Below are positions 1 to 64,000 of a stretch of 64,000 nucleotides of DNA, one piece after another. Below the pieces are notes generated by a model. The model was not told the DNA's origin and did no database searches. It saw only the letters and a list, made by a program, of their open reading frames with translations. The number at the start of each line of letters is the position of its first letter. The stretch's first letter is position 1. Both the position numbers and the translations under genes were made by a program. Source of the stretch: Phycisphaerae bacterium (GTDB taxonomy: Bacteria > Planctomycetota > Phycisphaerae > UBA1845); the NCBI GenBank assembly GCA_029260075.1, contig JAJDDY010000058.1:1-64000 (forward strand). Reading direction: 5' to 3'.

Positions 1-39
1 CGGGTGCGTGACAGAATCGGCGTCGGGCGCTTTTCAGAG

Positions 40-59
40 CACCGGGCGCAAGCCCGGTG
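40..59. repeat. GCAA-loop hairpin, family F copy 1
   Basis: An 8-bp perfect stem (CACCGGGC / GCCCGGTG) closes a GCAA tetraloop, preceded by TTTTCAGAG and followed by ACATG. A second copy at 4977-4996 keeps the loop and flanks, but both stem arms have changed in a compensating way. Confidence 0.75.
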
Positions 60-177
60 ACATGCTGACGCAGGGAGTCCGCAGGCTGGCGCCTGCGGCT
101 CTGACTCGGCGCACCCCTCCCGCCGGAAGTGTCACGGACCCTGTGGCACCGGTCCTCAACTGAAGATTCCAGTCCCG

Positions 178-210
178 TGTGGCACCGGCTTCCAGCCGGT
201 GATTCATAAA
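178..210 (+). repeat. Family A hairpin repeat, copy 1 (partial)
   Basis: The core CACCGGCTTCCAGCCGGTG at 183-201 is a perfect 8-bp stem with a TCC loop. The same core with TGTGG before it and GATCCATTAG after it recurs at about 4803, 13945, 15012, 24108, 44626 and, degenerate, 20417. This copy has lost most of the downstream flank. Confidence 0.8.
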
Positions 211-1095
211 CAACGCGACAGCGTTACTTCTTATCGTCTTCATCCTGACCGTCGCGCGCATGGCAAAACAGCTGATACCAAGTGTTCATAGCTGCCACGA
301 ACTCACCCATCGCTCGCTTACCGCCGCAGAACTGATGCCGGATGGCGTATTGCGAAACGTCCCATTAACCGAGCAACCGCACCACTTGCTCACGTCGCTT
401 GCTATCGGTCGGTGTCCGAGCGCCGCCATCACCACACCGGTCCGATCGTATAGTCTGTTGTTCAGTGGCGCAGGAAGTCCAGACTGCCGATGTCGACCCG
501 GTGGTCTTTCGCCGAGGGCAAAACGTCCCGACCTGAACCAACCACGGTTCCGATAACTTGCCGAGACCTGTGGTTGTGACGCACCTTATCGATCACGTTG
601 TGGGATCGTCCATGGGTTCAGTCGCGTAGCGTAACCGACAACACATGCTTCGTGATGCTTCATCTTGCCGGAGATTCTCGGGCCACCGGTAAGCACCTCA
701 TCGTGATGACGGGTGTGACGGCGTGCTTGGCCGATGGTATTGCGATATGTTGGATCGCGAAACTAAGTACGGCCACACGTCGCTTTCAAGGCTGCGACGC
801 GTGCTATTTCCCGGACGAATACGTAGTCGGCCAAAAAAATGTTCGAATCAAGAGCCCTTCGGCTTGACTCGCGCTACCCATTCCGCTTAAATTGGCGGCA
901 CGTGATGGCGTCGACCAGCGTGTCTTCCAGGCACGTTGTGCTGGGGTGTATGGTCGACGTCCACCAGGGGGTTTCAACACCCGTTGCTGCGTAGCCCACG
1001 CTACGGACGGTAGGTGTGAGGGGATCTTTCGTTTCGACATGTGGTGTCGTTACGGTCCCCCCAAAACTAGGTCGAAAATTGGGGAGCAAAGGGTA

Positions 1096-2424
1096 ATGTT
1101 TGTACGCGGCTTTTCGCTAATAGGTTGTCTCTGTCTTGCTGTCGCTTCCGTCGCCCAGGCGGGTGTCGCGGTTACGCTCGTTCCGAAAACTCCAGGGCCT
1201 TACGCGCAAGGCGAGAAGGTGTTGGTCGACGTGATGATCAATCAGGATCCAGTCGGCGCCGATCGCCTGCTTCGCTTCGCGCAGCTCGATTTCAACGCGA
1301 GGGATTCGGCGCTAACGTTGCGTCAGCCATTGTCTCACAACAAGGGTACGTTGATCACGGGCGACGACATCAACTTCTGGAACTTTGGTACGGTGGCCTG
1401 CGGCGACGTGCCACCCGTGCTTTCCGAGTGTGGAACCCCGGCGTGTGCTGCGTTGCTCTCCGAGTGCGGCTCGACGCACTTCATCATCGATCGCGGGTCG
1501 CTCTTCCTTCCGCCCGGTGACGGCATCATCTCGATCACTTTCGGCTCGGACGGAAGCGATCCGGCGGCCGTTCTCCTCGGCGAAAGTCTCAACCTGCAGA
1601 TCATGCTCCCCGGCGACGGCTCGATGTATCGAATTGGTACAACCGAAGTCACCATGCCGGGTGCAGATGGCACGTATACACTCGACGTGTTGAACGCCGC
1701 CGAAACTCATCCGGACAAAGGTGGTCAGTTCCGCTGGGGCTTCGGCCTCGTCGGTGGCGATCCCATCACGGTCTGGCGCGCAAGCGCTGGCGACGTGACC
1801 GGTGGCACGCTGGATATGGTGGTCGGCACGGTTACTACTCCGTCAACCGTTCAAAAGTGGGAGTCTTCCAACCCGCACGCTCCTCGCGTGGCCGAAGCCA
1901 GGATTGACTTGGGGCAGAGCCCCACCGAGCCGCGTTTTCTTGGCCTGAACAAGGTCGTCGTGACTTTTGACAACCCCATCGATCCAGCGTCGGCAACCGC
2001 CGCCAACGTGTCCGTTTCCGGTTGCGGGCTCGGCGATGTCGCGGTCGATTTGACCGGAACGACGGTTACGGTCAGCACCGCTGCAAGCGACACCGAGTTG
2101 GTTATCGAATTCTCTCCCAAGCTTCCCAACGTCGGACGTTACCTGATGGATGTCTCTGCCGTGCTCGGCGGGAACGGCGCTGCCGTTGCCGGCGCGACCA
2201 CGCAGATTGCCTACGCTCTTCTCGGTGACGCCACGGGCGACCGTCGCGTGACCGCCCAGGATGTTGGTGGTGTGCGATCGTTCGTCGGTCTCGACCCGAT
2301 TGATCCCAACGTAGCGTTCAACGTTCGGTCTGACGCGACCAATGACGGCCGAATCACGGCTCAAGATGTCGGTGGTGTTCGAAGCCAGGTCGGCACAGAC
2401 GCTCGTTCGATCACGTGTCCGTAG
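1096..2424 (+). CDS. Secreted dockerin-type protein, paralog 1
   Basis: Predicted secreted protein of 442 residues. The ATG at 1096 is preferred because it follows a purine-rich GGAGCAAAGGG and starts a clear signal peptide of about 22 residues ending AQA; the frame extends upstream without coding character. The last 70 or so residues hold two calcium-loop repeats (DATGDRRVTAQDV and DATNDGRITAQDV) typical of a type I dockerin, which in known systems docks onto cohesin. The rest is beta-rich with paired cysteines (DVPPVLSECG region), perhaps a cohesin-like or cadherin-like fold, which I cannot confirm. The next gene is a paralog, similar over the C-terminal half. Ligand and role are unknown. 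No cohesin gene is seen nearby. Confidence 0.8.
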   Translation: MFVRGFSLIGCLCLAVASVAQAGVAVTLVPKTPGPYAQGEKVLVDVMINQDPVGADRLLRFAQLDFNARDSALTLRQPLSHNKGTLITGDDINFWNFGTVACGDVPPVLSECGTPACAALLSECGSTHFIIDRGSLFLPPGDGIISITFGSDGSDPAAVLLGESLNLQIMLPGDGSMYRIGTTEVTMPGADGTYTLDVLNAAETHPDKGGQFRWGFGLVGGDPITVWRASAGDVTGGTLDMVVGTVTTPSTVQKWESSNPHAPRVAEARIDLGQSPTEPRFLGLNKVVVTFDNPIDPASATAANVSVSGCGLGDVAVDLTGTTVTVSTAASDTELVIEFSPKLPNVGRYLMDVSAVLGGNGAAVAGATTQIAYALLGDATGDRRVTAQDVGGVRSFVGLDPIDPNVAFNVRSDATNDGRITAQDVGGVRSQVGTDARSITCP

Positions 2425-2641
2425 GTTTTGACGGGCCGCTACTGCCGCCTTTGGCGGCGGTTTCGGCCCAAAGTTGTGCGACGCGGAGACATTTTTTCTC
2501 GCGCCGCGACGAATTGAGGGCGATTACTCCAGTGTGGGGTTCGGGAGGTCCGACCTCTTGGAACTCGGGCTGTTCGGGTTGGGCTGGTTTGGCCAGGTCG
2601 ATCCACCGATCGAATATGACCGTCTTACTGGAGCGACTACG

Positions 2642-3859
2642 ATGAAAAAACTTCTCACACTTACGCTTGCGAGCATGTTCTGCGGCTCGGCCGCCCTTGC
2701 GACCGATCTGAACCTCGTTCTTCAAGCCCCGGGCGGCGCGTCCGAAGTGTCCGTCGCACCTGGCGAAACCGTGAATTACGAGTTGTGGGGCACCCTGAGC
2801 GATACCGCCAACGGCGGTCTTGCCCTATGGGGTGCAACGCTCTCGTTCGATGGTGGCGACCTCCCGCCGGCCAACGTGCCTGCGGCTGGCGACCTTGCCA
2901 ACTCGGTTCGACCGGCTGGCATCACCAACCCAGACGACAGTTGCCCGCCAGCCTGCGGCTATGCCGGCACGGTCATCGCTGGCGATCTCGTCCAGTGTGG
3001 CGGTGGTCAAAATACGATCAAGAACGTGATCGGTAATGCCGCGTTCCCGATCGGTAGTGTGATCGAGGACATCGGCAAGACTTCGGTCCTGCTGCTCTCC
3101 GGTTCGCTAACAGCGCCCGCAGCCGATGGGGCGTATCTGCTGTCCGTGGGTGACGGCTTCGCCAACGTCATTGTCGAAGGATCGCTGGGTGATCCGTTCT
3201 TCCCAGTGGTTGCTGCAGGCGTCGTCGTTGGGCAAAACTTCATCGTCAATGTTGGCGGGTGTGTTCCTCCGCAGGTTGTTGCCTGGGAATCAGTCGGAAC
3301 GCACGGCCGTGGCGTCGGTGATGTGGGTCTTGAAATCTCGGCGGCTGGCACGTTTAGCGAGCCCCGTTTCGCTGGTATCAGCAAGCTGCTCGTCACGTTT
3401 GATGCGGCGATCGCTCCGCCCACAACGGCCAACGTCACTGTGGTCGGTTGTGATGGCGCTGGTGCAGTCGACGTCACCGGTAGCACGATGACGGTTTCGA
3501 CCGCCGCCGGGGCCACTGAAATGATTATCGAATTTTCGCCCAAGCTTCCCGACCTGGCTCGCTATGTGGTTGAGTTGACCGGTCTTGTAAGGCAGGGTTC
3601 GACGGCCGGCGTGTGCCTGGTCGAGGGCGATCTCCTGATGGAAATGAGTGCCGTGCTCGGTGACGCCACAGGCGATCGTCGTGTAACGGCTCAAGATGTG
3701 GGCGGTGCCCGTTCGTTCGTTGGTGTCGATCCGATCGATGCGACCAACCTGTTCCATGTTCGCTCCGACGCGACGATGGATGGGCGTATCACAGCTCAGG
3801 ACGTCGGCGGTATCCGTGCCCAGGTTGGCCACGATGCCCGTACGTTCGTGTGTCCCTAG
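2642..3859 (+). CDS. Secreted dockerin-type protein, paralog 2
   Basis: Predicted secreted protein of 405 residues. The start at 2642 follows TGGAGCGACTACG and begins MKKLLTLTLASMFCG, a classic signal peptide likely cleaved after ALA near residue 20. The C-terminal 65 residues carry the same two dockerin-like loops as the gene before it (DATGDRRVTAQDV, DATMDGRITAQDV). Both proteins also share a stretch built around VTVSTAA..TE..IEFSPKLP and a final CP. The pair is therefore a tandem duplication with diverged N-terminal halves. The N-terminal half has a PGGASEVSVAPGETV motif resembling the opening of the PEP-CTERM proteins downstream, so the whole 1-6 kb block may be one family of surface proteins. 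Precise function unknown. Confidence 0.82.
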   Translation: MKKLLTLTLASMFCGSAALATDLNLVLQAPGGASEVSVAPGETVNYELWGTLSDTANGGLALWGATLSFDGGDLPPANVPAAGDLANSVRPAGITNPDDSCPPACGYAGTVIAGDLVQCGGGQNTIKNVIGNAAFPIGSVIEDIGKTSVLLLSGSLTAPAADGAYLLSVGDGFANVIVEGSLGDPFFPVVAAGVVVGQNFIVNVGGCVPPQVVAWESVGTHGRGVGDVGLEISAAGTFSEPRFAGISKLLVTFDAAIAPPTTANVTVVGCDGAGAVDVTGSTMTVSTAAGATEMIIEFSPKLPDLARYVVELTGLVRQGSTAGVCLVEGDLLMEMSAVLGDATGDRRVTAQDVGGARSFVGVDPIDATNLFHVRSDATMDGRITAQDVGGIRAQVGHDARTFVCP

Positions 3860-3918
3860 TCTAGTTATCGGGTCTACGATTGATCCGTGGTTTTTGATGT
3901 TTTTCTGTTGTAGCTTGG

Positions 3919-3947
3919 TTGACCTTCGGGGACGGAGGGGTTAGAAT
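3919..3947 (+). promoter_or_regulatory. Candidate sigma70-type promoter for PEP-CTERM gene 1
   Basis: TTGACC at 3919-3924 and TAGAAT at 3942-3947 are separated by exactly 17 bases. This is close to the housekeeping consensus and would give a leader of about 90 bases before the ATG at 4044. It is the best promoter match I found in the window, but promoters in planctomycetes are poorly defined. Confidence 0.5.
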
Positions 3948-4043
3948 CGGCCATCGAACACGCTGGGTTCGGGTGTCCTGCCTAAGAGCGTGCTCCTTGG
4001 AATGCAAGACTGTTGATTGTGACTATAGAAAGGGTGGATTGAG

Positions 4044-4613
4044 ATGGGAAAGATGAATATGTTTGGTAAATTGGCGGCTGTTGGTGTCTGCATGATGCTG
4101 GCGTCGCAGGCTCGTGCTGAGTTTGTTATCTCGGTGCAGGATGCTCCCGGAACCGGAAACAGTTCGGTCACCGTGGCTCCTGGCCAGGATTTCAGCGTTT
4201 TCGTAAACCTTGCGAGCGATTCCGCTGAGGAGTTCGAGTCCTTCGGGTTCGATCTCGCCATGAGCGGTCTGCCGCTAGGCAGGCGAAGCTACGAGTTGTC
4301 TGCTCCGCCGTTCGTAACCGGTGGTGTCAACGACTTCAGCGACATTGGCACGCTGCACTTCGAGGGCTTGGCCGACAACGCCGGCGATGTCTTCGGTGAC
4401 GGTGCGCTTGTCACATTGAATCTTACCGCGGGAACCGATGCGGGCACGACGACGATCGACGCGCTCCCTGACTTCCTTGCAGCGGGCTTCTTCACCTTCG
4501 ATTCAGTCGCTGGCCAGCAGTTTACGGTCAACGTGACGCCCGAGCCCGCTACCCTGATGCTCCTTGGCATCGGTGGCGTTGCGGCTCTTCGTCGTCGCCG
4601 TCGCACTGCGTAA
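4044..4613 (+). CDS. PEP-CTERM sorting-domain protein, paralog 1
   Basis: Exported protein of 189 residues with an N-terminal signal peptide (cleavage after ARA near residue 25). Its C-terminal tail is TPEPATL, then a hydrophobic stretch, then RRRRR, with the PEP motif at residues 166-168. This is the PEP-CTERM signal recognised by exosortase (EpsH) in Gram-negative bacteria that make exopolysaccharide. The middle is beta-rich (VQDAPGTGNSSVTVAPGQ), resembling cohesin-like extracellular modules. The start follows GAAAGGGTGGATTGAG. A strong terminator lies 47 bases after the stop, so this is probably a single-gene unit. The gene at 5306 is a paralog with the same layout. No exosortase is in the window, so processing depends on a gene elsewhere. 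Confidence 0.88.
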   Translation: MGKMNMFGKLAAVGVCMMLASQARAEFVISVQDAPGTGNSSVTVAPGQDFSVFVNLASDSAEEFESFGFDLAMSGLPLGRRSYELSAPPFVTGGVNDFSDIGTLHFEGLADNAGDVFGDGALVTLNLTAGTDAGTTTIDALPDFLAAGFFTFDSVAGQQFTVNVTPEPATLMLLGIGGVAALRRRRRTA

Positions 4614-4659
4614 GTTCGCAGCCGACGAGACAACAGAAGAACCACCCTTCAGAATAATC

Positions 4660-4696
4660 GGGCTGGGATCGAGCGGTTTTCGATCCCAGCCCTTTT
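4660..4696 (+). terminator. Rho-independent terminator after PEP-CTERM gene 1
   Basis: A perfect 12-bp stem (GGGCTGGGATCG at 4660-4671 with CGATCCCAGCCC at 4681-4692), a 9-base loop and a TTTT run at 4693-4696 make a textbook intrinsic terminator on the plus strand. Confidence 0.85.
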
Positions 4697-4802
4697 GGTG
4701 CGCGCCTATCGCCGCGCCAAGTCGCGGGACTGCCACTGGCGTTCCTAGCCGAACCCGTCTCGTGTCGTCTGGCCCCTCTGAGAGCCAAGGCACGTGATGA
4801 CG

Positions 4803-4872
4803 TGGTGTGGCACCGGCTTCCAGCCGGTGATCCATTAGCTCTTTACCGCTCATCGATGCGAGTCCGCCGACC
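4803..4872 (+). repeat. Family A hairpin repeat, copy 2
   Basis: TGTGG, then the perfect hairpin CACCGGCTTCCAGCCGGTG at 4811-4829, then GATCCATTAG and a degenerate version of the downstream flank (TTTACCGCTCATCGATGCG) seen in the other copies. Confidence 0.8.
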
Positions 4873-4976
4873 GCATCCTGCGGGCATTTCACCGTCGACA
4901 TTTCGTGTCCGGATGGGTGTGTGACAGACTAGGCCGGTCGTGCATCAATGTTCGAGGGCGGCGCGTCCTGTCAGAG

Positions 4977-4996
4977 CTGTGGGCGCAAGCCCACAG
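4977..4996. repeat. GCAA-loop hairpin, family F copy 2
   Basis: Perfect 8-bp stem CTGTGGGC / GCCCACAG closing a GCAA loop, again preceded by TCAGAG and followed by ACATG, with GTGTGACAGA some 60 bases upstream as in copy 1. The stem differs from copy 1 at paired positions on both arms. Confidence 0.75.
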
Positions 4997-5305
4997 ACAT
5001 GGTACGAACGAGCACAGCGTTTCTTCGATACCAGACTGGTCACACGGCTCGCGCCCTATGCTCTGATGAATGACCGCCGATTCTGCCATGCACCCTGTCC
5101 GGATCGTCCGACGGATTCACAATGGCTCGGTCGCGCGATTGTCGGTATGTTCCACACAATCCTGCGTGACCGCACGGCCACTGGCGGGTACAATACTCAA
5201 AACTCATGGCCACGAGCAAACAGCGATCGCCCGCCGTGCGAGACGCGATCGTCCCTCGTGGTTCGGCATGTTTGCTTAGGCTCTAACGAGGAGGCGTGGA
5301 TTGTC

Positions 5306-5899
5306 ATGCCAAGATTCGGAATCCTAGGAAACGTCGCGGCCGTGTGGGTTGGTCTTGCGTCAGCGTCGGCCGCCAGTGCCGGTTTCGGCGGTAGCCCCAG
5401 TGTCTTTGTTGTGGTTCAGGATGCACCGGATACAGGTAACAGCTCCATCACCGTAGCCCCGGGCGAGGAGTTCAGCGTTTGGGTCAACATCACCGGTGAT
5501 GCGGGTTTCGAGTCCGAGAGCTTCGGTCTCGATCTAGCCGCTCGTGGTTTGGCGCTGGACTACAGAGGCTATTCGTTGCCGCCGCCAGTCTTCATAACAG
5601 GTGGCGTGAATGACTTTAGCGATCTCACAAGCTTGCACTTCGAGGCGCTCACTGACAACGCCGGTGAAGTTTTTAGTAGTGGTCCACTGGTCAAGCTCGA
5701 TCTAACGGCCTCGTCCGACCCGGGCGGCGGTGTGTCAACTGTTGACGTGATAGACGGCTTTTTCAATTGTGGGTTTTCCGGGTGCAACGTCATTTCTGGC
5801 GAGACTTTCACGGTAAATGTGACGCCCGAGCCAGCGACGCTGCTGCTACTGAGCCTCGGCGGAGTGGCCGCGCTGCGTCGCCGTAATTCCGCCACATAG
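5306..5899 (+). CDS. PEP-CTERM sorting-domain protein, paralog 2
   Basis: Exported protein of 197 residues, paralogous to the gene at 4044 along its whole length. It has the same opening (VVVQDAPDTGNSSITVAPG), the same central FITGGVNDFSDLTSLHFEAL block and the same tail, TPEPATLLLLSLGG then RRR, with PEP at about residues 174-176. The ATG at 5306 follows a strong GAGGAGG box and opens a signal peptide ending ASA. It differs from paralog 1 by a two-cysteine insertion (NCGFSGC) near residue 150. Expected to be handed to an exosortase and anchored or released at the cell surface. Its partner and role are unknown. Confidence 0.87.
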   Translation: MPRFGILGNVAAVWVGLASASAASAGFGGSPSVFVVVQDAPDTGNSSITVAPGEEFSVWVNITGDAGFESESFGLDLAARGLALDYRGYSLPPPVFITGGVNDFSDLTSLHFEALTDNAGEVFSSGPLVKLDLTASSDPGGGVSTVDVIDGFFNCGFSGCNVISGETFTVNVTPEPATLLLLSLGGVAALRRRNSAT

Positions 5900-6025
5900 G
5901 CATGCTCGCATTGGTCGCGCAAGCGTGACCGCGCGGACCGTGACGGGTACACTTCTGTGTGAGCGTGGGCGGTCAGACGATGATCGGACGTATCGCGTGC
6001 TAACGACACTTGACGGAGCGAGTTG

Positions 6026-6442
6026 ATGGGCGAGCCTAACGACGTATCCGGCGGCCAACACACGGTGTTGCTGGCTGAGGACAATCCGCAGCATCTTGAG
6101 CTGCTGCAAGCCTACATGGAGGAAGTGCCGGAAGCGCACATCGTCACCGCGACTAATGGGCTCGAAGCGCTCACCAAGATTCAAGAAACATCGCCGGTGC
6201 TGGTGCTCTTGGATATTATGATGCCCAAGATGTCCGGCTTCGAGGTGTGCAAACGGATCAAAGCCGACCCGAAGACCCGCGACATCACGATCGTCATGGT
6301 GACCGCGCTCAGCGAAACGGGCGACGTCGAACGCGCCGCGGAGTGCGGCACGGACGACTACCTATCCAAGCCGGTCGATCGTAAGGAACTGGTCGATCTG
6401 GTTCACAAGATTCTCAATACGAAGGGACGCACCGCCGAGTAG
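6026..6442 (+). CDS. Single-domain response regulator (CheY-like)
   Basis: A 138-residue receiver domain with no output domain. Visible family residues are the acidic pair in LLAEDN (residues 16-20), the phospho-acceptor Asp63 in LLDIMMP, Thr93 in VTALSE and Lys115 in LSKPVD. All are in the right order and spacing for an active receiver. The ATG at 6026 is chosen over the TTG just before it; a GGAG lies 10 bases upstream. Proteins of this size act as phosphorelay intermediates or diffusible signals for a histidine kinase or a phosphatase. No kinase is adjacent, so the partner is unknown. Its stop codon lies inside a GC-rich 8-bp hairpin (6432-6458) that lacks a T run and may act as a weak terminator. 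Confidence 0.9.
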   Translation: MGEPNDVSGGQHTVLLAEDNPQHLELLQAYMEEVPEAHIVTATNGLEALTKIQETSPVLVLLDIMMPKMSGFEVCKRIKADPKTRDITIVMVTALSETGDVERAAECGTDDYLSKPVDRKELVDLVHKILNTKGRTAE

Positions 6443-6516
6443 TCCCACCCCTCGGCGGACTGTGGCCATGCGCCCCATGCGCGTATTCATTTCAATTCGT
6501 CGACAACCAAGTGCTT

Positions 6517-6663
6517 TGTCACGATTCAAGTGACGGGTTCGTCCGATCCGATCCGATCCGATCCGCGACCGTGAGGGAGCGTTTTCAAGCTGTCACGACC
6601 GGCGCTCAAACGTCCGCTTCCTAACGGGCGCGGCTCGGTTAGCCCGTCATTCGATGTGTGACA
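6517..6663 (+). repeat. Family B foldback repeat, copy 1 (full)
   Basis: A 147-base element between convergent genes. The outer ends are imperfect inverted repeats, TGTCACGATTCAAGTGACGG against CCGTCATTCGATGTGTGACA. Inside is a second inverted pair, GCGACCGTGAGGGAGCG against CGCTTCCTAACGGGCGCGG. GATCC is repeated four times in tandem just before the inner arm. The layout suggests a miniature foldback element. Other copies lie at about 9096, 20212, 21640, 22656, 23947, 27395, 31400, 41953 and 62366. Confidence 0.8.
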
Positions 6664-6699
6664 GCGCGCCAGTTCGTTCAGCCCACTTGCGTACTCCAG

Positions 6700-8895
6700 C
6701 TAATCCGTGAAGAACACCGGGCCTTGCGATTCGAACATCAGTTCGAACGGCGTGGTGGCAAGGTCGTCCACGCGTGCCCCGCGTACGCCGTTGTTGGTGA
6801 CGGCGAAGACGTTGTCGCCGATGAACACGCCCCGCGTAAACGAGGAGAAGAAGAAGCCCTCCTGTTCGAACCGAGTGCTGACGCGACCCATTTCGCTAAT
6901 CCCGTCGGGGGACACGCTGAAAACCACCAGGCCGTCGAACCCTCCAGTCGGCGGCGCGGGCGAACTGGATTCATCGGAGGCATCCGGCGGTGGGGCGTCG
7001 ACCCCACCGTCGGGTGGATTGTCGCTGCTTGTTCCACCGTCAACGAGGTCCCCGTCGTCGATCCCGATGGGTTCTTCGAAGATCAGCTGCGAAAACACGG
7101 AGAGCGGCAGCGCCGCCAAGTTGCGTTCGGGGAAGTAGGTGAACGCCTTGGGGTTGAACAGGGCTTCCGAATAGGCGCCCGAGTTCCGGCCGAGCACGAT
7201 GTTCGAGGTCTGAACCGGGTTGGCGAAGTCGGTCACGTCGAAGATCGATAGTTGAACGCCGCGATCGCTAAACGGAGACTCCTCGGAGACAAACTCACCG
7301 ACGGCTAGGATGTGGTTCTCGTCCATCGGTTGGAGAAACGTCGAGAAGCCGGGCACCTTCAGCTTGCCCACGACGCGCGGATTCCTCGCGTCCGAAAGAT
7401 CAAGCGTAAAGAACGGATCGACCTGAAGGAACGTGACGAGGTAACCGCGGTTGCCAAGGAATCGCGCGGACTGAATGGTTTCGCCGGGTGCGATGTTCTC
7501 GACGCGGCCGATGGTCTGTAGCGACCCGCCGCGCTCTTCCAATATGTACACGTTGTTGAACGGGCCGGACTGCATACCCATCATCCGGGTGAACGTCGCC
7601 CCGACGGTCGTGGCCACGCGGAGCTTCTCCTCGAATTCGCCCATGGAGTATTGGTTGAGAATTCGCCCCGGAACCGAGCCCGTGGCGACCGGTTCCGCCC
7701 GGTCGCTGCTGAGGTCGAACTTGTAGACGTCTGTGGTCTCACGCAAGTTGCCGCCGAAGTTGTAATTCGTGTCGGTGAGGTAGAGGGCGTTGGTTGAAGC
7801 GTAGGCCAGGCCGGGTTCCGCTACGACGCCGACGGCGGTGAACGAACCGCCCGCGTTCACGTCGATCGTCACGACGCTGACGACGCCGAACCCATCGGCG
7901 TCCGTGGGTCGAGAAAGTTCCTCCCAAGTCACTACGAGGCCTTCCGTCTCGCCGCCTTCGGGGGTCGTTTGTCTGAAGTGTGGCAGGAGTTGCTCTACCT
8001 CGATGCCGGAAAGCTCAAGGTCGCGCGTGCCGAGCGCCGGAAGCACATCGATGTAGAAATCCTGGAAGTTTGAGAGGACGAGGTGCAACGTGCCGCCGAT
8101 CATGCGACTTGCGGATGGTGAGCCCTCGAACGCCGTGGTCGACACCAACGTCGGTGCGTCCGGCGTGGACACGTCGATTACCGTTACGTGGGTCTGAGGC
8201 CTGGCGAACAGCAGGTCGTTTGAAGGATCCGAAACGAATCCATCAAACGCGATGTCGACCGCGCCTACATCGTCGAGTAGCGGTAGCGGTTCCGCGATGA
8301 TCCCGCCGCCGCCAAAGAAGTATCCGCCGCCCGTCGAGGTGATCGCGATCACTTTATCTTGATATAGGAAGAGGTCGCGGCCAAAACCCGACACGGTGAA
8401 TTCACCGACGACGCCAAGGTCTTCAGGCGGTGCGACGCGAACAATGCGAACGAGGCTGTTGTCGATCATGTAGAGAAACGCGCCGTCGGTTTTGACGACG
8501 TCCGGTTCGTCGACGCCTTCCTCTTGGATTGTCGTTTGGGAAAAATCCTGATCGGACGAAAGCGTTCCGCCGTCCTGCGCGATGGAATCTGTGGGGGGCG
8601 GCGCGGCGCCGAGATTATCGCTTCCACCCGCTGCGGCGTCCTCGAGTGCTACGTCTACTGCGAATTCGCCCGCCCGAAACGGAAACCCGAAACCGGAATT
8701 GACCGCGCGATCGTTGCGTGCGGTAATCTGCTCGGTGAAGTAGTCAGCCAGCTCCTGCCGCGACTCGAAGCGCTTCAGTTCTGACGTGCCCGTCTCCTCG
8801 GGAAACGTCAGCACGTCGTTGAGCAGTCCTGCGATGCTGCCGCAACCGGACACCAGTAGCAACGTTCCAGCCGCCCAAGCGTATCGAAACATCAT
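6700..8895 (-). CDS. Beta-propeller domain lipoprotein
   Basis: A 731-residue lipoprotein. The N-terminus ends in a lipobox (LLLVSGC, Cys18), so it should be lipidated and membrane-anchored outside the cytoplasm. The sequence EGVDEPDVVKTDGAFLYMI, followed by repeated blade-like segments, matches the secreted 'beta propeller domain' family (Pfam Beta_propel), whose biochemical role is unknown. A low-complexity acidic and proline-rich insert near residues 620-670 (DGGTSSDNPPDGGVDAPPP region) interrupts the last blades. The first of two adjacent ATGs is preferred: GGAG lies six bases before it. The gene converges on the response regulator, with a foldback repeat between them. Confidence 0.85.
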   Translation of the reverse strand: MMFRYAWAAGTLLLVSGCGSIAGLLNDVLTFPEETGTSELKRFESRQELADYFTEQITARNDRAVNSGFGFPFRAGEFAVDVALEDAAAGGSDNLGAAPPPTDSIAQDGGTLSSDQDFSQTTIQEEGVDEPDVVKTDGAFLYMIDNSLVRIVRVAPPEDLGVVGEFTVSGFGRDLFLYQDKVIAITSTGGGYFFGGGGIIAEPLPLLDDVGAVDIAFDGFVSDPSNDLLFARPQTHVTVIDVSTPDAPTLVSTTAFEGSPSASRMIGGTLHLVLSNFQDFYIDVLPALGTRDLELSGIEVEQLLPHFRQTTPEGGETEGLVVTWEELSRPTDADGFGVVSVVTIDVNAGGSFTAVGVVAEPGLAYASTNALYLTDTNYNFGGNLRETTDVYKFDLSSDRAEPVATGSVPGRILNQYSMGEFEEKLRVATTVGATFTRMMGMQSGPFNNVYILEERGGSLQTIGRVENIAPGETIQSARFLGNRGYLVTFLQVDPFFTLDLSDARNPRVVGKLKVPGFSTFLQPMDENHILAVGEFVSEESPFSDRGVQLSIFDVTDFANPVQTSNIVLGRNSGAYSEALFNPKAFTYFPERNLAALPLSVFSQLIFEEPIGIDDGDLVDGGTSSDNPPDGGVDAPPPDASDESSSPAPPTGGFDGLVVFSVSPDGISEMGRVSTRFEQEGFFFSSFTRGVFIGDNVFAVTNNGVRGARVDDLATTPFELMFESQGPVFFTD

Positions 8896-9419
8896 GGCTA
8901 TCTCCAGTGTAGAAAATCGTTCACCCCGCGCCGGATCGCCGGAACGTATTCATCGGTTCGTTCCGCGCCCGTTCCGGAACAATCGATCGGTCGATCTTCC
9001 CCTGCGCGGCGATGTTGAATCCACCGTAAGTATTCGTCGACCAACTGACCGGTCAAGGGCGGTGTTTCTGAAGTTGCCTCGGATTTGACTTGTGCTGCGC
9101 CACGACACAAGTGACGGGTTCGTCCGATTCTCGCCGATCCGAACGACACCGAACTGAACGACACCGAACCGATCCAATCCGAACGGAACCGAGCCGCGAC
9201 CGTGAGGGAGTGTTTTCAAGGCGTCACGACCGGATTTCCAGCGTCCGCTTCCTTACGGGCGCGGCTCGGTAAGTCCAGCATTCGATGTGCGACAGAGCAC
9301 CAGCGTTACGAGAATAGGCCTGTCGCACGCGGAGAAGTCGACTCGTACGATCTTGCACGCCGAACTGTTTGGCACGTCGGACTCAACGGACCCGTCCAGC
9401 GGCGTGCTGGTTGTGATCA
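8896..9419. other. Intergenic spacer, mostly repeat
   Basis: About 200 of these 520 bases are a family B repeat (9096-9300). The rest, 8896-9095 and 9301-9419, shows no gene or clear signal. Confidence 0.55.
9096..9300 (+). repeat. Family B foldback repeat, copy 2 (expanded)
   Basis: It keeps the left end (AAGTGACGGGTTCGTCCGAT), the inner inverted arms (GCCGCGACCGTGAGGGAG at about 9192 and CGCTTCCTTACGGGCGCGG at about 9246) and the right end (ATTCGATGTGCGACAGAGCA). Between left end and first inner arm it carries an insert of GAACGACACCGAAC-type tandem repeats, where copy 1 has GATCC repeats and the copy at 62366 has almost nothing. Confidence 0.8.
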
Positions 9420-11900
9420 CTACCCCCACATGCGCATAACGTCGTTAAACGTAACGTACAGAAAAATGCTCATAATCAGAAAGAGGCCCACGACCTGCGT
9501 CGCGACTTGGACCCTCATGCTGACCGGGCTGCCTTTGATCTTCTCGATGATCAGGAAAATCATGAGGCCACCGTCGACGATCGGCAACGGCAGGAAGTTG
9601 ATCACCGCCAAGTTGGCCGAAATGATTGCGAGGAAGAAGATGAACTCCACGAAACCCGCCCGCGCGACCTTGCCGCCGATGTCGATGATGCCCAGCGGTC
9701 CGGAGATGTTTTCCACGCTTACGCTCTTCGAGAAGAACATTCGCTCAAACGTCGTGTAGACCTGCAGCATGAAGTAGTACGTCTTGTGCATCCCAATGCC
9801 CACAGCATCGATGATGTTCTCGCCTTGGAGCAGTGTGAGTTCCGGTCCGGTCTTGATGTTCGGTGCGAAGTCGACGCGTCCTAACCAGGGATCGACCATC
9901 TTTTCGTTGACGTCGACGTATCCGGTTTCCACCGGCGCCAGCGGATTGCGACGAAACTCGACGGGTACGCGCTTGCGGCCATCGAGCTCGGCGAGAATCG
10001 TGCGCAAGCCTCCGCGATAGCCCACGGAGACCTCTTCCATACCCCGCGACGTTTTGAACATCACCGTTCGCTCGCCGTCGATGCTCAAAATCCTTGACTC
10101 TGACCCGACACCAAGAAGTGTGCGCAGGCTATTGGGTACTGGGAACGCGGCCTCGTGCGCTCGGTTGCTTGTATCACGATATCCTAGCGCCACGGTGGTA
10201 CCGGCTTCGGCGCGGAAGGCGTCGATCAGTTCGCGCCAGCGCGTGACGGGGCGGCCATTAACGTGCGTGATCAGAACGCCCCGCCTAAGACCAGCCATAG
10301 CCGCAGGGCTGGGTCGACCATGGATGGTGTCCACGATTTCGGCGACGCGCAGCATGTCGTCAGCCACGAGGGCGTACATGGCGTCGATCGAGCCGGGTCG
10401 TTCCGGAATGACGTTGGCGATCAGCGTTTCACCAGACTTCTTGCGCACGGTGATCGGGATGGCACGCCCCGGGTTCGCCCGAATGCTCTCGTTGACCTGA
10501 CCCATGGTCGGTAGCGTCCGACCCATGCAGGACAAGACGCGGTCTCCGTTCTGAAGACCTGCCGTTGCCGCGATGCCGGACAGGCGGACGTTTACGAACT
10601 CGGCGACCGGTTGACCTTCTGCCACTTCGGACTTGACCAACGCATCGCAGTCAGCGCCAATTGTGGCTGGCCCTTTCCGATTGCGTTTGGGGCGTACGAA
10701 TCCGTCGCGCTGCTTCCCGTCTCGTGTCCGCACGACGAAATTAATGTCGGTCTCGGCGTTGTCTCTGATCGACCGGGCAATGAAGTTGGCGTTGGGGTAG
10801 GGTCTGTCGTCCCAGCTTAGAATCGTGTCACCGATTTCAAGACCCGCCATCGCCGCGCGACCTTCACGTACATCGTTGAACCGCACAAGCGGCGTCAGGC
10901 CGAGCACGCTTACTGTTGCGCTGCGACTACCGTCTGGTTTCAACGCAAGAATCGGCGGGATTTCGACGCGAACACGTTTGGGTTCGGCCGAAGGATTCTT
11001 CGGGTCTTTCCGCTCCACGAACACATCTTCGCCGGCGTATGCGAGCATGTTGATCACGCGATTGACGTTGTCGTCGTTGATTTCGACGCCATCGATCTCG
11101 ACCAGAACGTCGCCGACGTGTGGCTGGTCGGGCCGCGTGGTGTCGATCTCCGGACCCACGACCACAATCTCACGCGTGACACCGGGGGCAATGCCAACGA
11201 CCAAACGCTGGGCCTCACGTGTGAACTCCGGGTGCAGGAGTTGTGGCTTAATGGAGAAGGACTTCTTCGTTCCGTCGCGATCGACAACGAGTTGTAGCGG
11301 TTCGTGAATACTGGCGAGCATGACGCTCATGAACACTTCGCGGAACTCGCGAATGCGATCGCCGTTGATGGTTTCGATGACGTCGCCGGGAAGAACGCCG
11401 GCGCGGGCGGCCGGGCTGTCCGGTTCGACGGCCGCGATACGCGTGCCCATGGTCTCGATCCCGACCATGAAGACGATCATGAACAGCACGCAGGCGAGGA
11501 TCACGTTCATAATCACACCGGCGGAGACGATGGCCATGCGATGACCGACCGGTTTGTTCACAAACGATCGCGGATCGTCGTTGAACATGACTTCCTTGGT
11601 CTTGTCGTCGAAGTCCTCCTGCCCGAGCATTTTCACATAGCCGCCCAGAGGAAGAATGTTGAGCGAGTATCGCGTCTCGCCGCGGGTGAATCCGATGATC
11701 TCCCGCCCGAAGCCGACGGCAAACCGTTCGACGCGAACACCGGCCCACTTGGCGACGGCAAAATGCCCGAGCTCGTGGAAAAAGACGATGAACGAGAATC
11801 CGAGCATCATGACCAAGTAAGGCCAGGTGTTGGCCACGATGACCAACGGGTTGAACATCGCCAAACAATGATCGAGTGTTTGTCCTAACAGGCTATGCAT
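9420..11900 (-). CDS. rseP: RseP-type site-2 metalloprotease with several PDZ domains
   Basis: Membrane-embedded zinc protease of the M50B family, which cuts membrane-anchored anti-sigma factors or other single-pass proteins. HELGH at residues 42-46 and NFLPLPIVDGG (Asp near 776) supply the metal ligands. VSAGVIMN and a typical C-terminal membrane block are present. It is 826 residues, nearly twice the E. coli enzyme. The extra length is four or five PDZ-like modules between about residues 145 and 600, with SPAARAGVLPGD, AAMAGLEIGD, AATAGLQNGD and AAMAGLRRG as recognisable pocket segments. The ATG at 11900 is chosen because AAGAGG lies 6-7 bases upstream; a GTG at 11924 is possible. The start overlaps the end of dxr by 16 bases, so the two are probably translationally coupled. 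Confidence 0.92.
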   Translation of the reverse strand: MHSLLGQTLDHCLAMFNPLVIVANTWPYLVMMLGFSFIVFFHELGHFAVAKWAGVRVERFAVGFGREIIGFTRGETRYSLNILPLGGYVKMLGQEDFDDKTKEVMFNDDPRSFVNKPVGHRMAIVSAGVIMNVILACVLFMIVFMVGIETMGTRIAAVEPDSPAARAGVLPGDVIETINGDRIREFREVFMSVMLASIHEPLQLVVDRDGTKKSFSIKPQLLHPEFTREAQRLVVGIAPGVTREIVVVGPEIDTTRPDQPHVGDVLVEIDGVEINDDNVNRVINMLAYAGEDVFVERKDPKNPSAEPKRVRVEIPPILALKPDGSRSATVSVLGLTPLVRFNDVREGRAAMAGLEIGDTILSWDDRPYPNANFIARSIRDNAETDINFVVRTRDGKQRDGFVRPKRNRKGPATIGADCDALVKSEVAEGQPVAEFVNVRLSGIAATAGLQNGDRVLSCMGRTLPTMGQVNESIRANPGRAIPITVRKKSGETLIANVIPERPGSIDAMYALVADDMLRVAEIVDTIHGRPSPAAMAGLRRGVLITHVNGRPVTRWRELIDAFRAEAGTTVALGYRDTSNRAHEAAFPVPNSLRTLLGVGSESRILSIDGERTVMFKTSRGMEEVSVGYRGGLRTILAELDGRKRVPVEFRRNPLAPVETGYVDVNEKMVDPWLGRVDFAPNIKTGPELTLLQGENIIDAVGIGMHKTYYFMLQVYTTFERMFFSKSVSVENISGPLGIIDIGGKVARAGFVEFIFFLAIISANLAVINFLPLPIVDGGLMIFLIIEKIKGSPVSMRVQVATQVVGLFLIMSIFLYVTFNDVMRMWG

Positions 11901-13036
11901 CGAGCGACCTCTTTTCGCGCCCACCGGTCGGCAGCCAACAGATCATCAAGCGTCGGTGACGCATTGAATTCGTGCTGACGCAGTACGCGCTGAGTATATT
12001 GAGCAATATCAGTGAACCGGATGTCGCCGCGCATGAACAGCGACACTGCGGTTTCGTTAGCGGCGTTGAGTACCGCTCCGGATGTCCCGCCACGCCGCGC
12101 GACTTCGTCGCCAAGGTGTAGCGCGGGAAAACGCTCCATGTCCGGCGGGAACAGGCTGAGTTGATTGATTCTCGCAAGATCGAGCGGCTTGGCCGGGCAG
12201 GCGCAACGCTCTGGATACGTCAGGGCGTATTGGATGGGTGTTCGCATATCCGGTGTGCTCATTTGGGCGATCCATGAACCGTCACAAAACTCGACGAGCG
12301 AATGTATGATCGACTCAGGATGTACGACGACCCCAATTTGATCGGGCGAAAGATCGAACAGCCAACGGGCTTCGACGATTTCCAACGCCTTGTTCATCAT
12401 CGTAGCGGAATCGATCGTGATTTTCGGACCCATGTTCCACGTCGGGTGGCACAGGGCCTCATCGACCGTTACGCGTTCCATTGCTTCCAGGCTATGCGTT
12501 CGAAACGGACCACCCGACGCGGTGAGGCACACACGGCGGACGTCGCTCGTGCGACCGGCGCGCATGGCCTGGAAGATGGCCGAATGCTCGCTGTCGACGG
12601 GGACGATCGTGGCTGAGTTCGTCGCGGCAAGCTGCATCAGAAGCGACCCGGCGATGACCAGCGCCTCCTTGTTGGCCAGCGCCACGCGGCGACCTAGCTC
12701 CACGGCGTGTAACGTCGCCGAAAGCCCACCAACGCCCACCACGGCGCTCACCACGCAATCACAATCAACGCTAGCCACGAGGTCGAGAAGGGCGTTCTCG
12801 CCAAAGAACGCCGTCGGAGCATATGCAAGCGCACTGTCCAACGCGGACGCCTGAGTCTCGGACGCCAAGGCGACGGCGGAGGGACGCCATTCGTTCGCCT
12901 GTGCGGCCAGCGTTTCCACCTGACTTCCGGCGGCGAGACCTACGACGTCCCATCGGTCGCGCATGGGCAGCAGCACATCGAGCGTGTTGCACCCCACAGA
13001 GCCGGTAGAACCAAGAATGATCACACGCTGTTTCAT
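11885..13036 (-). CDS. dxr: 1-deoxy-D-xylulose 5-phosphate reductoisomerase
   Basis: Second enzyme of the MEP isoprenoid pathway: NADPH-dependent rearrangement and reduction of DXP to MEP in the cytoplasm. The 383 residues begin MKQRVIILGSTGSVG, the nucleotide-binding loop at residues 9-15. The substrate/metal region is clear (ANKEALVIAG, PVDSEHSAIFQ, TASGGPFR, CHPTWNMGPKITIDSATMMNK). Length agrees with the roughly 400-residue family. The frame is open for 45 codons upstream, but the ATG at 13036 places the GSTGS loop where the family has it. A GGAGG lies 18 bases upstream, too far to be ideal. It runs into rseP, an arrangement common in bacteria. Confidence 0.95.
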   Translation of the reverse strand: MKQRVIILGSTGSVGCNTLDVLLPMRDRWDVVGLAAGSQVETLAAQANEWRPSAVALASETQASALDSALAYAPTAFFGENALLDLVASVDCDCVVSAVVGVGGLSATLHAVELGRRVALANKEALVIAGSLLMQLAATNSATIVPVDSEHSAIFQAMRAGRTSDVRRVCLTASGGPFRTHSLEAMERVTVDEALCHPTWNMGPKITIDSATMMNKALEIVEARWLFDLSPDQIGVVVHPESIIHSLVEFCDGSWIAQMSTPDMRTPIQYALTYPERCACPAKPLDLARINQLSLFPPDMERFPALHLGDEVARRGGTSGAVLNAANETAVSLFMRGDIRFTDIAQYTQRVLRQHEFNASPTLDDLLAADRWARKEVARCIAC

Positions 13037-13382
13037 ATCGTTGTTCGATGTAGTCCTCCGAGTCGTTATCGGGCCGGCCACACGATCTGCATGATAGGTC
13101 GACGCATGTCGCGCGACAAGTAAGATCGTCGCTGGCGTCACCTTCCTACCGGTTTCGACAACGTACGACAAACTCCTGCTTGGCGGTCTCGGTGCTGCCT
13201 GATCGAGTCTGGATGCGAAGATTCCAGCGTTTCACGTACAATCTTGGCCGCAACCGGAGTGGGTGTGCAACTGAACCCCGAAAACGACTCAGGCCCAACT
13301 CGACAGTGGCCGCGTTGGTGTCGTGGGCCTATAATCACGTCCGAAGATCGGGGTTTCGATTGTTGACCGTCAGAGTTCACCT
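13037..13382. other. Divergent intergenic region, dxr and NUDIX gene
   Basis: It should hold promoters in both directions. The only good element seen is TATAAT at 13330-13335 on the plus strand, 47 bases before the NUDIX start, without a clear -35 at the right distance. No repeats of the dispersed families occur here. Confidence 0.4.
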
Positions 13383-13907
13383 ATGCACATCAAACTGTTG
13401 ACATCGCGTGCGTTTTCCGTCGAGCAGCGAGTCTATGAATCTGCCGTCGGCGATCCGATAACGCGCGACGTGGTGGTTCATCCCGGCGCCGTGGTCATAC
13501 TTCCGGTGCTGGCGAACGGACATATCGTGATGATCCGCAACCACCGATACACCGTGGAGATGGATCTTTGGGAACTCCCAGCCGGTACGCGTGAGCCGGG
13601 CGAATCGCCCGAGGTTACCGCCCGGCGCGAGTTGGAAGAAGAGACCGGGTATCGCGCCGAGGTCATGACGCCGGCGATTGCGTTCTTCACGTCGCCGGGC
13701 ATTTGCACGGAATGGATGCATGCGTTTGTGGCGACGAACCTTGAGAAGGTCGAGCAAAACTTGCAGGGTGATGAGCGCATAGAGGTGGAGATTGTTCCGC
13801 CTGCCGAAGCGCGGCGCGGCCTCATCGATGGTCGATGGATCGACGCCAAGACGGTCGCGGTCTTGGGGCATTACTTCCTGTCGAACTCAGCAAACGCGGA
13901 CGGTTAG
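13383..13907 (+). CDS. NUDIX hydrolase, ADP-ribose pyrophosphatase-like
   Basis: A 174-residue cytoplasmic hydrolase for nucleoside diphosphate-linked compounds. The full NUDIX box G-x5-E-x7-REL-x-EE-x-GY is visible at residues 68-90, with REL and EE supplying the Mg2+ ligands. The upstream VVIRNHRYTVE-like segment (IRNHRYTVEMDLWELPAG) and the overall length fit the ADP-ribose pyrophosphatase branch. Substrate specificity cannot be read from sequence alone. It is divergent from dxr and is followed after 145 bases by the rhomboid gene, with a family A repeat in between, so it is likely a separate unit. Confidence 0.88.
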   Translation: MHIKLLTSRAFSVEQRVYESAVGDPITRDVVVHPGAVVILPVLANGHIVMIRNHRYTVEMDLWELPAGTREPGESPEVTARRELEEETGYRAEVMTPAIAFFTSPGICTEWMHAFVATNLEKVEQNLQGDERIEVEIVPPAEARRGLIDGRWIDAKTVAVLGHYFLSNSANADG

Positions 13908-13944
13908 CCGCTTGTCGGGCAAGGCTGGTATTGTAGCGCGAGGC

Positions 13945-14048
13945 TGTGAACCCGCACGTGACGGCGGGCTGCGTACCCGTCGAGAGGCGGAAGTCGTTAA
14001 TAGATCACCGGCTGGAAGCCGGTGCCACACGTTTTCAACAGGCTGTTA
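13945..14048 (-). repeat. Family A hairpin repeat, copy 3 (inverted)
   Basis: Near full-length copy on the minus strand. The hairpin core lies at 14006-14024, the AACAGGC end abuts the rhomboid start, and the CGAGAGGCGGAAGTCG flank and a GTGACGGCGGGC block are upstream. It forms an inverted pair with the copy at 15012-15096 around the rhomboid gene. Confidence 0.82.
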
Positions 14049-14052
14049 GCAC

Positions 14053-15012
14053 ATGGGTTGGCAAGATCGAGATTACGCTCAGCACACGCCGGTCCGGCCA
14101 GTGTTACGACCCGGAGGCGTATTGGGCGGCGGGCGGAGCATCGTCACCACGCTGATCGTCGTCAACACAGTGATTTATTTGGTCGGTAGTTTCTTTCCTG
14201 GGATGGATGTGTTCCTCTCTGGAGGCCAGCGGATCGGTCGCGGTGGGTTGGAGTTGATCGCGGGAATCGGCGAGCTTCGCGCCGATCTCGTCATGCGCGG
14301 TCAAGTCTGGCGATTAATCACCGCGCAGTATCTACACGCGAGTCTTGGGCACGTGTTCGTCAACATGCTCGTGTTGCACTTTCTCGGCCGACCGCTTGAG
14401 CGCTTGTGGTCGGCCCGTCGATTCCTGACGATCTACACGATTTCCGGTCTGTTCGGCAACCTGTTTTTTACCGTTCTGGCATCGCGCGGCGTGATCCCAA
14501 TTTGGATGCCGGCGGTTGGCGCGTCCGGGTGTATCTACGGACTACTGGGTATTGTGGCCGTCTTGTTCCCGCAGGCGACGGTCTATATTTACTTCCTGTT
14601 CCCACTCAAGATTCGCACGGCCGCATACATCTTCGGCGCCATTTCGCTCTACACGATCATCGAACGTGGGAGCAATTATGGCGGGGAGGCCTGCCATCTT
14701 GCCGGGTTGGTTTTTGGCGTGTGGTGGGCCACGAAGGGTGAGGCTTGGTGGTCGCGCGGCGCGTGGCGGTCGTCCAAGTTGGTGGGGGGACGCGGTCGCA
14801 GTAAGCCCGCCAAACGAACCGTCCCGCGCGGCGGGTTCGCAGCCAAGGTCCAGGAGCGGCGAGACGATACTGAAACGATCGACCGCATCCTCAAGAAGGT
14901 ATACGACGGCGGCATTCACAGCCTGACCGAGCGAGAGAAGCAAGCGCTTCAGGACGCCACGAACAGACAGCAGCAGCGCGAACGTGAGGCCGGGCGCGTG
15001 GATCGTCTTTAG
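14053..15012 (+). CDS. Rhomboid-family intramembrane serine protease
   Basis: Polytopic membrane protease of 319 residues that cleaves transmembrane helices. The family signatures are complete: HASLGHVFVNM (His95, His100, Asn104), GASGCIYG with catalytic Ser158, and ACHLAG with catalytic His215. About six membrane segments lie between residues 28 and 227. A basic, soluble C-terminal part follows. Its last 45 residues (DRILKKVYDGGIHSLTEREK, then QALQDATNRQ) closely match the tail of the M50 protease encoded next. This tail resembles the DUF6576 module on other rhomboids. No clear ribosome binding site is seen, as the start sits against a family A repeat. The gene is bracketed by inverted family A copies. 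Confidence 0.92.
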   Translation: MGWQDRDYAQHTPVRPVLRPGGVLGGGRSIVTTLIVVNTVIYLVGSFFPGMDVFLSGGQRIGRGGLELIAGIGELRADLVMRGQVWRLITAQYLHASLGHVFVNMLVLHFLGRPLERLWSARRFLTIYTISGLFGNLFFTVLASRGVIPIWMPAVGASGCIYGLLGIVAVLFPQATVYIYFLFPLKIRTAAYIFGAISLYTIIERGSNYGGEACHLAGLVFGVWWATKGEAWWSRGAWRSSKLVGGRGRSKPAKRTVPRGGFAAKVQERRDDTETIDRILKKVYDGGIHSLTEREKQALQDATNRQQQREREAGRVDRL

Positions 15013-15096
15013 CCGCCTGTTGAAAAAGTGTGGCACCGGCTTCCAGCCGGTGATCCATTAGCGATTTCCGCCTCTTCATCGGGATGCGGCCTGCCG
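15012..15096 (+). repeat. Family A hairpin repeat, copy 4
   Basis: Full copy: CCTGTTGAAAAAGTGTGG, hairpin core at 15034-15052, GATCCATTAGCGATTTCCGC, then CTCTTCATCGGGATGCGG. It begins at the rhomboid stop codon and is in opposite orientation to the copy at 13945. Confidence 0.85.
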
Positions 15097-15176
15097 GGTG
15101 GTCCATCTCTTTAGAGGTGGGGAAGTCGAATCGGACGTAGATTCGACTCCCCCACGGCTGAAGCCATGGGCCACCC
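15095..15176. repeat. Family C long hairpin, copy 1
   Basis: An 82-base imperfect palindrome: GGTGGTCCAT at the left pairs with ATGGGCCACC at the right, and AAGTCGAATC pairs with GATTCGACT around a short loop. Related copies lie at 22764-22845, 24005-24063 and 44672-44716. Confidence 0.78.
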
Positions 15177-15252
15177 ATGGTCATCCGATGCCGATAGAGG
15201 GGTTTCGGCACAGTACCTTTGGTTCACCCTTGGCGACGTAACCGGATTCTTT

Positions 15253-16314
15253 ATGTCTCAGCCCGAAAACGCCCTAGACAATCCGATCAACTGGTCGTTT
15301 CGCATCGGGCGCCTGTTCGGGATCGACGTCCGAATACACATCGCGTTTGTAATCTGTGCGGTCGTCCTCGTTTGGATGCAGATGCCGGATGATGACGCGC
15401 TGATCCGACCACCCCTTCTGCGCGTGCTTATCGAAACGCTGGGCATCTACGCCATTCTTTTCTCGGTCGTACTCATCCACGAGTTTGGCCACTGCTTCGG
15501 CGCCCGTTACACCGGTGGGGAAGCGGACGAGATTTTGATCTGGCCGCTCGGTGGTTTGGCCATGACCAACCCGCCGCACAACGCCGTCGCCCACATGATT
15601 ACCACGCTCGCCGGACCGGCGGTCAACGTGGTCGTTTGCATGGTTTGCACACCCGTGCTTGCGCTCTGGACCGGAAGCCTCGGGGGCGTGCCGTGGAATC
15701 CCCTGCACATGGGTCCGGTCGATGCGACCATCATTCCGACGACGGGCCAAACCTGGTTGATGAACGTGTTTTCGATCAGCTACGTGCTGTTGCTGATTAA
15801 CATGCTGCCGATCTTCCCATTCGACGGCGGTCGTGTTCTTCAGGCGTGGCTATGGCCTCGAAAGGGTTATAAGTCGTCGATGCTGATCGCGACGTTCACC
15901 GGCATGGTCGGGGCGGTGGCTGTGGGTCTTCTCGGTCTGTTCCTTCATCAAGGTTGGCTGCTGCTGCTGATCGCGGGGTTCGGATACTTGACGTGCTATC
16001 AGCATCGCCGCGTGATCAAGCTCGAAGATGATTACGCGATCAACGAGCTCGGATACGATTTTTCTCGCGGGTATACTTCACTCGATGCTGCACACGACAC
16101 GCCGGCGCGTGGTCCGGGTTTCTTCGAGCGCCGTCGCCAGCACAAGCTCGAAGCCAAGGCCGAGCGCGAGCGCCGGCAGTGCGAGGAAGACGAACAGGCC
16201 ATCGAGCGCGCCTTGGCGAAGATATCGAAGTCGGGTATGGAATCGCTTACACCGAAGGAGCGTCGCGTTTTGGAACAGGCGACGGAGCGGCAGCGAACGA
16301 GGTCGGAAGAATAA
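15253..16314 (+). CDS. Site-2 protease family (M50) intramembrane metalloprotease
   Basis: A 353-residue polytopic zinc protease without a PDZ domain, distinct from the RseP-type gene at 9420. The HEFGH motif lies at residues 76-80 and the third ligand Asp191 in FPFDGGRV; AGPAVNVVV is the conserved segment between them. The ATG at 15253 is chosen because it precedes SQPENALDNPINWSFRIG; the longer frame from 15166 would start inside a repeat. After the membrane domain comes a charged tail ending IERALAKISKSGMESLTPKE then RRVLEQATERQ, which matches the tail of the neighbouring rhomboid. Genes 14053 and 15253 therefore seem to be a functional pair. Substrate unknown. Confidence 0.9.
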   Translation: MSQPENALDNPINWSFRIGRLFGIDVRIHIAFVICAVVLVWMQMPDDDALIRPPLLRVLIETLGIYAILFSVVLIHEFGHCFGARYTGGEADEILIWPLGGLAMTNPPHNAVAHMITTLAGPAVNVVVCMVCTPVLALWTGSLGGVPWNPLHMGPVDATIIPTTGQTWLMNVFSISYVLLLINMLPIFPFDGGRVLQAWLWPRKGYKSSMLIATFTGMVGAVAVGLLGLFLHQGWLLLLIAGFGYLTCYQHRRVIKLEDDYAINELGYDFSRGYTSLDAAHDTPARGPGFFERRRQHKLEAKAERERRQCEEDEQAIERALAKISKSGMESLTPKERRVLEQATERQRTRSEE

Positions 16315-16509
16315 CGGCCGACGTCGCGATGTCGAGGATCAAGACGTCGTCGCGTGAACACGCCCTCTCCACAACCGCGATGTTGGGCACGCCGGTTTCA
16401 ACTCGGTGGCTGAAAATCATCCACGATGTGGACGATTATCGACTGTGCAGCATTCGTCCGCCGGCCGCTTCATAGCACGACTACACGATGAGCGCACCAT
16501 GAAGATTCG

Positions 16510-18813
16510 TTACCGGATTTTCCTGCGGAAGACGTCGGCACCCTCGATGCCGGCGTAGAGGTAACCCTCTGCAAACTCCAAGGTGTTTACTCTCTTGTAG
16601 GTCAGGTCGTCGGTGATGTCCGTCCATTCTGCCCCGCCGTCCGTGGTATGCCATACACTCCCGTTGAGGCTGTAGACCGGATGGATTTGGGCGGACGCGG
16701 CGAATACTTCGTTCGGATTGGACGGATTGACGGTGATGGCTACGAAGTACTCGAAATCAGCCCGGATGACGTCGGCTCCAAGCGATCGTGCGTAGTTTTC
16801 GCCGCCATCCGTGCTCTTGTACACGCCGTTCTCTGCGGTAATCCACACGATTCCGCCGGGCAGTGCGGCGATGTCACCGATGAGCGCACCGTCCGTCGGG
16901 GCGCCGTTCGCGTTGGCGAGTGACCAGGAGTCGCCGCCGTTCGCGGAGTACCACATTCCATCCCAAAACGTGCCCGCATACAGACGGCTACCGTCATCCG
17001 GATCGACGGCGAGCGATTCGAACAATGCGAATTCGGAGCTGTTGCCCGATCCGGGTTGTGAGGAGAGCTTCGCCCACGACTCACCGCCATCGGTTGAGCG
17101 ATAGATACCTTCGGACGCGAGTCGGTTGACCGCGTAGACGGTGTCCGCGTTCGTTGGGTCGACCGCCATCGTGACAGTGGTCGAGGCGTCTGTGAAGAGG
17201 TCGCCCGTACTGGTGAAGTTGGGTGATCGGTCTACCCACGTCGCGCCCCCGTTCTTCGAGCGATAGACGCGCGGCGCACCCGTCTCGGTCGAAACGCCCA
17301 TGAACAACGAGCCGCCGTCCGTCTGGACGATACTCCAGCCGTGCGCGAGATCGCTTGGAGTTCCGGCGAGCGGCAACGACTCGCGCCACGATTCGGTCGG
17401 TTCGGTCGCGCGCTGCAAAACTGTATCCCAGTGCGTCGCAAAGAACTCAGTCCCGGTAAACAAGATGTCCGTGCATACGGTATTCTGCGTCCCGCGTATC
17501 TTCTCTTTCCAAGTCCTTCCGCGATCGGTGCTGCGCCAAATGCCAACCCAAGAGGTGGCGAACAAGCGGTCTGGATCGGTCGGGTCGATCGCCAAGTCGA
17601 TGAAATCTTCAAACGGATCGCGCGTGTTATGAAACGGGGCGGCGTCGGTATCAAAAAGATACGCGCCGTCTTTTTGGACACTCGTACCTCGCCACGAAGT
17701 CCCGCCGTCGTCGGACTCGAAGAAGAGCGACGGGAATCCGGCGTACGCGAGGCTGATGTCCGTGTCGTTTTCCGGCGAGACGCGAACAACCACGGCGTTT
17801 TGCTGTACGCTTGTTGAATCTACGGGCGGCAGGTCGCCGGCGATGGATACCCAACCCACGTTGGACGAATTGCTTCGGAACACGAGCGGTGCACCAGCCG
17901 ATACGGGCGTGAGCTGTGTCGCGGCGGCAAGAACCGACGTCGAGCCGAAATTCAGCGAACGCCACCCGATGTCACTTCGATCGTCGGGCAGGCCGGTAGA
18001 AAAATCTGTCCATGTCAAGCCGCCATCCGAAGAGCGCAGGATGCCACGTCCCGACACCGCTAGAAACGCGACACCGTCATGAAACGGATCGAACTGAACG
18101 GCCGGGAAACGTGTGCCCGTGGGGTAGCTTGTTGGGAAAGCGGATACCTCGCTCCAGTCCGTTCCACCGTTCGTGCTACGATACAAACTTCCGGTCAACG
18201 ACGCCGTACGATAGTCGTTTTGGAATGGTTCTTCGCCCTGTATGCTGTGGCTCGCAACCAAAACGGTTTGACCGTCGTTGCTCACGGTTACGCTCTGAAA
18301 ACCAACCAGAACGTAGGCGGCTATGTCGGCGTTGACCAACGCCCAGCTTTCCGCGCGATCGTCGCTTCGAAACAAGCCAAGCGCGGTGGCGGCCCAGAGA
18401 CGATTGTTATCGGATTGGTCAATCACAAGGTCGGCGATGGCGTGGCTGAGCAGTCCTACGCTTTTCGCTGACCACGTCTCGCCGCCGTCGTCGCTGCGAT
18501 AGACGCCCGAGACGTCTGCCGCAGCGTACACCGTCGTCGTTTTCTTGGGGTCGACGACCACGCCGGTGAACAACCCGCCGGCGGAGAATCCGGCTGGCTC
18601 CCATTTTTTGCTCGCGGTTTCCGAAGCGTTGTCGTTATCAGCCCCGCCGTCGTTGTCGCCCGAGTTCAGTCCCGGGTCTTGATTCGGCGTGTTCGGCGAG
18701 TCCGTTGAGTCGGGTATCGTTGTGTCAGGAGCAGAGCAACCGTGTAGTGTGAGTATCGTGGCCATCGACAGGACCGACAGCATGGCGCGGTTGTTTGGGA
18801 GGCGTACGTTCAT
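16510..18813 (-). CDS. BNR/sortilin-like beta-propeller lipoprotein
   Basis: A 767-residue exported lipoprotein with lipobox LTLHGC (Cys26), followed by a low-complexity linker rich in Asp, Asn and Pro (residues 28-70). The rest consists of many Asp-box (BNR) repeats such as YRSDDGGETWS, RSSDGGLTW, YRSKNGGATW and YRSTDGGESW, about ten in all, forming one or two beta-propellers as in sortilin/VPS10 and GH74 proteins. Catalytic residues of sialidases or xyloglucanases are not apparent, so a binding or structural role at the cell surface is more likely than an enzyme. The ATG at 18813 (AAGGG ten bases upstream) is preferred over the one at 18840. Convergent with the M50 protease. Confidence 0.82.
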   Translation of the reverse strand: MNVRLPNNRAMLSVLSMATILTLHGCSAPDTTIPDSTDSPNTPNQDPGLNSGDNDGGADNDNASETASKKWEPAGFSAGGLFTGVVVDPKKTTTVYAAADVSGVYRSDDGGETWSAKSVGLLSHAIADLVIDQSDNNRLWAATALGLFRSDDRAESWALVNADIAAYVLVGFQSVTVSNDGQTVLVASHSIQGEEPFQNDYRTASLTGSLYRSTNGGTDWSEVSAFPTSYPTGTRFPAVQFDPFHDGVAFLAVSGRGILRSSDGGLTWTDFSTGLPDDRSDIGWRSLNFGSTSVLAAATQLTPVSAGAPLVFRSNSSNVGWVSIAGDLPPVDSTSVQQNAVVVRVSPENDTDISLAYAGFPSLFFESDDGGTSWRGTSVQKDGAYLFDTDAAPFHNTRDPFEDFIDLAIDPTDPDRLFATSWVGIWRSTDRGRTWKEKIRGTQNTVCTDILFTGTEFFATHWDTVLQRATEPTESWRESLPLAGTPSDLAHGWSIVQTDGGSLFMGVSTETGAPRVYRSKNGGATWVDRSPNFTSTGDLFTDASTTVTMAVDPTNADTVYAVNRLASEGIYRSTDGGESWAKLSSQPGSGNSSEFALFESLAVDPDDGSRLYAGTFWDGMWYSANGGDSWSLANANGAPTDGALIGDIAALPGGIVWITAENGVYKSTDGGENYARSLGADVIRADFEYFVAITVNPSNPNEVFAASAQIHPVYSLNGSVWHTTDGGAEWTDITDDLTYKRVNTLEFAEGYLYAGIEGADVFRRKIR

Positions 18814-19077
18814 CGGATGAGACCCTTCGAATCGAACCATTGAGTAGACCGAATTGCGAACAGGTGTTCATCGGCAGGATGACTACGTCGGTTGGCTCTG
18901 CACTCGGCAATCGGTCGACGCGCGACGATGCGTTCCTTCCGGCCGATAATCTGCCTGCCACGCGTGTGGGAATGTTGGTGCGCCGCAGACGTTTCTTGCG
19001 TGGCGAACGTTTCGTCTGGGCGGCGGTTGTCGCCTGTCGTACCGGTTCACGTGAAGAAGATGGCGCGGACCTACCGT

Positions 19078-20049
19078 CTATTCCGGGAACGAAGAGAGCA
19101 TTTCCTCGACTCCTGCGCTATTTTCGACGAACCGCTGGAATTGCCCCATCGCGATTGGGAGCCCATCTGGGTCGCGATCCGCGACGGTAGCGAGCATTGT
19201 GTAAATCAAGTCATTGATCTTGTCTAGATCTGCGGATTCCGCAACTGGCTCCATTGTGTCCTCATCCTCGTCTTCGGGCATCGATTGGAGGGTGTTTTCG
19301 ATGCTCGCGGCGACGATTTCACTGAGAAGTGGGTGGGGCTGTTCCCCGTTGTCGAAACAGGATTGTTGGGCGCGTTCGATCATCGTATCTTCGAAGGTTT
19401 GCAGTGCGTCCTGACATTCGTCCTCGACGTCGTCAACGAGTGTGAAGTCGCCGTCTGCGAGTGCGTACGAGACATCCGAGCGGGTGAGGAAATTCTCGGG
19501 TGTAGTGCCGATCAATCTTGACTTGAGATCGCGCTCGCTACAGGTCAGCAGAATCTTGCCGTCCTTGAGGAAATGGCTCATGTCGGGCGCCACGCCGTCG
19601 GGAAGCGGACCGAGCACACCAGTCCAGCGTTCGTATCGCCGCGGAAGGCGAAAACCAACTTCGCGCGCGAGCTGTATACCGCCATAAACCAGGTGCTTGG
19701 CCATAAGCAGATCGAGCTTACATGCGCCGAGTTTCTCGTCGACGTTGGCCATCGTGTGTTGGAACTCCTCGTTGGTCGCCGAAACATTTCCCCACGCATC
19801 CTTCAGACCCATTCCCCACAAGTCAACGAGGAACGCTGCGGTAGTCAACCGCCCACTGCTGGTTTTGCGCGCAACGTAAATCGATGCTTCGCCGGCCTCT
19901 TCCCAGCCTTCGTTGACAATGCAGGCGTGCAGCGCGTGGGCGTCGCTCACGGCTCGTTGTTCGAACCGTAGATTGCGGGATTGAATACTGCGATTTTTTT
20001 CGTGCCTTTTCTTGCGCTTTCGCTCGATTTTTCGTTGTCGTGTACCCAT
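19078..20049 (-). CDS. Conserved-looking cytoplasmic protein of unknown function
   Basis: A 323-residue soluble protein I cannot assign. The start at 20049 is supported by GGGAG seven bases upstream and gives a very basic N-terminus (MGTRQRKIERKRKKRHEKNR), perhaps for nucleic acid or ribosome contact. The segment around residues 50-90 (EGWEEAGEASIYVARK, then TTAAFLVDLWGMGLKDAWG) resembles a conserved block I recall from uncharacterised planctomycete proteins. The C-terminal third is strongly acidic (EDEDEDTMEP). No signal peptide or membrane segment. It stands alone, codirectional with its neighbours but with long spacers. Confidence 0.7.
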   Translation of the reverse strand: MGTRQRKIERKRKKRHEKNRSIQSRNLRFEQRAVSDAHALHACIVNEGWEEAGEASIYVARKTSSGRLTTAAFLVDLWGMGLKDAWGNVSATNEEFQHTMANVDEKLGACKLDLLMAKHLVYGGIQLAREVGFRLPRRYERWTGVLGPLPDGVAPDMSHFLKDGKILLTCSERDLKSRLIGTTPENFLTRSDVSYALADGDFTLVDDVEDECQDALQTFEDTMIERAQQSCFDNGEQPHPLLSEIVAASIENTLQSMPEDEDEDTMEPVAESADLDKINDLIYTMLATVADRDPDGLPIAMGQFQRFVENSAGVEEMLSSFPE

Positions 20050-20518
20050 TTCGTCGCTCCCGTTAGAGATTCCGCTGCTTCGCACTCCGTCGCAAATCGA
20101 CGCATCGAGTATGCCCAAACACCGAAAGATCGCAAGAGAAATCCACCGGCCTTGGGAGCGATAGCTGTGAAATGGTTGCGAGCGTGCGAAATTTCACATT
20201 CCGAGCGCCAAGGTGCTCGGAGCGTTCTTAGGAAGTCTATTTCACGGCCGCGCCCGTAACGGAGCGGTTCGGTTTCACGTGCCAAGACCGCCCCCTGACG
20301 GTCGCGGCTCGGTTCGATGCAACCCCTTTGGAAACGCTCCTAGAGGTCGATTCGCGCCGCGTCTGTTAGCTCGCGAAGCGACATGGGCATTCAATGTCGC
20401 GAGTACGGCTATCCCCTTGTGTGGCACCTGCTTCCAGGTTGTGATCCATGGGCGCGAGCACTTGGTTGCGCCGAGGCTGACACCGTTTCTATGCGCTGTT
20501 CGTCGGAATTGCCGTGGA
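20050..20518. other. Intergenic spacer with repeats
   Basis: A family B-related foldback occupies about 20212-20348 and a degenerate family A hairpin about 20417-20452 (ACCTGCTTCCAGGTTGTG). Nothing gene-like is seen in the remaining sequence. Confidence 0.5.
20212..20348 (-). repeat. Family B foldback repeat, variant ends
   Basis: The inner arms are present (GCGCCCGTAACGGAGCGG and CCCCCTGACGGTCGCGG), but the outer ends differ from copy 1: GGAGCGTTCTTAGGAAG at the left against GGAAACGCTCCTAGAGG at the right, an inverted pair. The copy at 27395-27528 shares these alternative ends. Confidence 0.65.
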
Positions 20519-21043
20519 TTACTTCGGTGGGCGTGATCGAATCTCAAGCCGCACCAGCCGGTGCTTGCGCGTGGACCCGTTGAAGGCGTGGTATTCGTCG
20601 GTAACCGGTCGAAAGCCAACGCGCCGGTAGCAGTTGATTGCGGTCGCGTTCGATGGAAAAACGATCAGCGAGAGGTGGGTGGCCTGAAGCGCGCCGAATG
20701 CGTGGTCGACGAGCGCCTTCACGAATCGTTGGCCCAGTCCCTGACCGCGCAGGTCGGGGCGAACGATCAGGTGGCCAAGCCAGACGTGACGGGCCTCGCG
20801 GCGCATCGGGTTGAGCTCACCGTACGCAATCGGTTCGGCCGAACCGGCGTTTGTCAGCACGAGCGCTTTCCCGCCGGGTTTCTTCCAATTGACTACGGCC
20901 GCAGCCGTGAGCGGGGGTGCGGTGCTGGGGGCTAGCATAAGGAGATCTCGCTCGTCGGAAATCCACCCGGCGATCACCGCCGCGTGCGCGGGATCGAACT
21001 CGGCGAGGTCGAGCAGTTCGGGCTGTTCCAAGGTGTCCGCCAT
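20519..21043 (-). CDS. GNAT-family N-acetyltransferase
   Basis: A 174-residue cytoplasmic acyltransferase using acetyl-CoA. Motif A, the pyrophosphate-binding loop VRPDLRGQGLGQRF (residues 94-107, R/Q-x-x-G-x-G form), is clear. It is followed by LSLIVFPSNATAINCYRRVG, the motif B region with the conserved Asn and Tyr. Length and layout fit the Acetyltransf_1 family. The acceptor, whether a protein N-terminus, an antibiotic or a small metabolite, cannot be predicted. No operon partner. Confidence 0.85.
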   Translation of the reverse strand: MADTLEQPELLDLAEFDPAHAAVIAGWISDERDLLMLAPSTAPPLTAAAVVNWKKPGGKALVLTNAGSAEPIAYGELNPMRREARHVWLGHLIVRPDLRGQGLGQRFVKALVDHAFGALQATHLSLIVFPSNATAINCYRRVGFRPVTDEYHAFNGSTRKHRLVRLEIRSRPPK

Positions 21044-21260
21044 CTGTCTACCTGTTATCGTGTCGCCGCACGGGACTCCTGACGAGTATATCGGCGTGGC
21101 CCCCGATCACCAATGAGCGACCTGAGAAATCGACAGAGTCGGTGGTGGGTTTCGACCGCACGGTCCTTGCAAACCGCCCGAAACGAGGTTGAGCATGCCG
21201 CGTCGACTCAGTCGCGGCGACCGGCGCGACGTTCGGCGTGTAAGGGGGGGATCGATCTAT

Positions 21261-21344
21261 TGCCCGGAACTGGATTTGAACCAGCACGTCCCGAAGGACA
21301 CAAGCACCTCAAGCTTGCGCGTCTGCCAATTCCGCCACCCGGGC
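21261..21344 (-). tRNA. tRNA-Leu(GAG)
   Basis: Read on the minus strand from 21344, the sequence folds as a class II tRNA. The acceptor stem GCCCGGG pairs with TCCGGGC. The D-arm begins GCGGAATTGGCAGACGC. The anticodon stem CAAGC/GCTTG holds loop TTGAGGT with anticodon GAG. A long variable arm (GTCC-TTC-GGGAC) and TTCAAAT in the T-loop follow. The 3' CCA is not encoded. Reads CUC/CUU leucine codons. Confidence 0.95.
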
Positions 21345-21740
21345 AGGTAAGCGTTGCGATGGGTAAGCGTTCCACCGCCGCAGGACGACGTGACGGCATC
21401 GAACACCGTACACGCATCGCCTCTGGCCACACACTGGGCGTGAGTCTACCGGTCGCGTTCGAAACGTCAAGCGTCTGGAGGTACGGTTGGACTTACATGG
21501 GGCCGAAACAGTCGGGAATGTTGAGCCCGTCGCGTGAGACTCGATACGTCGGTCCCAGCAACAAGAGACTGGTGCCTTACAAGACGGGCATGAATTCTAG
21601 AGATTGTATGAATGGGTTATGTCAAACGGAGCCTCGCCTGTGAGGAAGCGATCCGGGTTTGCGGGTAAAGACCGCTTCCTTACGGGCGCGGCTCGGTTCA
21701 TCGCGGGTGCGGCTCGGAAAGAGGCATTGTAAACATGCCC
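21345..21740. other. Intergenic spacer with partial family B repeat
   Basis: Between the tRNA gene and queC. The family B arm CGCTTCCTTACGGGCGCGG occurs at about 21671-21689 with a second, partial GGGTGCGGCTCGG copy after it (about 21640-21725 overall). No gene is supported in the remaining 300 bases. Confidence 0.5.
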
Positions 21741-22436
21741 TCAGGTGACGTAGCCAACGGGATCGACCACGCCGGCGTCGGCGAACCCCTTCTTCCTCAG
21801 CAAGCAGCTATCGCACCGACCGCACGCGAGTCGTTCCGGTGTTGGGTCGTAGCAACTGTGCGTCAGTCCGTAATCCACGCCGAGTCGTAACCCGATTTGA
21901 ATGATTTCGCTCTTCGAGCGTTCGATGAGCGGGGAATGAATCGTGAACGAATTGCCCTCTGCCCCGGCCTTTGTGGCAAGATTGGCAAGGCGTTCGAACG
22001 CCGATATGAACGCCGGGCGACAGTCCGGATAGCCGGAGTAATCGACGGCGTTGACCCCGATGAAGATGTCCGTCGAGTCGATCGCCTCCGCGAACGCAAG
22101 GGCGAGCGATAGAAATATCGTGTTCCTCGCCGGCACGTATGTGATTGGAATGCCCTCAGAAATACTCGCGACGTTCGCCGACTTCGGTACGTCAATGTCA
22201 GCCGTCAGTGCCGACCCACCGATCGCACGCAAGTCAACCGGTTGAACAACGTGTCGCGCGATCCCCATGGTCTCAGCCACGCGCGCCGCAGCGTCGAGTT
22301 CGAGTTGATGACGCTGTCCGTACGCAACCGTCAGCGCATAGAGCTCGAAACCGTCGTCGCGGGCGATGGCGGCGACGGTGGCTGAGTCGAGCCCGCCGGA
22401 TAGTAAGATGACCGCCTTACGTGACGCTTTGCTCAT
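21741..22436 (-). CDS. queC: 7-cyano-7-deazaguanine synthase
   Basis: Makes preQ0 from 7-carboxy-7-deazaguanine, ammonia and ATP, a step in queuosine tRNA modification. The 231 residues hold the ATP pyrophosphatase loop SGGLDS (residues 13-18), [14 protein letters not shown] of the substrate pocket, and the C-terminal zinc site Cys195 and Cys205-GR-Cys-DS-Cys211. All four cysteines are present and length is normal. The ATG at 22436 gives [15 protein letters not shown], matching the family; the longer frame from 22505 is not needed. No other queuosine gene or preQ1 riboswitch is seen near it. Confidence 0.95.
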
Positions 22437-22655
22437 AGTGATTCGTCGAAAAAGCGTGGATTGGAAGTCAAGTCCTTCATCACGCCGGCGACAACCCGTG
22501 GCCACACCTGACCCGCACAGCGTGAAGAGTTATCCATGGCAAACACTGTGATGCTGGCTTCGGCGTTCGATGGACGCTATTCTACGCATCGCCATGCCGG
22601 ACCGATAGTGCAGACGCGACTAGCTTCTAGTGCTTCGTCCGCGGCTGGTTGATGC

Positions 22656-22762
22656 TCGTGCTGTGTCACGCCGTAATCTTAGGGTTTGAAGAGTCCGCTC
22701 CCTCACGGTAGCGGCTCTGATTGGACAAACGCAACTCCAAGGCTTGGCTGTGACGGAGCACT
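22656..22762 (-). repeat. Family B repeat, inverted copy
   Basis: On the minus strand it carries the arm GCCGCTACCGTGAGGGAG and ends TGTGTCACGCC and CTGTGACGGAGCA, matching the outer ends of copy 1. The second inner arm is missing, as in the copy at 62366. Confidence 0.65.
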
Positions 22763-22763
22763 A

Positions 22764-22845
22764 GGGTGCCCCATGGCATCAGCCGTGGGGGAGTCGAATC
22801 CAGCGCCGGATTCGACTCCCCCACCTCTGAACAGATGGGCCACCC
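22764..22845. repeat. Family C long hairpin, copy 2
   Basis: GGTGCCCCATGGC at the left and GATGGGCCACCC at the right bracket GGGGGAGTCGAATCC and GGATTCGACTCCCCC, an almost perfect 15-bp inverted repeat with a short loop. Confidence 0.78.
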
Positions 22846-22963
22846 GCTCGTAGCACAGGCTTCCAGCCTGCATGGGCCGCGATTACGATGCAGGCAAGAT
22901 GCCTTCGCTACGACTTCGGATCGACTTCGCGCTGTAGAGTTACTTCTCCAGTAGGATAATTCC

Positions 22964-23947
22964 GTGCAACGCCCACTAGCTACAGACATGCAAGACGATG
23001 CGATCGTTGGCGGGTCCGCGACGTGGCGCGATTACGTCGGCCTTCTACGACCCGAACAGTGGATCAAGAACGTTGTCGTGTTCGCCGGTCCGGCTGCCGG
23101 TCTGAAGCTGCTCTCGGGGCCCTCACTGCTCGAGGCGTGCATCGCGTTCGTGGCCTTCTGTATGATGGCCAGCGCGACGTATGCGCTCAACGACGTGCTC
23201 GATCGCGAAGCCGACGCGAGTCACCCAACGAAACGCTTCCGCCCGGTGGCCCGTGGCGTCATCGGCTCCGCGCGTGCGTTGACGTTGGCCGCATTTCTCT
23301 CCGTTGGTGGCGCACTGCTGGCGTTCCTAACGCTCAACGTTTCCACAACCATCGTCCTTCTATTGTACTTCGCGGTGACGTTGGCCTACTCGCTGGCGCT
23401 GAAACGGCGCGTCATACTCGATGTCATCATCCTCGCCACGGGGTTCGTCTTGCGCGCCTGGGCCGGATCGCTCGCGGTGGGGGTTGTCACGTCCGAATGG
23501 CTTGTCGCGTGCGTGTTCACGCTCTGTCTATTCATGGGGTTCGGCAAACGCCGGTGCGAAATCGCCATGATCGCAAGCCGCGACCAGGCCGGTCAGCACC
23601 GACCAACCTTGCTTCGCTATACGTCCGCGTTGCTCGACCACCTCATCAGCGTGTCGGCCGCAGTTGCGGTGATCACGTTCCTGCTGTACACGCTCGACAA
23701 GAGTGTCCAGCCGGTGGCGTTTCACAAGGAGCACCTGTTCTACACGCTGCCGCTCGTGGTGTACGGCGTGTTTCGATTTGCCATGCTCTCCGATACGGGT
23801 CGATTCACTGGCCCGACGGACATTGTACTCAAGGACCGGGCCATGTTGACGACAATTGGTGCGTGGGCCATGCTCGCGTTGGCCATCGCCTATCAGACGA
23901 AGTGGTTGGGCGAAGGCGGCATCGAAGCTTGGATCGGGTCATTTTGA
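22964..23947 (+). CDS. UbiA-family prenyltransferase, decaprenyl-phosphate phosphoribosyltransferase type
   Basis: Polytopic membrane enzyme of 327 residues with about eight hydrophobic segments. LRPEQWIKNVVVFAGP (residues 28-43) and NDVLDREADASHPTKRFRP (76-94, Asp-rich metal site) are the signatures of the branch including mycobacterial Rv3806c. That enzyme joins 5-phosphoribosyl diphosphate to polyprenyl phosphate, the first step towards polyprenyl-phosphate arabinose. A second conserved block is LYFAVTLAYSLALKRRVILD. The GTG at 22964 is chosen: AGGA lies seven bases before it. A DUF362 gene follows after 400 bases of repeats. The reaction is inferred from family resemblance; the epimerase partners (DprE1/DprE2) are not in the window. 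Confidence 0.85.
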   Translation: MQRPLATDMQDDAIVGGSATWRDYVGLLRPEQWIKNVVVFAGPAAGLKLLSGPSLLEACIAFVAFCMMASATYALNDVLDREADASHPTKRFRPVARGVIGSARALTLAAFLSVGGALLAFLTLNVSTTIVLLLYFAVTLAYSLALKRRVILDVIILATGFVLRAWAGSLAVGVVTSEWLVACVFTLCLFMGFGKRRCEIAMIASRDQAGQHRPTLLRYTSALLDHLISVSAAVAVITFLLYTLDKSVQPVAFHKEHLFYTLPLVVYGVFRFAMLSDTGRFTGPTDIVLKDRAMLTTIGAWAMLALAIAYQTKWLGEGGIEAWIGSF

Positions 23948-24003
23948 TGCTGTGTCGCAGCTAGAATGACGGGTTTACCGAGCCGCGACCGTGAGGGAGC
24001 GGA
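23947..24003 (+). repeat. Family B repeat, left half
   Basis: TGCTGTGTCGCAGCTAGAAT then GACGGGTTTACCGAGCCGCG and ACCGTGAGGGAGCGG: the left half of the element, right after the UbiA stop. It is followed directly by family C and A copies. Confidence 0.7.
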
Positions 24004-24004
24004 C

Positions 24005-24063
24005 CCTTGAGTCGAATCCGGCGTCGGATTCGATTCGGCAGCCTCTGAAGAGGTGGGTCACCC
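24005..24063. repeat. Family C hairpin, truncated copy 3
   Basis: GAGTCGAATCCG and CGGATTCGATTC form the inner stem, and CCTCTGAAGAGGTGGGTCACCC is the right arm. The left outer arm is missing. Confidence 0.65.
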
Positions 24064-24107
24064 GATACGGTTGCCTAGCGGCCCGTTGAACAATGCTTGT
24101 ATTCAAG

Positions 24108-24216
24108 CAAGTTACCTCGAGCCCGTCTGTGACGACGGGCCGCGTCTCGATCAAGAGGCGGAAATCGCTAATGGATCACCGGCTGGAAACCGGTGCCGCA
24201 TTTTTTCAACAGGCTC
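24108..24216 (-). repeat. Family A hairpin repeat, copy 5 (inverted, full)
   Basis: Most complete copy: hairpin core at 24177-24195 (one G-T pair), AGGCGGAAATCGCTAATGG flank, the outer CGTCTGTGACGACGGGC hairpin block, and TTTTTCAACAGGCTCC at the other end. The following 24217-24343 holds nothing I can assign. Confidence 0.82.
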
Positions 24217-24343
24217 CTAAACGTAAGGCCGACACAGCACTTGGAGACTGTGTCACAATTGAGCAGCAACTGCTGCTTGCCGATCCAATAGAAGGATCGG
24301 GCACCGGGTATACACGTATACAGCAAACAGGTAAGCCACATTC

Positions 24344-25627
24344 ATGAAACGATCAACGGTAGCCATTGTTCGAACGAGCCCCGAAACGGTGCTTGAGGAT
24401 CATCATCGCGTCATGAACCTCGCCGGTTACACGGACGTTCTATCCAAAGATGTAGATACCGCGCTCAAGGTCAACATCAGTTGGCATTTCTTCTATCCCG
24501 CCTGTTCGACAACCCCCTGGCAGTTGGAGGGTGTCATTCGAGCCATGAAGCGTGACGGATACGATCCCGATCTGATCCATGCCTGCCACAACCGAACCGT
24601 CGTTATTGACGCGCATCTGGGAGAGCGGGAGAACAAGCAAGTCAACGTCATCGAAGCCCACGGACTGCGCAATGTTCACCTGTACGACCCGGAGCACGAA
24701 TGGGTTTCCATTGACGAAGCAGTCGGCAATCTGCGCGACAAGTTCCTCTGCCTCAACGAGGTCTACCCCAAGGGTTTCACGATCCCGCGCCGCTTCATCG
24801 GCGAGAATATTATTCATTTGCCCACCGTGAAGACCCATGTGTTCACGACAATGACCGGGGCGATGAAGAACGCCTTCGGCGGATTGCTCAATGAACACCG
24901 CCACTGGACGCACCCGGTGATTCACGAAACCCTTGTTGACTTGCTGATGATCCAGCAGCATATCCACGCCGGCGTCTTCGCCGTCATGGACGGCACGTTC
25001 GCCGGCGACGGACCGGGGCCGCGCTGCATGACGCCCCACGTCAAGAACGTCCTGCTCGCCAGTTCCGATCAAGTGGCCATCGACGCGGTGGCTGCTAAGT
25101 TGATGGGGTTCGATCCGCTTTCCGATGTGAAGTTCATCCGTCTCGCCCACGAACTGGGCCTAGGCTGCGGCGATCCGAACGAAATCGAGATTGCCGGCGA
25201 TGAGGCCGTCGGTGCCGAGAACTGGCACTTCGAAGGTCCGTTCCGCCGCATGACCTTCGCCGCCCGCATGCAACATCTCATCTATTGGGGTTGGATGAAA
25301 GGGTTCGTCGAGTGGTCGCTAAGAACCTGGCTCGCACCATGGGCCTACATCGCGAGCGTCGTCTATCACGACAGCTTTTGGTATCCGGTGTTCGGCCGAT
25401 CGCGCGTAATCAAAGCGTTGTCAAGCCGATGGGGTCGATTGTTCAACAACTGGGAAACGGTCGAACCCGATGAACGTGGCTATCCCGACGTCGGCAAAGA
25501 CGGCGCCGGGTTGGTGCGGGGTATAGGCCGGTTGTTCGTCCTCTCCCTGAAAATCCTATGGACCTGCATCAAGGAAGCCCCCGAAATTGCGGTGCGAAAA
25601 CGCCGAACAGTTAAAGTTGATTCGTAG
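24344..25627 (+). CDS. DUF362 domain protein
   Basis: A 427-residue protein of the DUF362 family, whose biochemical role is unknown. Family-typical parts are ALKVNISWHFFYPACSTTPW near residue 40, the ENIIHLPTVKTHVFTTMTGA block near 155, GLLNEHRHWTH, VMDGTFAGDGPGP and the ASSDQVAIDAVAAKLMG block near 240-260. The C-terminal 130 residues extend beyond the core with aromatic, partly hydrophobic stretches that may sit on the membrane. No ferredoxin-type cysteine cluster is present, unlike some relatives. A second DUF362 protein lies in the polysaccharide locus at 47489. Placement just after a polyprenyl-phosphate ribosyltransferase hints at lipid-linked sugar metabolism, which is an inference. 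Confidence 0.85.
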   Translation: MKRSTVAIVRTSPETVLEDHHRVMNLAGYTDVLSKDVDTALKVNISWHFFYPACSTTPWQLEGVIRAMKRDGYDPDLIHACHNRTVVIDAHLGERENKQVNVIEAHGLRNVHLYDPEHEWVSIDEAVGNLRDKFLCLNEVYPKGFTIPRRFIGENIIHLPTVKTHVFTTMTGAMKNAFGGLLNEHRHWTHPVIHETLVDLLMIQQHIHAGVFAVMDGTFAGDGPGPRCMTPHVKNVLLASSDQVAIDAVAAKLMGFDPLSDVKFIRLAHELGLGCGDPNEIEIAGDEAVGAENWHFEGPFRRMTFAARMQHLIYWGWMKGFVEWSLRTWLAPWAYIASVVYHDSFWYPVFGRSRVIKALSSRWGRLFNNWETVEPDERGYPDVGKDGAGLVRGIGRLFVLSLKILWTCIKEAPEIAVRKRRTVKVDS

Positions 25628-25674
25628 GCGTCCGCGCCGTGTTTCATTGCGCTTCGTCCGGAATCCGCAGACCG

Positions 25675-25729
25675 GCTGTGCCGTGAATCCTTTCTCGGCA
25701 CGTGGATGAAGGTGCGAGATAGGAATCAC
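25675..25729 (-). repeat. Family D repeat, single copy
   Basis: Minus-strand copy of the 54-base unit that occurs in tandem at 44736-44873: GCTGTGCCGTGAATCC, TTTCTCGGCAC and a diverged remainder ending AGATAGGAATCAC. Confidence 0.7.
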
Positions 25730-25770
25730 GCACCAGCCGCGCACCAGCCAGGCAGCAGCGGCGTCATGTC

Positions 25771-27342
25771 CTACTCTTCCGTCAGCAGTCCCATGGCGTC
25801 AGCCATCACATAGAAGATCACGTTCTGCTCAAGCACGCCGTGGAACAGGTGGGCGGAGGGTCCGTCCGCGTAGAGCGGGACATCCTCGCCGCCATGCGTT
25901 TCGAACGCCAACGGCACCGTGCACTCCGTTAGATAGCTGTGATGGGCGGTGTCGACATTGGTCAGGTCCGGGCGACCCTTCGTGATGCCGGAATAGCCTT
26001 GTCCGAAATGCGGGCCGTGCTTCGGACCTTCCGGTTGAATCGACGGGCCGGTATATCCCGGTCCGTCGGCGTAACCAAGCACGGTGTACGGTAGCCCGAG
26101 GGCGTCGCGCGCGAGGACTGGAGCCGGTTTTCCGTTCAGGCCGTTGAGCGTAACCTTCCCGAGAATCGGGTTGCCCCGCGTGGCGTCGCCACCCATCGTG
26201 AACACGTGACTATGGTCGGCTGTTACGATGATCAACGTGTCCGCGCGATCGGTGAGTGCGACGGCTTTCTCAACGGCGCTGGCGAACTCGATGGTTTCGG
26301 TCAGGGCGTGGAACGCGTTGGCGAAGTGGTGGGCGTGGTCGATACGTCCGCCCTCCACCATGAGGAAGAACCCCTGTTTTCCACGTGAAAGCAGCCGGAT
26401 CGCTTTTTCGGTCATGCTCGTTAGCGACGGTTCGTCGGCGCCGCTCGCGACGCGATCATGCTCGAAGGCCATGTGCGATTGTGAGAACAGACCCAACAGG
26501 TGCTTCGTCTTGGAAACGTCGATCGCGTCGAACATGCTTGAGTTCCAAACGAACGCAGAGCCCGATTTCGCCATCCACTGCTTGATCAGGTCGCGACCGT
26601 CCGTGCGCCGCCCAACAAGCGTCGGGTGTTCGGGATCAGGAACAGAGTTGGGTAGGAAATGTTCCCGCCCACCGCCGAGCGCCACTTCCAAGCCGTCGCC
26701 GATGGGAAACTCGATCAGTTGGCGTGCGAGGTCGGGAAAACCGGTTTGCCTAACCGCGATCGGCATAAACGAATCGTCTTCCCACGCGCGATCCGGGCTG
26801 TGGGCGTAGCAAGCGGCAGGGGTGGCGTGGGTGATACTGGTTGTTGAGACCACGCCGGTCCATTTTCCCGCGCGCTCCGCGAGTTCAAGGATGGTCGCGA
26901 CTTGGGTGCGCTTCGACGAAACCGGGTCGCCGCGAACGACATGTTGATTGACGGAGAGCACTCCGGCCTGCGTTTTGACTCCGGTGACGATGGCGCTCAT
27001 GGTCCCGGCTGAGTCCGGCGTTTGTTGGTTCGTGTTGTAGGTCTTGATCAGTGCGGTGTGTGGTAGCCGCTCGAAGCTCAGGACATTCTCCTCGCCGGAC
27101 TGGTTCCGCAACTGCCCCTCCAGAATGCGCGAGGCCGTCACTGTCGCTATCCCCATTCCGTCGCCTATGAAGAGTATGACGTTCTTGGCCGTTGTCACGA
27201 TCGGCGTAAGTTGCTTAGCCCGCTGGAGCGCGGCCTTTCCCTCGCGACGCCAGTACTCCGGCGTTTCGTCGCCGCCAGCCGACGCAACAGCCACACCCAA
27301 TACGCCAACACATCCAAGAATCCACTGCGTCTTTATCGCCAT
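25771..27342 (-). CDS. Alkaline phosphatase (PhoA family), secreted
   Basis: Zinc/magnesium phosphomonoesterase of 523 residues with an N-terminal signal peptide (cleavage near residue 22, ASAGG). NVILFIGDGMG (Asp61 metal ligand) and TPDSAGT with nucleophile Ser111 are the hallmarks. SITHATPAA, VEGGRIDHAHHFAN and TADHSHVF supply the remaining metal ligands. AAGGAC lies 7-8 bases before the ATG. The length is slightly above the E. coli enzyme and fits the larger phosphatases of marine and soil bacteria. It is divergent from the 887-residue protein across a foldback repeat. No Pho box is discernible by eye. Confidence 0.92.
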   Translation of the reverse strand: MAIKTQWILGCVGVLGVAVASAGGDETPEYWRREGKAALQRAKQLTPIVTTAKNVILFIGDGMGIATVTASRILEGQLRNQSGEENVLSFERLPHTALIKTYNTNQQTPDSAGTMSAIVTGVKTQAGVLSVNQHVVRGDPVSSKRTQVATILELAERAGKWTGVVSTTSITHATPAACYAHSPDRAWEDDSFMPIAVRQTGFPDLARQLIEFPIGDGLEVALGGGREHFLPNSVPDPEHPTLVGRRTDGRDLIKQWMAKSGSAFVWNSSMFDAIDVSKTKHLLGLFSQSHMAFEHDRVASGADEPSLTSMTEKAIRLLSRGKQGFFLMVEGGRIDHAHHFANAFHALTETIEFASAVEKAVALTDRADTLIIVTADHSHVFTMGGDATRGNPILGKVTLNGLNGKPAPVLARDALGLPYTVLGYADGPGYTGPSIQPEGPKHGPHFGQGYSGITKGRPDLTNVDTAHHSYLTECTVPLAFETHGGEDVPLYADGPSAHLFHGVLEQNVIFYVMADAMGLLTEE

Positions 27343-27790
27343 ATGTATGTCCTTCCGGTCCGCAAGACCAGCATCTCACCCGTTCGGTCAGAAGACTCTT
27401 CGAGGGTATTTAAGAAGGCGTGCTTCGAGCCGAGCCGCGACCGTCAGGGCGCGGTTGTTCGCCTTGCACATGGACCGCTTCCTTACGGACGCGGCTCGGA
27501 AAGAGACTTCTTAGACACGCTCTTACCCCCGACGGTCATGTCGGCAGGGTTGTCGCCCGCGATTCTAGCGTCCGTTGCGGGTAACGCGACACCCTGTGTC
27601 TGGTATGAATGTAATGCGGCTTCAAAAGAAAACGTGGCACGTGAGGATAACACGCACCGGCGTAGCGCGTCCCATGGGTGGTTGCGAATGAGCCATATCG
27701 GCCGGCGATCGTAAGATGAGCGGTGGCGGAGGTCGGCCAAGCCGCAGTCTAACGGTTCATCGGCGCGATTCCACGCTTGGAGACCAACAG
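27343..27790. other. Divergent intergenic region with foldback repeat
   Basis: 27395-27528 is a family B variant with the same alternative ends as the 20212 copy: GTATTTAAGAAGGCGTGCTT at the left, AAGAGACTTCTTAGACACGC at the right, inner arms GCCGCGACCGTCAGGGCG and CGCTTCCTTACGGACGCGG. The rest (27529-27790) should hold the promoter of the plus-strand gene, but I see no good match. Confidence 0.5.
27395..27528 (+). repeat. Family B foldback repeat, variant ends
   Basis: Both inner arms and both outer inverted ends are present, making a complete palindromic element of about 130 bases. Its ends match the 20212 copy rather than copy 1, so at least two end types exist. Confidence 0.68.
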
Positions 27791-30454
27791 ATGCGTCGAA
27801 AAACCAGCGAAGTGTACCGTCGATCGGCAAACAGCCGACCACACAGGCGATATCGTACAAGTTGTCTTCGCGTCTTGGTTCTTGTGATCTCGTGTCCGGC
27901 GTTACTCAATAGCGCGAACGCTCAGGTGTCGTCCAGCGCACGCAGTGCGACCGGCCGCCCTGCGGCTTCAGAAACTGTCATTCGCGTGGCACGGTCTGAA
28001 GATGGACTGTCGTTTCAGGATTCCGGCGCGATCTTCATGACCCGAGCAGCCGCACCGACAGTGGTGACAGCGGGCAGCGGCCGACTTGTGGCGATTGTGG
28101 ACCAAGTCATTGACGCATCAGGTGAGTCGCGACTCGCGATCTCGCGTTCCGAAGACAACGGGGCGTCGTGGACCCGCGCGGCGCGCGTTCGGTTCACAGG
28201 CGGAACTCGTGTCGCACGCGGCGCTCGACATGGCGAACTCGTCGCTGTCGACAGACGTGAGCTGCGACTCTATTTCGTAATCGGTCATGGGCAGCGCGGG
28301 AAGGGTCGCGCGTCGCGCCGGTCCAAGAGTACCATCGGTTCAGCCGTCTTCCGTCGAGGCGCCGAGTTTTCGGTCGACGGACGCACGCGGCTCGCTGTCG
28401 ACGCCGGCGTCGACGCGCACCCCATGGCTGCACTGATTGGGAAACGAATTCACCTTTATGCCTCCGGCGATCCACCCTTCGGCGCGGAACGAAGACGAGC
28501 GAGTGTTCGACACTTCGTTTCGCGTCGGGGTGGTCGCTTGGGTTCGCGTGGCGGCGTTTCGATTCCTTCAGTGGACTTCGTCGGCGACATCGTGACGGCC
28601 AAGGATGGCGCGCGGGCCTATGTTTCTCGTGGCGATCGTATCGTCTCCCTGATCAGCACCGATGGCGATCGGTGGACCGCCGAAGCGGGCGATCGACTTG
28701 TGGGCGGTTGGGATCCGGCCGTGGTGAAGCTCGAAGACGGTTCGTTCCTGATGCTCTATTGCGCCGCGTTCGATGATGCGACTACGGACAAGCCTCCGCT
28801 CGTGGAATCCACGGTCGACGTCGACGACGAGAGCGTGGCGCTCGTTGAGAAGGACACGGCCGGTGAGAGAGCGGCCGACGAGAGCCCGTCAATCGTGGAT
28901 GCGCCAGCAGACCAAGTCGTGGTTCTGGGCGATATGAGTGACGGCGGCCACAGCGCGCCGGACCGTGCGTCGCAATCGCCGGGCGAAGTTTCCGGCGACG
29001 GCACCGACGTTGAAGCAGAAGAAGACGTGCGAATCACTGAAATCGGCGAGGACGATGCTCTGGCCGATGCGGAACCGCTTCCGAATTGGAAAGACTTGTG
29101 GGATCCGGAAACGTCAGACGGTTTCTCGCCGGTCCCGGACTTCAAGATCGCAGTCGACTATGTTGCGTGGGTCAATGAGTATCTGAGCGAGGAGGTGGAG
29201 GACAATGCGTACGATGCGTACGCCAAGTTCATGCCCAACGGGGTTCTCGATCCTGAAGGCGACGCCGCGTGGCCTAAGTTTACCGACATGCTCAACGGCG
29301 GAGAGTACGACGGACCGCCCAAACCGTGGGATCCCAAGGAGCATCCCGAGTGGGAGGCGTCCGACCGACTCGCGAGAGACTTGCTCGATCGCTTTCACGA
29401 AGCCGGGCTGCACACCGGGTATCACCACCCGTTGGAATTCGCCGGCGATGCGACGGATTCATACGATGGCGATACACCGCTGTTGATTAGCATGTTGCTT
29501 CCGCAGCTATCTAAGCATCGGGCGTTGTCGAAGGCCGCGATCGCCGGAGCTTGGCGTCGTGGCGAGGATGGTAAGGTCTCGGCGGATCGCATGCTCAGGG
29601 CGTGGGACTCCATTCTGCGTAGCGCGAATCATCTGGAACGTGGCTCGACGCTGATCGAAAACTTGGTGGCCACTGCGGAGCGAGCCTTGGTGCAGAATCA
29701 TGCGCGCTGGGCGTTGAAACGCGGGGTCTTTTCAGGCAAGCAACTTACTGCTGCGCTCGACACCCTGCGTGAGCTCGACCGTAGCGACGAAGACCCCGCC
29801 CAATCGCTTCGCGGCGAGCATGCGTTCGCCATGGAAATCACGCAATATCTGTTCGGCCCCCCGGGACCCGGCGGTCCCAAGCTCAACACCAAGCGTATGG
29901 AAGCGATTCTGGAATGGGGATGGATCGACAACGACGCGCAGATGGAAGCGGCCATGAACATGACGCCCGAAGACGCCTTCGAGTCTGTCGAGGTGCTCGA
30001 TGCCCACTACCGCCGACTGGCTGACGCTATGCGTATCGGCTATCCGGAGGTTCGTACAGGCCACATCTGGGAAATGGAACAGCGTGCCCTATCCGGCAAC
30101 CCTTTGGTCGCGATGATTATGCCGAGCTTGTCACGTTACTATACGCTACGAGTGCGGGGGGAAGCCTCACGCCGCGCGACGCAACTAGCCTTCGCCGCGT
30201 ACCAGTTCAAGGCGAGCACAGGGAAATTCCCCAAGTCAATCGACGAGATCCCGGCTGAATATGGTGACACGATGCGGATCGATCCGTTCACCGGACGCTT
30301 CTTCGGTTATCGATTGACTGAAGACGGGCTGCGAATCTACTCGCTATCGGAGAACGGCGTCGACGACGGCGGAGTACACTCGCCTCGTTGGGAAGACCGA
30401 ATCGAAAACGATGCGGGATCCGACGACTTTGTGTTCTGGCCGCCACAGAAGTAG
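27791..30454 (+). CDS. Large secreted mosaic protein with Asp-box N-part and pseudopilin-like C-tail
   Basis: Predicted exported protein of 887 residues. The ATG at 27791 follows GGAG eight bases upstream, and the protein opens with a basic run, then LRVLVLVISCPALLNSANAQ. Residues up to about 330 resemble BNR/sialidase-like propeller sequence (AISRSEDNGASW, STDGDRW). An acidic linker follows (about 330-440). The middle (450-750) is alpha-helical and unfamiliar. The last 100 residues (LAFAAYQFKASTGKFPKS, DPFTGRFFGYR, YSLSENGVDDGG) match a C-terminal module common in planctomycete proteins and resembling the globular part of type II secretion pseudopilins. Function unknown. The parts may have separate origins. 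Confidence 0.72.
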   Translation: MRRKTSEVYRRSANSRPHRRYRTSCLRVLVLVISCPALLNSANAQVSSSARSATGRPAASETVIRVARSEDGLSFQDSGAIFMTRAAAPTVVTAGSGRLVAIVDQVIDASGESRLAISRSEDNGASWTRAARVRFTGGTRVARGARHGELVAVDRRELRLYFVIGHGQRGKGRASRRSKSTIGSAVFRRGAEFSVDGRTRLAVDAGVDAHPMAALIGKRIHLYASGDPPFGAERRRASVRHFVSRRGGRLGSRGGVSIPSVDFVGDIVTAKDGARAYVSRGDRIVSLISTDGDRWTAEAGDRLVGGWDPAVVKLEDGSFLMLYCAAFDDATTDKPPLVESTVDVDDESVALVEKDTAGERAADESPSIVDAPADQVVVLGDMSDGGHSAPDRASQSPGEVSGDGTDVEAEEDVRITEIGEDDALADAEPLPNWKDLWDPETSDGFSPVPDFKIAVDYVAWVNEYLSEEVEDNAYDAYAKFMPNGVLDPEGDAAWPKFTDMLNGGEYDGPPKPWDPKEHPEWEASDRLARDLLDRFHEAGLHTGYHHPLEFAGDATDSYDGDTPLLISMLLPQLSKHRALSKAAIAGAWRRGEDGKVSADRMLRAWDSILRSANHLERGSTLIENLVATAERALVQNHARWALKRGVFSGKQLTAALDTLRELDRSDEDPAQSLRGEHAFAMEITQYLFGPPGPGGPKLNTKRMEAILEWGWIDNDAQMEAAMNMTPEDAFESVEVLDAHYRRLADAMRIGYPEVRTGHIWEMEQRALSGNPLVAMIMPSLSRYYTLRVRGEASRRATQLAFAAYQFKASTGKFPKSIDEIPAEYGDTMRIDPFTGRFFGYRLTEDGLRIYSLSENGVDDGGVHSPRWEDRIENDAGSDDFVFWPPQK

Positions 30455-30520
30455 AGCGTATCGATTCCGGTGTACCGGTGGGCCTCTGCTTCTTGCGCAG
30501 CGCGATTGGAATTCGTAGGA

Positions 30521-30636
30521 CGGGTCATCGACCCGGCAACTCTTGAGCGTGAATACGATTGTGAACCGATCGCGCCACCATGGCCAACGTAGTTGAAAGA
30601 AATACGTGCGACAAACAATGCCGGGTCGATGACCCG
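30521..30636. repeat. 18-bp perfect inverted repeat between convergent genes
   Basis: CGGGTCATCGACCCGGCA at 30521-30538 is repeated exactly in reverse complement at 30619-30636, 80 bases apart. Each arm can also fold on itself (GGGTC-ATC-GACCC). It lies between the stops of two convergent genes and could limit read-through in both directions. Confidence 0.75.
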
Positions 30637-30709
30637 ACCCACTCGAAGAATGCCACGTAAGTGGCACTATACTGAGCGTCGCGTATGTGACTTAACGTGC
30701 GACGGAACG

Positions 30710-31312
30710 CTACTTTTCCTGTTTGGCGGTGTTCTTGTGAAACTGCGTCTTGAGTTTTCGTAGCAGTGTCCAGATGGGGGCGTCGGTGGGTTTCGGCGAG
30801 ACTGCGGCGAAGAGGCGGTGGTCGGTCGGATTCATCTCGACGACGATCAGTTCCAGGTTGAGGGTGATGGGCTTCCCCGTAACGAACGGATCGAAACTGC
30901 TGAGCGTGATCTGAAAGTGGCGTGCGCGACGCGCCTCGAAATGATCTTCGCGAACTAGCGCCGAGATCTTTGACGTGTCGATCTCAAACTTCGAGTTCTT
31001 GGAAACGGCCTTGCACAGCCCGCGAAAGTACGTTTCCACAAACGACTTCAACTCGACGGCGCCCACTTTGAACTCGTTCGTGATTCGCATCGCAAAGATG
31101 TAGGTGAAGTAGGTGTCGGATTTGGCGTCGAACATGCCCGGTGCGAAGCGGAGTTCTTCGAAACCGGCGTACTTCAACTCCGGCGCGAACGGGAGCGGGA
31201 AGTCAATGCGCTCGAAGCGCCAACCCTCGGGCGTTTTCGGTAGCAATTCCGATGTGGCGTTCGGCGCAGCGCCAAGCGTAAGGCAAACCAAGCTCAAGCT
31301 GATCATTGTCAT
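30710..31312 (-). CDS. Small secreted protein of unknown function
   Basis: A 200-residue protein. The ATG at 31312 has GGAG five bases upstream and starts a short signal peptide (MTMISLSLVCLTLGAAPNA). The body (TPEGWRFERIDFPLPFAPEL, then YAGFEELRFAPGMFDAKSDT) looks like a compact alpha/beta domain without cysteines beyond one or two. I do not recognise the family. Phrases such as 'GW..ERI..P..FAP.L.Y.G.EELRF.PGMF' may be diagnostic for a search. Probably periplasmic. Downstream of pepT on the same strand but separated by a family B half element. Confidence 0.7.
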   Translation of the reverse strand: MTMISLSLVCLTLGAAPNATSELLPKTPEGWRFERIDFPLPFAPELKYAGFEELRFAPGMFDAKSDTYFTYIFAMRITNEFKVGAVELKSFVETYFRGLCKAVSKNSKFEIDTSKISALVREDHFEARRARHFQITLSSFDPFVTGKPITLNLELIVVEMNPTDHRLFAAVSPKPTDAPIWTLLRKLKTQFHKNTAKQEK

Positions 31313-31399
31313 CGTGACTCCTTTCGTGTGCAGGCTGTAGATTCGAGCAGGGCGATACTTGTTGCGTTGCCCGGATTGCGCAGAACCCAGTGCGTTGGC

Positions 31400-31463
31400 A
31401 CGACTCAAGTAACGGTTCGGTCCGAACCTAGCCGCGACCGTAAGGGAGCATTTTCATGCTGTC
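31400..31463 (+). repeat. Family B repeat, left half
   Basis: CACGACTCAAGTAACGGTTCGG, TAGCCGCGACCGTAAGGGAGC and TTTTCATGCTGTCGCACC match the left half of the element. The right half is absent because the pepT 3' end begins there. Confidence 0.7.
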
Positions 31464-31471
31464 GCACCCGT

Positions 31472-32704
31472 TCAGCTTTCCTCGCAACCCCAAAGCTGCC
31501 CCAACTCGATCAGCACTCGGACAGCTGTCTCCATTTCGTCTAAGCAGGCGTATTCGAGTGGGCAATGAAAATTGTGCATGCCCGTCGACAGGTTGGGAGT
31601 CGGCAGACCCAGTGCGCTCAGACGCGACCCGTCGGTACCGCCTCGGATCGACTCGAACGACGGCTCCAGCCCGGTGCGCCGAACAGCCTCCGCAGCCAAG
31701 TCGACCGCCCTGGGCTCCGCCGCCAACGCCTCCACCATGTTGCGGTATTGCTCCGTGATCTTAACGTCGATCGCGGCGCCGGGGTGTTCCGCCAGAATCG
31801 AATCGGCGATAGTGTTCAGGATGGCCGCGTGTTGAGTAAGATCCGCAGTCACGAAGCTGCGTAGAATGATCCGAAGTGTCGCCTTCTCGACACCGCCCTC
31901 CAAGACGTATGGATGCAGGAAGGCCTCGCGATCGCACGTCGTTTCCGGCGCGAGCCGCTGCCACGGTAGACGTGAGATGAACAGACCTGCCAGGCGTATC
32001 GCATTGATCATCTTCCCAGTAGCCAGCCCCGGATGAATGTTGTGGCCGGTGATGGTGACGTCGGCGACGTCGGCGGAAAACGTTTCGTTCTCGATGCAAC
32101 CTGCACCCTCGCCGTCGAGCGTATAGCCGCAGGTCGCGTTGATCTTGGAAAGGTCGAGCTTGTCCGTGCCGTGCCCGATTTCTTCGTCGCACGTAAAGAC
32201 GATACGAATCGGACCGTGCTTGAGGTCCGGCTGGGACATCAACTGAGCGACGGCGGTCATGACGACGGCGACGCCGGCTTTGTCATCTGCGCCGAGAAGC
32301 GTCGTCCCGTCCGTTGTGATCAACGTCTTCCCCTTGAGCTCGGCGAGGCCGGCGGTCTCGGCCACACGAATCACGCGTGCGGAATCACCGGGCAGGGCGA
32401 TGTCCTTACCGTCATAGTTTTCGTGAACGATGGGCTTGACGTTCTTTCCGCTGGCTTCCGGCGACGTGTCCATGTGCGCGAACCAAGCGATCGTCGGCGC
32501 GCCCTCCGTCGTCGCCGGTACCGTTCCCATGACGATGCCGTCCGCCGACATGGATATGTCGGTCAGTTCGAGCGCACGCAGTTCGTCGGTGAGCATGCGG
32601 GCGAGGTCTAGCTGGCCCGGTGTGCTGGGGTATGTCGCCGACCCTTCGGCCGCTGTGGTTTCGATTTGAACGTAACGACAGAACCGTTTCAGAAGCGTCG
32701 ACAC
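31472..32704 (-). CDS. pepT: Peptidase T (tripeptide aminopeptidase)
   Basis: Cytoplasmic M20B metallopeptidase of 410 residues that removes N-terminal residues from tripeptides. Zinc ligands are visible in FAHMDTSP (His77, Asp79), LGADDKAG (Asp140), CDEEIGHGT (Glu174/175), DGEGAG and the C-terminal MHNFHCPLEY. TTDGTTLLGADDKAG and RGGTDGSRLS are diagnostic of PepT rather than other M20 enzymes. Translation starts at GTG 32704, with GGAG seven bases before it. Length equals the E. coli enzyme. Confidence 0.94.
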   Translation of the reverse strand: MSTLLKRFCRYVQIETTAAEGSATYPSTPGQLDLARMLTDELRALELTDISMSADGIVMGTVPATTEGAPTIAWFAHMDTSPEASGKNVKPIVHENYDGKDIALPGDSARVIRVAETAGLAELKGKTLITTDGTTLLGADDKAGVAVVMTAVAQLMSQPDLKHGPIRIVFTCDEEIGHGTDKLDLSKINATCGYTLDGEGAGCIENETFSADVADVTITGHNIHPGLATGKMINAIRLAGLFISRLPWQRLAPETTCDREAFLHPYVLEGGVEKATLRIILRSFVTADLTQHAAILNTIADSILAEHPGAAIDVKITEQYRNMVEALAAEPRAVDLAAEAVRRTGLEPSFESIRGGTDGSRLSALGLPTPNLSTGMHNFHCPLEYACLDEMETAVRVLIELGQLWGCEES

Positions 32705-32842
32705 GAGAGTTCTCCAACTTCATTGCGCCCCACGGCGCTCGTGGTTCGTGAAATCATTTGCCGGCGCACACCGACCATGCATCACGTATACGGATTATGC
32801 ACGGCCAACGGAGTTGAAGGAAGGGCGGCGGCGCGGAAATGG

Positions 32843-33154
32843 CTATTCGAACAGATCCGGCATCCAGTGCGGATAGGGCGGGGCATGCGGTAGAAGGCGT
32901 TCCCGGGTTGGATTGAGCGCCACAGGTTGAAAACCAACGCGGTCAGTGCGCTTTGTGCTAAGCCACGGCAATGGCCGCGAATGCGACGCACCCGGGTCAT
33001 GCCATTGACCGCAGCCGAGTTGTGTGCTGCTCCGGCTCAACAGTCCGTTGAACAGGTTCGGCGCGACGGTGCGGTCGACCAAGTGGCCGCCCGAGAGCTG
33101 CGGCCAAGCGCGGGGATCGGGTCCGGTCGATAGGTTGTTTCTTGGTTCGTTCAT
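32843..33154 (-). CDS. Possible small protein downstream of the phosphoglycosyl transferase
   Basis: An open frame of 103 codons that begins 12 bases after the stop of the phosphoglycosyl transferase gene on the same strand. It is rich in Pro, Arg, Trp and His, with LSGGHLVDRTVAPNLFNGLL and a C-terminus HAPPYPHWMPDLFE. Codon third positions are moderately GC-rich. Only a weak GAAAG precedes the ATG. It has no signal peptide or membrane segment. Tight spacing argues for a real gene; lack of a recognised family argues for caution. The surrounding 32705-33166 holds nothing else I can support. Confidence 0.4.
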   Translation of the reverse strand: MNEPRNNLSTGPDPRAWPQLSGGHLVDRTVAPNLFNGLLSRSSTQLGCGQWHDPGASHSRPLPWLSTKRTDRVGFQPVALNPTRERLLPHAPPYPHWMPDLFE

Positions 33155-33166
33155 TATTGCTTTCGG

Positions 33167-34594
33167 TTAGGCCGACCTGCGCAGCCGTCGAGCCGAGTGC
33201 GAACAAATGCCACGGCGGTGTAGCCGTCTGGATAGCCCGGTCAAGAGTTTCGGTGCAAACATCGACACGGGGGTGTAGATCAAGAGCATCGCGTCAAGCC
33301 AGATCGAGCCGTGTATGGAATACTCGATGTCGTAGTAGATCCATTCCTGGAAGTCGGATTGGTCGTCATCGCGCATACGCAGCACCTGCCACAGTCCGGT
33401 GATACCCGGCGTGACGGAAAGCCTCGCCCGACGCCACGCCGGACAAAGTTGGTTCTCGGCTTCGGGTGAAGGCCGTGGCCCGACAAGACTCATCTCGCCA
33501 CGAAGGACGTTGATTAGTTGTGGCAGTTCGTCGAGGTTGTGCTGGCGTAGGAACGTGCCGATCTTCGTCAGACGAGGGTCCGACGTGATCTTGAATTGCG
33601 GTCCGTCCACTTCGTTTTGTCCACGCAGTGCGGTTTGCAGGGCGTCGGCTCCGTCGCACATGGTTCGGAACTTGAGGCAGCCGAACTCTTTGCCACCGCG
33701 TCCCTGCCGCGTGTGTGCGAAGAGCGTCGGTCCGCGGGATGTGGCTTTGACCAGCAGGGCGATGAACAGCATCAACGGAGCCAGGACGAGTAATCCCAAT
33801 CCGGAAACAACAATGTCGGCCGTGCGTTTCAACATCGGCCTTCGGCCGCCGAAGATGCCCTTGCGATTCTTTCGTGTGGCCACGTGCCCGCCGGACGGAG
33901 CGCTGCTTGTGTGTAATGGTGAGCGACGCTTGGGGGTCGCGAAGTAGGACCGAACACAAACATCGTCTGACGAGGCCACGCTAAAGCGACGCGTTAGTCC
34001 GCCGATACTGGCCAAGTCCCATCCGTTGGTAACGATGTGGTGAACGACGTCGTCGGCACAATCTCCCCCGACAATGAGGTAAGACGCGTCGCTCGCTGAG
34101 GCATTCGGACTACCAGGGGCATCGCTGTAGTGTCGAACGAAGTCGAGAACCTCGCCGGTGTCGGAGACGGCCACCGATTCTTCGTATCGGTTTTCGACGC
34201 CGCATTCCGGCTCGCCGAACAGAGTAACGTCACATCCGCGTCGCCGCGCCGCACTGGAGGATCGGGACCAATCGATCATCGGGAGGTGCTTGCCGTTGAC
34301 TAGCCACGCACCGGCGCGACCGAGCGTGTCGGTCAGATCGCACCGGCCACTCGCATCGTAGAACACGGCCCGCAAGTGGGTAGACGCACCAACCACGGAT
34401 TCGAATTCGTTTTCCACCGACTCGGGGAGCACAATCGTGACACGGATTTTCTGAACTTGGGCCCAGTGGGCGTATCCGGTGAGTATTGGGCCGTCCGCGA
34501 TGAAACGAGATCGAAGCTGAGCCCGTGCATCGTCGCCGATGCACGGGGTGTCATGACCCCAGTGAACGAGCAATGTCTTGCCGTTTTGACGCAC
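33167..34594 (-). CDS. Initiating sugar-phosphate transferase (polyprenyl phosphoglycosyl transferase)
   Basis: Membrane enzyme that starts a polysaccharide repeat unit by moving a sugar-phosphate from its nucleotide to undecaprenyl phosphate. The 475 residues split into an unusual soluble N-terminal half (1-245, with LIVGGDCADDVVHHI) and a C-terminal Bac_transf domain. The latter has MLKRTADIVVSGLGLLVLAP, the membrane re-entrant helix, then KFRTMCDGAD, LRQHNLDELPQLINVLRGEM, SLVGPRP and TPGITGLWQV. Unlike WbaP or WcaJ it lacks four N-terminal membrane helices. The N-half may bind a regulator or nucleotide sugar. GTG start at 34594 with AAGGA five bases upstream. It probably forms a leftward operon with the gene at 34799. 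Confidence 0.88.
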   Translation of the reverse strand: MRQNGKTLLVHWGHDTPCIGDDARAQLRSRFIADGPILTGYAHWAQVQKIRVTIVLPESVENEFESVVGASTHLRAVFYDASGRCDLTDTLGRAGAWLVNGKHLPMIDWSRSSSAARRRGCDVTLFGEPECGVENRYEESVAVSDTGEVLDFVRHYSDAPGSPNASASDASYLIVGGDCADDVVHHIVTNGWDLASIGGLTRRFSVASSDDVCVRSYFATPKRRSPLHTSSAPSGGHVATRKNRKGIFGGRRPMLKRTADIVVSGLGLLVLAPLMLFIALLVKATSRGPTLFAHTRQGRGGKEFGCLKFRTMCDGADALQTALRGQNEVDGPQFKITSDPRLTKIGTFLRQHNLDELPQLINVLRGEMSLVGPRPSPEAENQLCPAWRRARLSVTPGITGLWQVLRMRDDDQSDFQEWIYYDIEYSIHGSIWLDAMLLIYTPVSMFAPKLLTGLSRRLHRRGICSHSARRLRRSA

Positions 34595-34798
34595 GATATT
34601 CCTTGCCCCCTTCCTTACCGTCTACGACCGACCCCTCCGCAGTTTCAGTCGTCGTTCGGTCCGGACCACGCACAGGTGCGTGGATTCCCCCCCGGTGACC
34701 AGCATCGCGAATCGCAAAAGCGATCGACGCCTCCTCGTACTTCGTGACGACGCTGATCGTCTTGCCTCCCAGATGACACCGAGAAACGGTGCTTCTGG

Positions 34799-35776
34799 TT
34801 AGTTGGCGTCCGTGCGAAGTGAACCGGCCCCCGCCATCCGTGCCGGTCCGGTGAGATTGGTCTTTGTGCCAGGCTCCAAGTGGTCGACCAGCAGGCTGCC
34901 GTGACCGCACTGCAGCCCTTGCCCAGTCACGACGCGGTTCAAGATGGCGCCGCGGCCCACGAAACTTCCATCGCCCAAAATCGTTGGGCCGAGAATCACG
35001 GCATCGTCCTCGACGCGACTTCCGTGTCCAATCAGGACAGGACCGACGATACGCGACGTGTTGGCTAGGTGTACGTCGCGGCCGACCCAAATTCCCGGTG
35101 CGACGCAACTGTACCCATCCTCTTCAAGCTTCGCCGATGAGAGAACGTGATCGATCAGTCGCGTGTAACTGTCCCAATCCGATATTTCAAGAGCGGGCTG
35201 AGCGAGCGGCAGTGCTCCGACCCGAAGGCCCGCGCGTTTCAACGCCGGGATCAATTGTTCTTTCAAGTCTTGGAAGCCGCCGGTGCCCACGTACTTCAAC
35301 ACCTCCGGTTCGCAACAATACAGCCCGGCGGGACGCATCTTCGACTGACGGTTGGTTGCGGTTGTGTCGTCTTGCGGCAAACAGAACACCGTCAGTGCGT
35401 TGTTCGAATCGCGATGGCGCTTGAGCAACTCCGACGGATCGTCGCCGATCCACACGGCCGCACCGATAAGAAAAATGGTCTCGCCGGTCAGACGTGATTC
35501 GCACGCCTTCAGGCAGCCGGCTGTTCCACGAGGCAGACGATCTTCAAAAAAACCAAGCCGCAGGCCGACGCCTCCGGCTTGCGAAACTCGTGCGTCGATG
35601 GCCTTGGTGTGCCCGTTGGCGCAAATCGTACATGTACCGTCTGATGCCTGACGGTACGAATCAAGCAATCGGTCGATCAATGTAGTGCCCGGCAACGGGA
35701 GCAGCGCACGTGGCACACCGCGCGTCCACTTGCCTTCGCTTCCCATCGTCCCCGCGAGTATGACCCAGTCCATCAT
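34799..35776 (-). CDS. Sugar nucleotidyltransferase-like protein with left-handed beta-helix
   Basis: A 325-residue protein resembling NDP-sugar pyrophosphorylases: N-terminal VILAGTMGSEGKWTRGVPRALLPLPG, where the usual GGxGTRL loop is altered, and a C-terminal hexapeptide-repeat beta-helix (IWVGRDVHLANTSRIVGPVL, DDAVILGPTILGDGSFVGRG). The weakened nucleotide loop makes catalysis uncertain; it could be a pseudoenzyme or have shifted specificity. Start is one of two adjacent ATGs at 35776 and 35773, without an obvious ribosome binding site. Expected to supply or sense an activated sugar for the initiating transferase 200 bases downstream. Confidence 0.75.
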   Translation of the reverse strand: MMDWVILAGTMGSEGKWTRGVPRALLPLPGTTLIDRLLDSYRQASDGTCTICANGHTKAIDARVSQAGGVGLRLGFFEDRLPRGTAGCLKACESRLTGETIFLIGAAVWIGDDPSELLKRHRDSNNALTVFCLPQDDTTATNRQSKMRPAGLYCCEPEVLKYVGTGGFQDLKEQLIPALKRAGLRVGALPLAQPALEISDWDSYTRLIDHVLSSAKLEEDGYSCVAPGIWVGRDVHLANTSRIVGPVLIGHGSRVEDDAVILGPTILGDGSFVGRGAILNRVVTGQGLQCGHGSLLVDHLEPGTKTNLTGPARMAGAGSLRTDAN

Positions 35777-36713
35777 AAGTGCTTGCCCAATCGTCGCGCT
35801 TGACCCAAACGCTAGACGTACGGGGGTAGTTGTCGGCTGATACGAACCGAGACAGGACGAGCCCAAACGCTAGATTGCGCTGATCAGCCCGCCGGTGAAT
35901 GAGTCGGCGCTGCCCAGTAGGCTGACCCTCTATCTTACCCCGATCAAAGTCTACCACGGTCGCGTTCTGAGTCAATACCCAAGTGCCACTACAACAGGAA
36001 AAGTATGACTACCGGACCCTACGGTTTATCGGCGCAGGATTACACCCAGGTGGACGTACGCTCCATGTGTTCGCGCGCCGCAGCGAAAGAAACCGAGGCA
36101 CCTACGGAGGCGTATACGCGGGATGCCGCGAATTGTCAATCGCTAGGTCTTGGCAACCGCGCGTGATCGCGGGACGATGGTTCATGCCGTCCATGCGTCA
36201 GTGACCAAGCCGTGGATAGCTCGACATGTTGCAATCTTGTAATGAACGACACGCGCGGGAGGGTGAGCAAGTTGGGAACACTGCGCGTCTTAGGATGATA
36301 ACGCTGTCAAGAAAAATGACCGGCCGGTAGCAGCGCCAAACTCCTTCCGGCCGGTCGCGCAATCTAGCGCCGAGGCGTCGATGCCAACTGCAGAAACGCG
36401 ACGGAGCGGCAGTTATTATGGGTCCATACTCCGTTCGTGTCAAGATAGGAAGTCCGTGTTCCAAAGTTGTTCCGTTTTCTGACGATTTCACAATGTGAAA
36501 TGTCTTCGATGGATAGGCCACCCGAATGTCGATTGACGCAAAGGGCGTCTCTCGTGCACGGTGGAGGTCTCGACCCCCGTAGTCGAGCCTCAGACGTGGT
36601 CGTCGAGGGACTTGTGGCAAGGTCTTGGCTTCGGTGTACGCCGTCGGGAGTGGTCCCGGGGCTTGCGTCCGAGCTCGCGCGAGCTCTGTCGCGCATTATC
36701 GGTTTGTAAAGCT
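35777..36713. other. Divergent control region of the polysaccharide locus
   Basis: A 937-base gene-free stretch separating the leftward arm (nucleotidyltransferase-like and phosphoglycosyl transferase) from the rightward heparinase gene. It holds a perfect 10-bp inverted repeat with a 19-base loop at 36318-36356. I see no credible coding frame; open frames here have no motif. None of the dispersed repeat families occurs. Promoters for both arms probably lie here, but I cannot place them. Confidence 0.5.
36318..36356. promoter_or_regulatory. Perfect 10-bp inverted repeat upstream of heparinase gene
   Basis: GACCGGCCGG at 36318-36327 and CCGGCCGGTC at 36347-36356 with a 19-base spacer. It could be a terminator-like hairpin without T run, an RNA leader structure or an operator. 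Confidence 0.5.
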
Positions 36714-38744
36714 ATGCGAACAGCTCAATGGTATTGGCGGCGGCTTCGATCGATGTCGACCGGGGAGATTTGGTGGCGCTGCCGCGCCAAATTGCGCGCA
36801 CCGATCGACAGGATGATGCTACCGTCTCGCTCACGACCACCGTCATCGGTGGACGTTGTTGGTGATGTGCCTGCCCATCTCAGTGCTGGCGCTAATCATC
36901 TTGGCGCCCACTTCGCCGACGCCGATTGGTTTCCCGCCGGAGAAGGCGAAGCTTGGCGCTCGGCGCTGATCGCGCAGGCTGACCGCGTCTTGGAGCATGT
37001 CGTTCCTCTCTTCGGGCTCGGAGAGGTCTCTCTAGGTAATCCGATCGTTTGGAACTACGAGCCTGAGGTGGGGCGGGCAACGCCGTTGACGCCTGCTCCA
37101 AGAATTGACTATCGGGCGTTCGACGAGGTTGGTGATTGCAAGCTCGTTTGGGAGCCCAACCGCCATCAGCACTTCGTTGTGCTCGCCCGTGCCTATCGCG
37201 TGACGCGCGACGAGCGCTACGCCGAGGAGCTTGCGTCTCAATTCGACACCTGGCTTACACAGTGTCCCTACGGTTACGGCATGAACTGGCGAAGTCCGCT
37301 CGAGCTGGGAATTCGATTAATCAACTGGGTTTGGGCGTTAGCGATAGTGAACGGATCGCAGGCCGTCACGCCGGAGTTGTTCGCGCGGATTGTTCACTCC
37401 GTCGAGCGACATCTTTGGGATATCACGAGGAATTATTCTCGGTTTTCGTCGGCCAACAATCATGTGATCGGCGAGGCTGCTGGCGTGTTCATCGCGACGA
37501 GTTTCTTTGATCAGCACGGCGAAGCATCGGCACGGCGAATGCGTGCGCGAGAAATCTTGGAACTCGAAATCATCCGGCAGTCGTTTGAGGACGGCGGTAC
37601 GCGAGAGCAAGCTTGGGGCTATCAACTGTTCGTCTCGGAGTTTTTTCTGCTATGCGCCCTTGCCGGCAAGCGCGCCGGCGAGCCTTTCAGTCCGAGGTTT
37701 CTCACGCGTTTGCAAGCCATGTTGGACTTTGTCGCGCGACTCAACGAATCGGGCGGGTCGCTTCCGATGGTCGGCGATGCGGACGATGGGTACGTGCTCG
37801 ACCTCGGCGGGCGGGACAACTACGTCGAATCGATGCTCTACGTTGCTGGCGTCATGTTCGACCGTCCCGACTTTCGGGCCCACGGTTTGCGAAGTCGCGA
37901 GTACGCCTGCTGGGCTATGGGTTCTGGGATGCAGGACGATGCCGACGATCCGGTGTCGTCCCCCAGCGCGGCGGGAAAGCCATTGAAATCCGTCGCGTTT
38001 TCCCAGAGTGGTTACTACCTGCTGCAACGCGGTGGTCGCGACGACCACGGCGATGATCGAATCAGCGTGTTGATGGACTGCGGCGAGTTGGGATTCTTAT
38101 CTCTCGCGGCGCACGGGCATGCGGATTCGCTAAGCCTAGTTGTCCGTGTCGGTGGACATGACGTGCTCGTCGACCCGGGCACGTATGACTATTTCGCCGA
38201 CGAGCGATGGCGGAAGTACTTTCGAAGCACGCGAGCACACAACACGCTTGAGATCGACGGGCTCGATCAGTCCGCAATGCTTGGCGCGTTCTTGTGGGGT
38301 GATCGAGCGCAAAGCCGATGTACGGAATGGGCGCCGACCGAGCGTGGCGGGCGCGTGGTTGGTGAGCACGACGGCTATACGCGCCTGGCCGATCCGATCG
38401 TGCATCGCCGCACGGTTGTTCTGTCCGACGACGAAGCGTTCCTATCCGTGGAGGACGAGGTTGTGGCCGCCGGGGCGCACGATGTGTCGCAGCACTGGCA
38501 TTTTTCTGAGCACTGCGACATCGAGCAGAACGACACCGGTTCGTTTCGCGTTAGCGTCGGCGGCCGCACGCTGGTGTTGTCACTCGACCCGCAGGTTACG
38601 GCCACTCTGATTAGGGGTGACGAGTCGTCATTTTTTGGGTGGGTCAGTCGGAAGTACCACAAGAAGGTTCCGAGCTACGCGATCGTGGGGCGGCTGCGCA
38701 CTTCTGGAAAGGCGACTCTTCGCACGCAGCTTTCGCTGGCATGA
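36714..38744 (+). CDS. Heparinase II/III family polysaccharide lyase
   Basis: A 676-residue protein with the two Pfam parts of the family: an alpha/alpha toroid N-domain (to about residue 360; NWRSPLELGIRLINWVWAL, SSANNHVIGEAAGVF) and a beta-sandwich C-domain (HGHADSLSLVVRVGGHDVLV, then DPGTYDYF, RSTRAHNTLEIDG). The SANNH and HGHAD motifs hold candidate catalytic and zinc residues. No signal peptide is obvious: the N-terminus is MRTAQWYWRRLRSMSTGEIW, so it may act in the cytoplasm or be exported otherwise. Members in exopolysaccharide loci, such as the alginate and Pel-like systems, cut or edit uronic acid-containing polymer. It is first in the rightward arm. The ATG at 36714 is the likeliest start but has a poor ribosome site. 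Confidence 0.85.
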   Translation: MRTAQWYWRRLRSMSTGEIWWRCRAKLRAPIDRMMLPSRSRPPSSVDVVGDVPAHLSAGANHLGAHFADADWFPAGEGEAWRSALIAQADRVLEHVVPLFGLGEVSLGNPIVWNYEPEVGRATPLTPAPRIDYRAFDEVGDCKLVWEPNRHQHFVVLARAYRVTRDERYAEELASQFDTWLTQCPYGYGMNWRSPLELGIRLINWVWALAIVNGSQAVTPELFARIVHSVERHLWDITRNYSRFSSANNHVIGEAAGVFIATSFFDQHGEASARRMRAREILELEIIRQSFEDGGTREQAWGYQLFVSEFFLLCALAGKRAGEPFSPRFLTRLQAMLDFVARLNESGGSLPMVGDADDGYVLDLGGRDNYVESMLYVAGVMFDRPDFRAHGLRSREYACWAMGSGMQDDADDPVSSPSAAGKPLKSVAFSQSGYYLLQRGGRDDHGDDRISVLMDCGELGFLSLAAHGHADSLSLVVRVGGHDVLVDPGTYDYFADERWRKYFRSTRAHNTLEIDGLDQSAMLGAFLWGDRAQSRCTEWAPTERGGRVVGEHDGYTRLADPIVHRRTVVLSDDEAFLSVEDEVVAAGAHDVSQHWHFSEHCDIEQNDTGSFRVSVGGRTLVLSLDPQVTATLIRGDESSFFGWVSRKYHKKVPSYAIVGRLRTSGKATLRTQLSLA

Positions 38745-38935
38745 TCGAGCGTCAGTCTCCTGCGGACAGATTGGGCTGTTTGGGCTGGCGGGGGCGAGGG
38801 CTTCCCCGTTTCGACCGTGACCGGCCGGCCGAGCCGTCAACGCCCTCCTCGGCCTAAGTCGACGTGAAAGTCCTTGTATCTCACCAATTCTTGGTCAATT
38901 CGGGCGAATAGGACCGAGAATATCACAGGGAATAG

Positions 38936-38963
38936 TTGCGTCTGCGGTCCGTCAATCTAGAAT
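38936..38963 (+). promoter_or_regulatory. Candidate promoter in the BY-kinase leader
   Basis: TTGCGT and TAGAAT with a 16-base spacer. If used, the mRNA would have an untranslated leader of about 680 bases that includes the hairpin at 39338-39371. Confidence 0.3.
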
Positions 38964-39337
38964 GTATGGGTACGAGCGATTTCCGCGCGAACTAGCGGGA
39001 CAAGCGGATAGGGGCGCTCATATCTTCGGCCGTCCCCATTCGCAGCCTGGCGGACGCCTTGGCGCCGCCGATCCGTATGCGCAACTCGCTCGGTGCGTTG
39101 GGGTTTCGAGGGCAGTGTGTGGCTTTTGTCCGCACCAGGAATATGGCTTGGTCCAATGGAAGGGGATCCCCGCAGTATGTACCAATTGCGAGGTGGGTAT
39201 GTACGGGGAATAGCAAGCGACGTCCCATCATACCGGTCGTGTCAGGGTTCCCCGTCCGGCGCGACGGTTTTCGCCCCTGTTCAGGTTTGGATTAACTAGG
39301 CTGACGGGGGAATCGGTTCGATGATAACACGGACGAA

Positions 39338-39371
39338 CCGCCAGGATAGGACGGCAACCGGTTCCTGGCGG
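39338..39371 (+). promoter_or_regulatory. Leader hairpin before the BY-kinase gene
   Basis: CCGCCAGGA (39338-39346) pairs perfectly with TCCTGGCGG (39363-39371) around a 16-base loop that itself contains CGGCAACCGG. There is no T run after it, so an anti-termination or protein-binding element is as likely as a terminator. Confidence 0.4.
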
Positions 39372-39649
39372 CTGTCGTACTGACTTGCGTGTACTAAGGC
39401 GCTAGGGAGCGTCGCGGTCCACCGGCATGACGTATGGTTCTATGGCTGCGATGTTCAATCCGGTGTCCGTGGGCATACGTGTGGTAGGATGTTAGGCGGA
39501 ATTCGTCTTTGACCGGTATGCCTCTGGGGTTCGTTTCGCCCTTGAGGAGTCGATAACTGTCTATTTTGCAGTAGGTTGTATCGCAATTTGCGGGCAGCCG
39601 ACGGGGACGGAGTCTGCCCCAAGCGACCCTTCGTGAGTATTGATAAATC

Positions 39650-41950
39650 ATGGGCGAACCGAACGACAACATCCCGTCCCCGATTGGTGATGACCGGCCG
39701 TCGGAGCTTATCCCCGCGCCCCACGACACGACCTACGAGCCCGAGCTCTTCGTGGACATTCCCGAGGCGCAACTGGGTGCAGTAGGCCACGTTGATTCCC
39801 CGCCGCGGGCTTCGGTTTCGCCGCTTCGCGTGTTTCGCTACAAATGGTCGATCCTTCTCGTCACGGTGCTCGTGGCGGCAGCAGGGATTCCGTCGGTATG
39901 GTTGCTTGTGAAACCGCGCTACAAGGCTCGGGCGGTGGTTCGCGTTTCGCCCGTCGTGTCGCGTATTGTGTTCCGCACGGAAAGCAACGCGATGGTGCCT
40001 TTGTATCAGTCTTTCCTGAACACCCAGGTCTCGATCATACGCAGTTCGCGGGTCTTGCAGCGCGTGCTCGATCGGACCGACGTCAAGCAATCGAAGTGGT
40101 TCAACGAAGATGAGAAGACGTTGTTCGGTCCGGCGCCAGGTCGACTCGAACGCCTGGGCGAGGCCCTGAGTGTGATGCCGCGTCGCAAGACGGAACTCAT
40201 TGACGTGTCGGTCATGACGCGCGGCGCCGGAGCGGCGAAAGTGCTCGTCGATGCGGTCGTCGATGAATACATCCGGCATACGGCCGAGACGGTGAACGAA
40301 AGTGAAATCGAGCGCTTAGCGACCCTTCGTCAGGAGCGCGATCGGTTGGAAATCGAGCTGCGGGCATTGCGTGATCGCAAGTTTGTACTGGCCAAGGGGC
40401 TTCGAACGAATATGCCCGATGAGTTGTGGGCCCAGCGGAGTGCCCATCTCAACGTTCTGCAAAACAAACGGGTTAGTTTGTTCCGTGAACTGGCCCTGGT
40501 GCGTTTCGACTTGGAGGCGCTAGATCGCCGAAGCGCGGCCGACGCAGATTCCGAGGTCGATGAGGTGGCCCCGGACGGACCACCGGAGTTGGGCGCCAAG
40601 CAGCGGTATGCGTTGGATACCGAGTGGCGGATGCGGAGCTTGGACGAGCAGGAGGCGGTCCATGCGTTGGATATGGCGCGGCAGCAACTCGGCGAGCGAC
40701 ATCCACGCATCGCACAACTTGGTTCGGAAGTGGACCACGCCGGATCACTACGCCTTCAACGCGAGCAGCAACTCGACAGCCAGTATGAGACGTCCGGTGT
40801 GGTGAATGCTACGGTGTCCAATCGGGCGGTGTCGGTTTCGGACCGGCCGAACTTGGAGCGGCAGGCGGCAAGGTTGGCCCGCGAAATAGAGTTGGTCGAC
40901 GAAGAGATCGACCAGCAAATTGCAGCCGTCGCCAGCGTAGGTGATATCGCCAAAGAGATCGCCGACAGCAGCGAGCAAATCTCGCAGCGCCGAGCACTGT
41001 ACGATCAGGTCGTCGGGCGACTCAAAGAGCTGACATTGGAGGGCAAGGCGCCCGCGCGAATCTCTATCGCCGCCAAGGGTATCGCACCATCGCGACCGGC
41101 GCGGGATCGGCGCATTGTCTTAACGTTCGTGGTGTTGTTCGGCGCCCTCGCGTCGGGTATTGGCCTTGCGTACGGACGCGTTGCGCTCGACTCGCGCATC
41201 AGAGAGGTTTCCGATGTGTGCGGGTCGGTGCACCGGCCATTCCTGGGTCAGCTTCCACCACTTCCCGTCGGGCAGCAGATTATGTCCGATTGCGGGCCGG
41301 TGATCATGGAAAACGTTCGTATCGTGCGCACCGCGCTGCTTGAGCGTCTCGGTAGGCAGGATCACAGGGTGATCCTAGTTACCAGCGCATCGGTCGGCGC
41401 GGGCAAGACCACGGTCTCCGTGTTGCTCGCACGCAGCCTCGCTCATCTTGGCAAGAAGACGCTCTTGGTCGAGGCCGACCTGCGGCGACCGTCACTTTCT
41501 CAGCAGTTGGAGATGGCGACGACACCGGGATTGGCTGCACTGCTTACCGGATCGGTCGACGAGAAGTCGGTGATCATGCCAACCGATCTCGATCGCTTGG
41601 ACATCATCCCAGCCGGCGTGGTTCCGGATCGGTTCAGCACGGAAATGCTCGCCAACGGTGTGTTCTCCGCTTGCCTGAGGCGATGGCGTGACGAATACGA
41701 CTATGTGTTGCTGGATAGCCCGCCGATTCCAATCGTCGCAGACGCTAGGATTATGGCTTCGCAGGTCGACGGTAGTTTGTTGGTTTTGCGCTCCGCCCAC
41801 TGTCGCCGAACCGAAGCGGTACAGGCGTACATGAACCTGATGGCGGCTGGAAGTAGTGTCTTGGGTACGATTCTTGTCGGTGGTAGCGGGGCGGATCGAT
41901 ACGGCTATTATGCATACGAAGGCGAGACGCCGTCGCTTAGCGCCGGGTAG
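39650..41950 (+). CDS. Wzz-type chain-length regulator fused to BY-kinase
   Basis: Inner-membrane polysaccharide co-polymerase and tyrosine autokinase of 766 residues. Residues 1-60 are a polar, Pro-rich cytoplasmic lead. The first membrane helix is near 66-90 (WSILLVTVLVAAAGIPSVW). A long periplasmic coiled-coil region runs to about 480, and the second helix comes near 490-510 after the Wzz motif APARISIAAKGIAPSRPARD. The kinase domain has Walker A SASVGAGKTT (Lys near 586), Walker A' TLLVEADLRRPSL and Walker B DYVLLDSPP. The C-terminus holds a short tyrosine cluster (RYGYYAYEG) for autophosphorylation. It governs polymer length and export in Wzx/Wzy systems. The stop codon abuts a family B repeat. 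Confidence 0.93.
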   Translation: MGEPNDNIPSPIGDDRPSELIPAPHDTTYEPELFVDIPEAQLGAVGHVDSPPRASVSPLRVFRYKWSILLVTVLVAAAGIPSVWLLVKPRYKARAVVRVSPVVSRIVFRTESNAMVPLYQSFLNTQVSIIRSSRVLQRVLDRTDVKQSKWFNEDEKTLFGPAPGRLERLGEALSVMPRRKTELIDVSVMTRGAGAAKVLVDAVVDEYIRHTAETVNESEIERLATLRQERDRLEIELRALRDRKFVLAKGLRTNMPDELWAQRSAHLNVLQNKRVSLFRELALVRFDLEALDRRSAADADSEVDEVAPDGPPELGAKQRYALDTEWRMRSLDEQEAVHALDMARQQLGERHPRIAQLGSEVDHAGSLRLQREQQLDSQYETSGVVNATVSNRAVSVSDRPNLERQAARLAREIELVDEEIDQQIAAVASVGDIAKEIADSSEQISQRRALYDQVVGRLKELTLEGKAPARISIAAKGIAPSRPARDRRIVLTFVVLFGALASGIGLAYGRVALDSRIREVSDVCGSVHRPFLGQLPPLPVGQQIMSDCGPVIMENVRIVRTALLERLGRQDHRVILVTSASVGAGKTTVSVLLARSLAHLGKKTLLVEADLRRPSLSQQLEMATTPGLAALLTGSVDEKSVIMPTDLDRLDIIPAGVVPDRFSTEMLANGVFSACLRRWRDEYDYVLLDSPPIPIVADARIMASQVDGSLLVLRSAHCRRTEAVQAYMNLMAAGSSVLGTILVGGSGADRYGYYAYEGETPSLSAG

Positions 41951-41952
41951 AC

Positions 41953-42066
41953 CGAGCCGCGCCGGTAACGAAGCGGACGTCTGGAATCCGGCCATGACAG
42001 CTCGAAAGCGCTCCCTCGCGGTCGCGGCTCGGATCGGACGAACCCGCCGTTTGAGGCGTGACAAAG
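41953..42066 (-). repeat. Family B foldback repeat, inverted copy
   Basis: Reverse complement of copy 1 with both inner arms: GCCGCGCCGGTAACGAAGCG at the left, CGCTCCCTCGCGGTCGCGG at about 42010, and GGACGAACCCGCC then GCGTGACAAAGC at the right end. It begins three bases after the BY-kinase stop, so the last codons of that gene may derive from the element. Confidence 0.75.
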
Positions 42067-42109
42067 CCTACGACGCCAGTAGTGCGAAACCAGGGATGAT
42101 CGACCGGTT

Positions 42110-43249
42110 TTGACAACGTTGACCTCCACACCGCAAGTATGCCACGCTGAATTCGACCGGGGAGCCATATCGCGCCTACGGGCCATCGCAATCGATTCAC
42201 TCCGTCGGATGTTCCTTCCGGAGAAGGGCCTGTTTTCGTTTCGCCTGCGCCGGACCGAGACTGGATTCGTGCTTGAGGGCATAAGTCTTCGGTACACGGC
42301 GATCTCTCTGATCGGGCTGGCCGGTGAGACCGAAGACGTGGTCCGATCCATTCTTGTGAATACCGACATCCACTCCGTCGCGAAAGCGCTCATTCACGAA
42401 ACGCAGAACATGACCAGCGTCGGTGACGTAGCGCTGGCACTTTGGGCAGGCGCTGCAGTGGGCGATGTCGACACCACCGCGGCGCGCCAACGATTGCTCG
42501 CGCTGAATCCCGCGCAGGCGGACTGCCCAACGGTAGAGCTGGCTTGGGCGGCGACGGCGCTGGCGCTCGATACGAACGTCGAGCCAGGTGACGATCCACA
42601 GGTGGGTCGCGTCGTCGGCCGTTTGATTGATTCGTTCGCCGAATCGTCCAGCCTGTTTCCACACTGGCCCCAAGGGGCGCGGGCGTCATGGCTTCGCGCT
42701 CACGTGTCCTGTTTCGCTGACTGGGTTTATCCGGTTCAGGCGCTTGCGCACTTCCACCGTCGCACCGGTCACGCACGATCGCTGGCCATCGCGCGGCAAT
42801 GTGCGGACAAAATGTGCGAGCTGCAGGGATCGGACGGGCAGTGGTGGTGGCATTTTGACGTCCGGACGGGGCGGGTCATCGAACAATACCCTGTGTACGC
42901 CGTGCATCAAGATGCGATGGCGCCGATGGCGCTCTTCGCGCTGGAGCAAGCCGGCGGCGGGGCACGACACGAGTCGATCCGGCGCGGCCTGGACTGGTTG
43001 AACCGAGCACCGGAGATCGACGCGAGCTTGGTCGACGATTCCGCGAAGGTGATTTGGCGCAAGGTGGCGCGTCACGAGCCTGGCAAGCTGACACGCAGTA
43101 TTCAAGCAGCCACGGCGCGACTGCACCCTTCGTTTCGCGTGCCGGGGGTGGACGCCGTGTTTCGACCCGGCTGGGTTGATTATGAATCTCGCCCATACCA
43201 CCTTGGATGGTTGTTGCACGCCGTCCCGAGCGGTGAGGCGATCGGATGA
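42110..43249 (+). CDS. Unknown helical-repeat protein of the polysaccharide operon
   Basis: A 379-residue soluble protein without a named family that I can assign. Helical repeats with aromatic-rich turns (LEGISLRYTAISLIGLAGE, LQGSDGQWWWHFDVRTG, VYAVHQDAMAPMALFALEQA) suggest an alpha/alpha toroid like those of glycoside hydrolase or lyase N-domains or terpene cyclases. QGSDGQWWW resembles the QW motifs of cyclases, but no DXDD or DDXXD acid motif is present. Translation probably starts at TTG 42110, since no in-frame ATG or GTG precedes conserved-looking sequence. Its stop overlaps the start of the WecG-type gene (ATGA at 43246-43249), so the two are coupled. Perhaps an enzyme or scaffold acting on the glycan. 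Confidence 0.72.
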   Translation: MTTLTSTPQVCHAEFDRGAISRLRAIAIDSLRRMFLPEKGLFSFRLRRTETGFVLEGISLRYTAISLIGLAGETEDVVRSILVNTDIHSVAKALIHETQNMTSVGDVALALWAGAAVGDVDTTAARQRLLALNPAQADCPTVELAWAATALALDTNVEPGDDPQVGRVVGRLIDSFAESSSLFPHWPQGARASWLRAHVSCFADWVYPVQALAHFHRRTGHARSLAIARQCADKMCELQGSDGQWWWHFDVRTGRVIEQYPVYAVHQDAMAPMALFALEQAGGGARHESIRRGLDWLNRAPEIDASLVDDSAKVIWRKVARHEPGKLTRSIQAATARLHPSFRVPGVDAVFRPGWVDYESRPYHLGWLLHAVPSGEAIG

Positions 43250-44058
43250 ATCTGACCGAAACCTCCGCACCAATCACAACACCCGGCGAGCATGCGTCGA
43301 CACCGTCGCGACTGTGCGAGGTGTGCGGCGTGCGAATCGCCGCGATGACGATGGGTGAGGTGCTCGACAGGGCTGACGAAGCCATCGCGCAGCACAGGTC
43401 GTTGCTCTTTGGTGTCGTCAACGGCGCGAAGCTTGTGAACATGAAGCGCGACCCATCGCTTCGTCGTGCCGTGCTCAGCGCAGACATCATTCTCGCTGAC
43501 GGCATGTCGGTGGTTTGGGCGTCGCGGATTTTGGGGCAACGCCTGCCGGAGCGTGTGGCTGGCATCGATCTGATGCACGAAATGCTTCGGCGCGGTGACG
43601 ATCGCGGTTATCGAATCTATCTACTTGGTGCGACCGACGAAGTCATCGCCGATCTGTCAGCGATAATTGCACGCGACTTTCCTGGTATCGTCGTGGTCGG
43701 AGTCAGAAACGGTTACTTTACAGCCGACGAGGAACAACAGGTTGCGTCGGCCGTGTCTGACGCCCGACCCGATGTGCTGTTCGTCGGTACGAACTCGCCC
43801 AAGAAGGAACTGTTCCTCGCACAGTGGTCGAAGAAGATGAACGTTTCGGTTTGTCACGGCGTCGGCGGGGCGTTCGATGTCCTGTCGGGCAAGACCAAGC
43901 GCGCCCCAGAGCGATGGCAGCGACTTGGGCTGGAGTGGTTGTATCGCGTGGTTCAAGAGCCTCGGCGCATGTGGCGTCGCTACCTCGTCACCAACGTGCT
44001 ATTGTGTGGCATGGTTATGAAAGAATTATTGTCGGGTGGCAGACGACGCAGTGAGTGA
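43246..44058 (+). CDS. WecG/TagA/CpsF-family glycosyltransferase
   Basis: Cytoplasmic, membrane-associated GT26 enzyme of 270 residues that adds the second sugar to a polyprenyl-linked acceptor (N-acetylmannosaminyl or glucosyl transfer in known members). Signatures are VNGAKLVNMKRDPSLRRAV, ILADGMSVVWASRILG with the catalytic Asp, ERVAGIDLMHEM, YLLGATDEV, and GTNSPKKELFLAQW near residue 183. The C-terminal basic amphipathic part (EWLYRVVQEPRRMWRRYLV) is the usual membrane-binding tail. It overlaps the preceding gene by four bases and the next by 23, an operon with coupled translation. The donor sugar is not predictable. Confidence 0.92.
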   Translation: MNLTETSAPITTPGEHASTPSRLCEVCGVRIAAMTMGEVLDRADEAIAQHRSLLFGVVNGAKLVNMKRDPSLRRAVLSADIILADGMSVVWASRILGQRLPERVAGIDLMHEMLRRGDDRGYRIYLLGATDEVIADLSAIIARDFPGIVVVGVRNGYFTADEEQQVASAVSDARPDVLFVGTNSPKKELFLAQWSKKMNVSVCHGVGGAFDVLSGKTKRAPERWQRLGLEWLYRVVQEPRRMWRRYLVTNVLLCGMVMKELLSGGRRRSE

Positions 44059-44599
44059 GACGGCTGGGAAGCCTGCGGACGCGTCGGATCAAGACAAGCC
44101 TACTGCGAGGGGGTCCAAGTGGATCATCGCGGTCGGTTCCTGTTGCTACCTGGGTTATCTTCCCGCTTCCGGAACCGTGACGGTGGCGGTGGCGGGGATT
44201 CCGGCGTTTCTCTTGTTCGCGCCGTTTGGCACGACGGTTCATCTGATTATTGTCGCAGCGGCCACGGCGTTCGGCGTGTGGATACACGACCGCGGCGATC
44301 GATTGCTCGGTGAGAAAGACAGCCGAAAGCTCGTCGTCGACGAGTTGGTTGGGTTTTGGATCGCGGTGTTGTTCCTGCCCGGGGTTACGTGGCAGATTGT
44401 CGTAGTTGCTTTCTTTTTGGAACGCGGGCTGGACATTATGAAGGTGTGGCCTGCCAACATTGTCGAGCGGCGCGTCCCCGGGGGATGGGGTGTGGTTGGC
44501 GATGACGTTGTGGCAGGTGTGTATGCGTGCGGCTTGTTGCAGATACTCTGCCGTTTTTGGCCGACGTGGATGGGGTTGCCGGTAGACGGGGTAACGTGA
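44036..44599 (+). CDS. pgpA: Phosphatidylglycerophosphatase A
   Basis: A 187-residue membrane protein of the PgpA family, which dephosphorylates phosphatidylglycerophosphate to phosphatidylglycerol. Conserved blocks are GYLPASGT near residue 40, DRGDRLLGEKDSRKLVVDE (84-102), and FFLERGLDIMKVWPANIVE followed by GGWGVVGDDVVAGVYA, holding the metal-binding acidic residues. Starts at GTG 44036 inside the end of the WecG-type gene. The polar N-terminal 27 residues precede the first helix. Its place inside a glycan operon is unusual: it might act on another lipid phosphate, such as a polyprenyl intermediate, or link phospholipid supply to capsule assembly. Confidence 0.88.
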   Translation: MADDAVSETAGKPADASDQDKPTARGSKWIIAVGSCCYLGYLPASGTVTVAVAGIPAFLLFAPFGTTVHLIIVAAATAFGVWIHDRGDRLLGEKDSRKLVVDELVGFWIAVLFLPGVTWQIVVVAFFLERGLDIMKVWPANIVERRVPGGWGVVGDDVVAGVYACGLLQILCRFWPTWMGLPVDGVT

Positions 44600-44625
44600 G
44601 ACGCGCTTTGCGTCGTTTTGCGGGT

Positions 44626-44662
44626 TGTTGAACAAGTGTGGCACCCGCTTCCAGCCGGTGGG
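44626..44662 (+). repeat. Family A hairpin repeat, copy 6 (partial)
   Basis: GTTGTTGAACAAGTGTGG followed by CACCCGCTTCCAGCCGGTG (44642-44660), one mismatch in the stem. The usual downstream flank is replaced by a T run and family C sequence. Confidence 0.7.
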
Positions 44663-44671
44663 GTTTTTGCG

Positions 44672-44716
44672 GCGGGTGCGATTCGACTCCCCCACGGCTG
44701 AAGCCATGGGCCACCC
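44672..44716 (+). repeat. Family C hairpin, right half only
   Basis: GCGATTCGACTCCCCC, ACGGCTGAAGCCATGG and GCCACCC match the right arm of copy 1 almost exactly. The left arm is missing. Confidence 0.68.
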
Positions 44717-44735
44717 TGTCGGTGGATCGCGAATT

Positions 44736-44873
44736 CCTACTCGCCACTTCCGGAGGTGCCGAGAAAGGATTCACGGCACAGCATGACTTCCTACTCGCCA
44801 CTGTCGGGAGTTCCGAGAAGGGATTTACGGCACAGCATCTTGGGGGGGGCCGAGAAGGAATTCACGGCACAGC
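44736..44873 (+). repeat. Tandem array of 54-base family D units
   Basis: Unit 1 at 44736-44789 and unit 2 at 44790-44843 both begin CCTACTCGCCACT and contain CCGAGAA(A/G)GGATT(C/T)ACGGCACAGC. A third, truncated unit ends at 44873. The period is exactly 54 bases, so the array keeps an open frame. A single inverted copy lies at 25675. Confidence 0.78.
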
Positions 44874-44907
44874 GATACTGTACAGCGTTCTGGGCACCGT
44901 CTGGGGA

Positions 44908-46248
44908 ATGGCGATTCAGATGTCGACAACAGCGCACAGCTTGGACATGGGTCGCACGCCACATTTGCTCGGCGGTTCAGGCGGCGCCCGCGCCATGGTG
45001 GACCAATCAGTCGTGTCAGAACACTGCGACCACACCACATTAAAGTCAGTTGCTCCTCACCAAGAGGCGCCCGCGCCGTCGCGGGTACGCTTGTTGTTGC
45101 TCGTGAGCAGCTTGGAGTTCGGCGGCGCCGAGCGGCAGGTCGTGCATCTAGCCAATCATCTTTCGTCCGATCGGTTCGATGTGTCCGTGTGTTCGTTGTC
45201 GCCGTTCGTGCCGCTCGCTGACGATTTGCATGATCGCGAGCGTCGATTGCACATTGTCGCGCGCCGATCTCGGTTTGATCTTGCAGTTGTGGGTCGTGTG
45301 GCGGATTTGATGGAGCGGCTGCGGACGCAAGTTGTACATGGGTTCCTGTTCGACGCGGAGATGATCGGTCGCCTCGCGGCACGATCGGCGCAAGTGCCGG
45401 TGGTGATCGCCTCAGAGCGGAATTCCAATTACCGCATTCCCTGGCTTCATTGGTGCGGTCAACATCTGACTCTGTCGATGTTCGACGTGATGATCGCCAA
45501 CAGCGAAGCGGGTAAGCGGTTCAACATGAGGACGCTTGGTTTGCCGGCGTCGCGAATCAAAGTAATCCGCAATGGTGTCGACACGGATCGATTTCGACCG
45601 GACGGTTCGTCGACGCTTCGGACCGAGCTCAACTTGCCCGACGATGCGTTTGTCGTCGGGATGGTGGCGAAGTTCAAGCGGCAGAAAAACCACGGCGTCT
45701 TTCTTCGCATGGCGCGGAAGGTGCTTGAGCGGGTTCCCAACGCGTGGTTCGTGTGCGTGGGTGAACCGCTACGCGACAACTTCGAGGGCGCGGAAGATTA
45801 CCATCGCGAAATGCGGGAAGTCATGACGACACTCGGGCTTGAGCAGCGGTGCCTTCTACTTGGCAATCGCGCGGACATGCCGGACGTGTACCGCTCGCTC
45901 AACGTAGCCGTACTCACGTCGCTGCGCGAGGGGACGCCGAACGTCCTGCTCGAAGCCATGGCCTGTGGCGTGCCCGTTGTCGCCAGCGATGTGGCCGACA
46001 ACCGGCTGGTGGTGCCCGACAAGGAGGCCGGTTTCATCGTGCCGCCGAACGATGTCGACGAGACGGCGCGGCGCGTCTCTGAACTTGTGGATGGTACAGT
46101 TAGGAAACGAATGGGTACGGTCGGTCGGCGGTGGGTTGAGCAACATTTTTCTCTCGATGCCCTCACACGGCAGACGCAGCAGGTTTATCTTGACGCGCTT
46201 GGGCGATCGTGCAACGCACAGCCAACCCCGTGCGGAGCGGCCTCATGA
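44908..46248 (+). CDS. Glycosyltransferase, GT4 family
   Basis: Retaining GT-B glycosyltransferase of about 446 residues. The GT4 core starts with LLLLVSSLEFGGAERQVVHLA and ends with the nucleotide-sugar site: SLREGTPNVLLEAMACGVPV, where the EGTPNVLLEAMA segment holds the E-x7-E pair. KRQKNHGVFLRMARKVLERV and VIRNGVDTDRF are further GT4 marks. The start is uncertain: ATG 44908, 44920 or 44995 are all in frame, and none has an ideal ribosome site. The frame continues upstream through repeats. No membrane helices; it acts at the inner face of the membrane. The end overlaps the next gene at ATGA. Confidence 0.88.
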   Translation: MAIQMSTTAHSLDMGRTPHLLGGSGGARAMVDQSVVSEHCDHTTLKSVAPHQEAPAPSRVRLLLLVSSLEFGGAERQVVHLANHLSSDRFDVSVCSLSPFVPLADDLHDRERRLHIVARRSRFDLAVVGRVADLMERLRTQVVHGFLFDAEMIGRLAARSAQVPVVIASERNSNYRIPWLHWCGQHLTLSMFDVMIANSEAGKRFNMRTLGLPASRIKVIRNGVDTDRFRPDGSSTLRTELNLPDDAFVVGMVAKFKRQKNHGVFLRMARKVLERVPNAWFVCVGEPLRDNFEGAEDYHREMREVMTTLGLEQRCLLLGNRADMPDVYRSLNVAVLTSLREGTPNVLLEAMACGVPVVASDVADNRLVVPDKEAGFIVPPNDVDETARRVSELVDGTVRKRMGTVGRRWVEQHFSLDALTRQTQQVYLDALGRSCNAQPTPCGAAS

Positions 46249-47492
46249 TCGGGCGCACGTTGGGCTCGGCTGTGGCGTACCTGGTGTTGCTTGGTAGTTA
46301 CGCCGGAACGCTCGCCTTTGCCCGCATCGGCCGGCTGATTCCACATCGACGTCGCGAACCCTCGGGTTGTCTTGTGGTCACTGGCACGTTCTTCAGTAGC
46401 AATTGGTTCGCGTCGCACGCGAAACCGCTGGCCGCGTCCGGACTCGATCGAGTTGTTTTCGTGGCTGACGAGCCGCAGGACGCGCCGTCCGGTGTCGTAT
46501 TCCTTTGTCCACCGCGCTGGTTCTCTGCGTGTTTCGGGCGGGCGATGGCGAAGAGCGTCTGGTTGTTTGTTGCGGGATGGCGTTACAATCCGGACCTGTT
46601 CATGGGCTTTCATCTTATCCCCGGCGCTATGGGCTCACTGCTCGCGGGGCGTTGGTTCGGGCGACCGACTTGTTATCAGATGACCGGCGGACCGATCGAG
46701 ATTATCGGTGGTGGTTATCAAAGTGAGAACAGCGTCACGACCAAGCTTGCCCGGCCTTCGCGATTGCTGGAACGATTGGCGATGAGCGTGGCGTGTGAAC
46801 ATGATCTTGTCGTCGTGCGCGGAAGCGGCGCCAAGGCGTACATGACGAAACACCTTCGACGTGGCACGGTTGAGATCATTACGGGAAGCATCCCGCCCGT
46901 TCAGGGCCAACCGCTCGATCAGCGAACGTATGACATGGTGTTCGTCGCGCGGCTGACTTCGATCAAGCAGCCGGAGCAATTCATCGACATTGTTGGACGG
47001 ATCGCGGAGACGATGCCCTCACTTCGTGCGGTCGTCATTGGCGACGGCCCGGAGCTTGCGTCATTGAAAGAGCAGGCGTCGCGATTGGGCGTCGACGACA
47101 ACGTCACGTTCCTCGGTCACTGCGACGATGTGATGGGCGTATTGCGTCAGTCCAAAGTATTTGTCTTGACCTCAAAGAGTGAGGGGCTGTCGATCGCACT
47201 GGCTGAAGCGATGGGCGCGGGCTTACCCGGCGTGGTGGCCGACGTGGGCGATCTTGCCGATCTCGTGCACGATGGCGAAAATGGATACCTCGTTCGTCCG
47301 AACGATGTGGACACCTACGCGAAGCGCGTGGCTTCTATTCTTGCGGATCCGGATCTGTGGTCGAAGCTTTCGGTTGAGGCGAGCGAGCTGGCGCGTCGAA
47401 ATCATTCTGTGGACGCGGTCGCAGCGCGGTGGCGTCGTTGCCTTGCCGAGTTGTGCAACGGTCGCAGCGAACAAGTGGCGGTGGACGCGTGA
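46245..47492 (+). CDS. Glycosyltransferase, GT4 family with N-terminal hydrophobic segment
   Basis: A 415-residue GT-B enzyme. The start at 46245 overlaps the preceding stop (ATGA) and has GGAG seven bases upstream. Residues 1-30 contain a hydrophobic stretch (LGSAVAYLVLLGSYAGTLAF), perhaps a membrane anchor. The GT4 C-domain follows VFVARLTSIKQPEQFIDIVG, VVIGDGPELASLKEQASRLG and SKSEGLSIALAEAMGAGLP, with the usual E-x7-E. TGGPIEIIGGGYQSEN is the acceptor-side loop. The C-terminus overlaps the next gene by GTGA. The donor and linkage are not predictable. Confidence 0.88.
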   Translation: MIGRTLGSAVAYLVLLGSYAGTLAFARIGRLIPHRRREPSGCLVVTGTFFSSNWFASHAKPLAASGLDRVVFVADEPQDAPSGVVFLCPPRWFSACFGRAMAKSVWLFVAGWRYNPDLFMGFHLIPGAMGSLLAGRWFGRPTCYQMTGGPIEIIGGGYQSENSVTTKLARPSRLLERLAMSVACEHDLVVVRGSGAKAYMTKHLRRGTVEIITGSIPPVQGQPLDQRTYDMVFVARLTSIKQPEQFIDIVGRIAETMPSLRAVVIGDGPELASLKEQASRLGVDDNVTFLGHCDDVMGVLRQSKVFVLTSKSEGLSIALAEAMGAGLPGVVADVGDLADLVHDGENGYLVRPNDVDTYAKRVASILADPDLWSKLSVEASELARRNHSVDAVAARWRRCLAELCNGRSEQVAVDA

Positions 47493-48997
47493 GAAACGCC
47501 CTGACGAGTCGCGATGTGGCTGTCTTCGCTGGTTGCGATGGGTACAGCCGCGAAGCGCCCTTTTCGCCGGGGCAACAGTTTGCCGAGTATCCATTTCCCG
47601 GTTCGACGGTTTCGAGCACGCCGAACCCTGCGTATGAAGGTGTTCGCGGCGCGTTGGAACTGTTGGGCTTGGACGAAGAACATGCAGGGACGGATGCGTG
47701 GAATCCGCTGGGCACGTGCATTCAGCCCGGCGACACGGTAGTGATCAAACCGAATTTCGTTCGTGATTTTCGCGAATCTAGTGAAGACCACGCGGATTGT
47801 TTGATCACGCACGGCGCCGTCGTTCGTGCCGTCGCAGATTACGCATTGATCGCGCTGAAGGGGAAAGGGCGACTGGTTGTTGCTGATGCGCCGCACAATG
47901 ATGCCGATTTCGGCGCGATCCGTCGTATCGCGGCGCTCGATGAATTGCAATCGTTCTATGCTACGCACGCGCCGGTGCGACTTGAGGTGTACGACCTGCG
48001 CCCGGAGCAAGCCCGCAAGATCGACGGGGTGATCGTCGGGCACGAATCGCTGCCAGGCGATCCGGCCGGGTATGTGAGGGTCAACCTGGGGTTGCGGTCT
48101 GCGTTTGCGGAGATCAACGATCTTTGCCACCTATTGTATGGCTCGGAGTACGACACACGCGAGTTGTTTCGCCATCAGCACGACGACGTTCACGAATACA
48201 TGATATCGAGGACGGTGCTCGACGCGGATGTGGTCGTCAGTGTTCCCAAGCTCAAGACGCACAAGAAGGTTGGCCTCACCGTGAACTTGAAGAATCTCGT
48301 GGGGATCAACGGAAACAAGAACTGGCTGCCGCACCATCGTGAGGGTGTGCCGGCGCAGGGGGGTGATCAGTTTTCCGACAATCGCGCGAAGCATCGAGTC
48401 GAACGGACCACGGTGGCTTTGTTCAAGCGCGTGTTCCCGCTGTTGGGACCGTTGCGTGGTTCGGTAGCGGGGCCGATCAAGTCTGTTGGCAAGAAAATAT
48501 TCGGCGATACCAACGACGCGACCGTGCGCTCGGGAAACTGGTACGGTAACGATACAACGTGGCGGATGGTGTTGGACCTGAACCGTATCCTGACCTACGC
48601 CGATGCGGCCGGTTGCTTGCATGATAGGCCCGTTCGCCGGTTTTTCAGTATTGTCGATGGTGTGGTTGGTGGCGAGGGCAACGGTCCGCTCGATGCGACG
48701 CCGCGAGAGACAGGCGTGATCATCGCCGGTAGTAATGCGGTAGCCGTCGATCTGGTCTCCGCTCGGCTAATGGGTTTCGATCGGGCGCGCATACCGATTT
48801 TGCATCGTTCGTTCGAGGCGCACGAATGGCCGCTGACGGCGTTCAGTGTACAGGACGTAGCCGTGCATTCGAATCGTTCAGACTTGACGGGTAGCGTTGG
48901 CGACTTAGAGGGATCGTTGTTTGCGTTTGAACCGCATTTCGGTTGGACGGGGCATGTCGAGTTATCCTCCCAAGATCAAGGCTTGGCGAATGATTGA
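47489..48997 (+). CDS. DUF362 domain protein in polysaccharide operon
   Basis: A 502-residue DUF362 protein, the second in the window. GTG 47489 overlaps the previous stop (GTGA). Family marks are GDTVVIKPNFVRDF (near residue 88), VVVSVPKLKTHKKVGLTVNL, KNLVGINGNKNWLPHH, VDGVVGGEGNGP and AGSNAVAVDLVSARLMGFD. The first 25 residues resemble no signal peptide. It differs from the 24344 protein by an insert of about 80 residues after WLPHH. Known DUF362 proteins lack an agreed function; position between glycosyltransferases and the methyltransferase-CapK fusion suggests a role in glycan modification or lipid-linked intermediate handling. Confidence 0.87.
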   Translation: MRNALTSRDVAVFAGCDGYSREAPFSPGQQFAEYPFPGSTVSSTPNPAYEGVRGALELLGLDEEHAGTDAWNPLGTCIQPGDTVVIKPNFVRDFRESSEDHADCLITHGAVVRAVADYALIALKGKGRLVVADAPHNDADFGAIRRIAALDELQSFYATHAPVRLEVYDLRPEQARKIDGVIVGHESLPGDPAGYVRVNLGLRSAFAEINDLCHLLYGSEYDTRELFRHQHDDVHEYMISRTVLDADVVVSVPKLKTHKKVGLTVNLKNLVGINGNKNWLPHHREGVPAQGGDQFSDNRAKHRVERTTVALFKRVFPLLGPLRGSVAGPIKSVGKKIFGDTNDATVRSGNWYGNDTTWRMVLDLNRILTYADAAGCLHDRPVRRFFSIVDGVVGGEGNGPLDATPRETGVIIAGSNAVAVDLVSARLMGFDRARIPILHRSFEAHEWPLTAFSVQDVAVHSNRSDLTGSVGDLEGSLFAFEPHFGWTGHVELSSQDQGLAND

Positions 48998-49036
48998 GCG
49001 GTGCGCTCCGGATCGCGTAGCACGACAGGTAGGCCA

Positions 49037-51250
49037 ATGAGACAGACGATGGAAGAAACCTTGCCAATAGAAACTGAAACCGATGCCACGCCGGGTAGCG
49101 CCAAGTTCTTCGGCGCTCAGGCCGACCGTTGGCACACGTTGTATGAGCGCAAGGCGTGCTTCGTCGACCGGTTGAACCTGTTCACGGGAACGGTGCAAAG
49201 ATTGTTCCCAACCGGTGGTACGGTGCTGGACGTCGGTTGCGGCGCCGGAAACATCGCGCTTGAGTTGGCGGAGTTGGGCTATCGGGTCGTCGGTGTCGAC
49301 GGGGCGCCGCAGATGATTGAGCAAGCCAAGGCGGAGTGTTCCCGGCGCGGGATTCAAAACGCGGAATTTCGAATCGCGGACCTGTCCGAATCCGTGTTTG
49401 ATGCAGGCCGGTTTGATGCCGTGGTTTGCTCCAGCGTTATCGAGTACATCGAGGACGACGCATCGTTCCTCGCTCGGATTTCCGACGCGCTGCGCCCGGG
49501 CGGATTCCTACTGTTGTCGGTACCCAATGCGTCGAGCCTGTTGGGACGGTTGGAAGACGTTGTCGCCAAAATCCCCGGGTTCACCGGTCCGGTGAATCAC
49601 GCCCACTTGAACTTCTCGTTGAGACGGTATGGATCGAAGACGCTTCGTGCGTCGTTGGCGCGGACGGGATTGGAATGGTCGAGTTCAGTCCTTTTTGAAG
49701 TGCCGATTCCCGGCCGGTTGGGTGTCATGGTTTCGAGACTCCCAGCGATTGGTGTGCTGCGGTTGGTCATCGCGGAAAAGTCTGCTCCGTCGTTGCAACC
49801 GTCCGAGGCAGCGCGCCGGAAGAATCGTCCGCGTGCCAGAACGCGTGCGTGGTCTCGAAAGAACCTTTGGGAGGCGACCCCAGCGTCTGTCAAAGCGGTT
49901 GTCGGGATTGCCACAGGTCGCTTGCCAACCGCTTGGCTGTTGGGACGAAGTTTCCGTCGCACGTTGGCGTTTGTGCAAGAGGCGCAAACGTGGTCGTCGG
50001 AACGCACGCGAACCTATCAACTCGATCAACTCCGCCGGATTTGTACCTTGGCCTATGACAAGACCAAGTTCTACCGCGAGCGGTTCGACTCGGTCGGCTT
50101 TCATCCCAAAGATATCAAGTCGCTCGACGACATGCGGCGGTTGCCGACGATCGACCGGAACACGCTTCGTGGCCACATGGACGACATGTGTACCGTTTCG
50201 CCGGACGGAATTGGAATCGACATCGTTTCCACCGGCGGATCCAGCGGGGAGCCGTTGAGGTTTTACATCGGGACGAACCGGTCCGCCTTCGAATACGCAT
50301 ATCTTGTCGCCAGTTGGTCACGGATCGGGTATGAGTTGAGCGTGCCGCAAGCGGTTCTTCGTAGCGAGGTGGTGCCGAGAAACCGAAAGGGTCTTCGCCA
50401 TTGTTACGATCCGATTCTCCGGCGGCACTACTACAGCAATTTCCACATGGACGACGAGAACATGCGTCGCTACGTTGAACACGTGGCGACGCTCGGCCCT
50501 TGCTTCCTGCACGTCTATCCGTCGTCGGTGTCGGCGTTGGCCCGTTTTATCGAACGCTCGAATATGACGCCGCCACCGAATGTCCTGGGCGTCATCGCAG
50601 AGTCGGAGATCGTATATTCGGACCAACGCGAGACTGTCGAGAAGGTCTTCGGGTGTCGATATTTCTCCTGTTATGGGCATTCTGAGCGGCTTGTTCTGGC
50701 GTCTGCCTGCGAGCAATCTGACGACTATCATGTGTGGCCTACGTACGGCTACTTCGAGCTGCTTGACGAGAACGATCAACTGATTACCACGCCCGGGCAA
50801 CGCGGTGAGATCGTTGGGACAGGGTTTATCAACACGGTAATGCCGTTCATTCGCTATCGGACCGGCGACTACGCGACGTATGTCGCGAGTCGGTGTGAAG
50901 CCTGTGGTCGGAATCATACGATTCTGCGTGACATTCGCGGCCACCGGACACAGGAAATGCTTGTGGCTGCTGACAACTCGCTGATCGCTTGGACGGCGCT
51001 GAATATGCACGATGACACTTTTGCCAACGTGCGACAGTTCCAGTTCTATCAGGACTCGCCGGGGCGCGCGGTGCTGAAGATCGTTCCGGCGGATGGCTTC
51101 TCAAAACAGGACGAGCAGCGGATTATTCGGAGCTTGGCACGCAAGCACGATGGCCGGCTCGACATCGACACGGCGTTGGTTGACTCGATTCGCCTGTCGT
51201 CAATCGGCAAGGCGATATACGTTGACCAGAGACTTGAGGTGAAAGGATAG
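49037..51250 (+). CDS. Fusion of SAM methyltransferase and CapK/PaaK-like adenylate-forming enzyme
   Basis: One uninterrupted frame of 737 residues with two enzyme domains. Residues about 20-240 are a class I methyltransferase: VLDVGCGAGN at 63-72, VVGVDGAPQMI, and a motif IV equivalent FDAVVCSSVIEYIEDD. Residues about 300-737 resemble CapK and phenylacetate-CoA ligase: STGGSSGEP (from Ser398) for ATP, YGHSERLVLASACEQS, RYRTGDYATYVASRCEACGR with a CxxC, and a C-terminal AMP-binding_C-like part. The linker (240-300) is basic. ATG 49037 is favoured over 49001. Two bases separate it from the next gene. Plausible job: activating an acyl group as adenylate for a glycan while a methyl group is added, in one chain. 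Confidence 0.85.
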   Translation: MRQTMEETLPIETETDATPGSAKFFGAQADRWHTLYERKACFVDRLNLFTGTVQRLFPTGGTVLDVGCGAGNIALELAELGYRVVGVDGAPQMIEQAKAECSRRGIQNAEFRIADLSESVFDAGRFDAVVCSSVIEYIEDDASFLARISDALRPGGFLLLSVPNASSLLGRLEDVVAKIPGFTGPVNHAHLNFSLRRYGSKTLRASLARTGLEWSSSVLFEVPIPGRLGVMVSRLPAIGVLRLVIAEKSAPSLQPSEAARRKNRPRARTRAWSRKNLWEATPASVKAVVGIATGRLPTAWLLGRSFRRTLAFVQEAQTWSSERTRTYQLDQLRRICTLAYDKTKFYRERFDSVGFHPKDIKSLDDMRRLPTIDRNTLRGHMDDMCTVSPDGIGIDIVSTGGSSGEPLRFYIGTNRSAFEYAYLVASWSRIGYELSVPQAVLRSEVVPRNRKGLRHCYDPILRRHYYSNFHMDDENMRRYVEHVATLGPCFLHVYPSSVSALARFIERSNMTPPPNVLGVIAESEIVYSDQRETVEKVFGCRYFSCYGHSERLVLASACEQSDDYHVWPTYGYFELLDENDQLITTPGQRGEIVGTGFINTVMPFIRYRTGDYATYVASRCEACGRNHTILRDIRGHRTQEMLVAADNSLIAWTALNMHDDTFANVRQFQFYQDSPGRAVLKIVPADGFSKQDEQRIIRSLARKHDGRLDIDTALVDSIRLSSIGKAIYVDQRLEVKG

Positions 51251-51252
51251 GC

Positions 51253-52731
51253 GTGGGAACGGACGTGCAACATCATACCGATCCACGCGCACCGCTAGTA
51301 GGCAGTGATGGAACGCGGGCGTGCGTTACCGAGCATGGCGCTGGCGGTTCTGGCGCAGCGTCGACGAGTTCTGCGCGTCCGGCGGACCGCCCAACCGGCG
51401 GCGTAGGGCGTTTCGGTCCGAAGTGGATGCCGCGTGGATCGCTCCTGCTTGTACTGCTTGTCGCTTTCTCCGCGCGAATGATCACAGCTCAACTGTACCC
51501 CATGATACAAGGGGCGACGTCGCTCTCACACGGCTCAGATGGATACGAGCACATCGGTGCCACGCTGGCCGCCGGACATGGGTTCAGGTTCGCTCAAGAT
51601 CTTTGTCAGACGATGTTGTTGCCACCGGTGTACCCGTTGTTCTTGGCGGTACTGTTTCTTTTCACCGGCCCGAGTTTGTTTGCGACAACGTTGGTTCAAT
51701 CGCTGCTGGGTGCGGGATCGTGCTACTTGCTCTACATCTTGGGCAAACGCCACGGCGGTCATCGCGCTGGTCTATTGGCGGCGTTGCTGTACGCGCTGTA
51801 CCCCGGTGCGTGGATCGGCTGTTCGCGTTATCTCACGGAACCGCTGTTCACCTTGTTGCTGCTGGGCTTCCTGGTGTTCTTGTCCGGGTTTGTTCGGACT
51901 GGCGCCAAGCCCGGACTGATCGTCGCCGGCGTCTCTGGCGCCTTGGCCGTCCTGTGCAAGAGCGTGGCCGGCTTGCTGCCGGTTTTTCTCATCATCTGTG
52001 CATTGTTCTTGCCGGGCTGGCGTCATTGTCGCCGGCGGGTTCTGGCAGGGCTTACGGTGTGTCTGTTGATTTCGCTCGTCGCGGTGGCCCCGTGGGTCTA
52101 TCGCAACTACAAGGTGTCGGGCAGCTTCGTCTATCCAACGACGTCCGGAGGACTCGCGCTGTATACGGCGCACGTGTACGCCGCACATCCCGATCAGACC
52201 ATTCGGAAATCGGTTCATCAGGCGGCCAGAGAGGTCACACAGCTCGCGGTCGACAATGGCATAAGGCTCGATCCGCGCGACAGCTATCCGCGCTGGTTCT
52301 ACACCGCGCAGGACGAGGTCAAGCTCGACCGACTCGCCCAGCGCGTGGCGCGGCAACAGATGGCTGGCGATCCATTCGGGTACGTACGTCATGTTTCGGG
52401 TAACTTGTGGCGGTTCTGGTGGGGCGCGCCGTCGCCCAAGGCCATCGTTCTCTCTGTGTTGATCAACACGCCGTTCATGCTGCTCGGCGCCTTCGGTTTG
52501 TACCGCACACGTGCTTGGCGTCATCCTGATTTGTCTTTGTGTCTGGCCGCAGCCATGTATTTGTTCATGGCGCACGTTGGTATTCTAGCGGTCGTTCGCT
52601 ATGCGCTTACGGTAATGCCGATCCTCTGTCTCTTTGGCGGACTGGGCGTGGTAGAATGGCAGAATAGACGTCGCTGTGACAAGTCTCGTCGTGTCGACGC
52701 CGGCGATGTAGCACCAGTTCTGAGCACTTGA
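51253..52731 (+). CDS. GT39-like integral membrane glycosyltransferase
   Basis: A 492-residue polytopic protein with 9-12 membrane helices, resembling PMT/ArnT-type enzymes that use polyprenyl-phosphate sugars on the outer face of the membrane. The first extracellular loop LSHGSDGYEHIGATLAAGHG holds the acidic Asp near residue 97, followed by LPPVYPLFLAVLFLF. GLLAALLYALYPGAWIGCSR and LTEPLFTLLLLGFLVFL are typical. Residues 1-60 are an unusual polar extension before the first helix. GTG start at 51253 with AAAGGA just upstream. The GT2 at 53600 could make the polyprenyl-phosphate donor. Confidence 0.82.
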   Translation: MGTDVQHHTDPRAPLVGSDGTRACVTEHGAGGSGAASTSSARPADRPTGGVGRFGPKWMPRGSLLLVLLVAFSARMITAQLYPMIQGATSLSHGSDGYEHIGATLAAGHGFRFAQDLCQTMLLPPVYPLFLAVLFLFTGPSLFATTLVQSLLGAGSCYLLYILGKRHGGHRAGLLAALLYALYPGAWIGCSRYLTEPLFTLLLLGFLVFLSGFVRTGAKPGLIVAGVSGALAVLCKSVAGLLPVFLIICALFLPGWRHCRRRVLAGLTVCLLISLVAVAPWVYRNYKVSGSFVYPTTSGGLALYTAHVYAAHPDQTIRKSVHQAAREVTQLAVDNGIRLDPRDSYPRWFYTAQDEVKLDRLAQRVARQQMAGDPFGYVRHVSGNLWRFWWGAPSPKAIVLSVLINTPFMLLGAFGLYRTRAWRHPDLSLCLAAAMYLFMAHVGILAVVRYALTVMPILCLFGGLGVVEWQNRRRCDKSRRVDAGDVAPVLST

Positions 52732-52883
52732 GCGGTGCTTCGGGGGTACGCGTTCGACGGTGAGCGTATCGTTTGCAGCGGCTTGTGCTTGGCGTGGGTT
52801 TTGGTCTAATCAGTTACGGTGGTTGGTGTTGGGGACGGTGAACTCGGCGTGGCCGGGATACACACCGAGAACGGGAGTTTCTA

Positions 52884-53603
52884 ATGAGTCCGGAGCTTAA
52901 TTCAAGGGGCGAGACCGGTACTCACAATAACGGAGTCGCCCGCGCCGCGACTGCCCTTTACCCCTGTCCCCAGCTCGATCAGTCGGTCGAACGCACGCGG
53001 TTCCTTCACAAACGTCGTGTGGCGAAATCGGTTTACGATTTCATTGGTGCCCCCCTACGCATGATCGCACTGCCGGATGAGTGGAGCACGCGCGTTGGGT
53101 TTACCAGCCTCGAAGATGAGCGATTGCGGATGGTACTGCCCGTCATATCGGGGCGCGTGTTGGACATCGGCGCCGGGAACAATCGTCTCGTCGATCTCTA
53201 TGGGAACGGCGTCGGCGTGGAAGTCCACGACTGGGGCGGTGGGGCACAGGTCGTCGAAGACACACGAGACCTTCCCTTTGAAGACGGGTCGTTCGACACG
53301 GTTACGTTCGTCGCGTGCTTGAACCACATACCCTATCGCGACGAGGTTCTGGTTGAAGCCAAGCGTGTGTTGAAGCCGGGCGGTCGCGTGGTCATTACGA
53401 TGATCGGACATTTGATCGGCAAGGTAGGCCACGCCATCTGGTGGTACAGTGAGGACAAGCATCGCGAACTGGCCGAGGGTGAACTGATGGGGATGACCCC
53501 GAAGTTCGTGACCGACCTGCTGGCCGAGGCCGGATATACCAACTTGATTCATCAGCGTTTTCTTTATCAAATGAACCATCTCTTTGTGGCGACCAGACCA
53601 TGA
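52884..53603 (+). CDS. Class I SAM-dependent methyltransferase
   Basis: A 239-residue cytoplasmic methyltransferase of the Methyltransf_11 type: motif I VLDIGAGNNR, motif II GVGVEVHDWG, DLPFEDGSFDTVTFVACLNH (motif IV region) and LKPGGRVVITMIGH. The N-terminal 60 residues contain MSPELNSRGETGTHNNGVAR and a helical region before the fold. GGGAG lies six bases before ATG 52884. Its stop overlaps the GT2 start (ATGA). It may O-methylate the sugar product of the following transferases or a lipid; the substrate is not predictable. Confidence 0.85.
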   Translation: MSPELNSRGETGTHNNGVARAATALYPCPQLDQSVERTRFLHKRRVAKSVYDFIGAPLRMIALPDEWSTRVGFTSLEDERLRMVLPVISGRVLDIGAGNNRLVDLYGNGVGVEVHDWGGGAQVVEDTRDLPFEDGSFDTVTFVACLNHIPYRDEVLVEAKRVLKPGGRVVITMIGHLIGKVGHAIWWYSEDKHRELAEGELMGMTPKFVTDLLAEAGYTNLIHQRFLYQMNHLFVATRP

Positions 53604-54616
53604 CCGCGACAGTTTCGACCAAGAAAATTCAATCCACTCCTGCGGTCGTTCCCGACCCGCCGACCCAACCCGACTGGGGTACGCTGTCGGTGATCATCCC
53701 GGCGTTTAACGAAGAGGGCGGTATCGGCGACACGCTTAGAGAGTTGCGCGAGTCGTGCCCGGATGTCGAGATTATCGTAGTGAATGACGGGTCGTCGGAT
53801 CGAACCGCGGAGATTGCCGGGGACATTGAGGGCGTGTGCGTGTTGGCGCACGCCCGCAACCGCGGCTATGGCGCTGCGCTTAAGACGGGTATTCGAAACA
53901 CGTCGAGGCCATACGTAGCCTGGTACGACGCCGACGGACAACACCGCCCGGCCGACTTGATGGCCGTTGCGGCTCCGGTTTTGAGCGGTGACAAAGACGT
54001 CGTCATCGGCGTACGCGGGAAAGACTCGGCGAAGGTGCGCGATCGTGTACTGGGGAAGAAGGTGTTGGGGTTGGTGGCCCGCTTGGTAAGCGGTGAGCGC
54101 ATCCCCGATCTCAACTCCGGGCTGCGCTGTTTTCGTCGCGGGGTGGTGGCTCGCTACCTGCATCTTTTCCCGGACGGATTCTCCGCTTCGACCACGTCGA
54201 CGTTGATGGTCCTCAAGCGTGGCTATCGTGTGGGCTACGTGCCGATCGTCGTCAATACGCGTGTTGGTGCATCGACGGTACGCATTTTCGCCGACGGGTT
54301 TGCTACGCTTCAACTGATCATGCGAATCGTAGTGCTCTTCGAGGCGTTCAAAGTGTTCGCAATACTCGGCGCGGCGTTGCTTGTGCCCGGGCTCATCTAC
54401 GGGTTTGCGCTCGCGGTGTTTAGGGGCGAGGGTTTCCCGACTTTGGCTGGTACCGCTGTCATCTCCGGACTACTCACGTTCTTCATTGGAATTCTGGCCG
54501 ATCAGGTCGTGGAGCTGCGCAAGGAGCGATTCGAGGACAGTCCGGAAGCGCCGGTCCAACCCACGACGGGCAAGCATGCTGTTCGCGGGTCGGAGCATCG
54601 CGCGGGCGGACACTGA
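53600..54616 (+). CDS. Glycosyltransferase family 2, polyprenyl-phosphate sugar synthase-like
   Basis: A 338-residue GT2 enzyme with SVIIPAFNEE (residue 30 on), VNDGSSDRT, YDADGQHRP (the DxD-type metal site) and PDLNSGLRCFRRGVV, as in dolichol-phosphate mannose synthases. Two C-terminal hydrophobic segments (KVFAILGAALLVPGLIYGF and TAVISGLLTFFIGILADQVV) anchor it. It probably transfers a sugar from a nucleotide to undecaprenyl phosphate, giving the donor for the GT39-like gene. It begins inside the previous stop and shares one base with asnB (TGATG). Confidence 0.88.
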   Translation: MTATVSTKKIQSTPAVVPDPPTQPDWGTLSVIIPAFNEEGGIGDTLRELRESCPDVEIIVVNDGSSDRTAEIAGDIEGVCVLAHARNRGYGAALKTGIRNTSRPYVAWYDADGQHRPADLMAVAAPVLSGDKDVVIGVRGKDSAKVRDRVLGKKVLGLVARLVSGERIPDLNSGLRCFRRGVVARYLHLFPDGFSASTTSTLMVLKRGYRVGYVPIVVNTRVGASTVRIFADGFATLQLIMRIVVLFEAFKVFAILGAALLVPGLIYGFALAVFRGEGFPTLAGTAVISGLLTFFIGILADQVVELRKERFEDSPEAPVQPTTGKHAVRGSEHRAGGH

Positions 54617-56577
54617 TGTGCGGAATCGCGGGCATTTACCATTTTGAGCACCCGGACCGGCCGGTCGACCTTCCGGTTCTTAAAGCCATGACGCGCAGCC
54701 TCGCGCATCGTGGTCCCGATGGCGAGGGCGTCTGGCGGCGGCCGGGCGTCGGGCTTGGACATCGCCGACTGGCCATCCTCGACCTTACGAACAACGCCGG
54801 TCAGCCGATGGTCGATGAGTCCAAGAAGCGGGCGATCACCTACAACGGCGAGATTTACAACTATCGCGAACTGCGCCGCGCGCTTGAGACCAAGGGCCAC
54901 GTGTTTCGCTCCGACAGCGATACGGAAGTGATCCTCGTTGGCCATCGCGAGTGGGGCGCGGACGTTGTCGGCAAGCTGTCGGGTATTTACGCCTTCGCGA
55001 TCTGGAACGAAGAGAAGCGCGAGCTATTCCTGGCACGCGATCCCATTGGCGTCAAGCCGCTGTTCTACTCAATATCCAGCGGTACCTTTCGATTCGGTTC
55101 GGAAGTCAAGGCGATTCTTAGCGATCCCTCAGTCGACCGCGCCTTCGACGCCGAAGCGCTCGACGCCTTTCTTACCTTCAGCTACACCCCCGCTCCGGCT
55201 ACGGGGTTTCGCGCTGTGCGGCAGTTGTTGCCCGGACATTGCGCGCTGGTGAACGAGCACGGGATGCGGGCATGGAGCTTTTGGGACTGCCCTTATTCTG
55301 AACGCCCGGCTGCGATCGATTTTGATGACGCCCTGAGTGAATTCACCGACCGCTTCGATCGAATCACGAACGCCCAAATGGTGAGCGATGTTCCGGTCGG
55401 AGCGTTCCTGTCCGGCGGATTGGATTCGGCAGCCATCGTACGCGGAATGACCCGGTCGGGGGCGGGCGATGTTCATGCGTTGACTGTGGGCTTCGATGTT
55501 CCTGGTTTTGATGAGCGCGACGCAGCCCGCGAGACGGCCGCAAGCTTGGGTGTCGAGTTGGCGGAGCAGGAGTTGGCGCTTGATGCGGCCGCACTGTTAC
55601 CGAAGCTCTCTTTGCACATGGAAGAGCCGACGGCTGATTCGTCCATGCTTCCGGTATACCTGTTGTGTCAGGCGGCGAGACAGCGATTTACCGTGGCCAT
55701 GTCCGGTGACGGCGCTGACGAAATTCTGGCTGGATACGATACGTATCGTGCCACCGCGATGGCAGCGAAGTATCGCGCGATTCCGCGCTTTATTCGGCGC
55801 GGTCTTGTCGAACCGCTTGTGCGATGTCTTCCTGTCGGCGACGGGAAATATGGGTTGCATCAGGTAGGTACGCGTTTCGTGCAAGGTGCGTCGCTCGGTG
55901 CGGGGCGCGACCACTGCGCGTGGCGGATTATCTTCACCGACGCCCTCAAGCAACGCCTCTACTCAGCCGACTTTCGACAGAATGTGGCGCAATGTGACCC
56001 TCTGGGCGCTTATGCCGAACACATTGGCACACCGCCGGCCTCGCGCGAGTCGCTCGCCGGTCTGCTGAACGCCGACACATCGTTCTACTTACCGAACGAC
56101 ATGTTGATCAAGGTAGATCGCATGAGCATGGCCCACGGTCTTGAAGTTCGCGTACCGTTCCTCGATATCGAAATGGTTCGTTTCTGCGCCGACCTGCCCG
56201 GCGAGTTCAAACTGCGCCGGGGGAAACGCCGCAAGCACATATTGCGGGAGTCGTTGCGCGGGTCGATTCCGAGTGACGTACTCGATCGTCCCAAGTCGGG
56301 CTTCAACATCCCCGTCGAACGTTGGATGCGCGAGTCACTTCGAGATCTCTTGTTTGACGCCGTGGCTACCTGTCGGGATGAACTGTCGAAGTTCCTTGAC
56401 CTTTCCGAACTCGAACGCGTCGCCAACGAGCACCGCGACCGCAAGGCCGATCACGGCCACCTGCTGTTTACGGTCATGATGTTTGCGCTGTGGCTGGACA
56501 ATGCGGCACGATGTTGGAAGCCGAGTACCGATTCGGAGACCGAGCGCGTGGCCGACGCCGTGCGGGTGAGCGAATGA
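54616..56577 (+). CDS. asnB: Asparagine synthase (glutamine-hydrolysing) family
   Basis: Cytoplasmic amidotransferase of 653 residues. The N-terminal class II glutaminase begins MCGIAGIYHF with Cys2 as nucleophile, followed by SLAHRGPDGEG and YNGEIYNYRELR. The synthetase domain has ATP loop SGGLDSA (residues 266-272), VAMSGDGADEILAGY and VRVPFLDIEMV. All key residues are present, so it should be active. In exopolysaccharide loci such enzymes are thought to amidate a uronic acid or another carboxylate rather than make free asparagine. It overlaps the GT2 gene by one base and is followed by an esterase-like gene after 31 bases. Confidence 0.9.
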   Translation: MCGIAGIYHFEHPDRPVDLPVLKAMTRSLAHRGPDGEGVWRRPGVGLGHRRLAILDLTNNAGQPMVDESKKRAITYNGEIYNYRELRRALETKGHVFRSDSDTEVILVGHREWGADVVGKLSGIYAFAIWNEEKRELFLARDPIGVKPLFYSISSGTFRFGSEVKAILSDPSVDRAFDAEALDAFLTFSYTPAPATGFRAVRQLLPGHCALVNEHGMRAWSFWDCPYSERPAAIDFDDALSEFTDRFDRITNAQMVSDVPVGAFLSGGLDSAAIVRGMTRSGAGDVHALTVGFDVPGFDERDAARETAASLGVELAEQELALDAAALLPKLSLHMEEPTADSSMLPVYLLCQAARQRFTVAMSGDGADEILAGYDTYRATAMAAKYRAIPRFIRRGLVEPLVRCLPVGDGKYGLHQVGTRFVQGASLGAGRDHCAWRIIFTDALKQRLYSADFRQNVAQCDPLGAYAEHIGTPPASRESLAGLLNADTSFYLPNDMLIKVDRMSMAHGLEVRVPFLDIEMVRFCADLPGEFKLRRGKRRKHILRESLRGSIPSDVLDRPKSGFNIPVERWMRESLRDLLFDAVATCRDELSKFLDLSELERVANEHRDRKADHGHLLFTVMMFALWLDNAARCWKPSTDSETERVADAVRVSE

Positions 56578-56608
56578 CGCCGTTCCATTTTTCCGGTGCG
56601 AAGCGGTC

Positions 56609-58111
56609 ATGCTAGCGATACTTCGATGGTCGATCATAGTTGCAAGTCTTCTGTGGATGGCTGTCATTTGTCTGGGAACGGCCAAGTCGTCCGACCCGCT
56701 TTGGGCGTTGACGGCCTTTCGAAGCGTCGTACCTGCTGACGGCGTACTGCTGTTATGCACATACCTCACATGCTCGTTCGCGCTGCCAATTGTGGGCTTG
56801 TCGTGCTTCGTTGGGAAGATCGCCCGAGGTGATCCGTCTCGCCTGATGATCGGCGGGATTGTAGGGGCTTGCGTCGGCGTTTTTCTGGACTACCTGCAAT
56901 TTGCGATGCCGTTCGCTGGCGATATCGTCAACGTGCCCGGGCTACCGGCCGTCTTGATGTTTCACGGCGATGGGCGACTCGCTGAGATTTGGGCGGTTTC
57001 GTTTTGTGCGAATGTTGCCGTCTTCGGCACGCTCGGTCTAGTGCTTGGCTGGGCGTTGGGGCGACCGCGATCGACCGTGGGCCAAGACGACTCGACCGAT
57101 GGGCGGATCGCACAGCAGCTAGACGTCGAGCGCACGATCAAACGGGTGGCCGGCGGCGTGACGGTCTGCGTGCTGCTGCTCGTAGTTGCACTCTGGCGGT
57201 TCGGCCCCGGCACAGCCGGTGTTGGGGCGCTACTCGCGCAGTTTGACGCCGCATCGGGCGTGCGTTATTCGCGCGATATCGTTTTTGGTCGAGCGGACGG
57301 CGTTGAGTTGAAGCTCGACCTGTGCAAGCCAGCACGTTCAACCGACAGATTGCCTGCGGTTGTGTGTATTCATGGCGGCGGATGGCGTGGCGGCAAGCGC
57401 TCCGAGTACGTTCCACTAATTGTGCAGCTCGCGCAGCGCGACTATGTGGCTGTTACGATCGACTATCGACTCGCACCCGCGCATCACTTTCCGGCGCAGG
57501 CTGAGGACGTCAGGTCGGCGATTCGTTGGATCCGGAAGCATGCCGACGAGTTCGGCGTCGACCCGGAGCACATTGGCTTGGTCGGCTGGTCCGCCGGCGG
57601 ACACCTTGCGTGCTTCGTTGGCGTCACTGGTACGCCGGTGGTTTCGCGGTCTGGTGAGTCCATCGCCACGACCGAATTGGGCGATCTATCGCTGTCAGCC
57701 AACGTACAAGCTGTAGTGAGTTTTTCGGGTCTGAGCGATCTGACAGCGGACTACTGGAACGAATTATCGTCGGGGCGTCGCGCCCTGGTTGGCGGCGGAT
57801 CGGGCGATAACGCGGCGGCGTACCGTTCAGCATCACCGCTTGCGTACGTCGATCGAGACGAGCCTCCGTTTTTTCTGGTGCATGGGGCTGCGGACGCGGT
57901 CGTTCCGCTCGATCAGTCGCAGCGGCTGCGGGATCGTCTGCAAGCCGCCGATGGTGCGGCGTCTTTACTCGAAGTAGTAGGTCAGGGGCACCGGTGGTTT
58001 GGTTCAGCACTACGTAGCGCCAACCGCGATATCTTCGCGTTTCTCGATCTCTATCTAAAGGGTGGTTCCGGCGCTAAGGCTTCCGGTGCGACGCACGACG
58101 GTTCCGGATAA
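56609..58111 (+). CDS. Membrane-anchored alpha/beta hydrolase (esterase-like)
   Basis: A 500-residue protein. Residues 1-200 hold about five membrane helices (ILRWSIIVASLLWMAVICLG, MIGGIVGACVGVFLDYLQF and others). Residues 215-490 form an alpha/beta hydrolase close to the BD-FAE/lipase-acylhydrolase group: oxyanion HGGGW near 255, nucleophile Ser328 in GWSAGG, Asp in VHGAADAVVPL and His in GQGHRW. Deacetylases and feruloyl esterases share this fold. As part of the glycan operon it may remove or transfer acyl groups at the membrane. ATG 56609 lies 31 bases after asnB with a weak ribosome site. The last 15 residues are low complexity. Confidence 0.85.
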   Translation: MLAILRWSIIVASLLWMAVICLGTAKSSDPLWALTAFRSVVPADGVLLLCTYLTCSFALPIVGLSCFVGKIARGDPSRLMIGGIVGACVGVFLDYLQFAMPFAGDIVNVPGLPAVLMFHGDGRLAEIWAVSFCANVAVFGTLGLVLGWALGRPRSTVGQDDSTDGRIAQQLDVERTIKRVAGGVTVCVLLLVVALWRFGPGTAGVGALLAQFDAASGVRYSRDIVFGRADGVELKLDLCKPARSTDRLPAVVCIHGGGWRGGKRSEYVPLIVQLAQRDYVAVTIDYRLAPAHHFPAQAEDVRSAIRWIRKHADEFGVDPEHIGLVGWSAGGHLACFVGVTGTPVVSRSGESIATTELGDLSLSANVQAVVSFSGLSDLTADYWNELSSGRRALVGGGSGDNAAAYRSASPLAYVDRDEPPFFLVHGAADAVVPLDQSQRLRDRLQAADGAASLLEVVGQGHRWFGSALRSANRDIFAFLDLYLKGGSGAKASGATHDGSG

Positions 58112-58154
58112 TGTTAAACGACTTCTTCAAGCCATTCCGTCGGACAGTATCGAT

Positions 58155-59633
58155 ATGCGTATAGCAATCGTTGCACTGTTTATGTTGTTTGTCATCATCT
58201 ACGCCCAGCGTGACTGGTTCCGCGCGCTGTGTTGCGTGGTCGTGTTCACGGCGCTTACGGACTACCCCGGTCTTCCGAACCCGCTTGACGCCAAGGGCAT
58301 CAATCACTGGTCGGTGATGCTCGGGGCGGTAGTCATGGCCTGGATCATCTCACGGTTCATGCATTGGCGATCTTGGAACATTCCGCGCGGTTGGCTTATC
58401 GTCATCAGCATCTATATGTTTGTTGAGTTGGTCGGCATTGCGCGGCTCTGTTCGAACGTTGATGTGTTCAAAATGCGCGCCGCACAAATCAACTCCGGGT
58501 ACGCTTCGTACAACGTGCGTGCCGTGCTGGTTGATATGCTCTACAGTCCCCTTCGTTTCATGTTGTTGGGGCTATTGATGTTCGACGGTGTGCGGTCGAA
58601 GCGGCAGCTGTTGTACGGCCTCTGCTCGGTGCTTGGCGCCGTCTTGATCTATGCAATCGTCGTGGACAAGGAAATCCCGCTGAGCAGTTTGGCTGGCGAT
58701 GGTATGCAGTTCCGCCATCGGATTACGAAATGGACGAATCGGCATCCGAACGACCTGGCACGCCTGTTCGCAGCATCGTTCTGGATAGGCATATCCATCT
58801 GGCAGCTCAAGGTCGGGTCGTTGACGCTTCGGCGGGTTGTGCCGTTCCTCCTTGGGTTCATCGTGATTGCCCTGGGCCACACCCATTCGAGGGGTGGTTA
58901 TCTGGCGTTTGTCGCCGTGGGGATCGTAGTCGCGATCACGGTCAGCTCGTGGCGCACGTTCGCCGTGTTGGCGATGGCGGTCATTGTGGCCGGAACTTCG
59001 GCGCCGTCGATTACGAAACGAATATTCACCGGCGTCGACATGACCGGGGACCAGGCACTCGACATGGGGGAAGTAACGGCCGGGCGCGATGTGATTTGGG
59101 CGGCTGCACTCGTTGGAATAGAAGAATCGCCGTTGATCGGACACGGAAGCAAGGGGTACGTCGTGTCGTCTGCATTGATGACATCCATCGCACACGGCGG
59201 CGGCGAAGGTCACCCACATAATGCCTATCTCGAGACCCTGCTCGATCACGGGATCCTCGGAGCGTTCGGTCGACTCGGACCATTGTTGTATGTGTTGGGT
59301 GCCGGTGTTGTGCTCGTACGACGGCGGCGCGATCCATTGTTGCGGTTGGCGGGCGTGGCTGCGGTCGCGTGGGCCACCGCATGTTTCATCATGGGACTTT
59401 CAGGTCAACATTGGGGATTCTCGGAAAACTTGTTTACGTTTTGGTGTGTGGCTGGTTTGACCGTGCGTGCCTTGACGCTTCCGGACACGGTTCCGCAACG
59501 GGTTGGCGCGCCAGCGCGATATCGCCGGCAGGTGCGTCGCGCACCTGGGGCGGTGATTCGCGCAGCGCATCCTCGCGGATTGCTGCCGCGCGGAGGTCAT
59601 GGTGTTGATGACAGTAGGGCGCGAACGACATGA
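58155..59633 (+). CDS. O-antigen ligase/polymerase (Wzy_C) family
   Basis: Polytopic membrane protein of 492 residues, about 11-12 helices, with the Wzy_C hallmark near residues 330-375: a periplasmic loop PLIGHGSKGYVV, then GHPHNAYLETLLDHGILGAFG. The family polymerises repeat units or ligates glycan to lipid A core. Alongside the Wzz/BY-kinase and the flippase it most likely acts as the polymerase. The ATG at 58155 is preferred because the frame before it overlaps the hydrolase gene; no strong ribosome site is seen. The C-terminal 45 residues are basic (RYRRQVRRAPG). Its stop overlaps the sulfotransferase start (ATGA). Confidence 0.88.
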   Translation: MRIAIVALFMLFVIIYAQRDWFRALCCVVVFTALTDYPGLPNPLDAKGINHWSVMLGAVVMAWIISRFMHWRSWNIPRGWLIVISIYMFVELVGIARLCSNVDVFKMRAAQINSGYASYNVRAVLVDMLYSPLRFMLLGLLMFDGVRSKRQLLYGLCSVLGAVLIYAIVVDKEIPLSSLAGDGMQFRHRITKWTNRHPNDLARLFAASFWIGISIWQLKVGSLTLRRVVPFLLGFIVIALGHTHSRGGYLAFVAVGIVVAITVSSWRTFAVLAMAVIVAGTSAPSITKRIFTGVDMTGDQALDMGEVTAGRDVIWAAALVGIEESPLIGHGSKGYVVSSALMTSIAHGGGEGHPHNAYLETLLDHGILGAFGRLGPLLYVLGAGVVLVRRRRDPLLRLAGVAAVAWATACFIMGLSGQHWGFSENLFTFWCVAGLTVRALTLPDTVPQRVGAPARYRRQVRRAPGAVIRAAHPRGLLPRGGHGVDDSRARTT

Positions 59634-60532
59634 TTGATCTGGTCTACATTCTTTGCCCGGGGCACTCCGGGTCTACCGTTCTGGGCATGTTGCTCGGCGC
59701 TCATCCGCAGCTCGCCACCGTTGGCGAACTAAAGGTCGTTCCGTGGAGCTTCCGGAACGACGAATCCTGTTCGTGCGGCGTGGCCATGAGTCAGTGCGCG
59801 TTCTGGAGTGACGTCGCCAAGAAGCTTGACGCCAGCGGAATGGACTTGATAAGCGACCAATTCCGCACGCATATCGACAACCGCGACACGATGACGGCAC
59901 GTCTGGTGGCCGGCCAAGTTGGCGAGCACCTGGAAGAGACGGCGCGATCCGCCGTGTTGCAGTTGTGGCCACCTGCCCGCAAGTATCTGAAGGATACGCT
60001 CGCATGCAACATCGCGCTTATGCAAACGATCATGGAATTGACCGGGCGCAACGTGTTCCTCGATACGTCGAAGGACGCCTCGCGTCTGCGCTACTTGGCC
60101 AAGAGCCATCGATTCAAGATCAGCGTGGTTCATCTTATTCGCGACGGACGCGCCGTAGCTTACTCATTAATTCGCAAGGGCGTCGATCCGCGCACCGCAG
60201 CAAAGGAATGGCTTGCAGAGCACGAGCAGGCGGAGAGACTTCGCGCCATGAATCTAAGTGATACGCGTTGGGTGCAGGTTCACTACGAAAAGTTGTGTGC
60301 GGACGCCGACGGTGTGCTGGCGTCACTCTGCGACTTCATCGGCGTGCGGGCGGAGGATCGAACACTCGACTTTCGCTCATGGGATAGTCACGTCTTGGGC
60401 AACCGTCTCCGGTTGTCTTCGGGTAAAGAGATTTCCCTCGACGAGCGGTGGCGCCGTGAGCTTACCGAAGAGCCCCTCGCGATCGTCGAGGAGATCACCC
60501 GGAGTACGAATCAACGCTATGGATACGCCTGA
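59630..60532 (+). CDS. Sulfotransferase family protein
   Basis: A 300-residue cytoplasmic enzyme that should move sulfate from PAPS to a hydroxyl group. The 5'-phosphosulfate loop is LCPGHSGSTVLGMLLGAHP (from residue 8) and the 3'-phosphate site is VVHLIRDGRAVAYSLIRKG (near 165). CSCGVAMSQCAFW is a cysteine-rich insert. VHYEKLCADADGVLASLCDF is the usual C-terminal block. It overlaps the polymerase gene by four bases and the flippase gene by 14. It points to sulfated sugars in the polymer, or to sulfation of a lipid-linked precursor. Confidence 0.88.
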   Translation: MIDLVYILCPGHSGSTVLGMLLGAHPQLATVGELKVVPWSFRNDESCSCGVAMSQCAFWSDVAKKLDASGMDLISDQFRTHIDNRDTMTARLVAGQVGEHLEETARSAVLQLWPPARKYLKDTLACNIALMQTIMELTGRNVFLDTSKDASRLRYLAKSHRFKISVVHLIRDGRAVAYSLIRKGVDPRTAAKEWLAEHEQAERLRAMNLSDTRWVQVHYEKLCADADGVLASLCDFIGVRAEDRTLDFRSWDSHVLGNRLRLSSGKEISLDERWRRELTEEPLAIVEEITRSTNQRYGYA

Positions 60533-62213
60533 TACCAAGGATCACGCCGCAGACGAAGCGAAGGGCGACGTCCCGTCGGAAGGCACGGGCATCGTGAATC
60601 GAGAAGCGTCCGCTCCGGTGTCGTCGACCTCCTCCCGGTCTACTCCGAGCGTGTCGGGCAATGTCGCCGCCAACGTGGTCGGACAGTTCGTATTCATCCT
60701 TTCCGGTTTCGTCCTGCCTCGTTTGGTCTTCGATCGCATCGGCGTCGAAATGCTCGGCGTATGGGACTTCGGCTGGGCGCTTGTCGCGCACTTGACGCTG
60801 GTCGGCGGCGGCGTGTTGTCAGCCGTTAGTCGCGAAGTTGCCCAATACACTGGTAATCACGATGTAGGCCGTCTGCGCAGTGCGATAAGCACTTGCTTTC
60901 TGTTGTTTGCTGTCGTCGGCGCGATCGTGGCCATTATCACTGCGGCGGCTGCGGCGTACATTCCCGTGTTCCTACCCGACATTTCCGTCGGTGCCATTGC
61001 CGATGCGCGGTGGGTCGTCGTACTATTGGGTCTGAGTTCGGCAATACATTTCCCGTTTCACGTATTCAATGGTGTGATCACCGGCCACCAGCGATACGTG
61101 CTTCACAACGCGATTGCGAGTGGGACGCACGTCGCGACGATCGCCATCGTGGTCACGGTCGTGCTGCTTGGTTTTGGCCTGCCCGCGATGGCTGGTGTCT
61201 ATCTGCTCGGTGAATTCGCCGCCGGTGGAATCAAACTGTTCTACGCCCGGCGGATTTGCGGGGAGTGGCGCATCGCTCGCTGTCACGTCAGTCGAGACAT
61301 GCTTCGACACGTTCTGTCGTTCGGCACGAAGACCTTGCTCCGTTCCGTCTCCACCGTAATCCTTTATCAGACCAATCTCGTACTTGTGGGTTACTTTCTT
61401 GGTGTCGAAGCCGTGGCATTGTTCGCCCGGCCGCGCTCGCTGATACGCGCCGTCGATCGCGTCATCCAGAAAGTAGCAATGGTCTTCACGCCCCGCGCTA
61501 GCCACCTCCAAGCGCGCGGTGAACACGAATCGCTCTTGCAAACGATTCACCAAGCTTCGCAGTACATACTCTATCTGGCGCTGCCGTCTGTCTTGTTGTT
61601 GGCGTTGATCGGCGGACCGCTGCTCGAAGTCTGGATGGGTGGCAAGTTCGCGAACGGCCGATTGATTGCCGTGCTTGCGATCGGACAGGTGGCGGTGTTC
61701 GCGCAGCGAGGTGCCTATCACGTGCTCATGGGTATGGCGCACCATGGTTGGCCGGCGTTCGCTGAGTTCGTCGCCAGCCTGGTTGGAATTGCCATGACCG
61801 TGATGCTGGTCGGCTATCTTGACATGGGCTTGATCGGTGCGGCGCTGGGGCTTGTGGTTCCGATGGCGCTGGTCAACCTGTTCGTTACGCCGGTCTATGC
61901 TTGCCGCGTGCTTGGTGCGTCGCCACTTGGGTTTTGGTACGGAGCTGCGGCCAAGCCGGTGTTGCTTGCCATCCCGTTTGGTGTCGTACTCGCGTTGACG
62001 CGCGTCCTCGTAACGGGCGGTCCGGCGCTTACGGTGGTCGTAGGCGTGGCCAGCGCGAGCGCGGTGTACGCTGTCCTGCTTTGGCGGTTCGCGGTGACCC
62101 CGGCGCAACGGACGAGTATCGTTCGGCGTTTGTCCAGGCTTCGAGGGCCAAAGCGTGCGGCTCTTCAGCCGGCGTCGACTACGGCGAGAACTCGCGGCTC
62201 CGATTCACAATGA
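60519..62213 (+). CDS. Polysaccharide flippase (Wzx/MOP superfamily)
   Basis: Membrane transporter of 564 residues with 12-14 helices that turns lipid-linked repeat units to the outer face of the membrane. SGNVAANVVGQFVFILSGFV and LPRLVFDRIGVEMLGVWDFG open the first helices. TKTLLRSVSTVILYQTNLVL and GYFLGVEAVALFARPRSLIR mark the second half. A 55-residue acidic, polar N-terminus (MDTPDTKDHAADEAKGDVPS) is unusual. ATG 60519 overlaps the sulfotransferase end; the longer frame from 60258 is a shadow of that gene. The 322-base gap after it, with a repeat, may close the transcription unit. Confidence 0.88.
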   Translation: MDTPDTKDHAADEAKGDVPSEGTGIVNREASAPVSSTSSRSTPSVSGNVAANVVGQFVFILSGFVLPRLVFDRIGVEMLGVWDFGWALVAHLTLVGGGVLSAVSREVAQYTGNHDVGRLRSAISTCFLLFAVVGAIVAIITAAAAAYIPVFLPDISVGAIADARWVVVLLGLSSAIHFPFHVFNGVITGHQRYVLHNAIASGTHVATIAIVVTVVLLGFGLPAMAGVYLLGEFAAGGIKLFYARRICGEWRIARCHVSRDMLRHVLSFGTKTLLRSVSTVILYQTNLVLVGYFLGVEAVALFARPRSLIRAVDRVIQKVAMVFTPRASHLQARGEHESLLQTIHQASQYILYLALPSVLLLALIGGPLLEVWMGGKFANGRLIAVLAIGQVAVFAQRGAYHVLMGMAHHGWPAFAEFVASLVGIAMTVMLVGYLDMGLIGAALGLVVPMALVNLFVTPVYACRVLGASPLGFWYGAAAKPVLLAIPFGVVLALTRVLVTGGPALTVVVGVASASAVYAVLLWRFAVTPAQRTSIVRRLSRLRGPKRAALQPASTTARTRGSDSQ

Positions 62214-62535
62214 CTCGGGTGAGCCACTCAATCCGCGCGTGACGAAGACGATCGGGTTCGGCTGGACGGCGGTGGGGCTTCGGTCGATAAAGGATTTGCA
62301 GTGCGCGGTGCTAATGCCGGACGCACGTAGCATCCACGGTCAAGGTGTCGCGACGCACGGGTACTCTGTTACGACTCAAGTGACGGGTTCATCCGATCCG
62401 AGCCGCGACCGTGAGGGACTGAGCATTGCCAACCCGAACATTAAGGTGTGACAAAGCATTAGGCTGGTTATCGTGAGCAATCAACTTGAACTTGATGATC
62501 CATGCCACCGGGAAGCACGCGTGCCTAGGAACGAT
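62214..62535. other. Intergenic spacer with family B repeat
   Basis: A family B element occupies about 62366-62459: TGTTACGACTCAAGTGACGG, GCCGCGACCGTGAGGGAC and GTGTGACAAAGCA, without the second inner arm. No other feature is seen. The GTG at 62473 is in frame with the next gene but has a weaker ribosome site than the ATG at 62536. Confidence 0.6.
62366..62459 (+). repeat. Family B repeat, short form
   Basis: Both outer ends and the first inner arm are present, with only a single CCGATCC before the arm. The second inner arm is absent, so the palindrome is lost. Confidence 0.72.
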
Positions 62536-63735
62536 ATGAACGACCGAGCCGCGCGGGGGCAAGCCAAGCCGAGCATCTGCTTTGTCGCACTGAAGGCCTA
62601 TGGTCTCCTCTCCGGACGCAAGGACATTCAGCACATCGGTGGGGCCGAGGTCCAACAGACGCTGATCGCCCGCGAATTGGCGAGGCGAGGCTACGCCGTC
62701 AGTTTCGTCGTCTTGGACCATGACCAGCCCGATGGCGAAGTCGTCGATGGCATACGCGTGTTCAAGGCCTACCGCCCGAGCGCCGGTGTCCGTGGCGTGC
62801 GTTTTGTCCACCCGCGCCTAACCGGACTCTGGTCGGCAATGCGCCGCGCCAACTCGGACGTTTATTACCAGCGTTGCGCCGGAACCGAGACGGGGTTGGT
62901 GGCCAACTGGTGTCGGCGCAATCGGCGACGCTTTGTGTTCTCCGTGGGCGCCAACCCGGCTTGCGCCGACACGTTCTCTAGTCTGGAGAACACACGTGAG
63001 CGACTGCTCTACCAATACGGCTTGAGGCGAGCAGATTACGTCATAAGCCAGACGCGGGCTCAGCAAAGGCTTCTGATAGAGAAGTTCGAGCAACACTCCG
63101 TCGTGATTCCCAGTTGCGCGGTCGACCCTGGTGAGATCGTTCACGTGGCGCCGAGCCCACGCTGCCCGCCGCGACTCCTATGGGTAGGGCGGTTCTCGCC
63201 GGTCAAAGACCCGGATTATTTGCTCGATCTTGCGGAACTATGTCCGACCTGCCACTTTGACGTTCTCGGTGACGACAATGCCCTCTCCGCACTCGGCGAC
63301 AGCCGCGCCGGTTCGGCTTATGCGAATAGAGTCAAAGACCGAGCGCGCCAGATGCCCAACGTAGAGTTGCACGGCTGGGTACGCCACGCGGATACGGGGA
63401 AGTATTACAGCAGAGCCTCAGCTCTCGTATGTACGTCTCATTCCGAGGGCTTCCCGAATACCTTCCTGGAGGCCTGGAGCCGCGGACTTCCCGTCGTTAG
63501 CAGGATCGACATAGACGATGTGATTTCCGATCATCGACTCGGCGTCGTTCACGAAGACCGACGCGAGCTGGCCAATCGTCTGAATAAACTCGTAGGAACT
63601 ACGGTGAATTGGGAGGCGTGTTCTCGCCGGGTACGGGAGTACTTCATCCAGCAGCATACTATTGATCACGTCGTTGATCGCTACGAGGATGTATGGAATG
63701 GCGCCGTGCAATGGGCTATTGAGCGAAAGAGGTGA
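62536..63735 (+). CDS. Glycosyltransferase, GT4 family
   Basis: A 399-residue GT-B enzyme. The N-domain starts ICFVALKAYGLLSGRKDIQH and carries IGGAEVQQTLIARELARRG. The C-domain has LLWVGRFSPVKDPDYLLDLA, VLGDDNALSALGD-type sequence, VELHGWVRHADTGKYYSRA and SHSEGFPNTFLEAWSRGLPV with the E-x7-E nucleotide site. The ATG at 62536 with AGGA five bases upstream is preferred over GTG 62473. It lies four bases before the next gene, so they are one unit, apparently starting after the repeat-bearing gap. Confidence 0.88.
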   Translation: MNDRAARGQAKPSICFVALKAYGLLSGRKDIQHIGGAEVQQTLIARELARRGYAVSFVVLDHDQPDGEVVDGIRVFKAYRPSAGVRGVRFVHPRLTGLWSAMRRANSDVYYQRCAGTETGLVANWCRRNRRRFVFSVGANPACADTFSSLENTRERLLYQYGLRRADYVISQTRAQQRLLIEKFEQHSVVIPSCAVDPGEIVHVAPSPRCPPRLLWVGRFSPVKDPDYLLDLAELCPTCHFDVLGDDNALSALGDSRAGSAYANRVKDRARQMPNVELHGWVRHADTGKYYSRASALVCTSHSEGFPNTFLEAWSRGLPVVSRIDIDDVISDHRLGVVHEDRRELANRLNKLVGTTVNWEACSRRVREYFIQQHTIDHVVDRYEDVWNGAVQWAIERKR

Positions 63736-63739
63736 ACCC

Positions 63740-64000
63740 GTGGCTAAGTTGGGAATCTGCGTCGACAACGCCGCGTGGTACATGAAGTTGGCCAAGTACG
63801 CCAAGGAGGCCGGTCTGGACCATGAGACGATTGAGATGGAGCGGTCGGACTGGATGGACAAAGTTCGTCCTTGCTCCGTACTCCTATGGCGACCGAATCT
63901 CGATCCGCCGTATTGCGAGGAGGGGAAGGAGAAAATCTATTTTCTCGAGACGTTCCTACAAAAGAGGGTAGTCCCCAACTGGGCCACCTTTTGGCACTAC
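63740..64000 (+). CDS. Start of a gene cut by the window end, unknown
   Basis: The 87 codons visible begin at GTG 63740, with AGAGGTG five bases upstream and only four bases after the GT4 stop. The protein starts MAKLGICVDNAAWYMKLAKY and continues to FLETFLQKRVVPNWATFWHY. The alternation of strand-like and helical segments, and a late PNW..FWHYD-like patch, could fit the preATP-grasp domain of an ATP-grasp ligase, but the diagnostic part is outside the window. Partial at its 3' end. Confidence 0.6.
   Translation, partial: MAKLGICVDNAAWYMKLAKYAKEAGLDHETIEMERSDWMDKVRPCSVLLWRPNLDPPYCEEGKEKIYFLETFLQKRVVPNWATFWHY

Follow-up and report, generated by a model that had tools for sequence, protein, structure and literature searches.

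A CapK-type protein has been tied to the exosortase system since the original exosortase paper, where a passage on Nitrosomonas ranks the CapK protein NE2015 15th among the best profile matches to PEP-CTERM (PMC1569441). Methyltransferase (MT) modules are known from multimodule glycan enzymes, among them WbdD, an MT-kinase (PMC3482155), and ORF6 of Klebsiella pneumoniae O7, with the architecture MT-kinase-glycosyltransferase-glycosyltransferase (PMC11231755). The literature that we searched contained no description of an MT joined to CapK, no assigned reaction or partner for the CapK-type ligases of polysaccharide loci, and no biochemical function for CapK, DUF362 or PaaK in such loci.

The 64,000-nucleotide stretch of Phycisphaerae DNA analyzed here (the window) carries a gene that encodes both activities in a single open frame. 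The frame runs on the forward strand, as do all window features described below, from an ATG at 49037 to a stop codon ending at 51250, without interruption (737 codons, 737 aa); a GTG at 49001 is a possible upstream start. The original prediction described this frame as a complete MT followed by a complete adenylate-forming domain, and on this point ORF analysis, Pfam, NCBIfam and a PDB profile agree; the four motifs on which that description relied were recovered at the residues given for them. The MT domain (49037-49786, residues 1-250; PF13649/PF08241/PF13489) contains motif I, VLDVGCGAGN (49223-49252, residues 63-72), and matches the Methyltransf_25/11/23 models over the full domain (E about 1e-22, residues 52-213; 81.9 bits to the full PF13649 profile). 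The (E/D)xGxGxG motif and the complete Methyltransf fold place it among class I SAM-dependent methyltransferases, and its SAM-binding motifs, including motif I and the acidic SAM residues, are invariant in all five MT domains aligned. A basic, poorly conserved linker follows (49787-49852, residues 251-272), with no ATG, GTG or TTG at the position of the ancestral CapK start.

The remainder of the protein (49853-51247, residues 273-737) is a PaaK/CapK-type adenylate-forming domain, as indicated by NCBIfam, PaaK structures in the PDB and relatives within the order (53-61%). PaaK/CapK-type ligase models match residues 315-643 (1e-38 for the DVU_1553 family, 1e-25 for PaaK models), and PaaK structures are the closest solved structures (profile match 1e-51). 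The AMP-binding family PF00501 scores under the Pfam threshold in this protein, so the second domain would escape a search that used Pfam alone. The signatures of the enzyme class are all present: the P-loop STGGSSGEP (50228-50254, residues 398-406), the A5 motif YGHSE (50672-50686, residues 546-550), the A7 motif RYRTGD (50852-50869, residues 606-611) and the A10 Gly-Lys (51206-51211), whose K725 is the catalytic lysine of the small C-terminal subdomain. In an alignment of 26 CapK domains the core is invariant, including both P-loop glycines, the Y, G and E of A5, R606, Y607 and D611 of A7, and the A10 pair; the third residue of RYRxxD is nearly so. C620 and C623 of a CxxC motif (CEAC, 50894-50905, residues 620-623) are likewise invariant, as are C558 and H565, and these four residues could form a putative zinc site. 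With their catalytic motifs kept, both halves look active. An AlphaFold model of the fusion, built from a four-row alignment, had a mean pLDDT of 44.6 and a pTM of 0.32, a quality too low to be of use.

The gene lies in a polysaccharide operon. A Wzz/Wzc-type chain-length determinant and tyrosine kinase (39650-41950; Pfam), a GT4 glycosyltransferase (GT4b, 46209-47492) with CapK-fused homologues elsewhere, and a DUF362 gene (47429-48997; PF04015), which is directly upstream of the fusion, precede it. The DUF362 domain and LarA racemases share Pfam clan CL0471 (PMC11770544). A 379-aa gene beside WecG (42110-43249) is kept in many loci; it has no Pfam match and a weak IspD-like match in NCBIfam. 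Next downstream of the fusion is a PMT_2-type membrane glycosyltransferase-like protein (51253-52731), followed by a second, separate methyltransferase (52884-53603), an AsnB-type amidotransferase resembling the XrtA/PEP-CTERM amidotransferases (54616-56577), a Wzy_C/O-antigen ligase-like polymerase (58062-59633), a sulfotransferase (59630-60532) and a Wzx-type flippase frame (60258-62213) whose mechanically assigned start overlaps the preceding gene. WecG-type, GT4 and GT2 transferases and a BD-FAE-like esterase are also encoded in the window.

About 6 kb beyond the window, at 70068-70832 of the same contig, is an exosortase gene (PF09721); downstream of it lie a CTERM-tailed protein and a large, PrsT-like TPR protein. 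The CTERM-like tail (L056, 11758-12528) was recognized by eye rather than by an HMM. With exosortase, this tail, glycosyltransferases, Wzx, Wzy and Wzc in place, the locus is of the exosortase/PEP-CTERM exopolysaccharide type. Exosortase occurs on the same contig as CapK, within about 25 kb, in six relatives (G003, G033, G040, G044, G049 and G086); because exosortase is near universal genome-wide, its presence elsewhere in a genome is uninformative. The type of locus also bears on whether the protein might be a WbdD-like chain terminator that adds a methylated cap to the glycan at its non-reducing end. The glycan locus does encode an MT fused to another enzyme that activates a group, and WbdD is among the PDB matches of the MT profile, but that match reflects the generic SAM fold only. 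WbdD-type terminators combine an MT, a kinase and a coiled-coil ruler in an ABC-transporter pathway, whereas this protein has no kinase match and its locus is of the Wzx/Wzy type with an exosortase. We therefore regard a terminator as highly improbable.

Several observations confirm, at the level of sequence, that the MT-CapK frame is a genuine gene for a single polypeptide. Full-length fused homologues occur in two other genomes of the same order and family, G030 (56% identity) and G099 (56%; the same contig record as OFTM5), bringing the intact copies to three genomes including the window. In a third relative, G019, an MT C-terminus (E 4e-12 against the window) is joined to CapK at a contig end that cuts the copy. 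The form is found across genera, so the fusion is not peculiar to this genome with homologues split everywhere else, an outcome that the original prediction had named as fatal to its proposal. Standalone CapK proteins share the start consensus M/V-K-x-A-x-S-R-K-N-L-W, and a start codon (ATG or GTG) occupies this ancestral site in all 27 standalone genes and in just one of 13 fused genes (p = 2e-9). The exception is G020, whose own fusion is doubtful for that reason. The codon is gone in all four MT-CapK copies, which leaves the CapK half without a separate translation start at the old site. We weighed the alternative that a sequencing or assembly error removed a stop codon between two genes, since the genomes are drafts in many contigs. 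The same continuous frame in three separate assemblies at 56% identity, together with the lost internal start, led us to reject it, and the presence of a GT2-CapK fusion in a complete isolate plasmid (see below) is also against it; the chance of such an artefact is negligible.

CapK was matched at E under 1e-60 in 42 of 114 genomes of the order. In the majority it stands alone, in keeping with the premise that the two activities usually reside on separate polypeptides. A second CapK paralogue, about 25% identical, is found near the first in six loci (L042, L046, L052, L075, L080 and L081). Besides the MT fusions, Pfam and NCBIfam HMMs confirm GT4-CapK in G007, G071, G086 and G089 (and the doubtful G020), AsnB-CapK in G021 and G022, CapK-CapK in G049, and DUF362-GT4-CapK in G014, there as a frame of 1447 codons (L039:8155-12495). 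In every fusion of the order the partner joins the N-terminus of CapK. We rejected the long frames of G029, G092, G094, G104 and others as chance upstream frames, since they have the usual CapK start and no partner homology that we could find. The MT is one of several CapK partners. MT orthologues were found in four of the 114 genomes (the window, G030, G099 and, as a separate gene, G020), and this rarity indicates that the MT is not an obligatory partner. The CapK-domain tree does not resolve its backbone; the four MT fusions are ungrouped, with no bootstrap tree placing them on one side of a branch, which makes at least two fusion events likely without forcing that conclusion.

The tendency to fuse is concentrated at CapK. 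In a scan that took in every adjacent, co-directional pair of window-gene homologues in the loci collected, 31 pairs have CapK as their second member, and 12 of these are in one frame; among the remaining 102 adjacent pairs there is a single case (p = 4e-8; the genomes are related, so this value is approximate and serves as a guide only). These counts bear on a near-neutral origin, in which adjacent co-transcribed genes merge by stop loss and a floppy linker is tolerated without functional coupling. Such an origin would account for the partner being the gene found just upstream of CapK in relatives (GT4 adjoins CapK yet is unfused in 7 of 13 cases) and for linkers that vary in length and sequence. 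It does not readily account for the excess of fusions into CapK over those between other genes of the same loci, for the persistence of the MT-CapK form across genera, or for the absence from the scan of any fusion with CapK as the upstream member, save with itself. We consider near-neutral merging improbable, though it deserves more weight than the artefact or the terminator.

The same partner swapping bears on the proposal, made in the original prediction, that the fusion activates an acyl group and methylates the same building block. In favour of the two domains modifying one building block in sequence (acyl activation followed by methylation, or the reverse), both sets of motifs are intact, and the fusion is kept in divergent lineages at 56% identity. 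But sister genomes fuse the same CapK to GT4, AsnB, DUF362-GT4 or CapK, which gives a shared building block no preference, and most CapK-bearing relatives are without an MT orthologue, so CapK does not depend on this MT. Sequential action on one block is possible but unlikely, somewhat more so than near-neutral merging, and it is not favoured over either that or simple tethering. The further suggestion of a link to polysaccharide loci with DUF362 or AsnB held for the former, which is directly upstream in all three intact fused loci and adjoins CapK or MT-CapK in many relatives. AsnB is present in two of the three (the 19 kb of G099 showed none), and its link is therefore not universal. DUF362, MT and AsnB do not all co-occur with CapK.

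The theme common to the fusions is a CapK tethered to some repeat-unit enzyme. Guided by the partner-swapping fusions for the tethering and by family knowledge for the chemistry, we think it somewhat probable that the window protein, encoded in an exosortase-associated exopolysaccharide locus of the Wzx/Wzy type, is a decorating enzyme with two functions that is tethered to the line on which the repeat units are assembled. The CapK half would convert ATP and a small carboxylic acid to an acyl-adenylate, and the acyl group would then pass to CoA or straight to a sugar or a repeat unit carried on a lipid. The MT half would carry out S-adenosylmethionine-dependent O-methylation (N-methylation being less likely) of a sugar or acyl group in the same assembly line, acting on the same intermediate as CapK or a neighbouring one. 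The benefit of the fusion would be to hold CapK within the repeat-unit assembly complex, its N-terminus attached to whatever repeat-unit enzyme the adjacent upstream gene encodes. A broader reading, which we advance tentatively, is that the CapK N-terminus serves as a general plug-in point, repeatedly welded to the preceding enzyme of the repeat-unit pathway (MT, GT4, AsnB, DUF362-GT4 or CapK), perhaps because CapK has to modify the lipid-linked unit on the spot as it is being built. On this view exosortase exopolysaccharide loci would contain a modular hub for acyl decoration, with the MT fusion as one case of it. The swapped partners name the enzymes that work beside CapK (glycosyltransferase, amidotransferase, methyltransferase and DUF362), which makes its role testable, and they suggest that in planctomycetes the exosortase/PEP-CTERM system decorates its repeat units with acyl or amide groups.

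A phylum-level search of 392 genomes for CapK returned one match besides the window's own, at 31% identity, and a set of 72,556 plasmids contained no full-length match to MT-CapK. The viral contigs yielded one further CapK sequence, and a DNA pattern scan gave no match. On one contig classed as viral (IMGVR_UViG_3300034104_006466; L093:1834-3841) a sugar-pathway cluster includes a CapK-type gene whose first 8 bases are shared with an FkbM-type methyltransferase gene, an independent and unfused MT/CapK adjacency. Five unannotated gut phage records (H26-H30) hold distant CapK-like proteins at 22-26% identity. On the finished plasmid pROLI127 of Roseobacter litoralis, WP_187431085.1 (L176:5161-7377), annotated as a glycosyltransferase only, is by its sequence a 738-aa GT2-CapK fusion, so that a distant and independent fusion exists in an alphaproteobacterial isolate.

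Compared with described systems, the CapK half shares with PaaK/CapK proteins of the COG1541 type (4r1l, 2y27, 2y4o) the P-loop, YGxSE, RYRTxD, CGR and the terminal GK lysine. It differs from PaaK in the sequence of the hinge and C-terminal subdomain (GHRTQE ... ALNMHDDTF), in a segment of about 45 residues ahead of the PaaK homology, and in its polysaccharide setting. All of its NCBIfam ligase matches score under the equivalog cut-offs, with 88 bits against a cut-off of 646 for phenylacetate-CoA ligase (TIGR02155) and 133 against 300 for the DVU_1553 family AMP-dependent CoA ligase (NF045666), its best NCBIfam relative. The MT half resembles the DVU_1556 methyltransferase family, a lower-ranked match (57 against 155). 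Neither half is thus a member of these DVU families, which owe their names to two genes of a single genome with locus tags three apart and, unlike the fusion, are separate polypeptides. NE2015, likened here by description rather than by sequence, is a CapK-type protein tied to an exosortase exopolysaccharide system, as the fusion's locus is, and the passage that describes it mentions no fusion, unlike MT-CapK (PMC1569441). The Roseobacter protein likewise joins a polysaccharide enzyme to the CapK N-terminus near a CTERM sorting protein (VPLPA-CTERM), although its partner is GT2 rather than an MT and its CapK is 28% identical. WbdD and O7 ORF6 resemble the fusion in that a covalent link joins their MT module to another module that modifies glycans (PMC3482155, PMC11231755); they differ in having a kinase instead of an adenylating domain, in belonging to an ABC-transporter pathway and in terminating chains. 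By analogy, both are functional precedents for MT modules in multimodule glycan enzymes.
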